From Candidatus Gastranaerophilales bacterium (lineage in GTDB: Bacteria; Cyanobacteriota; Vampirovibrionia; Gastranaerophilales; Gastranaerophilaceae): a stretch of 41,713 nt of DNA. The position numbers and the translations under genes are program-made. Shown piece by piece: positions 1 to 41,713 of this stretch. The notes below the pieces were generated by a model, which saw nothing but the letters and a program-made list of their open reading frames with translations, was not told the origin of the DNA and ran no database searches. The stretch spans positions 1-41,713 of the forward strand of contig JAFTSM010000017.1 in the NCBI GenBank assembly GCA_017467305.1, read 5' to 3'. The stretch's first letter is position 1. Every line of letters starts with the position of its first letter.

Positions 1-17
1 AATTTTTCTTAAAACTA

Positions 18-45
18 TTGCCAAATCTTGAAATATAAGTATAAT
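18..45 (+). promoter_or_regulatory. Likely sigma-70-type promoter of the HU gene
   Basis: A TTGCCA hexamer (18-23) and a perfect TATAAT (40-45) are separated by 16 bases. The expected start of transcription is near 52, giving a short leader with a very strong ribosome binding site (AGAGGAGG, 61-68) before the ATG at 74. Consensus matching only; AT-rich DNA gives chance matches, but both boxes are good here. Confidence 0.5.
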
Positions 46-73
46 AAATTTTGTAATACAAGAGGAGGTTCTT

Positions 74-346
74 ATGAACAAAGAAGAATTAGTAAAAGAA
101 GTTGCAAAAAAAGCAAAAGTTTCACAAAAAGCAGCAGCAGATGTTTTAAGTGCTACTATCGACACAGTACAAAAAACAGTTGCTAAAGGTAAAAAAGTAA
201 CTTTAGTTGGCTTTGGTACTTTTGAAGCTCGTAAAAGAAAAGCTAGAACAGGTCGTAACCCACAAACTGGCGCTGCAATTAAAATTGCTGCAAAAACAGT
301 TCCTGCTTTCTCTGCTGGTAAAAAATTCAAAGATGCTGTGAAATAA
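74..346 (+). CDS. hup: HU-family DNA-binding protein
   Basis: This 90-residue histone-like protein binds and bends DNA as a dimer and compacts the nucleoid. The length is typical of HU/IHF. Visible family marks are the N-terminal helical part (MNKEELVKEVAKKA), the VTLVGFGTFEARKRKARTGR segment, and the arm region with G-R-N-P-Q-T-G followed by the basic AAKTVPAFSAGKKFKDAV tail. It is Lys/Ala rich. The start has a near-perfect Shine-Dalgarno five bases upstream, as expected for an abundant protein, and the gene is monocistronic between its own promoter (18-45) and a terminator hairpin (361-396). HU homodimer and IHF-like subunits cannot be told apart from sequence alone, but the HU family itself is secure. 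Confidence 0.97.
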   Translation: MNKEELVKEVAKKAKVSQKAAADVLSATIDTVQKTVAKGKKVTLVGFGTFEARKRKARTGRNPQTGAAIKIAAKTVPAFSAGKKFKDAVK

Positions 347-360
347 GCTTATCTTTATAT

Positions 361-396
361 ATAAGAAACCACTTGAGCAATCAAGTGGTTTCTTAT
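361..396 (+). terminator. Hairpin terminator of the HU gene
   Basis: There is a perfect 16-bp inverted repeat (361-376 and 381-396) with a GCAA loop, beginning 14 bases after the HU stop codon. The stem carries an A-rich 5' arm and a T-rich 3' arm (TTTCTTAT) rather than a separate long T tract. This is consistent with an intrinsic terminator. Confidence 0.8.
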
Positions 397-450
397 TGAA
401 AAAAATTATAAATAGAGTAATTACATAATTAATGTTATATGTATCTGTAA

Positions 451-610
451 GGTACAAAACTCCTTTCGCAACCATATATGGAGATTCGTAATTTCACTTG
501 CTGAAACAATAACGAGCAAGCACTGTTTGAGTGCGTAGCACGAGTTTGCGAAGCTTAAGTTGAAGCTAGTGAAATAGAAACGGAATATCTGGTTGCTAGC
601 TTTTTGGTAC
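451..610. repeat. Long imperfect inverted repeat (MITE- or REP-like element)
   Basis: The arms starting at GCAACCATATAT (468) and ending ATATCTGGTTGC (596) are inverted repeats. Pairing continues inward (ATTTCACT at 491-498 with AGTGAAAT at 568-575) and imperfectly outward to about 451 and 610. The interior holds further small hairpins, GTGC-GTA-GCAC (531-541) and AGCTT/AAGCT, and the stable-hairpin heptamer GCGAAGC (548-554). No credible ORF is present. It could be a miniature inverted-repeat element, a REP-like unit or a structured RNA; the sequence alone cannot decide. Confidence 0.55.
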
Positions 611-632
611 TTTTCTGCAATGAGAAAAGTAC
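607..632. other. Perfect 10-bp hairpin
   Basis: GTACTTTTCT and AGAAAAGTAC are perfect inverted repeats around a 6-base loop (GCAATG). It immediately follows the long inverted repeat and may be part of the same element. There is no gene directly upstream on either strand that it would obviously terminate. Confidence 0.6.
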
Positions 633-698
633 ATTAAGATAAAAGAAAGTTGTGTTTTATATTTTTCTTTTTTGTCTCCGACGGATTTTCCAGACAGG

Positions 699-720
699 GG
701 AACTTTTTTGAAAAAGTTCC
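699..720. other. Perfect 10-bp palindromic hairpin
   Basis: GGAACTTTTT and AAAAAGTTCC flank a 2-base spacer (TG), giving an almost perfect palindrome in a gene-free stretch. A T-run and an A-run are built into the stem, so it could act as a terminator in either direction, but no gene lies close by. The surrounding 640-700 bases hold nothing else recognisable. Confidence 0.55.
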
Positions 721-728
721 ACAAAACT

Positions 729-861
729 TGTGCCTGATGTTTCATTGCTTAAATCACTAATTTCGACCAGTGCTGCAGAACTCGCAAACAAGTTTGCTCA
801 AACAAGTCCTCGCCTGTAGTTGTCTCTATAAGTGTTTTTACGCAACTACACATATGGCACA
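729..861. repeat. Second inverted-repeat element with internal hairpins
   Basis: Terminal TGTGCC (729-734) pairs with GGCACA (856-861). Inside are GCAAAC-AA-GTTTGC (784-797) and TGTAGTTG (815-822) with CAACTACA (843-850). Read on the minus strand, its core has TGTTTGAG followed closely by GTTTGCGA. The same two octamers occur in the same order on the plus strand in the element at 451-610, so the two look like oppositely oriented relatives. No ORF or known RNA family is recognised. Confidence 0.5.
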
Positions 862-938
862 TTTTTATAAAATAAGTTTACACTCTTTTTTTACATACCT
901 ATAACATTAATTATGTATACAAAGAATTAAAACCCAAA

Positions 939-1223
939 TTAGTTCAATGCCCTATTACAACAAGGACAAGTTTTTTCTGTAACTTTTACTGCTGTATTAC
1001 AATATGGGCAAATCTTGTAAACTTCACCCATATCTGGATTATAATTCATCTGTTCTTCTTTTTTTCTTTGTTGGATAGTTAAAAATATCAATCTAGCATA
1101 ATATGAAACAATTATTATTAAAATTATTCCAACTATTAACCACCAAAGCTCTTTTATCAAATAATAAGTTAAAAATAATATTAATAAAGTAATTAAATAA
1201 CCAGGAATTTCTATTCTATACAT
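939..1223 (-). CDS. Small membrane protein with C-terminal zinc ribbon
   Basis: This is a 94-residue protein of unknown function. The first ~55 residues are two strongly hydrophobic segments with little between them, so the protein is probably an integral membrane hairpin. The C-terminal tail carries two CxxC pairs (Cys72/75 and Cys86/89) that form a typical zinc ribbon, which would sit in the cytoplasm if both helices span the membrane. It overlaps the 3'-neighbouring tsaB by 8 bases and is the last gene of the bamA-tsaE-tsaB run. The role is not known; zinc ribbons of this kind bind nucleic acid or protein partners. Confidence 0.75.
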   Translation of the reverse strand: MYRIEIPGYLITLLILFLTYYLIKELWWLIVGIILIIIVSYYARLIFLTIQQRKKEEQMNYNPDMGEVYKICPYCNTAVKVTEKTCPCCNRALN

Positions 1224-1890
1224 TTTTCAACTCTTTCGGCTTGGTAATAGACGGCTTTTGAATATACAAAGGTTTAACCTTTGCCCAGTTAAAATCCTCA
1301 TTTTGTGTTTTTAGTTTATGAGAAACTATATCAGATAAAAATTCACCTAAATTATCAGAACAATTTTCATAATTTAAACTTTTAATAGAATGTTCAAGTA
1401 AAAATTCTGATATTGAAGAATCTGAGATAACAAAGTCATCACTGGATAATTTTTCAATCGATTCATCTTTTTCAACTAAAGTTGGTTCTGTTATCACATC
1501 TGAATTTTTATATTCAGCAAAATAAACTTTATTTTTTCTTGCATCGGTAACAACAATTGTCTTTTTATCAGACATATTTAATTTAGAAAGTATTTCTAAA
1601 GATGTCACACCCACTAATTTTAAACCAGCTTGTTGAGAAAGAACTCTTGCAATTGTAATACCAGCCCTAATACCAGTAAAGCTACCAGGTCCAATATTTA
1701 CGCCAATAGCATCTAAATCACGAACTAAAAGTGACTTTGCTTTTAATACATCTTTAATCTTAGGTATTAAATATGCACTATGATAATTTGTATCAGTACT
1801 ATCAATTATTTCAGAAGCTAGTATATTTTCATCAGATTTTAAAACCAAATAGGTTTTATTAAAACAAGTATCAAAGACTAAAGTTTTCAT
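1216..1890 (-). CDS. tsaB: tRNA threonylcarbamoyladenosine biosynthesis protein TsaB
   Basis: TsaB is the inactive ASKHA-fold partner of TsaD. Together with TsaE they transfer the threonylcarbamoyl group to A37 of ANN-decoding tRNAs in the cytoplasm. The 224 residues match the family length. The N-terminal LVFDTCFNKTYLVL strand-turn and the GVNIGPGSFTGIRAGITIA block (about residues 63-81) are the hallmark TsaB signature. The start codon shares one base with the stop of tsaE (TAATG), so translation is probably coupled. The C-terminal third is divergent, as is usual. tsaD itself is not in the window. Confidence 0.95.
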   Translation of the reverse strand: MKTLVFDTCFNKTYLVLKSDENILASEIIDSTDTNYHSAYLIPKIKDVLKAKSLLVRDLDAIGVNIGPGSFTGIRAGITIARVLSQQAGLKLVGVTSLEILSKLNMSDKKTIVVTDARKNKVYFAEYKNSDVITEPTLVEKDESIEKLSSDDFVISDSSISEFLLEHSIKSLNYENCSDNLGEFLSDIVSHKLKTQNEDFNWAKVKPLYIQKPSITKPKELKNV

Positions 1891-2354
1891 TATTCTAATC
1901 CTTTAATTATACTTTCACTTTTAACACCAAAAGCAGTAAAAGTAAACTCTCTTTGAGTTTCATCAATATAATTAATATTCAAATCTATCCTATCAAAAGG
2001 AATTTCATTTTGTGAAAACTCAGCCCATTCAACCATTGTAAGAATTTTACCTTCTGAATATTCATCAAGTTCATTTATGATAGTACTAACACCTTCATTT
2101 TCAAGTCGATATAAATCAAAATGATAAACTGGAATTTTGCCGGATTTATATTCATTTAATATAACAAAGCTAGGACTTGTAACTTTTTCTTTTACACCAA
2201 GATATTTACAAACCAACTTTGTAAATGCTGTTTTACCAGCACCAACATCACCTAAAAGACAAACAAAGGCACCTTTTTCTTGAACTAAATCAGCAAACTT
2301 TTTAGCCAAGATTTCAGTATCATTAATATCTTTGCATAAAAAACTAGCAGACAT
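1890..2354 (-). CDS. tsaE: tRNA threonylcarbamoyladenosine biosynthesis ATPase TsaE
   Basis: This is a P-loop ATPase of the YjeE/TsaE family that drives turnover of the TsaB-TsaD complex in t6A synthesis. The Walker A motif GDVGAGKT lies at residues 35-42; the following TSPSFVILNEY and VYHFDLYRL blocks and the MVEWAE motif near residue 108 are all diagnostic. The 154 residues match the family. It is joined to both neighbours by TAATG stop/start overlaps, so bamA, tsaE and tsaB form one translationally coupled unit. Confidence 0.96.
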   Translation of the reverse strand: MSASFLCKDINDTEILAKKFADLVQEKGAFVCLLGDVGAGKTAFTKLVCKYLGVKEKVTSPSFVILNEYKSGKIPVYHFDLYRLENEGVSTIINELDEYSEGKILTMVEWAEFSQNEIPFDRIDLNINYIDETQREFTFTAFGVKSESIIKGLE

Positions 2355-4219
2355 TAAAAGATATCTCCAACTCCGAACGAGAAGGCACCCTTCTTATTAC
2401 CATCACCAACATTTGTAAGAGGATAACCATAATCAATAGATAAAGGTCCCATCCCTGGAATAAATAACTTAATACCAGCACCAGCAGAGATACCATATTC
2501 TGGTCTATTATATATTTTATTTGTGATAGTACCCTCATATAAGTGACCAGCATCAATAAACATAGATAATTTAATGTTATCCAAGAATCTAGCTTTTTCA
2601 ATTCTATCTAAGAAGAAAAATGGAGTAGTCAATTCTGCACTACCTAACATAAAGCCTTCACCAGTACCAATTGTACTCATTCTGTAACCTCTAACAGTGT
2701 ATGGACCACCTAATCTATAAGCCATTACTTCTGGCATATCACCGTGTATTTTACCCGCTGCACGTGCCATTAATGAGAATGAAGATTTCTTCATAACTGG
2801 GAAGTATTTTTTAATACCAGCAGCTAAAGTTGCGTGAGTAAAATCAAAGTCTGTAAAGTTAATATTTTCAGCTAGTCTTAATGTTGCTAAAACACCGTTT
2901 CTTGGGTTTAAGACATTGTCTCTAGTATCATAAACTAAACTTGGTCCAAGTGTTAAATATGTACCACCTTGCAATTGTTTAGAACGTTCTGATATTGGAA
3001 TATTATGGCGTTCATACAATCTGGCAATTTGATTGCCGTCACCCTCTTTAACTTTAATATATTCACCACCTATTTTAAATGATGCCATTAAGTTTTTATA
3101 ATTTTTGACTGGATGAGAGAAAACAACTTCGCCACCATATCTTTTTTCAATGGCTAATGGAACTTGATAGCTACCAAAATCACGACCAAACGCTTTAACT
3201 AATAAAGCTGTATCAGTTCCTTTTAGACGAGGTTCGAAGAAGCTAACCTCAGCTTGTAAATTTGCATGGTCTAAGGTTGAATTATCAGACATAATTACAC
3301 CAGTACCAGCCATAAAATTGATTCCTACACGCTGACCGTTACCCATAAAGTTATTTTCAACAAAACCAGCTTGGCCAAATAAACCAGTAGCCGTATCTAA
3401 ACCACCACCAAGAGAAATTGTACCAGTTCTTTGTTCTTCTAAAACAATCGTAACATCATAAAGGTCTTCACCTTCGTCAGCTTTATCAATTTTTCTGTTA
3501 ACATCTCTAAAAGCTTGAGTTGAATACAATCTCATCAAATCTGCTTTTAGTGTATTTTCATTATAAATACTACCAGGAGTTGATAGAATATTTCTTTCAA
3601 TTACAAAATCTTTTGTTTTTTTGTTTCCTTCAAAAGAAATAGAATTAATTTTACCTTCTTGGATTTCAATATTTATACAACCATCTGGATCATCTTGGAA
3701 ATTTGAAACTCTAGCAAGTACGTACCCCTTAGAAGCATATAAATCTTCAACATTTGCAATTGCTTCACTTAAATTCTTTAAATTTTGAGGTTGACCTTCC
3801 AATTCATTTAAAATTGTCAAAATTTCACCGGTAGATACAACAGTATTACCAGATACAGCAAACCCAGTTATTGGAATATTTTCTTCAAGATAAATTCTTA
3901 ACGTTAAAGAATCTGGATCATTAGGAATAGGAATAGCTTTCATTTTTTCAGAAAAATAACCTGTTTTGTATATAGCTTTTAAATTTTGTTGAACCAATTC
4001 CTTGCTGTATACATCGCCAAGTTGCATATTCATAACTTTTACAATATCAGATTCATTTATCAAATGGTTACCATCAAACTCAATTTTAGTAATTTTTGAA
4101 GAATCAGATATTTCTGAAGTTATATCATCATTTTGAGCAAAAGAAGAAGCATGCAACTGACAGAGTGCAAACCCCAAACATAAAATGCTCGTAACTATCT
4201 GTTTATATGTTCTTTTCAT
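2354..4219 (-). CDS. bamA: Outer-membrane assembly factor BamA/Omp85 family
   Basis: This protein inserts beta-barrel proteins into the outer membrane. The ATG start gives 621 residues, with a signal peptide ending near SSFAQ. After it come about three POTRA repeats (roughly residues 40-260, including KITKIEFDGNHLI, ITGFAVSGNTVV and INSISFEGNKKT). A C-terminal 16-strand barrel follows, with the LGPSLVYDTRDN and GGPYTVRGYR elements of the Omp85 family and a terminal Phe. An upstream TTG at 4231 with AAGG before it would add four residues. The three-POTRA layout resembles cyanobacterial Omp85 more than five-POTRA proteobacterial BamA. It proves a diderm envelope. TamA-like function cannot be fully excluded. 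Confidence 0.93.
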   Translation of the reverse strand: MKRTYKQIVTSILCLGFALCQLHASSFAQNDDITSEISDSSKITKIEFDGNHLINESDIVKVMNMQLGDVYSKELVQQNLKAIYKTGYFSEKMKAIPIPNDPDSLTLRIYLEENIPITGFAVSGNTVVSTGEILTILNELEGQPQNLKNLSEAIANVEDLYASKGYVLARVSNFQDDPDGCINIEIQEGKINSISFEGNKKTKDFVIERNILSTPGSIYNENTLKADLMRLYSTQAFRDVNRKIDKADEGEDLYDVTIVLEEQRTGTISLGGGLDTATGLFGQAGFVENNFMGNGQRVGINFMAGTGVIMSDNSTLDHANLQAEVSFFEPRLKGTDTALLVKAFGRDFGSYQVPLAIEKRYGGEVVFSHPVKNYKNLMASFKIGGEYIKVKEGDGNQIARLYERHNIPISERSKQLQGGTYLTLGPSLVYDTRDNVLNPRNGVLATLRLAENINFTDFDFTHATLAAGIKKYFPVMKKSSFSLMARAAGKIHGDMPEVMAYRLGGPYTVRGYRMSTIGTGEGFMLGSAELTTPFFFLDRIEKARFLDNIKLSMFIDAGHLYEGTITNKIYNRPEYGISAGAGIKLFIPGMGPLSIDYGYPLTNVGDGNKKGAFSFGVGDIF

Positions 4220-4311
4220 CCTATATCCCAAGATAACCTTAGTAAAATTCTATCATATATAAAAAAAAAATATTAGTTAGTATAAAAACGTTACAAACAT
4301 ATTTACAAAAT

Positions 4312-4340
4312 AAAAGAGGAAACTGAATGTTTCCTCTTTT
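4312..4340. terminator. Bidirectional-type hairpin terminator
   Basis: A perfect 12-bp inverted repeat (4312-4323 and 4329-4340) flanks a 5-base loop, with A-run and T-run ends. On the minus strand it begins 24 bases after the stop of the 4364-4807 gene and separates it from the bamA operon, whose promoter must lie between here and 4219. Confidence 0.8.
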
Positions 4341-4363
4341 TAAATTTATTTTTGATGGTTTTA

Positions 4364-4807
4364 TTAGCCCACACCGCCAAATTTTGGAGTTGCTCTGTCC
4401 ACTGCACTGCCTTCTGCTTGCTCTGTAGCTTCCATTTGTTTTTGTAGTGCTGTAACCATTGTATCTAGTCGTTTAACTTCCATTTCTATAGCATTTTCTT
4501 TTACTGAAACATTATAGATTTGTCTGTTAATATCATCAATTTCTTTCTCGTAATCGAGTTCTTTTTGTTTGATTTGAGCATTTATAGAATCTCTTGTTGC
4601 AGAATCAGTTGTATTTGCTAACTGTGCATATAAATCTGCCAACTCACCAGATTGTGATGAATTCATACTTGTCAATTGTTGTTGCAAACTCAGAGTTTGA
4701 GTAGCTAATGAATATTGTTCATTACTTCTCTGTGTTTGTTGCAATTGTGCATTGTTTAACTGACCGTCAAGAACCAACTTGCGTTGAGCAAATAAAGCGT
4801 AGCCCAT
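4364..4807 (-). CDS. Coiled-coil protein of the MGYALFAQRK family
   Basis: This is a 147-residue protein of unknown function. It is Gln/Asn-rich and almost wholly helical, with heptad-like stretches at about 15-60 and 75-130. There is no signal peptide and no cysteine. The first 32 residues are nearly identical to those of the protein that starts at 41615 (27 of the 33 residues visible there match), so this is a paralogous family with a conserved head. The tail ends in a short low-complexity PKFGGVG. It is monocistronic, with a Shine-Dalgarno (GAGGG, eight bases before ATG) and its own terminator. The form suggests a small self-assembling or secreted helical protein, but that is speculation. 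Confidence 0.85.
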   Translation of the reverse strand: MGYALFAQRKLVLDGQLNNAQLQQTQRSNEQYSLATQTLSLQQQLTSMNSSQSGELADLYAQLANTTDSATRDSINAQIKQKELDYEKEIDDINRQIYNVSVKENAIEMEVKRLDTMVTALQKQMEATEQAEGSAVDRATPKFGGVG

Positions 4808-4898
4808 TTTCTTTTCCCTCGATATTTTTCCTCTTACTTATTTAAAAACATTTTTAATTTCATTCATGATAAAAAGAAATAATAATGTTAACTTTTTG

Positions 4899-5753
4899 TT
4901 ACAAATCAAAAGAAAATAATTTTATATTATGTTTAACACATTGAGTGCAAAACGGTGTTTCAAGGTAACTTTTGACCGAAAAATCATTAAAATCAGAACC
5001 GCTTTTTCCACGATTATCTGCTGCTAACAAAGGACAATTAAAAACACCATTTATTGTTAATGTTCGACTTTTAGAACACTGAATATTTAAGGTTTGAAAA
5101 TCCACATCACAAGATAACTCACCATTATGATTTTTATCCATAAGAGGAATTATCTTAAAATTCAAATCAGAAGTTTCAAAACCAAAGCTTGAACACATAA
5201 GTTTGAAATTATCCTTAATATCTTTAACAGGTAAACCTTTGTAATTTACAATTGATAGAATAGGATTAAAATCATATTTAATTAAACTTTGAATTGCGTG
5301 AATAGATTTACGGTAAGAACCTCGTCCTCTTAATTCATCATTTTCTTTTTCAATATGATTATCAATACTAATCATAAAAACTATTTCATTTCCATTTTCA
5401 TACTCTTCTTGAACTTTTTTTAAAAATCTTGCTTTTTTATCATTAATATTTAGGGCATTTGTATGAATAACCACAGAAGAAAATTTTAAACATAACCTTA
5501 AAATTTGATTAAAATCAGGGTGTAACATTGGTTCAGCACCAGTTAAATGAATATACTTTAATCCTTGTTTATGAATAGAAGATAAAGCTTGCTTAATAAC
5601 ATCAATTGAGATAAAATCTTTTATTTTTTTATCTTTAAAATCAATATAGCAATGCTTACAACGCAAATTGCAATTTTGAGCTGTCATTTCAATAAATAAT
5701 TCTTCTAATTTTTCCAAGTTAACACAAGGTGCTTTAATAATTGTTTTGTTCAT
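4899..5753 (-). CDS. Radical SAM protein with short SPASM-like C-terminus
   Basis: This is a radical S-adenosylmethionine enzyme of 284 residues. The 4Fe-4S-binding CxxxCxxC is at Cys28/32/35 (CNLRCKHC), followed by the HLTGAEPMLHPDF motif that holds SAM. C-terminal cysteines at about 226, 240, 269 and 272 (C-x9-G-x3-C, then CxxC) resemble a truncated SPASM/twitch auxiliary-cluster domain, typical of peptide- or protein-modifying members. It starts with a GAGGA site eight bases upstream. It is divergent from a 57-aa peptide gene (5915) followed by thioredoxin and CcdA genes. The substrate is unknown; RiPP maturation or an anaerobic sulfatase-like activation role are possible, neither shown. 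Confidence 0.9.
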   Translation of the reverse strand: MNKTIIKAPCVNLEKLEELFIEMTAQNCNLRCKHCYIDFKDKKIKDFISIDVIKQALSSIHKQGLKYIHLTGAEPMLHPDFNQILRLCLKFSSVVIHTNALNINDKKARFLKKVQEEYENGNEIVFMISIDNHIEKENDELRGRGSYRKSIHAIQSLIKYDFNPILSIVNYKGLPVKDIKDNFKLMCSSFGFETSDLNFKIIPLMDKNHNGELSCDVDFQTLNIQCSKSRTLTINGVFNCPLLAADNRGKSGSDFNDFSVKSYLETPFCTQCVKHNIKLFSFDL

Positions 5754-5914
5754 AAAAAATCCTCATATTTGCTATATCCAAAACTTTTATCACTTACACC
5801 TATATTGATAAATTAGTCATATGTATAAAATTTGAAAAGAAATATCTAATCTTCTAAGAGTATTTCATTAAAGAAAAAATTAAACACTCCGACATAGAAA
5901 AGAGGAGGATTAAC

Positions 5915-6088
5915 ATGGCAAAAATACTAGAAAACACGCAAGGAAGAAAAAGTATAAAACTAAGCACAGATGATGTTATTAGCATAGTAAAGGAATACCA
6001 AAATATAACTAAAAATAGTTACTCATACAATGAGATAAGAGAAAAACTTAATAACTTTACGATAATAGTACCAGAAGAAATATATTAA
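5915..6088 (+). CDS. 57-residue peptide of unknown function
   Basis: A short ORF starts at an ATG with an excellent ribosome binding site (AGAGGAGG, 5901-5908). It encodes 57 residues beginning MAKILENTQG, with no cysteine, no hydrophobic segment and a Tyr/Asn-rich second half (EYQNITKNSYSYNEIREKL) ending in EEIY. The strong site and clean reading frame support a real gene. It lies 161 bases from the divergent radical SAM gene and 65 bases upstream of the thioredoxin gene. It may be a small regulator (the middle reads like a short helix-turn segment) or, less likely, a substrate of the radical SAM enzyme. Not recognised as any named family. Confidence 0.72.
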   Translation: MAKILENTQGRKSIKLSTDDVISIVKEYQNITKNSYSYNEIREKLNNFTIIVPEEIY

Positions 6089-6153
6089 AATATACCCATA
6101 TAGAGAATTTAGTTTATACTTACATAGTGTAATGTTTATCAAGAGGAGGAAAA

Positions 6154-6543
6154 ATGAAAAACATTATTACTATACTTTTGGTATTAATATTACCTATATG
6201 TGCATATCTGTTAATAAATAAAAATTCAAATAATATTCTGGCAGTGGCAAAATCGAACACACCAACATTGCAGATTTATACATCTACAATGTGTATAGAT
6301 TGTCAAAAACTAAAAAATCTAATAAATGAAATTGAACCAACATACAAAGATAGTGTTAATTTTATAGTAATCAATGCGCTAGATAAGAATAAAAAAACTC
6401 AAAATGACATTAAGAAATATGGAATAACACTTGTACCGACTATTATAGTATTCGATAGAAGTGGAAATCAAACAAATAAAATTGAAGGCTATATAGAAAA
6501 AGAAAAGTTAATTGCAGAAATTGAGGAAGTAATAAATGGATAA
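6154..6543 (+). CDS. Membrane-anchored thioredoxin-like protein
   Basis: This is a 129-residue thioredoxin-fold protein with an N-terminal hydrophobic anchor or signal (about residues 4-21), so the catalytic part is outside the cytoplasmic membrane. The redox motif is CIDC at Cys47-Cys50, and the cis-proline loop is LVPTIIVF near residue 98. The CIDC dipeptide is neither classical thioredoxin (GP) nor DsbA (PH), so the redox potential cannot be guessed. The start has an AGAGGAGG site. It overlaps the following CcdA-like gene by 8 bases; the pair should pass electrons from cytoplasm to envelope thiols. Confidence 0.88.
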   Translation: MKNIITILLVLILPICAYLLINKNSNNILAVAKSNTPTLQIYTSTMCIDCQKLKNLINEIEPTYKDSVNFIVINALDKNKKTQNDIKKYGITLVPTIIVFDRSGNQTNKIEGYIEKEKLIAEIEEVING

Positions 6544-7246
6544 TCTTGTTCAAGTATTTTCTGCATATTCTTCGGGTAATTCTTTTATTCTTCCAATATT
6601 GTTAGCAGTATCATTTTTCGCCGGAGTTTTATCTTCACTAACACCTTGTAGTTTAGGCATGTTGCCTCTAATTATTGGATATGTTGGTGGATATTCTAAA
6701 GAAGGAAATAAAAAGTTATTAATACAAATGTTATCCTTTTCTTTTGGATTATCACTTGTACTTAGCATAATAGGTGTAATTTGTGCATTAACTGGCAGAG
6801 CTTTTACTAGTTTTGCAACACCAATCGTTTTGTTGGTCTTTTCATCAATAATAATTATTCTGGGATTAAACCTTGTTGGTTTTATTGATATACAATTTCC
6901 TACAATAATAAAGAAAATGCCACAAAAAAAATCTGGAAGTCTATTCATTTTTCCATTTTTGATTGGAACATTTTTTGCGCTTGCATCTAGCCCTTGTTCA
7001 TCACCAATTTTAGCTAGCATAATGGCAATTGCAACAATTTCAACCAATGCATTATTCTCAATTGCACTTTTGTTTTTCTTTGCACTCGGTCAATGTATCA
7101 TAGTAATTATATTTGCACTATTTACATCTACATTAAAACATATGAACTCATTAGCAAAATACACCAACATAATAATGAAAATAAGTGGTGTTTTACTAAT
7201 TTTAACTGGAGTTTATATTCTATATTCAGTATTTTCAAGTATGTAA
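6536..7246 (+). CDS. ccdA: CcdA/DsbD-type transmembrane thiol transporter
   Basis: This polytopic membrane protein of 236 residues, with about six membrane segments, belongs to the cytochrome c biogenesis/DsbD transmembrane family. Redox cysteines lie in the two pseudo-symmetrical helices: Cys38 in SSLTPCSLGMLPL and Cys154 in ASSPCSSPIL, both followed by proline-containing turns as in CcdA. It would take electrons from cytoplasmic thioredoxin and reduce the co-encoded extracytoplasmic thioredoxin. No cytochrome c assembly genes are nearby, so a general envelope-thiol role is more likely than haem attachment. It ends tail-to-tail against the gene at 7247 with no spacer. Confidence 0.9.
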   Translation: MDNLVQVFSAYSSGNSFILPILLAVSFFAGVLSSLTPCSLGMLPLIIGYVGGYSKEGNKKLLIQMLSFSFGLSLVLSIIGVICALTGRAFTSFATPIVLLVFSSIIIILGLNLVGFIDIQFPTIIKKMPQKKSGSLFIFPFLIGTFFALASSPCSSPILASIMAIATISTNALFSIALLFFFALGQCIIVIIFALFTSTLKHMNSLAKYTNIIMKISGVLLILTGVYILYSVFSSM

Positions 7247-7657
7247 TTAAGCATTTAAATAAAGATTATTTTTCAAAAGCTCTTTTGTAGAATTTTTCCC
7301 GAGAAGCTGCAGCTTATCTTTTCCAAACTCATCACGAGTTCTTACGGCAAAAAGCTTATCAGAAAATAATGAGTGAACTTCAGTTTCTTTAACACCATCT
7401 TTAATTGTTGCACCAATAAACTTAGAACTACTATCTTTTGCAGACATAGTAAAAAGGCTTCTCATAATATCAGAACGTGCCATACTTGGAGAAATTACTT
7501 CAACTCTGGATTCTTTAATTAAAGGAGAACTAATTTTACTTCGATTAAACGAGCCATCAGGGTTTACTTTATGAATAATACAGGTATAATTCTTCCCTTT
7601 TAAACCATCACTTTTAATGTTCTTCTGAAACAAAAAACCAACAGCAGAGACCTTCAT
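7247..7657 (-). CDS. Unknown protein with MKVSAV...LKGK N-terminal tag
   Basis: This 136-residue protein of unknown function starts at an ATG preceded by AGGAAGCGAGG. A GTG further upstream (7684) would add nine residues but lacks a good site. There are no membrane segments. The N-terminus (MKVSAVGFLFQ, then GLKGK at about 24-28) resembles, loosely, the short head shared with the proteins at 15008, 16037 and 19328. The rest is a mixed alpha/beta globular composition with Ser/Lys-rich loops. It is preceded by a divergent TolC-like gene and converges with ccdA. No function is proposed. Confidence 0.75.
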   Translation of the reverse strand: MKVSAVGFLFQKNIKSDGLKGKNYTCIIHKVNPDGSFNRSKISSPLIKESRVEVISPSMARSDIMRSLFTMSAKDSSSKFIGATIKDGVKETEVHSLFSDKLFAVRTRDEFGKDKLQLLGKNSTKELLKNNLYLNA

Positions 7658-7794
7658 AATACCTCGCTTCCTCATAACAAACACATATATATTCTAGCAC
7701 ATTTTCAAACAGTTGTATAGCCTATAATTACAATGTTTTTCAGTGTATCTTTTACAATTATTTTGTTCAACTTATAATAGTAAAAAGGAGATAT

Positions 7795-9099
7795 TTGGAA
7801 TTGAAAAAGATACTACTTGCGTTAATTTTAATCATTACCTCTACATCTTGTTTTGCTGTTATTGATAGAGAAAAAATAACGATCAAAGAAGCAGTAGAAA
7901 TTGCGAGTAAAAATAATTTAGACATACAAGCTTCAAGAATGAATTTGCAAATTGCAGAAAACAATATAAAATCAGCAAATAGCCTGCAAAATCCTTCGAT
8001 AGGAGCACAATTTGAAATGGGGAAAGCAGGCAAAGGAAATCCACAACAAATTGGTGTAATGCAAACTATAGAGCTTGGGAAAAGAGGACCAAGGAAAGAT
8101 TTAGCTAAAGCAAATAAAGAATTAACAAAAAGAGATATTGAATATCTTGAGAATGATTTAAGAATGGATGTAAGAGAAGCTTATACTAACTTATTAGCAA
8201 AAAAAGCTGTACTTACAACAAGAATTCAACAAGAAGAAATACTGAAAGGAATGTTGGATTTTGCAAAACAAAAACATAGTAAAAACAATAGACATAGTAT
8301 TGACGTTTTACAAGCTCAACTTGAAATTAACCAAGTAACAACAGAAGTTAATTCCGCTAAATATGATGTTAAAACAGCATTATATGAATTTAATAAAGTA
8401 ATAAATTGTCCAGATGGCTTTTATGACACAATTGCAGACAATTTTACATCAGAATATAGACCACTTTCAATGCCAAAACCAACAGCCCAAATGCCTAATT
8501 TTGATGAAATATCAAATCAAGCAATGAACAATAGATTTGATATAAAAATTGCATTACAACAAATAGAAGTTGCAGAAAAAGAATTATTAGTTGAACTAAG
8601 GAAAAAAGTTCCAGACTTTGAATTAATAGGTGGATACAGTTATCAAAGCAGAGGAATGTCTGATGATGGAACTTTTAAAAATGGTGCATTTGTTGGGGTT
8701 AATTTTATAAATATACCATTGTTTTATACACATAAACCAGAAATTAAAAATGCAAAACTGAGACTAGAGCAAGCTCATCTTAATTATGCTTCTGTTGAAA
8801 ACAAAGCAGAAAATGACTTAAAAAAAGCATATGAAAAGTTTCTTACAGCACAAATTAACCTAAATTATTATAATGAAACACTATTAGCCAGCTCAGAAGA
8901 ATTAATTAAAGAATCAAGAAAAAGATACAAAGAAGGAAAAATTGATTTAACTACGCTAATTACAATGGAAGAATCATATAGAATGATTATCATTGCACAT
9001 ACATACGCACTAGCTGACTACTATAATGCTTGGAATTACTTCATAAGAGAAGTTAATAACGAGAATTTTAAAGTTACAGAAGAAACGGAAGAAGTTTAA
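7795..9099 (+). CDS. TolC-family outer-membrane efflux protein
   Basis: This is an outer-membrane channel subunit of the TolC/OEP family (434 residues). It has a signal peptide (LLALILIITSTSCFA), then two repeated OEP halves of long helical hairpins (about 30-215 and 235-425) with the usual strand segments between them. The start is TTG: either 7795 (MELKK) or 7801 (MKKILL), the second sitting ten bases after AAAGGAG. It resembles the CzcC-like branch of metal or drug efflux, but no inner-membrane pump or HlyD-type adaptor is adjacent, so the partner must be elsewhere. It ends abutting the convergent alr gene (no gap). Confidence 0.9.
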   Translation: MELKKILLALILIITSTSCFAVIDREKITIKEAVEIASKNNLDIQASRMNLQIAENNIKSANSLQNPSIGAQFEMGKAGKGNPQQIGVMQTIELGKRGPRKDLAKANKELTKRDIEYLENDLRMDVREAYTNLLAKKAVLTTRIQQEEILKGMLDFAKQKHSKNNRHSIDVLQAQLEINQVTTEVNSAKYDVKTALYEFNKVINCPDGFYDTIADNFTSEYRPLSMPKPTAQMPNFDEISNQAMNNRFDIKIALQQIEVAEKELLVELRKKVPDFELIGGYSYQSRGMSDDGTFKNGAFVGVNFINIPLFYTHKPEIKNAKLRLEQAHLNYASVENKAENDLKKAYEKFLTAQINLNYYNETLLASSEELIKESRKRYKEGKIDLTTLITMEESYRMIIIAHTYALADYYNAWNYFIREVNNENFKVTEETEEV

Positions 9100-10224
9100 C
9101 TATCTGGTATAAACTCTTGATAAACGAGCTTTTAAACGGCAAGTTAATTCATAATTAATTGTGCCGAGTTTTTCAGCCCAATCATTAATTGATATATCAT
9201 CTCCAATTAAAGTAATAATATCACCTTCATTCGCATCAATACCACTTATATCAAACATCATCTGATCCATAGTAATATTACCAACTTGAGGAACTTTTTG
9301 ACCATTCAAAATTCCATATATTTTATTTGATAATCTTCTATCAACACCATCGGCATAACCAATAGGAATAGTTGCAATTTTAGTATCTTTTTTTGCAACA
9401 AAAGTATGACAATAGCTAACGCCAGTACCAGATTTTGCCGTATGAATATTAATTATTCTACCTTTTAAACTCATAGCTGGAATTAAATTAGGAACTTCAT
9501 TAGCAAATGAAGGTAAATCTGGAACAAGACCATATAATGCAAGTCCAAGACGAACCATATTGTAATTTTTTTCTTGATACTTTGAAATCGTAGCTGCAGT
9601 ATTAAAACAATGAAGAATTAATCCTTTTGTGTCAACTTGAGAAAGAATATTATCCCAAATTTTCAATTGTTCAAGAGTTTTTTCTTCATTTTCAGCATTT
9701 GCAAAATGAGTAAATATACCTTGAAGTTCAACACATTCCAAACTTTGAACTTTTTTTATAAATTCAACAGCATAATCTTTCTCAACACCAATACGGTTCA
9801 TGCCGGTATCAAGCTTGATATGTGCTTTTGTTTTTAAACCAGTTTTTCTGTAAGTAAGCTTTGCTGCTTCAATATGATTATCTAAAAACATGGATAAAGA
9901 AATATTATTTTGTGCGGCATAATCAAACGCCCAAATAGGTGCAGCGCCTAAAACTAAAATTGGAGATTTAAATTTATTGTTTCTAAGCTCAATTCCCTCA
10001 TCAATTGAAGCAACTCCAAGATAATCGACCCCAGAGGCTAAGAGAGTAGGTGCTATCATTGAACTACCGTGACCATACGCATCAGCTTTTACTACAGCAA
10101 GAATTTTTGTTCCCTCTTTAACAAATGTTTTTAAAGAAAGAATATTTTTTTCGATTGCATCAAGGTTTATTTCAACCCAAGCATCTCTTTTTGTATTTAT
10201 GTTTGATAATCTTTGATACTTCAT
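9100..10224 (-). CDS. alr: Alanine racemase
   Basis: This PLP enzyme interconverts L- and D-alanine for peptidoglycan. The 374 residues are the family length. The PLP-binding lysine is Lys46 in AVVKADAYGHG, and the second catalytic base is Tyr271 in GTGVSYCHTF. The HIKLDTGMNRIG and MDQMMFDISG blocks are also present. No Shine-Dalgarno is visible upstream of the ATG; a TAAAAT box lies seven bases before the ATG on the minus strand, so the mRNA may be leaderless or nearly so. It is divergent from the GT-C genes, 60 bases apart. Confidence 0.97.
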   Translation of the reverse strand: MKYQRLSNINTKRDAWVEINLDAIEKNILSLKTFVKEGTKILAVVKADAYGHGSSMIAPTLLASGVDYLGVASIDEGIELRNNKFKSPILVLGAAPIWAFDYAAQNNISLSMFLDNHIEAAKLTYRKTGLKTKAHIKLDTGMNRIGVEKDYAVEFIKKVQSLECVELQGIFTHFANAENEEKTLEQLKIWDNILSQVDTKGLILHCFNTAATISKYQEKNYNMVRLGLALYGLVPDLPSFANEVPNLIPAMSLKGRIINIHTAKSGTGVSYCHTFVAKKDTKIATIPIGYADGVDRRLSNKIYGILNGQKVPQVGNITMDQMMFDISGIDANEGDIITLIGDDISINDWAEKLGTINYELTCRLKARLSRVYTR

Positions 10225-10284
10225 GATTTACATTTTAGCTTAAAAAATAAAATTTTTGATATACTTTTTTAAGAAAGAGGGAAT

Positions 10285-12027
10285 ATGAGTTTTATAAAAA
10301 ATAAATATATTTTACTTTTGCTTTTATTTATAAATGCTATTTTTTTCATTTTTTCTTTTAACCGTTTTGGGATGTTTTTTATTGATACATCAAGAGAAGT
10401 ATATGTACCAATGGCTATGAATAATGGCGCAATTTTATATAAAGATATTTTTAATGTATATTCACCCCTTGGATATCAAATAAACTCTATTCTGACCAAT
10501 ATCTTTGGTGATAATTTAAGTACATTTTATGTAATTGGTTTTGTCAATTCTCTATTATTTATTATTGGTTTTTATTTAATATCAGATTTATTTTTTAAAA
10601 GAGAAAAGTTAATTTCATTACTGATTTCCCTACTAATAACAACCTCTTGTATTTACGCTGTTTCTTTAGTCAACTACATATTCCCATATTCATATTCTGT
10701 TGTATTTTCTCTAACAATGTTTGTTTATTCATTATATTTTCTACTCAAGTACTTTAGAAATTGTGATAGAATAAACCTCCTACTTTCAAGTTTTTTCTTT
10801 GGAGTTTGCTTAGCATTAAAATATGAATTTCTTCTATTTGGAATTGTTCTTTTAGGAATAGTTTTATACAAAAAAGAAGATATCAAAACGATACTGATAT
10901 CTTTCCTTTTGTTCTTTATAGTACCATTATTTTCATTACTTTCTGTAATTGTTCAAGGATGTACAATATCAGATTTAATAAATGCAACTAAAGAAATTTT
11001 GTTATTAACTACAGCGCAAAGTGTTAAAAAATGCTATGAGTTTTTAGGCTTAATACCAACTATAAAATCGATAAAAGACTTGATTTACTATGCCTTAATA
11101 ACTATTCCTTGTATAGCTATAATATTTATACTATTCTTTAAATTACAAAAAATCAAAAAAAATTATTTGAAATTTTGCTTGATTTTATCCGGAATTTTTT
11201 TAATAACATACCTCCTTAAAAACTCATTTTTTGAAAGTAACTCATATTATTTTAATTGGATTGGCATATCAACTATATTATGCTTGTTATTACACTCTCT
11301 TTTTCTACTTAAAAAGAAAAAAAATAAAATTGTCGATAAGTTATTTTATATTTTATTAATATCAATAATTTTAGCTTCAGCTAAATGTATATGTTCTGTG
11401 AACTTCAACAATTATGGAACATACTACTTCCCATTTTTATTTTTATGTACAACTATATATTGCCACAAATATTTGCCATACCTGTTAAAAATAAAAACAA
11501 AAACAAGTTTAATCACATATAGAAACACTTTCTACTTTATATTAACAATATTGTTTTTGCTATATACACTCTCAAATATTGATAGAAGGAATTTTAGTTT
11601 TACAGAACCAATAAAGACAGATAAAGGCTGTATCTTTGTTGATAACACCAAAAATATTGCAATTAATAAGTCAATTACTTACATAAAAGAGATGACAAAA
11701 GAAGATGATACAATCCTTGTTTTACCAGAAGGAGCAATGATTAACTATCTTACAAATAGAAAATCACACAATAAATTCTATTACTTAATACCACCAAACA
11801 TAGAAGTTTTTGGTGAAGAAAATATAGTAAATGAATTAGAAAAAGATTTACCAGAATATATGATAATACAACCAATGTCTTTTAATAATTTCTATGAAAC
11901 TTATTTTTGTGAAAGTTTTGGAAAGAAAATTTGTAATTTAATTCCAAAATACTATGAAAAGCCAATCATATTTGGAGATAATTTCTGGCTAGCAATTTAT
12001 AAAAAGAAAGAGCTAAATGAAAAATAA
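10285..12027 (+). CDS. GT-C-type integral membrane glycosyltransferase (copy 1)
   Basis: This is a large membrane protein (580 residues, 11 or more hydrophobic segments). The first extracytoplasmic loop carries D34-T-S-R37-E38 and then the YKDIFNVYSPLGY block, typical of polyprenyl-phosphate-sugar-dependent GT-C enzymes (GT39/ArnT/PMT-like), where the loop acid is catalytic. A soluble C-terminal domain of about 120 residues (LPEGAMINYLTNR, YLIPPNIEVFGEE) faces the envelope. The next gene is a paralogue overlapping by 11 bases. It probably adds a sugar to a surface polysaccharide, lipid or protein; the substrate is unknown. The start has an AGAGGGA site. Confidence 0.85.
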   Translation: MSFIKNKYILLLLLFINAIFFIFSFNRFGMFFIDTSREVYVPMAMNNGAILYKDIFNVYSPLGYQINSILTNIFGDNLSTFYVIGFVNSLLFIIGFYLISDLFFKREKLISLLISLLITTSCIYAVSLVNYIFPYSYSVVFSLTMFVYSLYFLLKYFRNCDRINLLLSSFFFGVCLALKYEFLLFGIVLLGIVLYKKEDIKTILISFLLFFIVPLFSLLSVIVQGCTISDLINATKEILLLTTAQSVKKCYEFLGLIPTIKSIKDLIYYALITIPCIAIIFILFFKLQKIKKNYLKFCLILSGIFLITYLLKNSFFESNSYYFNWIGISTILCLLLHSLFLLKKKKNKIVDKLFYILLISIILASAKCICSVNFNNYGTYYFPFLFLCTTIYCHKYLPYLLKIKTKTSLITYRNTFYFILTILFLLYTLSNIDRRNFSFTEPIKTDKGCIFVDNTKNIAINKSITYIKEMTKEDDTILVLPEGAMINYLTNRKSHNKFYYLIPPNIEVFGEENIVNELEKDLPEYMIIQPMSFNNFYETYFCESFGKKICNLIPKYYEKPIIFGDNFWLAIYKKKELNEK

Positions 12028-13531
12028 AACAGAACTATTTTATATTTTATTATTGATTGTTTTTGTAATTATAGCATTTTTATTTTTTGGTAAAAATATT
12101 TATTCACCATATTCAGATATTGGTCGAGAATTATACATAACAGAACAAGTAAAAAATGGAGCTATATTATATAAAGATATTTTTAATGTATATTCACCAT
12201 TAGGATATTGGGTAAATGCATTAATAGTAAAATTATTAGGAAATCAATTAAATACTTTTTACTATATTGGTTTATCTCTATCTGTATTAACAATTATCCC
12301 AATATTTTTAATTAGTAAAGCGTACACAAATAAACATTTAGCATTTTTTATAGCACTATTTTTAGTATATTCTTGTACATTTTATCCTTCAATTTCAAAT
12401 TGGATAACCCCATATTCATATTCTATAGTATATGCTTTGTGTAGTACATTATGGTCTTTTTATTTTTTACATAGTTACATAGATAAAAAAGAAAAAAAAT
12501 ACATATACATTGCAAGCTTTTTATCCGGATTAAGTATTTGCTTCAAATATGAATTTTGTGGTCTATATATTTTTATTTTATGTGTTGCTATATATAAAAA
12601 AGAGTTTCTTAAAACTTTTTTATACAGTGTAATTATCCCAATTATTTGTTTTCTTATTTTACTTTTTCAAGGATGTACACTACAAACATTTCAAGAAGCA
12701 TTTATTTATATGATTGGTATATCTAAAAGTGATTCTACACAGTATTTTTATGAATATGCAAAAATAGCCCCAACTATTGAAAATATTAAATACTCATTTA
12801 TGAATATTCTTTATCAAAATTTTAAAAGTATTTTTGCACCAATTTGTATAATAAATTTTGTTTTATTAATAATTAATCTAAAAAGAAAAAATAAATCATT
12901 AGCATTGTTGCTTTTTGTGAGTCTTATAACTAGTATCAAATCACTTGGTGGGATATCCTTTGAAATATATGGTACATATTTCTTTCCACTATTATTTATT
13001 GCATTAGTATCAAGCTTATACAAAACAGAGAAGAAAATAAGAACAATTTATCTATGTATTATTTGTTTCATACTAACAATTTTCTATTTTTCATTCACAG
13101 TAACTGAAACAAAAAAACTGACACAAATAAACACACAAAAAGGTGAAATGAATATTCCAATAGTCTTCTACAATTCAACTATCGAAATTCTTGACTATTT
13201 AAAAGATACAAAAAATAAAAATATATTAATTTTTCCAGAAGGTACAATAATTAATTACTTAACTAATACAACTTCAGATGATTATTTATATTATTTAATT
13301 CCTCCAAATAATGATATTTTTGATGAGAGTTTTATTAAAGATAAAATAAAACAAGGAAAAATGAATTATATTATAACAACCAACATTCAATATCCTTGGT
13401 TCAATGAAAAATCATTTATGACAGGCTGGGGAAAAGAATATATAGAAATAATTAAGGAAGAATATAAACAAGAAATGATAATTGGTGAAAACCTAAAATT
13501 CTATGTTTACAAACATGATATAATTAAATAA
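12017..13531 (+). CDS. GT-C-type integral membrane glycosyltransferase (copy 2)
   Basis: This tandem paralogue of the preceding gene (504 residues) keeps the same architecture. The D34-I-G-R37-E38 loop aligns residue for residue with copy 1, and the NGAILYKDIFNVYSPLGY block is almost identical. The C-terminal soluble part repeats FPEGTIINYLTNT and YYLIPPNNDIFDE. The 11-base overlap implies translational coupling. Copy 2 is about 75 residues shorter, mainly in the middle membrane region. The pair looks like an old duplication with retained function, perhaps adding successive sugars. Confidence 0.85.
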   Translation: MKNKTELFYILLLIVFVIIAFLFFGKNIYSPYSDIGRELYITEQVKNGAILYKDIFNVYSPLGYWVNALIVKLLGNQLNTFYYIGLSLSVLTIIPIFLISKAYTNKHLAFFIALFLVYSCTFYPSISNWITPYSYSIVYALCSTLWSFYFLHSYIDKKEKKYIYIASFLSGLSICFKYEFCGLYIFILCVAIYKKEFLKTFLYSVIIPIICFLILLFQGCTLQTFQEAFIYMIGISKSDSTQYFYEYAKIAPTIENIKYSFMNILYQNFKSIFAPICIINFVLLIINLKRKNKSLALLLFVSLITSIKSLGGISFEIYGTYFFPLLFIALVSSLYKTEKKIRTIYLCIICFILTIFYFSFTVTETKKLTQINTQKGEMNIPIVFYNSTIEILDYLKDTKNKNILIFPEGTIINYLTNTTSDDYLYYLIPPNNDIFDESFIKDKIKQGKMNYIITTNIQYPWFNEKSFMTGWGKEYIEIIKEEYKQEMIIGENLKFYVYKHDIIK

Positions 13532-13547
13532 AAGATTGGGAATTATT

Positions 13548-13868
13548 ATGAATAAAGAAGAACAATTAAAAATAATAGAAGAAATGCAAGCAGTAGTTGA
13601 ACAAATGAAACTTGATGATTTAGAAGAAGATCCAAGCTTAGCAGATGAAATGTTTGAATGTTCTTGCTGCGGAAAGACTGAGTCTCTTGCTGGTTCAGTG
13701 CAATATGGTAAATACAGACTATGCAATAACTGTGTTTTACTTGCTGAGACTGGTTTAGAAATCGGTAAGTTTAAAGATGTTAATGAACTAATTAAGGCAA
13801 TGGAAGATACAAGACTTGAAGAAATGTGTGAATTTATTAAACAAGAAGAAAAAAGAGAAACAAACTAA
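13548..13868 (+). CDS. Small protein with ClpX-type C4 zinc finger
   Basis: This is a 106-residue acidic protein. A helical N-terminus of about 35 residues (Glu/Leu-rich) is followed by a C4 zinc finger, Cys38/Cys41 and Cys59/Cys62 (CSCCGKTE...RLCNNC), spaced like the ClpX N-terminal zinc-binding domain, then a helical tail. No AAA+ part is present. The ATG at 13548 is chosen over the in-frame TTG at 13536 because it is the first ATG and agrees with the spacing from GGGA. It abuts the metalloprotease gene without a gap, so the two are probably coupled. A second stand-alone finger of this type is at 36321. Possible adaptor or dimerisation module. Confidence 0.8.
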   Translation: MNKEEQLKIIEEMQAVVEQMKLDDLEEDPSLADEMFECSCCGKTESLAGSVQYGKYRLCNNCVLLAETGLEIGKFKDVNELIKAMEDTRLEEMCEFIKQEEKRETN

Positions 13869-14651
13869 ATGCACAGATTAACTTATTTAAATGAACATTT
13901 AAAAAAAGGATGCTTAATTCGTTGGCCAAACGAATGTTTCCCTTTGCCAGTATACATAGCGCCTTGTAGTTGGTATTCTATGACAGAAGCAGACAAACTT
14001 GCTTATATGAATATGGTTATTGAAGCCTTTAACACTTGGGAAAGAGTTGGTGAAGGCAAATTTTCATTCTATTTAGTTAATAGTTTAAATGATTCGCAAT
14101 TGAATGTTGAATGGAGAAGAGTTGATAGAAAATCACTAGGAAATTGTTCTTTTAACTACGACAATCAATCAAGACTTTATTCAGCAGAAGTATCAATTGG
14201 TATTTCTGATGGTATATTGCATAAACAATATATGGATGAAAATGAGGTATACCACACAATTTTGCACGAAATAGGTCACGCATTAGGTCTTGGGCACTCA
14301 ACAAACCCAGCAGATATTATGTACACACCACACCAATATGGTGTAACAACTTTATCAGAAAGAGATATAGATAGCATTAGGTGGTTGTACTCTTTACCAT
14401 ATGGCTCATCTATAAGTAGCCTAAATACTACATATTCAACAAGTTACAATAATATTGATGATATTATTATGCACATTGTTTCTGGTGAAGCAGAATCTGA
14501 ATTTCAACGAACAATGAACAATATACAACAAACACCAAAAAGAAATTTAGAGGAAGACCAGAAAAAACTTGCACAAATGGGAAGATTTAATATGGCAATA
14601 CAAAATATAAGACTTCCAAAAGAAATTACAGATAAATTTAAAGATATGTAA
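13869..14651 (+). CDS. Matrixin-like zinc metalloprotease
   Basis: This is a 260-residue metzincin-type peptidase. The zinc site HEIGHALGLGH uses His133, Glu134 (catalytic), His137 and His143, and the Met-turn methionine is Met151 in ADIMYTPH. This matches the M10/matrixin layout. No signal peptide or propeptide cysteine switch is visible, unlike secreted matrixins, so it acts either in the cytoplasm or is exported by an unrecognised route. The C-terminal 90 residues are a Ser/Gln-rich linker plus a helix. Its start codon follows the stop of the zinc-finger gene directly. The target is unknown. Confidence 0.88.
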   Translation: MHRLTYLNEHLKKGCLIRWPNECFPLPVYIAPCSWYSMTEADKLAYMNMVIEAFNTWERVGEGKFSFYLVNSLNDSQLNVEWRRVDRKSLGNCSFNYDNQSRLYSAEVSIGISDGILHKQYMDENEVYHTILHEIGHALGLGHSTNPADIMYTPHQYGVTTLSERDIDSIRWLYSLPYGSSISSLNTTYSTSYNNIDDIIMHIVSGEAESEFQRTMNNIQQTPKRNLEEDQKKLAQMGRFNMAIQNIRLPKEITDKFKDM

Positions 14652-14672
14652 TTTTTGTGCAATAATAGATAC

Positions 14673-15001
14673 GAGAGCAGTCGAACAATCGCGTATAGTT
14701 TTGACTATATGAGGAAAGTCCGAACACCTTAGGGCAGAACGACGGATAACATCCGCACGAGGCAACTCGCTGACTAGTGCCACAGAAAAGAAAACAACCA
14801 AATGGTTCAGGTGCAACGGTAGTGTAAAAGACTACCAGAGGTATTGAAAAATACCTGCTCGGTAAACTCCGTTCGGGTGCAAGATTGACTTAAAGATTAA
14901 GGTGACCCGCCATCTTTAGAAAAATCGCTTGAGCTGTAGGGCAACCTACTTCCCAGACAGATGATTGTTTAGAAACAGAATTCGGCTTATGAACTGCTCT
15001 C
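14673..15001 (+). ncRNA. rnpB: RNase P RNA (catalytic subunit)
   Basis: This is the ribozyme that removes 5' leaders from tRNA precursors. The ends form helix P1 (GAGAGCAGT at 14673 pairing with ACTGCTCTC ending 15001). Conserved elements in order are GAGGAAAGTCCGAACACC (14711 on), GTGCCACAGAAA, the GGTAAACTCC region, GCAAGATTGAC, AGGTGACCCGCC (the L15 GGU that pairs with tRNA CCA), and the 3' CAGACAGATGATTGT block with ACAGAATTCGGCTTAT. This is the ancestral type A layout at about 329 nt, with a compact P3. It lies 21 bases after the metalloprotease and ends 6 bases before the stop of the convergent gene. Confidence 0.95.
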
Positions 15002-15007
15002 ATTTTA

Positions 15008-15886
15008 TTAGAAAATAAGTGATTTATCTCGCATAAATCTTTCTAACTTTTTAATTCTTTCTTCATTTTCTTTCATATTTGGATAAGTAACAGTCGCAAC
15101 CTCACAAATATCAATTCTGTCTTTAGTTAATTCTTCATCAAGCACAGGAACTCGATCAGCAACACTTGTTGTTAAATCAAGTTTTCTATTAGCTTCAAGT
15201 CTAGTTTGAACCTTTGGCAAATTAGAACCATATATTTGTGCTGCAGATGCTCTATCTTTAATTGCAGCATAGGCACATTCTAATAAGTATCTTTTAACGG
15301 CTATCTCAATTGGTTTAATTTCCTCATAAGCAGCTTCAGAAACAGTCTTACCACCAAGGTCAACCTCATCACCATTACCAATTAATTGCAATAAAGTATA
15401 CTTACGATCTAACATCTGCTTATGAACTTCAAACCCAGCACTTATTGTAAATGCTAATGAAGGATTCATCGCAATATAATTTTGCAAACCAATAATCCTA
15501 TTAGAAATTTTATCAGATTTTGTCAGCAAAAGTTCTACACAAGGATTCTCTTCATCACGAGGCTCAATATCAATTTTATATTGGTCTGCTAAAGTTGGAG
15601 TAAAAACTTGTAAAGAAGCTGGTTTTTCTCTAAACTCTAAACGGGGATAATTAGAATAACCTCTTCTAATAAAACAATCTTGATTTGGATATAATTGTGC
15701 AATTTCATTAAATAACAATTCATCACGCCTATTTAACTTGGGGGGAAATCTAGAATCAGCTGTTCTACCTAAATCTACATTTCTCTCAACATAAATCGAA
15801 CCAAAAGAAACATCTTTTGATTTATTATTAGCCCTATTTACTTTTGGGAAAGAATTTTTAAAATTTGATATTGAAGAAATATTCAT
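15008..15886 (-). CDS. Unknown protein with MNISSI...VSFGS N-terminal tag
   Basis: This is a 292-residue protein with no recognised domain. The ATG at 15886 is chosen because GGAG lies seven bases upstream; an upstream in-frame start (15904) lacks a site. The N-terminus is a Ser/Asn-rich, apparently unstructured head ending in DVSFGS (about residue 32). This pattern recurs on the protein at 16037 and, in weaker form, on those at 7247 and 19328. The rest is a soluble mixed alpha/beta protein (for example NRRDELLFNEIAQLYPNQD) with no transmembrane segment. It is divergent from the 16037 gene. It looks lineage-restricted; no function is proposed. Confidence 0.78.
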   Translation of the reverse strand: MNISSISNFKNSFPKVNRANNKSKDVSFGSIYVERNVDLGRTADSRFPPKLNRRDELLFNEIAQLYPNQDCFIRRGYSNYPRLEFREKPASLQVFTPTLADQYKIDIEPRDEENPCVELLLTKSDKISNRIIGLQNYIAMNPSLAFTISAGFEVHKQMLDRKYTLLQLIGNGDEVDLGGKTVSEAAYEEIKPIEIAVKRYLLECAYAAIKDRASAAQIYGSNLPKVQTRLEANRKLDLTTSVADRVPVLDEELTKDRIDICEVATVTYPNMKENEERIKKLERFMRDKSLIF

Positions 15887-16036
15887 TTCAATCTCCTTAC
15901 CCAAAATAATGTGTGTAAATAAAAAAATTGCGATTTTTTTATTTATTGTAAAAAAAAATTAACATTTATTCTCTTTTTGACAATTTAAATCTTTTTTTTG
16001 CATTGAAGTAGGAGAAGTAAGGCTAGCTATAAATTT

Positions 16037-16765
16037 ATGAAAATAAGTTCTGTTCCCAATAATATAAATAATTCGAACAATAAAAAAGAAAATACTTCTT
16101 TTAAAGGTTCAACTGGAGTTATCTACTTACCAAATGTAATAGGTGAAGTAGGTAAATTTATTGGTGAACATGTTGGTATTCCAGAAAAGAAGCTTATTCA
16201 AAATACTACAGCCTTATATTTACAGCCACACTTCGATTTAAAATACGGGGAAGATGATGAGAAAGTAGATGTTGCAATAAAATCAGCATCAAAAGCAATA
16301 GCTGGTGGAATAACCGGCGTTACAATCAGAGCAGCAGCAATTTCGTTCTTTCAACGAAAAATTAATTTTGACCCACTAAATAGGTCAATAATTAACAAAT
16401 TACTTTTGCCGGAAAAAGCAGAAGAAATGTACAGAAAAAGTAACTGTTTGGCAAAGACAAGACTTAAAATGTACAATGAAACACTTGGTACAGTAGCATC
16501 AATAGCAATAATGACTTTGTTTACAAATAAAAATATTGATGTACCATTAACTGCATTTTTTCAAGATATGATAGGTGGAGTAATTAAAGAAAATAAAACT
16601 TGGTCACGTTCAATTTATGATGTTTGCGAAGAAAGACGCAAAAAATTTGAAAATTTTACAAAAGCAACAGAAGAAAAAGTTCTTACAGTAAAAAATAAAG
16701 CACAAAGAATTGTTGAAATAATAAAAAACGAAACGACAAAAGAATCAAGGGGTGAAACTAAATGA
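16037..16765 (+). CDS. Unknown protein with MKISSV...TSFKGS N-terminal tag
   Basis: This is a 242-residue protein of unknown function. The head MKISSVPNNINNSNNKKEN is Asn/Lys-rich and runs into TSFKGS at about 20-25, the clearest example of the N-terminal pattern in this window. A hydrophobic region at about 85-115 (AGGITGVTIRAAAISFF) may enter the membrane. The tail is Lys-rich and helical. An AGGAG about 20 bases upstream is poorly placed; TATAAA ends only three bases before the ATG. It overlaps the next gene by 4 bases (ATGA), so the two are translated together and probably act together. Confidence 0.75.
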   Translation: MKISSVPNNINNSNNKKENTSFKGSTGVIYLPNVIGEVGKFIGEHVGIPEKKLIQNTTALYLQPHFDLKYGEDDEKVDVAIKSASKAIAGGITGVTIRAAAISFFQRKINFDPLNRSIINKLLLPEKAEEMYRKSNCLAKTRLKMYNETLGTVASIAIMTLFTNKNIDVPLTAFFQDMIGGVIKENKTWSRSIYDVCEERRKKFENFTKATEEKVLTVKNKAQRIVEIIKNETTKESRGETK

Positions 16766-17826
16766 AAACACCTATTGATTTAGCAAAAAAATATATATTT
16801 ATTCCAGCAAATAGAATAAATAAAAAAATTCAGTCTATTAATATTTTTAAGTTTTTTAATAAAGCAGCAGATGTTGTTTTTGAATATAGTAAAGAAACAG
16901 CTCTTATCATGTTGCTAGGAGATGCTATTTCTATTTTTTCAAGCCATACTGAACAAATAAAAGGGTTGAAGAAGAGTGATAGAGAGAATAAAGATTTACT
17001 AATTGACCAAGAAAGAATTGAACGTACGATAGACTTAGTACTAAACATCATACCACCTTTTGCATTAACTAGATTTCTAAAAAAACAATTAGAAAGTGGT
17101 CAGGTCACAACAAGAAGATGGGAGCATATACTACAAAAAATAGTTGGTCCAGGTGTTGGAGCACATATTGATGAACTAAAAAGTATAAACTACATAAGAC
17201 CAGTAAAAGAAACTATTATTGGTGGTACATCTAAAGTAATACAAAAAATTTCAGAAAATCCAAAACTAAAACCAGAAGTTCAAGAATTTATAGCAAATAC
17301 AGCAAAAAACTTAATTCAAAAAATTCCAGACCTAAAAAATATGTACATCACCAAAAGTAAGGAAGAAATTGCATCCTTCTACGATGACATGGGTGATAAT
17401 GTTTCTTCAACAATTAGAAATATGTTAAGAAATGGAAGTGCCTACGATGAAATACAAGGAATGGTTAATGGCTTGTGTATTGCTGGTGTTATAGGTTATT
17501 CTATATTAGCAAGCAATGTTGTAATGCCAATCTTAAAAAACAAAATATCAAAATATAAAACAGAGAAAGATTTAGCAAAAAAAGGTGAAACAAGAGAAAG
17601 CATAAAACGTAAAAAGAGATTTGCGTATACACAACTAGAACCCGTAAGTAAAAAAAGTCAAGTTTTTGATACTTTTGATACTCCATATCAATACAAAGAG
17701 AAAAATATATTTAGTGAAGAAAAAATAAAAACACCAGAAAAACAAATAAAAAGAACTTCAAATACATTTGAAACTTTTGAAAAATATAATCAACATGCGT
17801 CTCATCCTACTGGATTGAGAATTTAG
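16762..17826 (+). CDS. Unknown partner protein with hydrophobic segment and repeated tail
   Basis: This 354-residue protein is coupled to the preceding gene by an ATGA overlap with GGGGTG before it. It is mostly amphipathic helix, with hydrophobic stretches at about 48-62 (TALIMLLGDAISIF) and 236-258 (LCIAGVIGYSILASNVVMPIL). The last ~70 residues are charged and probably disordered, with two similar short blocks, VFDTFDTPYQ and TFETFEKYNQ, about 40 residues apart. No catalytic motif is recognised. The pair resembles a two-component membrane-associated or structural unit. No database family can be assigned by eye. Confidence 0.75.
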   Translation: MKTPIDLAKKYIFIPANRINKKIQSINIFKFFNKAADVVFEYSKETALIMLLGDAISIFSSHTEQIKGLKKSDRENKDLLIDQERIERTIDLVLNIIPPFALTRFLKKQLESGQVTTRRWEHILQKIVGPGVGAHIDELKSINYIRPVKETIIGGTSKVIQKISENPKLKPEVQEFIANTAKNLIQKIPDLKNMYITKSKEEIASFYDDMGDNVSSTIRNMLRNGSAYDEIQGMVNGLCIAGVIGYSILASNVVMPILKNKISKYKTEKDLAKKGETRESIKRKKRFAYTQLEPVSKKSQVFDTFDTPYQYKEKNIFSEEKIKTPEKQIKRTSNTFETFEKYNQHASHPTGLRI

Positions 17827-17844
17827 TTTTTGTTTTATTTAGTT

Positions 17845-17850
17845 TATAAT
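17845..17850 (+). promoter_or_regulatory. Probable -10 element of tRNA-Arg
   Basis: A perfect TATAAT lies 11 bases before the mature tRNA 5' end, which is the expected distance for a short 5' leader. No convincing -35 hexamer is found 16-18 bases upstream, so this is tentative. Confidence 0.35.
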
Positions 17851-17861
17851 TAGAGATATTT

Positions 17862-17935
17862 GTGTCCGTAGCTTAATTGGATAGAGCAAAGATCTCCGAA
17901 GTCTTTAGATGTGAGTTCAAATCTCATCGGGCACA
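17862..17935 (+). tRNA. tRNA-Arg (anticodon CCG)
   Basis: The cloverleaf folds fully. The acceptor is GTGTCCG with CGGGCAC (one G-U pair); the D-arm is GCTT/GAGC; the anticodon stem AAGAT/GTCTT encloses the loop CTCCGAA with anticodon CCG (reads CGG); the variable loop is TAGAT; the T-arm is GTGAG/CTCAT with TTCAAAT; the discriminator is A. The 3' CCA is not encoded (CAAATTT follows), so CCA must be added enzymatically. It is followed 70 bases later by the 115-aa gene. Confidence 0.96.
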
Positions 17936-18005
17936 AATTTTTCTAGCCTTAAATGAAAATTTATACTATAATCAACTTATAGATTTGGTACATAGAAGGT
18001 GTAAT

Positions 18006-18353
18006 ATGGCAAAAGAATTAGATACAGTTCCAATAGAGGTTATTATTTTAACAGCAGACCATGAAATCAAAGGTACTGTTCACGTTTCTAAATATACAAA
18101 AACAAATAGAGAATTAACCGATTTATTAAACGACAGAGATAAAAGATTTATTGCTGTTACGAATGCAGAAATTCTTGTTAGAAACTCATCTGTTCCACCA
18201 AGAAGATATAACTTTTTAGAAATTCATATCGACTGTATTATGATGGTACATCCTTCAAGCCAAGTTGTATTTAGAGAAACAGGTAAAGCACAAGAAGACA
18301 TTGCTCGTTTCAGAGAGTTAAGAAATAAGTTAAACCAAACAAAACCATTCTAG
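18006..18353 (+). CDS. Small conserved protein, DUF6812-like
   Basis: This 115-residue protein starts at an ATG with AGAAGG seven bases upstream. The longer reading frame running back into the tRNA is an artefact. It is a beta-rich soluble protein: VPIEVIILTADHEIKGTVHVS, then LTDLLNDRDKRFIAVTNAEILV, then a third strand region LEIHIDCIMMVHP, with a short charged helical tail. This resembles the small family in which a nucleus of strands carries a ligand-like 'RLTDLLN...F[IV]PVT[DN]AE' motif (DUF6812 or similar, from memory). The function is unknown. It sits one base ahead of the GT9 gene and is probably cotranscribed with it. Confidence 0.8.
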   Translation: MAKELDTVPIEVIILTADHEIKGTVHVSKYTKTNRELTDLLNDRDKRFIAVTNAEILVRNSSVPPRRYNFLEIHIDCIMMVHPSSQVVFRETGKAQEDIARFRELRNKLNQTKPF

Positions 18354-18354
18354 T

Positions 18355-19347
18355 ATGAATTCTTACAAAAATATTTTGCTAATTAATTTTGGTGGAATAG
18401 GAGATGAAATCCTATTTATGCCAGTTATTCAGAATTTAAGGAAGAACTATCCGACTGCAAAAATTACACTTTGTCTAGAAGGAAGAAGTAGTGCTTTTGT
18501 TAAGTTAACTAATTTAATAGACTCATATTTTTGTATAGATATAAAAACAAAAAATAAGTATTTAGAAATGCTAAAACTATACTTCAAAGCTTTAGTAGGA
18601 AAGTATGATTTAGTAATTTCTGCTGGTGGAAATTTACTTATTGCACCACTTTTATTCTTTACCGGTATAAAAACAAGAGTTGGTTATAACACGTCATCAC
18701 TATCAAAAAAGTTTTTAACTCACTCAGTTGAATTAAACAAAAATCAATCTGCATCAATGATGTATTTTGACTTGGTTAAACCTATTACAAATGGAAAGTT
18801 TGAACTTCCTTGTATAGAAGTCAAAGAGTTAGAAAAAAATCCAAATTCTGTATTAGTTCATCCAGGAGTAAGCAAAATAAGTATTCAAAAAGACATCATA
18901 AAATCATTTAATTCAAAAGAATGGGCTGATGTTATCAAATTGCTTTTTAAAGCGGGCAAAACGGTTTATTTAGCGGGTGGTCCAGACGATACTGAATGCA
19001 TTGAAGGGATAAGAGAAGAACTTAAAAATGAAGACTTAACAAACTTTGTTGATATGTTTGGAAAAACAAAAAATATCTTTGATTTAGTAAAACTCATAAA
19101 AAGTTCAGAAATACTTATTTGTTCAGATTCAGCCCCAATGCATATTGGAGTTGCAACTAATACAAAAACAATCGCCGTTTTTGGTCCGACTGATGATGAA
19201 ACTCTTTTACCAAAATCTAATAAATTTATTGCATTAAAAAACAATGTTAATTGCAGACCTTGTCTATGGGCTAAAAGACAAACAACATGCAAAAAATTAG
19301 ATTGTTTAAAAATCGATATATCGAAAATTATCCAATTAATTCAATAG
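18355..19347 (+). CDS. Glycosyltransferase family 9 (heptosyltransferase-like)
   Basis: This GT-B fold glycosyltransferase of the WaaC/WaaF family (330 residues) typically transfers heptose to the lipopolysaccharide core at the inner leaflet. Visible marks are the N-terminal ILLINFGGIGDEILFMPVIQNLR (nucleotide-sugar enzyme loop), VLVHPGVS at about 165, and the C-terminal CSDSAPMHIGVATNTKTIAVFGPT donor-binding block. The gene starts one base after the stop of the preceding ORF without its own Shine-Dalgarno. Its 3' end overlaps the convergent gene at 19328 by 20 bases. The actual sugar is unknown. Confidence 0.92.
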   Translation: MNSYKNILLINFGGIGDEILFMPVIQNLRKNYPTAKITLCLEGRSSAFVKLTNLIDSYFCIDIKTKNKYLEMLKLYFKALVGKYDLVISAGGNLLIAPLLFFTGIKTRVGYNTSSLSKKFLTHSVELNKNQSASMMYFDLVKPITNGKFELPCIEVKELEKNPNSVLVHPGVSKISIQKDIIKSFNSKEWADVIKLLFKAGKTVYLAGGPDDTECIEGIREELKNEDLTNFVDMFGKTKNIFDLVKLIKSSEILICSDSAPMHIGVATNTKTIAVFGPTDDETLLPKSNKFIALKNNVNCRPCLWAKRQTTCKKLDCLKIDISKIIQLIQ

Positions 19348-19933
19348 TTGAATGTGTATGAGTTTCATTCTTCTCAATAAGTTTAGGATATCTATATCTT
19401 GGTATATAGAACGGTTCAGTATCACAATGTGGCTTGGTAAAATAACAGTTATCTAAATAAAAAGAAGTTGAGGAAATTGAAGGATGCAATTCAACTCTTC
19501 TTGATTTTTCTTGCTTTGACTTTTTTACCATAAACGATAACATTGTCTCACCAATGTATTTACAAGTTGCCTTATGAGAATTTAAATATGTTTGAGACGG
19601 AACCGTTTCAAGATATAAAACCTCATCAATATTTTGTGGCTTTTTAACTATTTCTGAATATGCTAAACAATCACCATCTAAATTTTCTAAGGTAAAAATA
19701 GAATAATCTTCATCCTCATCAATAGTTTTTAAATCATCTTTTAAGTAACAAAGATAGCGAGCAGACTTCCATTCTTTTGCATTACTAACTTTTTCAAAAT
19801 AATCAATATCGTCTTTTTGGCTTAAACTATATATTTGACAGGGCAAAACAGTATTCTCTTTTTTTATAACAGAACAATTTGCTACTAATGTTTTTTTGAA
19901 ACTAACCGGATTGAGTAAATTTTGAATTTTCAT
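19328..19933 (-). CDS. Unknown protein with MKIQNL...VSFKK N-terminal tag
   Basis: This is a 201-residue protein. The head MKIQNLLNPVSFKKT has the same M-K-I-Q/S start and S-F-K element, only closer together, as the protein at 16037. The body has a possible GNAT-like acyltransferase flavour (DYSIFTLENLDGDCLAYSEIV, then YIGETMLSFMVKKSKQEKSRRVELHPSISSTSFYLDNCYF), but no clear acetyl-CoA loop is seen, so this is a weak idea. There is no Shine-Dalgarno; TAAAAT sits nine bases before the ATG, suggesting a very short leader. It overlaps the GT9 gene tail-to-tail. Confidence 0.75.
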   Translation of the reverse strand: MKIQNLLNPVSFKKTLVANCSVIKKENTVLPCQIYSLSQKDDIDYFEKVSNAKEWKSARYLCYLKDDLKTIDEDEDYSIFTLENLDGDCLAYSEIVKKPQNIDEVLYLETVPSQTYLNSHKATCKYIGETMLSFMVKKSKQEKSRRVELHPSISSTSFYLDNCYFTKPHCDTEPFYIPRYRYPKLIEKNETHTHSTIELIG

Positions 19934-19970
19934 AACATAAAAATTTTAACAGAAACAAATCGCAAAGAAA

Positions 19971-19999
19971 TTAACTCTTTTCTATGTTTCTATTATAAT
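19971..19999 (+). promoter_or_regulatory. Likely leuS promoter
   Basis: TTAACT (19971-19976) and a perfect TATAAT (19994-19999) are 17 bases apart. The expected start is near 20006, leaving a leader of about 25 bases with GGGAG before the GTG start. No room remains for a T-box. Confidence 0.5.
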
Positions 20000-20030
20000 T
20001 TTAATATAGAAAACAGTAGGGAGAGTTATT

Positions 20031-22517
20031 GTGATTAACGAAAGATATTTTCCACAAGAAATTGAGAAAAAATGGCAAAAACGCTGGGATGATACTCAGT
20101 TAAACAAAGTTTATAACGATACAGATAAAGAAAAATATTACATCTTATCTATGCTTCCATATCCATCTGGAAAACTTCATATGGGACATGTTAGAAACTA
20201 CACTATTTCAGATGTTATTGCTCGCTATAAACGAATGAACGGATTTAATGTTCTTCACCCAATGGGTTGGGATAGTTTCGGTCTTCCTGCTGAAAACGCA
20301 GCTATTCAACATGGTGCAAATCCTAAAAAATGGACTTTAGACAATATTGCATATATGAAAAAACAACTTAAGGAACTTGGTCTTATGGTTGACTGGGATA
20401 GAGAAGTTACAACTTGCTTACCAGAATACTATAAATGGACTCAATATTTCTTTATTCAAATGTTCAAAAAAGGTTTAGCATATAAAAAAGAAGCAGCTGT
20501 AAACTGGTGTAATGATTGCGCAACAGTACTTGCTAACGAACAAGTTATCGACGGCAAATGCTGGAGATGTGACAGCGAAGTAGAGAAAAAATACTTATCA
20601 CAATGGTTCTTAAAAATTACAGACTACGCACAAGAACTTCTTGATGATATTAAATTGTTAGAGGGCTGGCCAGATAGCGTAAAAACGATGCAAAAGAACT
20701 GGATAGACCGTTCTCAAGGTGCTATTTTAAGATTTAAAGTTAAAGAAAACCCAGAACTTGAAGTTCCAGTTTACACAACAAGACCTGATACAGCTTACGG
20801 TATTACATACCTGGTTGTAGCACCTGAATATAAAGATATTGAAAAATTAACAACTCCAGAAAACAAAGCTGCAGTTGAAGAATACAGACAAAATGCAAGA
20901 AAAATGTCTGAAATCGAAAGACTTTCAACAGAAAGACCAAAAACTGGTGTGCCTTTAGGAACACATTTAATCAATCCATTAAATGGCGAAGAGTTTCCAA
21001 TTTGGACAGCAGATTATGCACTAGCTGAATATGGTACTGGTGCAGTTATGGCAGTTCCTGCGCACGATGAAAGAGACTTTGCATTTGCTTCTAAATACAA
21101 TTTACCAATTAAAATTGTTATCCAAAACCCAGAAGCACCATTTACAGAGTTAAAAGAAGCTTATACAGAAAAAGGTGTGTTAGTAAATTCTGGTGATTGT
21201 GATGGTATTGATAATGAAAAAGCAAAACAAGCTATCATTGATAAAGCTGTTGCTGGCGGATTTGGTGAAGCAAAAGTTCAATATAGATTACGTGACTGGT
21301 TAATTTCACGTCAAAGATATTGGGGAACACCAATTCCAATTGTATACTGTCCAAAATGTGGAACAGTTCCAGTTGATGAAAAAGATTTACCAGTATTATT
21401 ACCAGAAGACGTTGATTTCAGCGTAAAAGGTATGTCACCAGTTAAAACATCTGAATCTTTCAAATATACAACTTGCCCAATCTGTGGTGGTCAAGCTGAA
21501 AGGGAAACAGATACAATGGATACATTTATGTGTTCTAACTGGTATTTCTACCGTTATACAGATGCTAGAAATAATGATGCACCATTTGATAAAGACGTTC
21601 TTCACTATTGGGCACCAATTGACCAATATGTTGGTGGTATTGAACATGCTATTCTTCACTTGTTATACTCAAGATTCTTTACAAAAGCATTAAGAGATTT
21701 AGGTGAATTAGATGTTACAGAACCATTCAAAAACTTATTAACTCAAGGTATGGTATTAAAAGATGGTTCTAAAATGTCAAAATCTAAGGGTAACACAGTA
21801 GATCCAGATGAAATCTTTAGAAACTACGGTGCAGATACAGCAAGATTATTCATCCTTTCTGACTCTCCACCAAACAGAGATTTTGATTGGTCAGATGCTG
21901 GTGTTGAAGGTTGCTATAAATTCTTAAACAGAGTTTGGAAAATCTATGCAGCGAACCAACAAAATATCGTTTTAGATTACAAACTTCCAGAAGTCTCAAC
22001 TCTAACTAAACAAAATAATGATTTAGTAAGAGAAGTTCATATGAGCGTTAAGAAAATTTCTCAAGATATTTCTAATGAATTCCAATTTAACACAGTAATA
22101 TCTAAATATAGAGAATTTTCAAATGCGATTTACGACTACATGAACAGCAAAAAAGATTTCACCGAAGAAGATAAAATGGTATTTAGTTTTGCAGTAGTAA
22201 CTTTCTTGAAGTTATTAGCACCAGTTCTTCCACATATGGCTGAAGAAATCTATGAAGGTTTAGGTGGTAAAGATTCTGTTCATAAACTTGAATGGCCAAC
22301 TTATGAAGACGCTTTAGCGAAAACAAGTAGCATTACTTTAGTTGTTCAAATCAATGGCAAAGTTAAAGATAAAATTGAAGTTGACTCAGAATCAACAAAA
22401 GAACAATTAGAACAATTCGCATTAAACAGTGATAAAATCAAAGAACTTACAGAAGGAAAACAAATTGTAAAAGTCATTGTAGTTCCTGGTAAGTTAGTAA
22501 ATATCGTTGTTAAATAA
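20031..22517 (+). CDS. leuS: Leucyl-tRNA synthetase
   Basis: This class I aminoacyl-tRNA synthetase charges tRNA-Leu in the cytoplasm. The 828 residues are the bacterial length. The HIGH-type motif is HMGH at 50-53 (PYPSGKLHMGHVRNYT), and the KMSKS loop is SKMSKSKGNT near residue 582. A CP1 editing domain lies between about 220 and 420 (TTRPDTAYGITYLVVAPEY), and the zinc-ribbon CxxC pairs (CNDC...CWRC and CPKC...CPIC) are present. The start is GTG with GGGAG eight bases upstream. A strong terminator follows at 22531-22562. Confidence 0.98.
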   Translation: MINERYFPQEIEKKWQKRWDDTQLNKVYNDTDKEKYYILSMLPYPSGKLHMGHVRNYTISDVIARYKRMNGFNVLHPMGWDSFGLPAENAAIQHGANPKKWTLDNIAYMKKQLKELGLMVDWDREVTTCLPEYYKWTQYFFIQMFKKGLAYKKEAAVNWCNDCATVLANEQVIDGKCWRCDSEVEKKYLSQWFLKITDYAQELLDDIKLLEGWPDSVKTMQKNWIDRSQGAILRFKVKENPELEVPVYTTRPDTAYGITYLVVAPEYKDIEKLTTPENKAAVEEYRQNARKMSEIERLSTERPKTGVPLGTHLINPLNGEEFPIWTADYALAEYGTGAVMAVPAHDERDFAFASKYNLPIKIVIQNPEAPFTELKEAYTEKGVLVNSGDCDGIDNEKAKQAIIDKAVAGGFGEAKVQYRLRDWLISRQRYWGTPIPIVYCPKCGTVPVDEKDLPVLLPEDVDFSVKGMSPVKTSESFKYTTCPICGGQAERETDTMDTFMCSNWYFYRYTDARNNDAPFDKDVLHYWAPIDQYVGGIEHAILHLLYSRFFTKALRDLGELDVTEPFKNLLTQGMVLKDGSKMSKSKGNTVDPDEIFRNYGADTARLFILSDSPPNRDFDWSDAGVEGCYKFLNRVWKIYAANQQNIVLDYKLPEVSTLTKQNNDLVREVHMSVKKISQDISNEFQFNTVISKYREFSNAIYDYMNSKKDFTEEDKMVFSFAVVTFLKLLAPVLPHMAEEIYEGLGGKDSVHKLEWPTYEDALAKTSSITLVVQINGKVKDKIEVDSESTKEQLEQFALNSDKIKELTEGKQIVKVIVVPGKLVNIVVK

Positions 22518-22530
22518 AAATAAGATAAAC

Positions 22531-22562
22531 AAAAAGACCGCCTTAAACAAGGCGGTCTTTTT
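22531..22562. terminator. Strong bidirectional terminator between leuS and the MIP channel gene
   Basis: A perfect 14-bp stem (22531-22544 and 22549-22562) with an AAAC loop contains a GC-rich core (GACCGCCTT) flanked by A5 and T5. It serves leuS on the plus strand and the aquaporin-like gene on the minus strand, which converge here. Confidence 0.92.
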
Positions 22563-22574
22563 AATAGATAAAAT

Positions 22575-23201
22575 CTATTCTTCTGTATAAACAAATTTAA
22601 AAGTTAGTGCTGCACAAACACCAGCTAATAAGTTTGCTAAAACAGTAAATGCAACTAATTTCCAAGTTAGCATATTTGCAATACCAACAGAAACAGCAAC
22701 AGCTGGGTTAAACGCACCTGCGCATAACGCTCCACCAACAGTTAAAGCACCAACTAATACTGTAAAACCAATTGCTAAACCATAATATGAATTACCAGCA
22801 GTATTTTTTGTTGTAGCTGTTTGAAGTACAACATAGCATAAAGCAAAAGTAAATAAAAATTCAACAATTAATAGTCCTTTTAGCGCAAATTCTGATGGTT
22901 CAAAAGTAACTGCATCAAATCCAACAGCAAGTTTTAGTACTAATACAGCTAAAGCACCACCTATCAATTGTGCAACCATATAAGGAAGTAATTGTTTCTT
23001 TTCTAAAGCACCACGCATACAAGCTGCTAAAGATACAGCTGGATTGTAATGACCACCAGAAATATGTCCACCAGCATAAACCATTACCATAAGTGCTGAA
23101 GCGATAGCAAACGCAGCCATTGCACTACCAACATGTGCAGTAGTAACTACAGTTAAAACAAGGAAAAATGTTCCTATAATTTCAACTAAGTATTTTTTCA
23201 T
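22575..23201 (-). CDS. MIP-family channel (aquaporin/glycerol facilitator-like)
   Basis: This is a 208-residue six-helix membrane channel for water or small neutral solutes. Two half-helix signatures are present: HYNPAVSLAA with Asn53-Pro-Ala and AFNPAVAVSVG with Asn165-Pro-Ala, with the usual two-fold pseudo-repeat. The residue right after the second NPA is Val, whereas classical AqpZ and GlpF have the pore-lining Arg there, so the selectivity filter is atypical. The start has GGAGGAG ahead of it. Its terminator is shared with leuS. The substrate is undecided. Confidence 0.93.
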   Translation of the reverse strand: MKKYLVEIIGTFFLVLTVVTTAHVGSAMAAFAIASALMVMVYAGGHISGGHYNPAVSLAACMRGALEKKQLLPYMVAQLIGGALAVLVLKLAVGFDAVTFEPSEFALKGLLIVEFLFTFALCYVVLQTATTKNTAGNSYYGLAIGFTVLVGALTVGGALCAGAFNPAVAVSVGIANMLTWKLVAFTVLANLLAGVCAALTFKFVYTEE

Positions 23202-23260
23202 AATGTCTCCTCCTTAAAATACCAAGTTTAGTTTAACATTTTTCAAATACATTTTTAATA

Positions 23261-23605
23261 CTACTTTTTGCCGATTTTGACCTTATCAATAAATGGAGAC
23301 AGTACAGATAAAATCAATGCACCAAATAAGGCATTCCAAAAGCCTTCGATTTCAAATCCAGGGGAAAATCTCGCAACAAGAATAAATAATAACGCATTTA
23401 TAACTAAGCTAAAAATACCTAAAGTAAGTACATTTAATGGTAAAGAAATCAAATTAATTAAGGGTCTAATAAAGATATTAACTAAACTTAGTATAACAAC
23501 AACAAATAATGCGCTTAAAAATCCAGTAATTGTTATACCAGGAAGAACCCAAGCTATAAACATAATTAAAAATGCAAAAAGAACCCACTTAATGAGTAAA
23601 GTCAT
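23261..23605 (-). CDS. Small membrane protein of the phage-holin-4 superfamily (PF04020)
   Basis: This 114-residue, four-helix membrane protein is similar to YvlD and other PF04020 members. It shows the typical sequence of WVLPGITITGF, then RPLINLISLPLNVLTLGIFSLVINALLF, then PGFEIEGFWNALFGALILS. The start at 23605 has a perfect AAGGAGG five bases upstream; a longer in-frame start is less likely. The family is widespread and of unknown function; despite the name it is not usually in prophages, and there are no phage genes here. Confidence 0.9.
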   Translation of the reverse strand: MTLLIKWVLFAFLIMFIAWVLPGITITGFLSALFVVVILSLVNIFIRPLINLISLPLNVLTLGIFSLVINALLFILVARFSPGFEIEGFWNALFGALILSVLSPFIDKVKIGKK

Positions 23606-23673
23606 AATAACCTCCTTTTTATATAAGATTAAAATACTTTTCATTAATTCAAAATAGCCAGATATAGAGAATT

Positions 23674-24654
23674 TTAGATGTTTATTTTTTTAGATAAAAT
23701 ATAACCTCTATCAATTAATTCAACATCTAAGTTTAACTCTTTTATTTTATCTAATGTATATTTCACAATATCTAAAATATTTTGAGGGATATTCTCTTTG
23801 TGCTGGTTATACCACATCATCTCAACATCAAAAGCAACATGATTAACACCACATTCAATAGATTTTGATAACCAAGCATCTATCTCATCTTTAGTATCAT
23901 TTACATTTGGAATTAGAATAAATTTAGTTTTTACTCTATCAGAATATGGTTGAACACTTGCATATTTTTGAACATTTGACCAAACTTTATCATAAAAATC
24001 ATATCTTTTTACTTTTACAAAAGTTTCACGAGTTCCCGAATCAACAGAAACGACAATATAAACTTTACCAAGTTTTATTCCTTTTTCAACAATTTCTGAA
24101 TATTTTGTTGCATTTGTAAGAACTCTGATACTTGATAAATCATTATCTATAAATAATTGCATTAATTCATCAAACTCTGGCGCCACACAAGGTTCACCAC
24201 CAGCTATTGTTATATGACCACCTTTTCTTAAATATCCTTTATCTGCCATATCCTTAACAGCAGGATAAACATTATATTGAACTTGGTGTGGTCTATCAGC
24301 ATCATTTAACCAACAATATACACAATGCTCGTTGCAAATAGTCCAGTTATTGAAATTTATAAAAGAAATATAATCATCATTATCCCATTCTTTTTCCTGT
24401 AAATATATGCAATTCTTACATTCTGGAATAATGTTTCCCTTTTTCATTTGATTACGGTATTTTCTTTTAATTGAGAAAAAATTTTTCCAATCAATTAATT
24501 CACCGTTGTAATTTTCTAAAATTTTTTTATAACCTTTATCTGTAGGTGGAATTCTACAACAGAAATTAATACTATCAGTAAAAAAATCTAGTCCGTGTTC
24601 AATTAAATCACAACTTATATATTTCTTTTTTCTATTAAATAAATTCTTTAACAT
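23674..24654 (-). CDS. Radical SAM protein with extra N-terminal cysteines
   Basis: This radical SAM enzyme (326 residues) has the cluster motif CNEHCVYC at Cys107/111/114 and the following HITIAGGEPCVAPEF block. It carries about 100 residues before the motif, with Cys15, 32/33, 79 and 82 (CKNC) that could bind a further cluster or zinc. The CKNC...CNEHCVYCW layout resembles twitch-type members. The start overlaps the end of recJ by 7 bases, so it is the last gene of the recJ operon. The substrate is unknown; a protein or peptide target is likely for this subgroup, but that is inference. Confidence 0.88.
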   Translation of the reverse strand: MLKNLFNRKKKYISCDLIEHGLDFFTDSINFCCRIPPTDKGYKKILENYNGELIDWKNFFSIKRKYRNQMKKGNIIPECKNCIYLQEKEWDNDDYISFINFNNWTICNEHCVYCWLNDADRPHQVQYNVYPAVKDMADKGYLRKGGHITIAGGEPCVAPEFDELMQLFIDNDLSSIRVLTNATKYSEIVEKGIKLGKVYIVVSVDSGTRETFVKVKRYDFYDKVWSNVQKYASVQPYSDRVKTKFILIPNVNDTKDEIDAWLSKSIECGVNHVAFDVEMMWYNQHKENIPQNILDIVKYTLDKIKELNLDVELIDRGYILSKKINI

Positions 24655-27050
24655 AATGCCACTTCTTTTATTTCATCAACAGATGAATTTAAATAAAATC
24701 TTTTAAAAGAATTAACTTCTGATAATAATTGTTCTAATTCTGAAAAAATTTCGTTTTGTTTTATCTTTGATAGTTCAATTGGATGTAAATTCAATAATTT
24801 ATAGTTTTCATCGTCTTCTTTATCTAAATCAATCATGCCAGCTTCATCAAAAAGATTAAGAGCACACTCTATAATTTCAGAGGATACATTAAGAGCTTTA
24901 GCTGCACGATTTAAATTTACAATACCATTTAAATTTGATACCGCATACTTTAACATACCAGATAACTTTGAAACAAAAGAATCAATGGTAATTTCTACAG
25001 AATCAAAATTCATCAAATGAACACAATTAGCTTTTGTATCAGATAAAATTTTAGAAAATAAAGCTTTTGATGTTGGAATATCAAAAAACATAAGTTGTTC
25101 TACATCAACCGGAATGTTATCAGAAGAAAAAACCTTACTTTTTATCTCGTCTGAAAGATTTAACTGATTTAAAAGAGAAGCTCTTTCAATATAAATTGCA
25201 GTAGATTTTTTCGTTGAAATTACAAAATCAAGAACTTGATTTAAAATATTCTTTTTACTTCTATGATCTAGGAATTTAATTTGCGATAATTCATCATTTT
25301 TATTTAATAAATCAGAATAAAAATCTTCTAACATCAATTGAACATTAGTAACACCATTAAAGGTATTTAATTTTAAAGAAAATAATAAATCAATTTCTGA
25401 GTTTAAAGGCAAATTAAAATTTGGATAATTCCATTTAATACAATCAAAAGAAGATGAATTATCCTTTGAAACATTAATTTTTAAATGATTATTATTTTGT
25501 CCCATCATTCTATAATTATTTAACTTAGTTTTATTCAGAATAAATAAAGGGGAAGGATTTGCAGCACCAAAAGGTTGTAATTTATCAATTAAATCAACTG
25601 TTTCTTTTGTAATATCTTTTGGTTCTAATTCCATATCAGCATCAATTACAATTTTGTTAAAATCAACATTTTGAGAAAACTCATCAATTGTTTTGTTTAG
25701 TAATTTTTTAAACTCAACAAATGAAATTTTTGTTTCATCAAAAGAAAATCCAGCAGCCATTTTGTGACCACCAAAACCCTCAAAAACTTCTTTGTGCTGA
25801 GAAAGTACAGTATGGACATTAATAGCATCAATGCTTCTACAAGAACATCTGATAATATTAGGTGTATTAGCATCCCTTGTCATTAAAAATACTGGTTTAT
25901 TGTATTCTTCAACAAGTTTTGAAGCAACAATGCCGATTATTCCTATATGCCAATTATCGTGGAACAAAACAATGCTTTTTTTATTATTAATAATATCTTT
26001 TTCATACATACTTTTTGCTGTAGAAAAAGTTTCTTCACAAATTTGCTGACGTAAAGAATTCAAATCATTCAATGTTGAAATTGTATTTTCAAGTTCATCA
26101 TCATTATCACTAATCAAAAGATTTATTGCAGTATTCGGCGATTCCAATCTACCAGCAGCATTAAGTCTTGGAACTATACCAAAAGCAATATTTTCTGAGG
26201 TTATATTTGAACTATCTTCAATACCTGCAACCTTTAATAATTTTTGAATACCTTTATGTTTGCAAGATTTTATAAGTTCAAGCCCCATCGCAACAATACT
26301 ACGATTTTCATCTAGTAATTCAACAACATCACCAATAGTACCAACTGCTGCTAATGGAAGAATTTCATTCACAAAATCTTCTTGTCCATATTCTTGGAGT
26401 AAAGCACAAGCAAGTTTAAATGCAACACCAACCCCAGCTAAATAATTCAAACTTTGAATTTCTTCTATATCTAAAGAAGCGTCTATTTTATCAGACACCT
26501 TTGGATTTAAAATTGCAAAAGGCTCTGGTAAAACTTCTGGTGGTTCATGGTGGTCAGTGATAATAACATCTGTTTTAAATCCTTTAGCAAAGTTTATTTC
26601 TGAAACATTTGATATACCACAATCAACAGTAATTATAAGTTTTGTTTTTCTTTTAGAAATCAATTGAACTATTGCTTTAGTATTTAAGCCATGACTTTCA
26701 ATCGCTCTATCTGGAAGATAAAAATATACCTTTGCACCAATTTTTTTTAGAGTCAAGTATAAAAGTGCAGTTGAAGTAATACCATCGGCATCAAAATCAC
26801 CATAAACTGTTATGTTTTCTTGATTAGTAATTGCTAATTTAATTCTTTCAAGAATTTTCTCCATATCTAGAAAAACGCGAGGAGAAGAAAGGTGACCTTT
26901 TAAAGGATTTAAAAATTTTAAAATTTTATCTTGAGTATTTATTCCTCTATTATTTAATAAAGTAGCAAGAACTCTATTGCCACCACAATATTGAATAACA
27001 TTATCAGAAACTATATTTGGTTTTGTTCTCCATACTTTGCGGATAGCCAT
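24648..27050 (-). CDS. recJ: Single-stranded-DNA-specific exonuclease RecJ
   Basis: This DHH-family 5'-3' exonuclease on single-stranded DNA acts in recombination and repair. The 800 residues contain YGDFDADGITS (84-93), VDCG (142-145), DHH (166-168), GRLESPNTA and GGHKMAAGF. The first ~560 residues match ordinary RecJ; about 230 further residues form a C-terminal extension of helical character seen in some Firmicute and cyanobacterial RecJ. The ATG has AGGATG upstream. The gene is followed by an overlapping radical SAM gene. Confidence 0.96.
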   Translation of the reverse strand: MAIRKVWRTKPNIVSDNVIQYCGGNRVLATLLNNRGINTQDKILKFLNPLKGHLSSPRVFLDMEKILERIKLAITNQENITVYGDFDADGITSTALLYLTLKKIGAKVYFYLPDRAIESHGLNTKAIVQLISKRKTKLIITVDCGISNVSEINFAKGFKTDVIITDHHEPPEVLPEPFAILNPKVSDKIDASLDIEEIQSLNYLAGVGVAFKLACALLQEYGQEDFVNEILPLAAVGTIGDVVELLDENRSIVAMGLELIKSCKHKGIQKLLKVAGIEDSSNITSENIAFGIVPRLNAAGRLESPNTAINLLISDNDDELENTISTLNDLNSLRQQICEETFSTAKSMYEKDIINNKKSIVLFHDNWHIGIIGIVASKLVEEYNKPVFLMTRDANTPNIIRCSCRSIDAINVHTVLSQHKEVFEGFGGHKMAAGFSFDETKISFVEFKKLLNKTIDEFSQNVDFNKIVIDADMELEPKDITKETVDLIDKLQPFGAANPSPLFILNKTKLNNYRMMGQNNNHLKINVSKDNSSSFDCIKWNYPNFNLPLNSEIDLLFSLKLNTFNGVTNVQLMLEDFYSDLLNKNDELSQIKFLDHRSKKNILNQVLDFVISTKKSTAIYIERASLLNQLNLSDEIKSKVFSSDNIPVDVEQLMFFDIPTSKALFSKILSDTKANCVHLMNFDSVEITIDSFVSKLSGMLKYAVSNLNGIVNLNRAAKALNVSSEIIECALNLFDEAGMIDLDKEDDENYKLLNLHPIELSKIKQNEIFSELEQLLSEVNSFKRFYLNSSVDEIKEVALC

Positions 27051-27065
27051 AATTAAAGTTACATC

Positions 27066-27494
27066 CTAGTTATTAAAATCATCCTTATCATCATCAAAGA
27101 ATTCTTCTTGTTCAAGTTCACGTTTTAAAGCTTCAACATCCTTGTCTTCTTTAATTTTATCAATTACAATTTTTGCCATTTCTTTTGCAATAATTTTTTG
27201 AGTTTCAGCAGGAGAATTTTGAAGCATATTAATAGCAGCTCTTACTGTTCTATCAATATCGTACCAGCGAGAATTTGCACGAGTATCCATACCTTCTTCA
27301 ACAGCTTCTATAATCTCGTTAACATCTGTATATTCACTAAATGCTAAATTATGTTCAACAATAATTTTAATAAGATTTAAAGCAACTTTAATTTGAGTTT
27401 CATCATCAGAGGCCTCAAGTGTTTTCATCGAACGTGATAAAATAGGATCTTTATCATACCATCTTCTTTGTTTATTGCTGTACTCTTCACGCAT
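27066..27494 (-). CDS. Small helical protein with internal duplication (RWYD repeats)
   Basis: This 142-residue protein of unknown function consists of two related halves. RWYD at 11-14 and 76-79 begin each one, and ETQ follows 21 residues later in both (32-34 and 97-99). The blocks read RWYDKDP..SMKTLEA..ETQIKVALNLIKIIVE and RWYDIDR..AINMLQN..ETQKIIAKEMAKIVID. The tail is very acidic (EEFFDDDKDDFNN). No signal peptide. It lies 15 bases upstream of recJ and 15 bases after the ferredoxin gene. Predicted helix-hairpin repeats suggest a protein-binding scaffold, but no family is recognised. Confidence 0.82.
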   Translation of the reverse strand: MREEYSNKQRRWYDKDPILSRSMKTLEASDDETQIKVALNLIKIIVEHNLAFSEYTDVNEIIEAVEEGMDTRANSRWYDIDRTVRAAINMLQNSPAETQKIIAKEMAKIVIDKIKEDKDVEALKRELEQEEFFDDDKDDFNN

Positions 27495-27509
27495 AGATAC
27501 CTCTCTTTA

Positions 27510-27797
27510 CTAGCCTTTTTTAAATTTTACACCATACTCTACATTAGGATATTTCCAGATAATATTGTTTCTTTCGCAAGCTATTTTACAAGCACCACAT
27601 TCCAAACAATTTTCATATCTAATTGTCATTATACACTTTTCTTCATTCCATTCATAGACATCTGCAGGACAAATATATGTACAGAATTTTTCCTTACAGC
27701 GAATACAAACATCATTATCGACAGTTAAATGACTTTCTGTTCCTTTATTATATTTTAAACTTGCTAATTTTTCATTTATATTCATTTTTTTAAGCAT
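27510..27797 (-). CDS. fixX: FixX-like ferredoxin
   Basis: This 95-residue ferredoxin-like protein accepts electrons alongside FixC. The first half holds DNDVCIRCKEKFCTYICPADVY and the second ENCLECGACKIACERNNI, the two cysteine clusters of FixX/bacterial ferredoxins, with an ETF-QO ferredoxin-domain look. It overlaps the upstream fixC by 16 bases. FixA and FixB (electron-transfer flavoprotein subunits) are not in the window. Confidence 0.92.
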   Translation of the reverse strand: MLKKMNINEKLASLKYNKGTESHLTVDNDVCIRCKEKFCTYICPADVYEWNEEKCIMTIRYENCLECGACKIACERNNIIWKYPNVEYGVKFKKG

Positions 27798-29077
27798 TTC
27801 TCCATTGCAAAAATTCCAAGTGGAATTGTTTTGGGAATAGCACCACTTCTCAAAACTTTAGAAACAAATCTACGATATTTTGCGCTCTTTGGCACTTCAT
27901 CAGCAGAATGTAAAATATTAAAGAACTCACAAGCTAATTCTGGGTATAAAGAAGATATTGTTTTTATATTTTTCTTTAAAACTGGAATTGTGTTTGAGTG
28001 AGTACGTAAATCTTTAATTATTATACTTTTTTGAAGTTTTTTATAATATAAAGATAAAGTTGAAGCTGAAAAATCTCCTTTTTCTAGAGCAAAAACAGCA
28101 GTTTCCCCAGCCAATTTACCACTTAAAGTAGCTAAATTTGTGCCTTCAAAATGAATATTGTTAACAAATCCAGCAGCATCACCTACAACCATAACTCTAT
28201 TATCATAAACTTTGGGAATAGTATCAATACTACCTTCTGATATCATATGAGAAGAATATTCAACAAATTCTGCATCTTTTAAATATGGTGCAATACTAGG
28301 ATGTTCTTTTAAATCATCTAATAATTCATATGGTTTAACTTTTGCTTTCTTTAGTTCATCTAAAGAAACACCAACACCAATTGAAATAGTATCTTTATTC
28401 GTATACATAAAGCCCATAGCAAACATATCTTTTAATGGACCACCAAGTATTTTTGCGGCTATTCCGTCTTCACTATCAATGTTAAATCTATCTTCTAACC
28501 TTTGTTTTGGTAAACGATAGACTTCTTTTACGTTTACAGTAACGTTAGAATCTTTATATTCTTTTCTTAAACCAATTTGTTTTGCAAGGAGTGAATTTAC
28601 ACCGTCAGCAATTATTACAATATCAGAATAATATGTCTCATATTGAGTTTTTATACCAACAACTTTACCATTTTCTAGTAATAACTCTTTAACAAGTGTT
28701 TTTGGTGCATAATAAACACCTTCTTTTTGAGCTTGTTCAACACACCATCTATCCCATTTTGAACGGAATACAGTAAAAGCTTTATATGAACCTTTAGATG
28801 CATACCTATAAGCAAATTGAGAAGAGTCATAATCCGTTAACATGAAAATTTTATGCTCGGTAATAGAACGTTCAATTGGAGCTGTTTCCCAAAATTTTGG
28901 GAAGATTTCAGCTGTCTGTTTGGCATAAATACATCCACCAAACATATTTTTATCACCAACATTATCAGCTCTATCAACTAATAGAACTTTTCTACCAGCT
29001 CTTGCTATAGTAATTGCAGCACTTACACCAGCAGGTCCCGCACCAACGACTATTACTTCTATCTTGTTATTTTCCAT
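27782..29077 (-). CDS. fixC: FixC-like electron-transfer flavoprotein:quinone oxidoreductase
   Basis: This FAD enzyme (431 residues) of the FixC/ETF-QO family takes electrons from electron-transfer flavoprotein to the quinone pool, in some bacteria by electron bifurcation with FixABCX. It shows the N-terminal dinucleotide site VVGAGPAGVSAAI, the internal VMVVGDAAGFVNNIHFEGTNLA block that binds FAD, and a C-terminal domain. The ferredoxin part is the separate fixX. In an anaerobe it would couple amino-acid or acyl-CoA oxidation to ferredoxin or quinone reduction; the adjacent glutamate dehydrogenase fits, but the link is only by neighbourhood. Confidence 0.93.
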   Translation of the reverse strand: MENNKIEVIVVGAGPAGVSAAITIARAGRKVLLVDRADNVGDKNMFGGCIYAKQTAEIFPKFWETAPIERSITEHKIFMLTDYDSSQFAYRYASKGSYKAFTVFRSKWDRWCVEQAQKEGVYYAPKTLVKELLLENGKVVGIKTQYETYYSDIVIIADGVNSLLAKQIGLRKEYKDSNVTVNVKEVYRLPKQRLEDRFNIDSEDGIAAKILGGPLKDMFAMGFMYTNKDTISIGVGVSLDELKKAKVKPYELLDDLKEHPSIAPYLKDAEFVEYSSHMISEGSIDTIPKVYDNRVMVVGDAAGFVNNIHFEGTNLATLSGKLAGETAVFALEKGDFSASTLSLYYKKLQKSIIIKDLRTHSNTIPVLKKNIKTISSLYPELACEFFNILHSADEVPKSAKYRRFVSKVLRSGAIPKTIPLGIFAMEKCLKK

Positions 29078-29101
29078 ATATATCCCAAAATCTACAAAAT
29101 T

Positions 29102-29131
29102 ATTATACTATTAAAAATTGCTCAAAAGCAA
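29102..29131 (-). promoter_or_regulatory. Possible fixC promoter
   Basis: On the minus strand TATAAT lies at 29107-29102, with a weak TTGCTT 18 bases upstream (29131-29126). Expected start near 29095, giving about 18 bases of leader. The -10 is perfect, the -35 is poor, so this is tentative. Confidence 0.35.
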
Positions 29132-29155
29132 ACAGTATAAATATTGTAAAGTTAA

Positions 29156-29184
29156 TTGATAATAAAAAAAATATCCGATAAAAT
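29156..29184 (+). promoter_or_regulatory. Promoter of the amidase gene, likely leaderless transcript
   Basis: TTGATA (29156-29161) and TAAAAT (29179-29184) are separated by exactly 17 bases. The first transcribed base would be 29190-29191, and the ATG begins at 29191. No Shine-Dalgarno precedes it, so the mRNA probably begins at the start codon. Confidence 0.5.
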
Positions 29185-29190
29185 AGTTAT

Positions 29191-32029
<2,839 letters not shown>

Positions 32030-32053
32030 AATATAATAAAGCTAGGAGAAATA

Positions 32054-33022
32054 ATGAACAGAAAAAAAATGATAATCACAATAAATTTATTACTGATTAT
32101 CATTTTTTTCTTTTTCCTAGAATATTGTTCATATTTAATATATTCTAATGAATATAAAACAACAATAGAAGAACAAAGACTATATATAAAAGATTATAAA
32201 TTTCATTTTTCTTTTTTACCACAAAAAGTTATTAGACCCAAAAAATACAATGATAGTTTTTTTGCGGACTTTGGCTCAAAATCAAACAACAAAGAAGGAA
32301 TTCTAATTTTAGGATCCTCATACGCAGCTGGTCTTTTTTTAAAAAAAGAAGAAACCCTTGCATACAAAATAAATGCAAAAACTGATATGCCGACATATTG
32401 CAGAGCAATATGTGGGGCAGGTCCTCAGTATATGCACTACCTACTTAAAAATAAGCTTGTAATTTTTGATGAATTAAAATATATTATCTATCTATACAGT
32501 CCAGAACATGTATTTATGTTAGAAAAAATGCAAGGTAGTGTTATGTTACCTTGTGTAAATTTTAGGTATAAACTTAAAGGAACTAATTTAGAAGAAATCA
32601 ACCCAATTGGCGAAAAACTATACTCATACTATTCAGTAAAAATACTTCAAAATTTTCTGGAAAGGATAAAACTAACAAATAATATCAGAAATGGTAATTA
32701 TTACAAAAAATTCAACATAATAATGAGTGAAATTGCTAAATTTTCAAAAGAACAATATCCAAATGCGAAATTAATATTTCTTGAATATGCAGCACACAAG
32801 AGCACGTTTCCAACATTTATAGACAAATCTTTCCAACAACTATCAAAAGAAGAGATATCTTATTTAGAAGAAATAGGTTACAATGTTATTAATTTAAATA
32901 GTCTGACAGGAGCAGATTTAGACTTATCAGAATACAAAGCAATAGATAATGATCATCCAAACGAAAAAGCAACAGAGTTAATATCAAATGAAATCGTCAA
33001 ATACCTTAAATTATCTAACTAA
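32054..33022 (+). CDS. Membrane-anchored SGNH-hydrolase-like protein (copy 1)
   Basis: This is a 322-residue protein with one N-terminal membrane segment (about 8-29) and an extracytoplasmic SGNH-like domain. Block I is ILILGSSYAAGL, where the usual GDS is GSS, and block V is DNDHPNEKA with the catalytic Asp-His pair. SGNH enzymes of this kind de-O-acetylate or acetylate sugars on surface polymers. It has AGGAG ahead of the ATG. It overlaps a related gene by 35 bases, which shares the anchor and layout. The substrate is unknown. Confidence 0.75.
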   Translation: MNRKKMIITINLLLIIIFFFFLEYCSYLIYSNEYKTTIEEQRLYIKDYKFHFSFLPQKVIRPKKYNDSFFADFGSKSNNKEGILILGSSYAAGLFLKKEETLAYKINAKTDMPTYCRAICGAGPQYMHYLLKNKLVIFDELKYIIYLYSPEHVFMLEKMQGSVMLPCVNFRYKLKGTNLEEINPIGEKLYSYYSVKILQNFLERIKLTNNIRNGNYYKKFNIIMSEIAKFSKEQYPNAKLIFLEYAAHKSTFPTFIDKSFQQLSKEEISYLEEIGYNVINLNSLTGADLDLSEYKAIDNDHPNEKATELISNEIVKYLKLSN

Positions 33023-33998
33023 TATTATTCTAATAATAATTTTTATTTTTTTTATTGAATTATATTCATATAGTACGCTTTTTACCTTGAACAATATTTT
33101 TTCTTTCAATTACAATCGACTTAATGAAATAAATAGAGAATTCATAGTTGATAGACATTATTTTACAAATTACAAAAAACCCGAAATTGGAGATCCTATA
33201 TATTTCACAAATGACGGTCGTTCTTTAGTTGGTGAAGAATACACAAAACGCCCAATTTTATTATTAGGAGACTCCTACACATATGGTCTAGGACTAGAAA
33301 AAGAACAAACTTTTGGTTACAAACTCTCACATAAAACAAAAAGGCCCGTACACAACTGGGGATTTTCAACAGAAGGTGTAGAATATGCATTATTTCTTCT
33401 TAATGAAAAACAAAATATAGACTTATTTAAAAATAATTTTCCAGAATTCATAATTTTTACATACACATATCCACAACCAGAAAGAGTATTATTAAAACAT
33501 CGATTCTATAGATGGTATTATTTAAGAAAATTTTTTGATTTAAATAATCAGCATTATTCAGAATTTGACAGATTATATTCTGTATTAACAATTAGAAACC
33601 ACCTTTATTATAATTATTTAATATCAGAAAACACCGAAGAGAAAGTTTTATCACATATACAAGATATATTTATAGAACTAGCAAAAATCATCAAATTAAA
33701 ATTTAAAGATGCAAAATTCATCATACTCATATACTCAGATACAAAAGAAAATATAATAAAAAAAGGATTATATCATTCAAATATGGATATAGATTTCCTT
33801 GAAATGATACATTGGAAAAAGCTAAAAAAAGAAAATAAAGAAAATATTTTTTCAGTTGTTTCTACAGAAGAACTAATAGGAAGGAAAATGAATAAAATTG
33901 AAGACATCATTGAAAATGAGAAAACAATAACAATACACCCAAGCGAAAAAGCTTGGGATGAAATTGTTCCAAAATTAATTAAAAAATATAAAATGTAG
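32988..33998 (+). CDS. Membrane-anchored SGNH-hydrolase-like protein (copy 2)
   Basis: This paralogue of the preceding gene has 336 residues. The N-terminal anchor (LTNIILIIIFIFFIELYSYS) aligns with copy 1, which supports this start even though it lies inside the previous gene. Block I is ILLLGDSYTYGLGL (canonical GDS, Ser nucleophile), followed by WGFSTEGVEYAL. The C-terminal TIHPSEKAW supplies the catalytic His, but no clear Asp two residues before it is seen (Thr there), so activity needs testing. Tandem duplication with a long overlap implies translational coupling. Confidence 0.75.
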   Translation: MKSSNTLNYLTNIILIIIFIFFIELYSYSTLFTLNNIFSFNYNRLNEINREFIVDRHYFTNYKKPEIGDPIYFTNDGRSLVGEEYTKRPILLLGDSYTYGLGLEKEQTFGYKLSHKTKRPVHNWGFSTEGVEYALFLLNEKQNIDLFKNNFPEFIIFTYTYPQPERVLLKHRFYRWYYLRKFFDLNNQHYSEFDRLYSVLTIRNHLYYNYLISENTEEKVLSHIQDIFIELAKIIKLKFKDAKFIILIYSDTKENIIKKGLYHSNMDIDFLEMIHWKKLKKENKENIFSVVSTEELIGRKMNKIEDIIENEKTITIHPSEKAWDEIVPKLIKKYKM

Positions 33999-34010
33999 AG
34001 AAAAAACTAA

Positions 34011-34283
34011 TTAATCATCAATTTCGTCTTCAACTTCTTCAATATATTGAGCAACCTTATCAAATTCATCATCGTCTTCAATTGCTTCAAAAGTAAAGTC
34101 TTCACCATCTTTTTTAAGACGCATAACAAGAACTTCATTTTCTTCTTCATCCTCAGACTTTTCAACTGGGATTAATAAAGCATATTCAATATCTTCAACA
34201 GTAACAATATCTAAAAGCTCAAATGAAACTTTATTTCCTTGTTCATCAACTGTTTCGATAATTTGTTCATTTTTGTTTGTCAT
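34011..34283 (-). CDS. DUF1292 (YrzB-like) acidic protein
   Basis: This 90-residue, strongly acidic protein belongs to the DUF1292 family: VDEQGNKVSFELLDIVTVEDIEYALLIPVEK is a typical three-strand core, followed by DEEENEVLVMRLKKDGEDFTFEAIEDDDEFDKVA. In Firmicutes the family commonly sits next to ruvX (yrrK/yrzB); here the same order holds (ruvX then DUF1292, 6 bases apart). The function is unknown. Confidence 0.93.
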   Translation of the reverse strand: MTNKNEQIIETVDEQGNKVSFELLDIVTVEDIEYALLIPVEKSEDEEENEVLVMRLKKDGEDFTFEAIEDDDEFDKVAQYIEEVEDEIDD

Positions 34284-34289
34284 ATTATC

Positions 34290-34694
34290 TCACTTTCTAT
34301 CTAAATACTGTTGCAAAATTATACAAGCACTTTTTAAATCTACAAGCTGTTTGTCTTTAGTATATTTTCTACCAGTTTGAGCAAGAATATACTCGGCTTG
34401 TTTGCTTGTTAGACGTTCATCTTCAAAGATAATTTCATATTCATCTTTAAAATTTTCTGCAAACTGCATACAATCTTGAGCTTGCTCCCCAATTGTGTTA
34501 TTCATATTTTTAGGCAAACCAGCAACAATTTTTTGTACATCGTTATCTTTACATATTTTTTTTATTTTTTCAATTGCAGAACTTTCTGGTTCTCTCTGTA
34601 TAGTTTCTACAGGATGTGCAATAAGTCCCATAATATCACTAATTGCAATACCTATTCTTTTTTTTCCAATATCTAAACCTAAAATTTTATTCAT
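34290..34694 (-). CDS. ruvX: Putative pre-16S rRNA nuclease / Holliday junction resolvase-like RuvX (YqgF)
   Basis: This 134-residue RNase H-fold protein has ILGLDIGKKRIGIAISD at the N-terminus, VAGLPKNMNN in the middle, FEDERLTSKQAE and a C-terminal DLKSACIILQQYLD. These hold the acidic active-site residues of YqgF, which matures the 16S rRNA 5' end and can cut branched DNA. It overlaps the 544-aa gene by 8 bases. Confidence 0.95.
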   Translation of the reverse strand: MNKILGLDIGKKRIGIAISDIMGLIAHPVETIQREPESSAIEKIKKICKDNDVQKIVAGLPKNMNNTIGEQAQDCMQFAENFKDEYEIIFEDERLTSKQAEYILAQTGRKYTKDKQLVDLKSACIILQQYLDRK

Positions 34695-36321
34695 TCAACC
34701 AACTTTTCTTTAAAAATTCGACAATACTTTCAAGTTTTTTTATATCGTATTTTGCCTCATTTGAATTTCTTTTTGTAAAAATATTCGCCGTATGAATAGC
34801 ATCTTTAGCATTTTCAAGCAAAGAAACAAAATGAGAAAATATACTTCTTTGGATAATGACAGATTTAAATAATGAAAAATAATTTTCATCAATTAAAATT
34901 GTATAAAATAAATCAGCAACTTTTTGTTCTGAATTAACAAATAAAAGATAAATTAAATTGTAAAATCTATCAATCCAAATTTTTGTGTTATCTTCAGAAA
35001 AAATATTAGATTCATTTTCTTTTATCATTGAATTAATAACATCAATATCAAAATTTTCAGAAGAATATATTTCAGAAACAATCTCTTTTATATAGCTATT
35101 TTCATTTGGTGTAATGAACCATCTTAACGTATATTCTTTTGTTAAAAGACTAATAACATCAGAACTTTTTATTAATCTTTTTTTAGAATTTTGGTCAACA
35201 AAATCACTTACAGAAGTTGGTAATACTTCAATATCTTTTAAAATTGGAGACCAACAAATATATTCATATGGAAACTTTCTTTTAGATTTAATCGTTAAAT
35301 AAACTGCATAATCTATTCTTGATTTAACATATTCTGGAGAAACCTTATATTTTCCTTCGGATTGATAGAATTTGCCTAAAACTTTTATTAACTCTTCTTG
35401 AGAAATATTGTAAAAACCAAAACAGTCAATAACACCAATTGTGTCATTAATAACAAATGCAGCAAGCAAATATTTCTTATTAGTGTTAATTCTAGATACT
35501 AATAAAGCTTGGTTACCATTTCCATCTGGGATTGTAGAAAAAAACTCAGCTGGAGTAGTATCTTTTATTATGTTTTTAAAATAAAGGTTCGCGTTTTCTC
35601 TTGAAGCACCAGATAGCTTTAATTTTTTCAATCCTATTTGACAAGAACTAATAATATCTTTATTTGAACTTGTATTAATCAAATATTCAAAAGGAGCAAT
35701 TGCTAATGAAGATTTTGATTCGGCTAAAACATTTATAACATCTAAAACAAATTTGTCTTCAAAATCTGAATACAAAATAGGATAAATGATATTTGCTAAG
35801 ACATCACCACTATAATCCAAACTCAAAGAATCAAGCAAAAGCTTCCTATCACGTGCTGAAACAGCTGAAACAAAATCCAAAAAATCCAACATGGATTCTG
35901 GATTAAAAACAGCATTTTCTAATAGTTTCTTTGTTTCTTTATCTAAAACATCCTCTGGATTTTCAAAGTAAGATGGAAGTGCGCTAAAATCATAATCACC
36001 ACCAACTACACGAAGTAACTGAACCAACTTATATTTTGCATCATCTGATAAATTTGATTTTAGACTTTCCAACACCTTATCAGAGATGTATTCTTTATCA
36101 ACTAAAGATTTTAATAAACAACTAACAAAAAGATATTCTTGTTCTTCAAGCTTAATAAATTCCTTAAAAAAAACATCAAATAAAAATTCTTTGTCTTCAA
36201 TATCGTTCAATTGCGAAATAAAAGACAATAATAAATCTTCTCCATACAATTTAGAAGATTTTATTTCAGAGATAACAGAAAGAATTTTAGCTCTTATTTG
36301 AAGTTTTGAATATTGAGCCAT
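34687..36321 (-). CDS. Large unknown protein, mostly helical
   Basis: This is a 544-residue protein of unknown function with no catalytic motif I recognise. The first ~250 residues read like alpha-helical repeats (HEAT/ARM-like flavour: LLSFISQLNDIEDKEFLFDVFFKEF). The middle has a beta-rich segment (ALLVSRINTNKKYLLAAFVINDTIGVIDCFGFYN). Start at ATG 36321, which shares a base with the stop of the zinc-finger gene (TAATG). It overlaps ruvX by 8 bases. Its position in a conserved-type ruvX operon suggests a housekeeping role, but none is known. Confidence 0.8.
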   Translation of the reverse strand: MAQYSKLQIRAKILSVISEIKSSKLYGEDLLLSFISQLNDIEDKEFLFDVFFKEFIKLEEQEYLFVSCLLKSLVDKEYISDKVLESLKSNLSDDAKYKLVQLLRVVGGDYDFSALPSYFENPEDVLDKETKKLLENAVFNPESMLDFLDFVSAVSARDRKLLLDSLSLDYSGDVLANIIYPILYSDFEDKFVLDVINVLAESKSSLAIAPFEYLINTSSNKDIISSCQIGLKKLKLSGASRENANLYFKNIIKDTTPAEFFSTIPDGNGNQALLVSRINTNKKYLLAAFVINDTIGVIDCFGFYNISQEELIKVLGKFYQSEGKYKVSPEYVKSRIDYAVYLTIKSKRKFPYEYICWSPILKDIEVLPTSVSDFVDQNSKKRLIKSSDVISLLTKEYTLRWFITPNENSYIKEIVSEIYSSENFDIDVINSMIKENESNIFSEDNTKIWIDRFYNLIYLLFVNSEQKVADLFYTILIDENYFSLFKSVIIQRSIFSHFVSLLENAKDAIHTANIFTKRNSNEAKYDIKKLESIVEFLKKSWLNE

Positions 36322-36593
36322 TATTTTATTTTGCTCCAAAATATATCAAGGATTTTTTGCGCTTCACCAGAAGGCAATTTGTCTTCAAGAATAAGATACT
36401 GAACAGCAATCATCGTACATTCAGAACAAATATTAACACCAGGTCCTTGTACCATTTTTGCCACTTGAGAATTTGGTCTACCACAAAAACTACATATAAC
36501 CGGCTCTTGAAGATTTTGAGTTTCTTCTTTATGCACTTCTTTAACTTTTTTACGTGCATTTTTTAGTGAAACTATTTTTTTTGATTCGTCCAT
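36321..36593 (-). CDS. ClpX-type C4 zinc-finger protein
   Basis: This 90-residue protein is a stand-alone version of the ClpX N-terminal zinc-binding domain: Cys34/37 and Cys56/59 (CSFCGRPNSQVAKMVQGPGVNICSEC) match the ClpX spacing and the surrounding residues closely. A Lys-rich helical head precedes it and a helical tail follows. It lacks the AAA+ part, so it cannot unfold proteins, but it could dimerise with or bind ClpX or substrate adaptors. It is first in the operon with a promoter sharing its -35 with the divergent gene at 36700. Confidence 0.9.
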   Translation of the reverse strand: MDESKKIVSLKNARKKVKEVHKEETQNLQEPVICSFCGRPNSQVAKMVQGPGVNICSECTMIAVQYLILEDKLPSGEAQKILDIFWSKIK

Positions 36594-36624
36594 AATTTTC
36601 TCTTTTAAACATTATCCACCATAT

Positions 36625-36652
36625 ATTGTATCTTATTTTAAAAATATTGCAA
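36625..36652 (-). promoter_or_regulatory. Minus-strand promoter of the zinc-finger/ruvX operon
   Basis: Reading the minus strand, TTGCAA (36652-36647) and TACAAT (36630-36625) are 16 bases apart. Expected start near 36618, 25 bases before the ATG at 36593. The -35 is the same palindrome used by the plus-strand promoter. Confidence 0.45.
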
Positions 36653-36675
36653 AATAATATAAAAAGCTTTATAGT
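36647..36675 (+). promoter_or_regulatory. Plus-strand promoter of the TPR-lipoprotein operon
   Basis: TTGCAA (36647-36652) and TATAGT (36670-36675) are 17 bases apart. Expected start near 36682, 18 bases before the ATG at 36700, with AGGGGA in the leader. It shares its -35 with the opposite promoter. Confidence 0.5.
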
Positions 36676-36699
36676 GTAAAAAAGTCATAGGGGATTATT

Positions 36700-37302
36700 A
36701 TGAAGAAAATACTATTGTTATTCACAATATTATTTATTTCAGTTATTACAACAGCCTGCATAAATAACTTTGCAATTCAAGAATTAAATAATAAAGCAGA
36801 AACTTATTTGAATAACGGAGATACAGAAACAGCTATATGTAGATTAAAGTCAAGTTTAGAACTTGATGATGAAATATATCAAACACATTACAATCTTGCA
36901 GTAGCGTATAATACTATTGGAAATTATAAAGGTTCACTTGAAGAATCAAAAAAGGTTATAGAATTAAAACCAGATTTAGCAAATGCTTATTATACAATGG
37001 CATTAGCAAAAGAAGGTTTAGCATTCGAAATTTTAAATAAAGAAGAAGAATTAACACTTGATGAGATAGCTGATTTTAATAATAAAGCTGCAGATGCTGT
37101 TGAAACATACAACAAATACCTTGTAATGAATACAAATCAAGAAGAAACAGAAAAAATCAACCAAAAGATTTCTGAAATAAACGGAAAAATCCAAGAATAT
37201 TCAACAATATATGAGACAAGAAACTCTGAAAAAAATCAAAAATTACAAGAAGAACTAAAAACTCAACCAGAAGAAAATAATAATGAGGATGTAAACAATT
37301 AA
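36700..37302 (+). CDS. TPR-repeat lipoprotein
   Basis: This 200-residue protein starts with a lipoprotein-like signal (hydrophobic run, ITTAC, Cys20), so it is probably anchored to a membrane after cleavage. Tetratricopeptide repeats follow (AETYLNNGDTETAICRLKSSLELDDEIYQTHYNLAVAYNTIGNYKGSLEESKKVIELKPDLANAYYTMALAKEGL, about 32-110), then a charged helical tail. It lies 1 base before lgt. Its role is presumably protein-protein contact in the envelope. The lipobox position -3 is Thr, not the usual Leu, so lipidation is likely but not certain. Confidence 0.85.
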   Translation: MKKILLLFTILFISVITTACINNFAIQELNNKAETYLNNGDTETAICRLKSSLELDDEIYQTHYNLAVAYNTIGNYKGSLEESKKVIELKPDLANAYYTMALAKEGLAFEILNKEEELTLDEIADFNNKAADAVETYNKYLVMNTNQEETEKINQKISEINGKIQEYSTIYETRNSEKNQKLQEELKTQPEENNNEDVNN

Positions 37303-37303
37303 A

Positions 37304-38104
37304 ATGTTTACATCACCTGGAAGTATAGCATTTAGTATTCATAATATTGATGTTCACTGGTATGGGATAACAATGTCGTTATCAATGTTATTAGGTCTTT
37401 TTACAGTTCTAATAATAAGAAAAAATTTTTTTAAAGAAATAACCGTTGATTCTATTTTTGATATTGCTTTTTTCTTAATAATTGTAGGCATTGTTAGTGC
37501 AAGATTTTATTATGTCCTTGTTGATTGGAGTTATTTTAGCAAGCATCCACTAGAGATTCCTGCAATTTGGAATGGAGGAATATCAATACAAGGTGCCATT
37601 CTTGGCTGTATCTTTACTTTTTTAGAATATAGTAAAGAAAAAAATCTAAATTTTTTCAGATATGCAGATTTACTCTGTTTTGGTCTCCTAACGGGGCAAA
37701 TACTGGGGCGTTGGGGGAACTTCTTTAATTCAGAAGCCTTTGGATTGCCTACAAATTTGCCTTGGAAATTATATATTCCATTTGAAGCAAGACCTATAGA
37801 ATATAAAGGATTTGAGTTTTTTCACCCAACTTTTTTATATGAATCAATCGGGAATTTAATTATATTTTTAATATTACTCTTTGTTATATTCAAATTTAAA
37901 AATATAAAAAATGGAACAATATTCTATACATATATTATTCTATACTCATTCTTGAGAATATTTACAGAACACATCCGTATTGATAGCGTACTTAATGTTT
38001 TCGGAATACCAATTGCACAAATAACTTCTATTTTACTAATTATTTTTGCAATAATTGGACTTTATTTCTTATATGGTAAAGATAAATCAAATTCTTTGTA
38101 TTAA
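37304..38104 (+). CDS. lgt: Prolipoprotein diacylglyceryl transferase
   Basis: This membrane enzyme moves diacylglycerol from phosphatidylglycerol to the lipobox cysteine of prolipoproteins. The 266 residues have seven membrane segments and the signature GQILGRWGNFFNSEAFG (about 126-142), HPTFLYESIGNL and the RIFTEHIRID block. The start follows the stop of the lipoprotein gene almost directly and lacks a strong Shine-Dalgarno, so coupling is likely. The neighbour is itself a probable substrate. Confidence 0.96.
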   Translation: MFTSPGSIAFSIHNIDVHWYGITMSLSMLLGLFTVLIIRKNFFKEITVDSIFDIAFFLIIVGIVSARFYYVLVDWSYFSKHPLEIPAIWNGGISIQGAILGCIFTFLEYSKEKNLNFFRYADLLCFGLLTGQILGRWGNFFNSEAFGLPTNLPWKLYIPFEARPIEYKGFEFFHPTFLYESIGNLIIFLILLFVIFKFKNIKNGTIFYTYIILYSFLRIFTEHIRIDSVLNVFGIPIAQITSILLIIFAIIGLYFLYGKDKSNSLY

Positions 38105-38117
38105 AACTCATTTGATT

Positions 38118-38123
38118 TATAAT
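38118..38123 (+). promoter_or_regulatory. Possible -10 giving a leaderless mlaD-like transcript
   Basis: A perfect TATAAT ends six bases before the ATG at 38130, so a transcript from here would begin at the start codon. The -35 (TTGTAT near 38096) is poor and no Shine-Dalgarno is present. Operon read-through from lgt is an alternative. Confidence 0.3.
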
Positions 38124-38129
38124 ATTCAT

Positions 38130-38747
38130 ATGAAGAAAAAATATATTTGGCTAATAGAAATTATCGCATGGCTTCTAATAATACTAGGCAGTCTTTTTTA
38201 TTTTGTGTACAACACATCAATCAAGGAAAATGTAAAAAACACCTACTACATATTTTTTGATGATGTAGATGGCTTAGTAAAAGGCTCAAATGTAAAATTA
38301 ATGGGAATGAATATTGGATACGTTAAAGATGTAAAAATCTTTGATAATAAGGTCTTTGTTTCTTTTATTGTGACGAAAGAAAACATAACTATTCCTAAAC
38401 AAGCATTAGCAAATATTGAGTTTTATGGTCTTGGTGGTTCAACCTCACTAGAGTTGACACCTTCAAAAAACAACACTTTAAATACAGAAGAAATTCAACC
38501 AAATAAAACATATAGAGTTCAAGACCTATGGGACGGACAAGAGCTTGTTGCAAACGTAATGATTGACATCTATGGCGGTATAGGTAGAATGATACATTCA
38601 ACTGGTATGATTGAAAACAAACAAATGTTCAAGCAAAGTAAACTTGTTGAAGAATTTTCACGACAAACTGGTGCTATCAATACAGCTCAATCAGTAATGA
38701 TATATAAATTAACAGAAAATGCGATAAAAGGGACTTTGGATGAATAA
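38130..38747 (+). CDS. MCE/MlaD-domain protein
   Basis: This 205-residue protein has one N-terminal membrane anchor (about 8-27) followed by an MCE domain (about 36-115: YYIFFDDVDGLVKGSNVKLMGMNIGYVKDVKI). MlaD-type proteins carry phospholipid across the periplasm as part of an ABC system or as tube-forming particles. The ATPase and permease (MlaF/MlaE) are not nearby. The ATG at 38130 fits the anchor; the longer frame into lgt is not needed. It overlaps upp by 8 bases. Confidence 0.88.
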   Translation: MKKKYIWLIEIIAWLLIILGSLFYFVYNTSIKENVKNTYYIFFDDVDGLVKGSNVKLMGMNIGYVKDVKIFDNKVFVSFIVTKENITIPKQALANIEFYGLGGSTSLELTPSKNNTLNTEEIQPNKTYRVQDLWDGQELVANVMIDIYGGIGRMIHSTGMIENKQMFKQSKLVEEFSRQTGAINTAQSVMIYKLTENAIKGTLDE

Positions 38748-39402
38748 GTTTAAAAATGTATACGTCGTTAATCACCCACTATGCTGCCACAACCTAAGTA
38801 TTATTAGGGATAAAAATACATCAGCAGAAGTTTTTCGAAACGCTATAAGAAGAATTACATATTTATTATTCTACAAAGCAACTGAAGATTTAGAGTTAGA
38901 AGATATCAAGATTGAAACACCATTAGAAACTTGTAATGCACAAAAATTAAGTACAAAAAAAGAAGTTATCATTGCACCAATATTAAGAGCTGGATTAATT
39001 TTTTCGGATATAGCAAATGATATTATGCCATTTGCAACTGTCCGACATATTGGTATGTATCGAGATGAGGAAACTTTAACACCAATTTGGTACTATAATA
39101 AGATACCTATAGAGTTTGAAAATCCAAATGACAAAATAATTCTAATTCTAGACCCAATGTTAGCAACTGGTAATTCTGCAATAGATTCAATAAAACTATT
39201 TATAAATAAAGGTGTTCCAGAACAAAATATTAGATTTGTAAGTTTAATTAGTGCACCTGAAGGTTTAGAAAATGTTCAACAAAATTATCCAAATATAAAA
39301 ATCATTACTGCACATATTGATGATAGACTTAACGAACACGGATATATTTGCCCTGGACTTGGTGATGCTGGAGATAGAATATTTAATACGGTTGAAAACT
39401 AA
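38740..39402 (+). CDS. upp: Uracil phosphoribosyltransferase
   Basis: This enzyme converts uracil and PRPP to UMP (pyrimidine salvage). The 220 residues have the PRPP-binding loop LILDPMLATGNSAIDSI and EVIIAPILRAGLIF, and the C-terminal uracil-binding GYICPGLGDAGDRIFNT. It overlaps the MCE gene by 8 bases and its stop shares a base with the start of pgeF (TAATG). Confidence 0.97.
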   Translation: MNKFKNVYVVNHPLCCHNLSIIRDKNTSAEVFRNAIRRITYLLFYKATEDLELEDIKIETPLETCNAQKLSTKKEVIIAPILRAGLIFSDIANDIMPFATVRHIGMYRDEETLTPIWYYNKIPIEFENPNDKIILILDPMLATGNSAIDSIKLFINKGVPEQNIRFVSLISAPEGLENVQQNYPNIKIITAHIDDRLNEHGYICPGLGDAGDRIFNTVEN

Positions 39403-40151
39403 TGTTCTATTTTGATAAATTTCAAGGAAAAAGAGTTTTAAAATCCACGTTATTAGATGACATTGACTGTTTTTTTACAACAAGGGATTTTGTTTTGACA
39501 TGTGCTGATAGAACCGATTTAAAAGAAGTATGTGAAGAAAATAGAAATCTTTTGAAAAAAGAATTACAATGTAAAGAAATAACAACAGCAAAACAAACAC
39601 ATAGTGACCACATAAAAATAATCGAAGAAAATAATTATTTTTATGATGATACAGATGCACTAATATCAAACAAAGAAAACTCTCTTTTATTGATGAATTT
39701 TGCAGATTGCGTTCCCATTATTCTATATAGCAAAAAAGATAATACCGGAGCAATAGTTCACGCAGGTTGGAGAGGAACTGCATCTGAAATATTAAAGAAA
39801 ACAATAATAAAAATGAGAGATGAACTAAATGTTCAACCAAAAGATATTACTGCATTAATTGGACCATCTATAGGAAAATGTTGTTTTGAAACTGATTATG
39901 ATGTTTTTGAACAACTTGTGAAAAATAAATCAAATACGCAACTATATAAAGAAAAAAACTCAAAATATTATATTGATTTAAAAGAATTAAATAATATACA
40001 ATTAAAAGAACTAGGTGTAGAAAATATAGACATATGTAGCTATTGCACATGCTGTATGTCTGATATATTTTTTTCATATAGGAAAGAAAAAGGTATAACG
40101 GCAAGACACTCTGCCATCATTAAAATTAAAGGGGATAAGATATGTCAGTAA
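39402..40151 (+). CDS. pgeF: PgeF/YfiH-family (LACC1-type) purine nucleoside phosphorylase or peptidoglycan-editing factor
   Basis: This 249-residue protein of the YfiH/PgeF family is known as a zinc-dependent purine nucleoside phosphorylase/adenosine deaminase in bacteria and as an editing factor in peptidoglycan. Metal ligands are in KQTHSDHIK, IVHAGWRGTASEIL and the Cys-rich ICSYCTCC. It is coupled to upp, which fits nucleotide salvage. The C-terminus overlaps the SEC-C gene. Confidence 0.93.
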   Translation: MFYFDKFQGKRVLKSTLLDDIDCFFTTRDFVLTCADRTDLKEVCEENRNLLKKELQCKEITTAKQTHSDHIKIIEENNYFYDDTDALISNKENSLLLMNFADCVPIILYSKKDNTGAIVHAGWRGTASEILKKTIIKMRDELNVQPKDITALIGPSIGKCCFETDYDVFEQLVKNKSNTQLYKEKNSKYYIDLKELNNIQLKELGVENIDICSYCTCCMSDIFFSYRKEKGITARHSAIIKIKGDKICQ

Positions 40152-41449
40152 TCGAAAAACTAGCTATAATTTCAGATACTATTACAAAAGTTATGAATTT
40201 TGTTTTAGAGGATGAACTTACAAAACCAGATTTTAATGAATATTTATCAACTATTGGCGTTCAAAATCCCGACCCTAGCAGAGTTCAGGCATTGCTTATA
40301 CCATATATTTTTGAAAGAAGATTGACAGAGAAAAGAAAAACTATAATTCAACTTTTTGAAGAAAAAAATAATGATTTAACAAAAGAGGAAAAAGATATCT
40401 TATCATCTCTTTCAAAATCATTTTCTTCAATATTTGAAGTTAGAAGAGTTTTAAGCAATGGTTTTGAACTATATAACTTAATTAACGAAAAAATGTACAA
40501 AATACTTTCACTAGTCAAAATGAATAATTTTAGAGGAATAACACCTGGACAATATGTTCTAAGCAGAATTTTTCCAATGGGTGAAGAATTTTATCTTCTT
40601 GAAGTGTCTAATGTAATTTCAAGTATTCAAAAAGAAGAAGTTTATAAATTTGCAATTGCAAAAATAATCGAAAAGCCAGAAGACGCTTACGAACAAAACC
40701 CACAAAAATTGGAACAAATTGAAAAACTTGTTGTTGATTTTGGCAAAAAATTTGATGAATGTTTTCAAAAAGATGAAGTTATTACAACAAATACACACGC
40801 AGATAACTTAATTAATTTATTCAATATTTATTGCGATGAAGGAATTATGCCAGAAAAAGAATTTTTTGAAGAAAATATAAAACAAGTTGAAAATAACCGT
40901 TATTTTACAGTTTCAGATTTTAAAAATTCTTACTCAGACTTTATGGAAAAATCATTAGAAGGATTTTCTTCACACTCTTCTACTTACGATATTGGTATTT
41001 TGTATGATAAGGAACTTGGATTATTTGTTCTTCCATTCTATCAAACCTTCTGTAAAATCTATGAAGTAGAAGACTATAAGACAATTCAAGGTTACAAAGA
41101 TTGTATTAAAAATTTCTTTGAAAATGATAAAGTTCCTGCAAATATAATAAAAAAAGTTGCAAATAAATATCCAAACTTTATAGAAAGAACAAATCAAATA
41201 TTAGAAACAGACTACACGCTAGATACACTATTAAATTTCTATAAAGCAGATTCGGTTGAAAAGAAGATATTTTCATCAGCAAGCGTGTTATATGCTTCTA
41301 AGATATTTGAACAAATGATGAAAGTTGTTTCAAAGAAAGAAGAAACACAACCATTAGAAGGTGTTGATTACTCAAATGTGGGTAGAAACGACAAATGCCC
41401 TTGTGGTAGTGGTAAAAAATACAAAAATTGTTGTATGCAAAATTCGTAA
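40142..41449 (+). CDS. SEC-C motif protein with unknown large N-terminal region
   Basis: This 435-residue protein ends in the SEC-C zinc motif, GRNDKCPCGSGKKYKNCC, as found on SecA and on many other proteins. The preceding ~400 residues are helical and not recognised. It overlaps pgeF by 10 bases and follows a GGGGATAAG site. SEC-C tails bind zinc and ribosomes or SecB in SecA, so a role near the ribosome or translocation machinery is possible but not proven. Confidence 0.85.
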   Translation: MSVIEKLAIISDTITKVMNFVLEDELTKPDFNEYLSTIGVQNPDPSRVQALLIPYIFERRLTEKRKTIIQLFEEKNNDLTKEEKDILSSLSKSFSSIFEVRRVLSNGFELYNLINEKMYKILSLVKMNNFRGITPGQYVLSRIFPMGEEFYLLEVSNVISSIQKEEVYKFAIAKIIEKPEDAYEQNPQKLEQIEKLVVDFGKKFDECFQKDEVITTNTHADNLINLFNIYCDEGIMPEKEFFEENIKQVENNRYFTVSDFKNSYSDFMEKSLEGFSSHSSTYDIGILYDKELGLFVLPFYQTFCKIYEVEDYKTIQGYKDCIKNFFENDKVPANIIKKVANKYPNFIERTNQILETDYTLDTLLNFYKADSVEKKIFSSASVLYASKIFEQMMKVVSKKEETQPLEGVDYSNVGRNDKCPCGSGKKYKNCCMQNS

Positions 41450-41614
41450 TATTAACTTTTGTAAACAATGAATATATACTGGATAAAATCAAGCGTAGCT
41501 TAAAAAAGAGCCATTTCACCGTTGCGAGTATATAATAAACATATAAACAATATAGCAATTAATAAAAATGAATTGTTTTTATATAAATACAGCAACGAAA
41601 ATAAGGAAACTTAA

Positions 41615-41713
41615 ATGGGTTACGCACTATTTGCTCAAAGAAAGGTTCAATTAACAGGACAATTAAATCTTGTTCAATTGCAACAAACACAACGTTCTAA
41701 CGAACAGTATTTG
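41615..41713 (+). CDS. MGYALFAQRK-family coiled-coil protein (5' part only)
   Basis: The reading frame begins at ATG 41615 with AAGGA seven bases upstream and runs off the window after 33 codons. The visible MGYALFAQRK, then QLQQTQRSNEQY, matches the protein at 4364-4807 at 27 of 33 positions, so it is a paralogue. The 165 bases before it are AT-rich and carry no gene. Confidence 0.85.
   Translation, partial: MGYALFAQRKVQLTGQLNLVQLQQTQRSNEQYL

Follow-up and report, generated by a model that had tools for sequence, protein, structure and literature searches.

One bipartite N-terminal tag, built of a first box (box A), a variable linker and a second box (box B), is carried by about 20 unrelated protein families in a genus of the order Gastranaerophilales. 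Box A is M-[K/R/N/Q]-I-[S/N] and begins at residue 1; box B is [S/N/T]-F-[K/G]-[G/S/A/K] and is centred on an invariant Phe. The linker between them, of 0 to about 50 residues, is rich in Asn, Ser, Thr and Gln, poor in acidic residues and Leu, and varies freely in sequence and length; across orthologues the boxes are kept and the linkers are not. We describe the tag from a window, a stretch of 41,713 nucleotides from an uncultured gut bacterium of this order, and from further genomes. We infer that a single shared receptor reads the tag as an address label. Judged from sequence, it is plausibly a sorting or export signal, and a second flagellar-type type III apparatus is the best candidate for its receptor and machine; we put the probability that tagged proteins are exported through this apparatus at roughly 40%.

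The original prediction was that four otherwise unrelated proteins of the window begin with the same short head, and all four are present in the ORF list with the first residues given there (7247-7657, 15008-15886, 16037-16765 and 19328-19933). Three of them share the tag. The 292-aa protein at 15008-15886 (minus strand) carries it in residues 1-30 (15797..15886), as delimited by alignments and an AlphaFold model, with box A MNISSI at 15869-15886 and box B VSFGS (residues 26-30) at 15797-15811. Its Asn/Ser/Lys-rich linker is hypervariable among homologues, which comprise 36 ORFs in 39 named loci, one of them lacking its 5' end; read by eye, M-x-I and the box-B Phe are present in 35/35 with an intact 5' end. 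In the alignment, which includes the window and omits two near-duplicates and the ORF lacking its 5' end, I3 and the box-B Phe are each found in 34/34 sequences and S4 and the box-B Ser each in 31/34, with 24-43 residues preceding the Phe. Residues 1-27 had pLDDT <50, and the body (15008..15796, minus strand) was modeled as a mixed helix/strand fold with a mean pLDDT of 83. No Pfam family was found for this body, and a profile search against solved structures gave none at E <0.1, the only two matches having E of 0.11 and 0.21. The gene is conserved and mostly single-copy, occurring in 17 of the 18 genomes of the genus and in none of the 11 other genomes of the order.

On the plus strand, the 242-aa protein at 16037-16765 has its tag in residues 1-24 (16037..16108, from alignments and a model), with box A MKISSV at 16037-16054 and box B TSFKG (residues 20-24) at 16094-16108. 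Its alignment includes the window and omits one near-duplicate and three sequences whose called start lies too far downstream; the box-B Phe is kept in 30/31, position 3 is I in 29/31 and V in 2/31, and 18-21 residues precede the Phe. Residues 1-25 fell below pLDDT 50 in a modest-confidence model, in which the body (16109..16765, plus strand) is all-helical; it has no accepted Pfam family. The low pLDDT of both heads is partly expected because the linker is unalignable. Two distant homologues of this protein in a sister family (f6) do not have the tag.

The third tagged protein, of 201 aa (19328-19933, minus strand), has a compact tag in residues 1-14 (19892..19933), recognized from the starts of its relatives, with box A MKIQNL at 19916-19933, box B VSFKK (residues 10-14) at 19892-19906 and the linker almost absent. 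Relatives start with MKINNMNTGINFGKRL, MQVNFSNISFKKRL and MNISFGKKIP; one (L090) has no box B. The body (19328..19891, minus strand) belongs to a family of distant GNAT-like acetyltransferases, which each genome encodes in several paralogous copies; its own genome has them at six places, and one paralogue (L033:13926-14501) matched PF00583 at an E of 0.009, below the curated cut-off. The fourth protein, of 136 aa (7247..7657, minus strand), falls outside the class. It starts MKVSAVGFLFQ with no box B, the family start M-K/N/R-V-SAVGFLFQ is unbroken and conserved, and the LKGK that had been counted as its tetrad is not kept. For this protein and the one at 15008, a longer GTG or TTG frame lies upstream; homologues back the ATG starts. 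Elsewhere in the window, Rfam at gathering scores gave only an RNase P RNA and a tRNA, and ordinary-looking signal peptides exist beside the tag, for example on the protein at 2354-4219, which inspection suggests is BamA-like.

The main count covered 1088 ORFs from four congeneric genomes. With the final pattern, which was tidied after those samples were seen and for which starts were re-chosen towards box A, box B came after box A in 33/83 box-A proteins and occurred in 67/1005 others (p = 1.5e-15), and the control stretch 71-132 gave no excess (3/83 vs 45/1005). Counting one representative per homology cluster gave 23/62 vs 42/723 (p = 1.5e-11), and omitting the window and the first-sighting stretches gave 22/57 vs 56/760 (p = 5e-10). 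The first, cruder pattern, used with plain starts on strictly unseen ORFs, gave 13/80 vs 48/737 (p = 0.004); singly, the unseen samples had p values of 0.003 (L029-48), 0.15 (G014) and 0.2 (G002), with 0/9 in G006. Compared with shuffled sequences, this pattern was found 3 times vs 0.15 in the window and in 11/226 vs 0.75 and 6/263 vs 0.70 in two own samples, whose hits include a few evident chance matches. A looser pattern did no better in G014 and G006 than the best of 100 shuffles. The head is commoner than in shuffled N-termini, as predicted, and commoner than in the control stretch.

Our family count rests on a wide pattern with a sizeable chance rate (own sample: 34/56 wide box-A proteins vs 92/478 others; control stretch 10/45), which underlies 34 candidate families and 31 own-genome proteins. 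These 34 remained after 5 of 39 families were removed by eye (L013:127, L013:8839, L023:18914, L177:17978, which is FlgC, and L222:10100, which is the 7247 family). The phosphoribosyl pyrophosphate synthetase L012:15145, which has a box-A start, stands outside the count, and its F-K-G-G is probably part of the enzyme fold. About 20 unrelated families among the 34 are tagged beyond chance, and each genome encodes ~70 to 100 tagged proteins, several percent of the proteome.

An inherited head among distant homologues, or chance low-complexity noise, is an extremely improbable account of these counts. Inheritance or chance does hold for the 7247 protein and for the GNAT-like paralogues among themselves, and the performance of the first pattern on unseen samples was modest, with G014, G006 and G002 not significant singly. 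However, the bodies of the tagged proteins have no mutual BLAST similarity, the excess persists in the per-cluster count, unrelated Pfam families are tagged, untagged homologues exist, and in two families the two boxes are conserved although the linker between them is not, as noise would not do. The core of the original prediction, a shared and apparently disordered head on cargo of unrelated kinds, stands.

The cargo includes glucan enzymes (GH77, GH13 and a PPDK/GWD-like dikinase with PPDK_N and GWD1_pHisD), a calpain-type protease, a PARP-type enzyme, kinase-like and GNAT-like proteins and a DEAD/DSHCT helicase; in a sister family, a sigma-70 factor (L067:7175) is tagged. Searched against solved structures, the calpain/FHA protein matched FHA domains only and the dikinase PEP synthases only. 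We rejected a defence-system reading: PADLOC, run on ten proteins, matched only the DEAD helicase, which we put down to general resemblance among helicases. For GH77 and the helicase, untagged paralogues are encoded by the same genomes as the tagged enzymes, and the tag is modular because homologues and paralogues exist that do not have it. Tag heads are polar, with no Sec or lipoprotein hydrophobic core in the first ~30 residues. Simple Sec-like release into the medium is disfavoured because the helicase and dikinase need ATP and the cargo in a sister family includes the sigma-70 factor.

These same proteins bear on the main rival to export, an intracellular address or docking tag whose boxes would bind a scaffold, glucan granule, membrane site or compartment and would hold tagged isozymes apart from untagged cytosolic paralogues. 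ATP-using cargo, a tagged sigma factor, the several glucan enzymes, the presence of a conserved tagged gene in 17/18 genomes of the genus, the internal hydrophobic segments of some tagged proteins and compact tags placed directly at the fold all favour it. We regard it as possible, if on balance unlikely, since no one organelle would obviously house the helicase, protease, PARP-type enzyme and amylase together and the composition of the tag matches type III signals.

That composition was measured over 451 linker residues, without the boxes, from 33 strictly tagged ORFs. Relative to background, Asn (0.204 vs 0.064), Ser (0.091 vs 0.062) and Thr (0.095 vs 0.054) are enriched, and Leu (0.035 vs 0.088), Asp (0.022 vs 0.059) and Glu (0.035 vs 0.075) are depleted. 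Residues 2-26 of 34 family representatives, compared with 936 ORFs, followed the same trend as the linker alone (p values: Ser 4e-7, Thr 0.015, Pro 0.0065, Leu 7e-11, acidic 1.5e-7), in a test biased towards Ser and Asn by the pattern used. Tag heads are therefore raised in Ser, Thr and Pro and lowered in Leu and acidic residues, as type III effector signals are.

Two further explanations address the short head itself. A translation-initiation or mRNA element, in which A/T-rich early codons raise expression and mimic a peptide motif, would give a Lys/Ile/Asn-rich box A, and at box B the codons for Ser (TCT 14/24 vs 0.32) and Ala (GCG 4/10 vs 0.08) depart from background, though the counts are small and some of the sequences are recent paralogues. 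For the other residues (Phe, Lys, Gly, Asn, Ile), however, codon use at both boxes is varied and broadly background-like; box B starts anywhere from residue 4 to residue 58 with its amino acid kept, and the stretches at 71-132 lack an excess, making this reading highly improbable. Because box B starts as late as residue 58, some tags exceed 30 residues. An N-terminal degron, or regulated-proteolysis tag for a Clp-type unfoldase, would likewise be short, predicted disordered, N-terminal, Phe-centred and modular. It is improbable for a bipartite tag with a freely variable linker that is kept in whole orthologous families and on large enzymes.

The candidate export machine is present throughout the genus. 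FHIPEP was found in 29/29 genomes, and a second FlhA class (E ~1e-214) in 17 of the 18 genomes of the genus, the remaining genome having a fragment; none of the 18 has the other FlhA class, which is presumably the flagellar one. FliP is present in 17/18. Flagellin occurs in all 11 other genomes of the order and in only 2 of the 18 (one a fragment), leaving 16/18 without the protein of a canonical filament. Operons of the second system in two genomes encode an FlhA/SctV-like gate, FliP, FliQ, FliR, FliO, a FliI/SctN ATPase and FliH, together with FliF, FliE, a FliM/N-like protein, rod proteins and a transglycosylase, parts that apart from FliP and FlhA were seen in one or two genomes. The FliPQR and FlhA gate, FliI, FliH and FliF of a type III apparatus are thus represented. 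The FlhA-type protein of G002 scored below the equivalog cut-offs for both FlhA (TIGR01398, 667.4 vs 772.1) and SctV (TIGR01399, 589.6 vs 692.25). A separate FlhA-C-like protein is encoded at L040:17663-19123. Between two genomes whose 15008 proteins share 48% identity, the second FlhA is 93.7% identical. As delivery machines for the genus we rejected a VirB4-type T4SS, VirB4 being found in 1/18 genomes (G001, not the window's own), and contractile injection (eCIS), with the sheath PF04984 in 0/18.

In the export model, the FlhA/SctV cytosolic domain, or the export gate, would recognize the box-B Phe together with the apolar residues of box A, and the soluble cargo body would be unfolded and passed through the apparatus. 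The cargo, namely the glucan-active enzymes, calpain-type protease, PARP-type enzyme, kinase-like and GNAT-like proteins and helicase, would act outside the cell or inside a neighbouring cell, and untagged paralogues would do the same chemistry in the cytosol. The effector-like composition of the tag, the retention of the apparatus in a genus in which nearly all genomes lack flagellin, and the rarity or absence of rival injectors argue for this model. Several features argue against it: the rod-type proteins of the apparatus are themselves untagged (by inspection), box B differs from the F-x-x-x-hydrophobic gate recognition motif, compact tags such as MNISFGKK have no FlgD-type spacing, a lipobox-like segment follows the tag in L021:7456 and L169:11192, the tagged sigma-70 factor would be expected to work inside the cell, and the 15008 gene, conserved and mostly single-copy, is unlike typical effectors. 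Co-occurrence of tag and machine is weak evidence, because the machine is order-wide and the strict tag is much rarer outside the genus: box B was found in 0/13 box-A proteins of families f2-f5 and f7 and in 3/9 of those of f6 (vs 13/297, p = 0.008). In its fullest form, which we consider doubtful, a filament-less second type III system kept after the loss of motility would export the ~70-100 tagged proteins, gut protists, other microbes or host cells being possible recipients, with tagged duplicates of glucan enzymes and eukaryote-like enzymes among the cargo.

We found no published account of the tag or of the second export system in the openly licensed PMC literature. Should the tag prove to direct export, much of the secretome of an order of uncultured gut bacteria could be predicted from a single pattern, and that order's partial flagellar gene sets would have a role. 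Should it instead mark an address within the cell, it would indicate, in these non-photosynthetic relatives of cyanobacteria, a compartment or docking site not described so far. Either way, one testable motif ties together several percent of a proteome, much of it unannotated.

Unlike type III effector signals, the tag is a definite two-box motif with a near-invariant Phe, whereas the classical signals are not known to share a motif. Within their first 25 residues, type III effectors are reported to be raised in Ser, Thr and Pro, lowered in Leu and acidic residues and enriched in coil (Arnold et al. 2009, PMC2669295), and the tag resembles their signals in being N-terminal, similarly biased in composition and attached to unrelated cargo, with a head of low pLDDT in two models. 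Chlamydial storage-sugar enzymes have been proposed as type III secreted (PMC7935935), a parallel in that enzymes of glucan or trehalose metabolism are the proposed substrates; that case concerns another phylum and another machine, and the parts of the report used here do not mention a shared two-box tag. The partial flagellar gene sets described for Gastranaerophilales (PMC5877343, PMC4451040) probably include the second export system; in the portions of these reports on which we draw, they are not treated as a separate conserved export system and the tag is unmentioned. In Salmonella FlgD, at least 19 residues are needed between two signals, the first of which is a group of small apolar residues at positions 2-5, right at the start of the protein (PMC8983047). 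The tag is like this early-substrate dual signal in having two elements, a replaceable linker and an apolar first element at the N-terminus, position 3 being I or V in 34/34 (15008) and 31/31 (16037) sequences. It differs in that box B, SF[KG][GSAK], has no fixed hydrophobic residue at +4 (by inspection), in that the spacing goes down to ~0, with box B from residue 4, and in that its cargo consists of enzymes instead of rod or hook components. Like Sec and lipoprotein signal peptides, the tag would be an N-terminal address on unrelated proteins; unlike them, it is polar and has no hydrophobic core.

The original prediction held that four otherwise unrelated proteins of the window, at 7247-7657, 15008-15886, 16037-16765 and 19328-19933 (named here by their start coordinates), share a short N-terminal head, and the starts of all four match its wording. 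Alignments of homologues upheld the head for the 15008, 16037 and 19328 families, where it takes the form of a bipartite tag: box A (M-[K/R/N/Q]-I-[S/N]) at residue 1, a linker, and box B ([S/N/T]-F-[K/G]-[G/S/A/K]). The 7247 protein was rejected as a false member because the N-terminus of its family is rigid, conserved and lacks box B. That 136-aa family (minus strand, 7247-7657) occurs in 16 of the 18 genomes of the genus, begins with a strongly conserved M-K/N/R-V-SAVGFLFQ, and has no Pfam domain.

Relatives of 15008 were found at 39 named loci, 36 of them titled Gastranaerophilales or Avigastranaerophilus, one Cyanobacteria bacterium, and two simply "bacterium"; isolate names of several point to herbivore or bird guts. 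The start was intact in 35 of 36 ORFs from these loci, and by eye all 35 had M-x-I and a Phe box ahead of the fold, joined by a linker that does not align. In an alignment of 34 sequences (window included), Ile3 and the box-B Phe were invariant (34/34 each), the box-B Ser was present in 31/34, and 24 to 43 residues preceded the Phe. The box-B Phe was retained in 30/31 members of the 16037 family. The 19328 family has a compact tag, MNISFGKK in its shortest form; five of its tagged GNAT-like paralogues stand in tandem in the window's own genome (locus L033:13346-16242), the first starting MKVSQISFGRKIP and the rest MNISFGKKIP or MQISFGKKIP. The 15008 and 16037 genes (window 15008-16765) lie head to head, an arrangement that recurs, within 1 kb, at every one of the 31 named loci (of 39) where both genes were found. 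An RNase P RNA (14673-15005, plus strand; RF00010, 234 bits) adjoins the 3' end of the 15008 gene on the opposite strand, and beyond it a Matrixin-like (Peptidase_M10) protein (13869-14651, plus strand) starts without an evident signal peptide.

We evaluated enrichment in 1088 ORFs from sampled stretches of the window's source, a 1.85 Mb draft genome compared here with 17 congeneric genomes, and of genomes G014, G006 and G002, which amounts to about one-third of the source genome and parts of the others. With the final pattern, box B fell within residues 4-65 in 33/83 box-A proteins vs 67/1005 without box A (p = 1.5e-15), and within a control stretch (71-132) in 3/83 vs 45/1005; this pattern was tidied after the first samples, and our simple caller of ORFs and starts favoured starts yielding box A, giving more box-A proteins. 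The head is not merely inherited, since one representative per homology cluster still gave 23/62 vs 42/723 (p = 1.5e-11), an excess of about 19 families over chance; residues 141-202, used as a further control on the same cluster representatives, gave 4/62 vs 16/723 (p = 0.07). Of the 622 short k-mers tested, comprising all that occurred at least 4 times, SFG showed the strongest enrichment within residues 5-65 of box-A proteins (p = 8e-7). When the window and discovery stretches were removed, the final pattern gave 22/57 vs 56/760 (p = 5e-10), which is not a strict hold-out because pattern and starts had been adjusted beforehand; on the same unseen samples the first pattern with plain starts gave 13/80 vs 48/737 (p = 0.004). 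Taken singly, the first pattern was significant in the own-genome sample alone (0/9 in G006), and with a looser pattern G014 and G006 stayed no higher than the best of 100 shuffles. For these reasons, the strongest support for the tag is within-family conservation and the pooled counts taken together. Codons at both boxes were mixed and broadly background-like, with box-B exceptions for Ser TCT (14/24 vs 0.32) and Ala GCG (4/10 vs 0.08).

AlphaFold models built from 34 and 31 sequences had pLDDT < 50 at residues 1-27 of 15008 and 1-25 of 16037, which is partly expected from an unalignable linker. Confident fold starts directly past box B in 15008; the 16037 model stays weak until about residue 50 (pTM 0.55). 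The linker letters alone (451 residues) were richer than background in Asn, Ser, Thr and Gln and poorer in Leu, Asp and Glu, and residues 2-26 of 34 representatives showed the same trend against 936 ORFs, with Pro also raised. Except for Asn and Gln, this composition matches the N-terminal profile of type III effectors as given in the available text of Arnold et al. (PMC2669295).

The proteins behind the tag are diverse. Pfam matches above curated cut-offs were found for PPDK_N with GWD1_pHisD (L018:1378), a calcineurin-like phosphoesterase (L024:11140), a DEAD/DSHCT helicase (L036:1336), GH77 (L161:6706), an alpha-amylase (L171:524), FHA with a calpain-type protease (L012:1556), a PARP catalytic domain (L012:415, barely over), and, in sister family f6 (G027), a sigma-70 factor with the tag-like start MKINFNTISFKSG (L067:7175-8191, minus strand). 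Kinase-like (L173:12288), GNAT-like and HNH matches fell below cut-off, and the remaining tagged proteins scanned had no Pfam match. In two proteins (L021:7456-10680 and L169:11192-14080) the tag leads into a hydrophobic segment that bears a lipobox-like LAGC or LSGC.

The tag is modular, as the GH77, helicase and 16037 families include untagged homologues or paralogues. The best GH77 match was an untagged canonical enzyme in 16 of the 18 genomes of the genus, and a contig-edge fragment and a tagged form in the other two. Tagged GH77 paralogues occur within the genus in the own genome (L038, L270; L257 in a looser form), G014 and G017, and among sister families in f6 (L268; L265 loosely) and f7 (L264; L263 with M-E-I-S); the f4 and f2 forms have box B behind a start differing from box A. 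The long helicase (~1000 aa) had box B in 11 of the 14 N-termini retrieved; in the short one (~765 aa), read in two genomes of the genus (G014, G010), the frame was too tight to accommodate a tag. Both 16037 homologues in f6 lacked the tag.

With a wider pattern the tagged ORFs numbered 118 and fell into 39 families, of which targeted loci inflated two; dropping five by eye left 34 candidate families. In the own-genome sample (0.59 Mb) it matched 31/534 ORFs, which scales to about 97 per genome, and about 70 is nearer once chance hits, roughly one-fifth of box-A proteins (92/478 among others; 10/45 in the control stretch), are subtracted. Adjacent pairs of tagged genes numbered 9 against 1.7 expected, an excess to which the GNAT-like array contributes.

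These results demonstrate a genuine modular tag on many unrelated proteins, and we infer that it is read by a single common receptor. Searches for delivery machines covered VirB4 (1/29 genomes, G001 within the genus), contractile sheaths (0/18 in the genus, 4/11 in the rest of the order) and type III export genes. The export gate protein FHIPEP was present in 29/29 genomes, in two full-length classes. The high-scoring class (E ~1e-264), presumably flagellar, was found in 10/11 other genomes of the order and 0/18 of the genus; the second (E ~1e-206 to 1e-216) was found in 10/11 and 17/18, with a fragment in the 18th. Flagellin was present in 11/11 other genomes of the order and 2/18 of the genus; one f2 genome (G024) has five flagellin matches and lacks the high-scoring class, perhaps through a draft gap. 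A second, lower-scoring FliP class was present in 17/18 of the genus. The second FlhA falls below the cut-offs of the FlhA and SctV equivalog models and shares 37.5-40% identity with four FlhA proteins from the other class. In two genomes without a flagellin match (L009:15796-19252 with L287:259-7060; L177:9882-19484), its gene run encodes a FliI/SctN-type ATPase, FliH, FliF, FliE, a lytic transglycosylase and FlgB/FlgC/FlgE-F-G-like rod proteins, names taken mainly from the G002 copies, the own genome having the same gene order and an adjoining SpoIID-like gene. FliM/N-like, FliO, FliP, FliQ and FliR genes form a separate cluster in G014. Because flagellin is rare in the genus and the second FlhA is widespread and highly identical (93.7% between the two genomes with this gene run, whose 15008 proteins share 48%), the genus appears to have lost the flagellum and to retain an export apparatus under strong constraint. 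The available text of PMC5877343 already describes partial flagellar gene sets in Gastranaerophilales. A separate soluble protein of ~486 aa consisting of the FlhA/SctV cytosolic domain alone, present in 29/29 genomes (L040:17663-19123 and L151:17794-19257, both minus strand), is a possible substrate receptor.

The second type III export apparatus is our leading candidate for the receptor and delivery machine, given the composition, predicted disorder, two-element layout and cargo type, and because, among the machines sought (VirB4-type, contractile-sheath and type III), it was the sole candidate found in the genus. Several observations argue against export: a sigma factor is tagged, lipobox-like segments lie behind two tags, 15008 behaves as a conserved gene, and the strict tag is rare in sister families with the same machine (0/13 across f2-f5 and f7; 3/9 in f6). 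An intracellular docking tag is a serious rival. Early flagellar substrates, as described in the available text of PMC8983047, likewise combine an apolar signal at the N-terminus with a further motif. The tag resembles this in having two elements, but we keep it outside that family because box B is a different motif and the spacing rule described there is broken.
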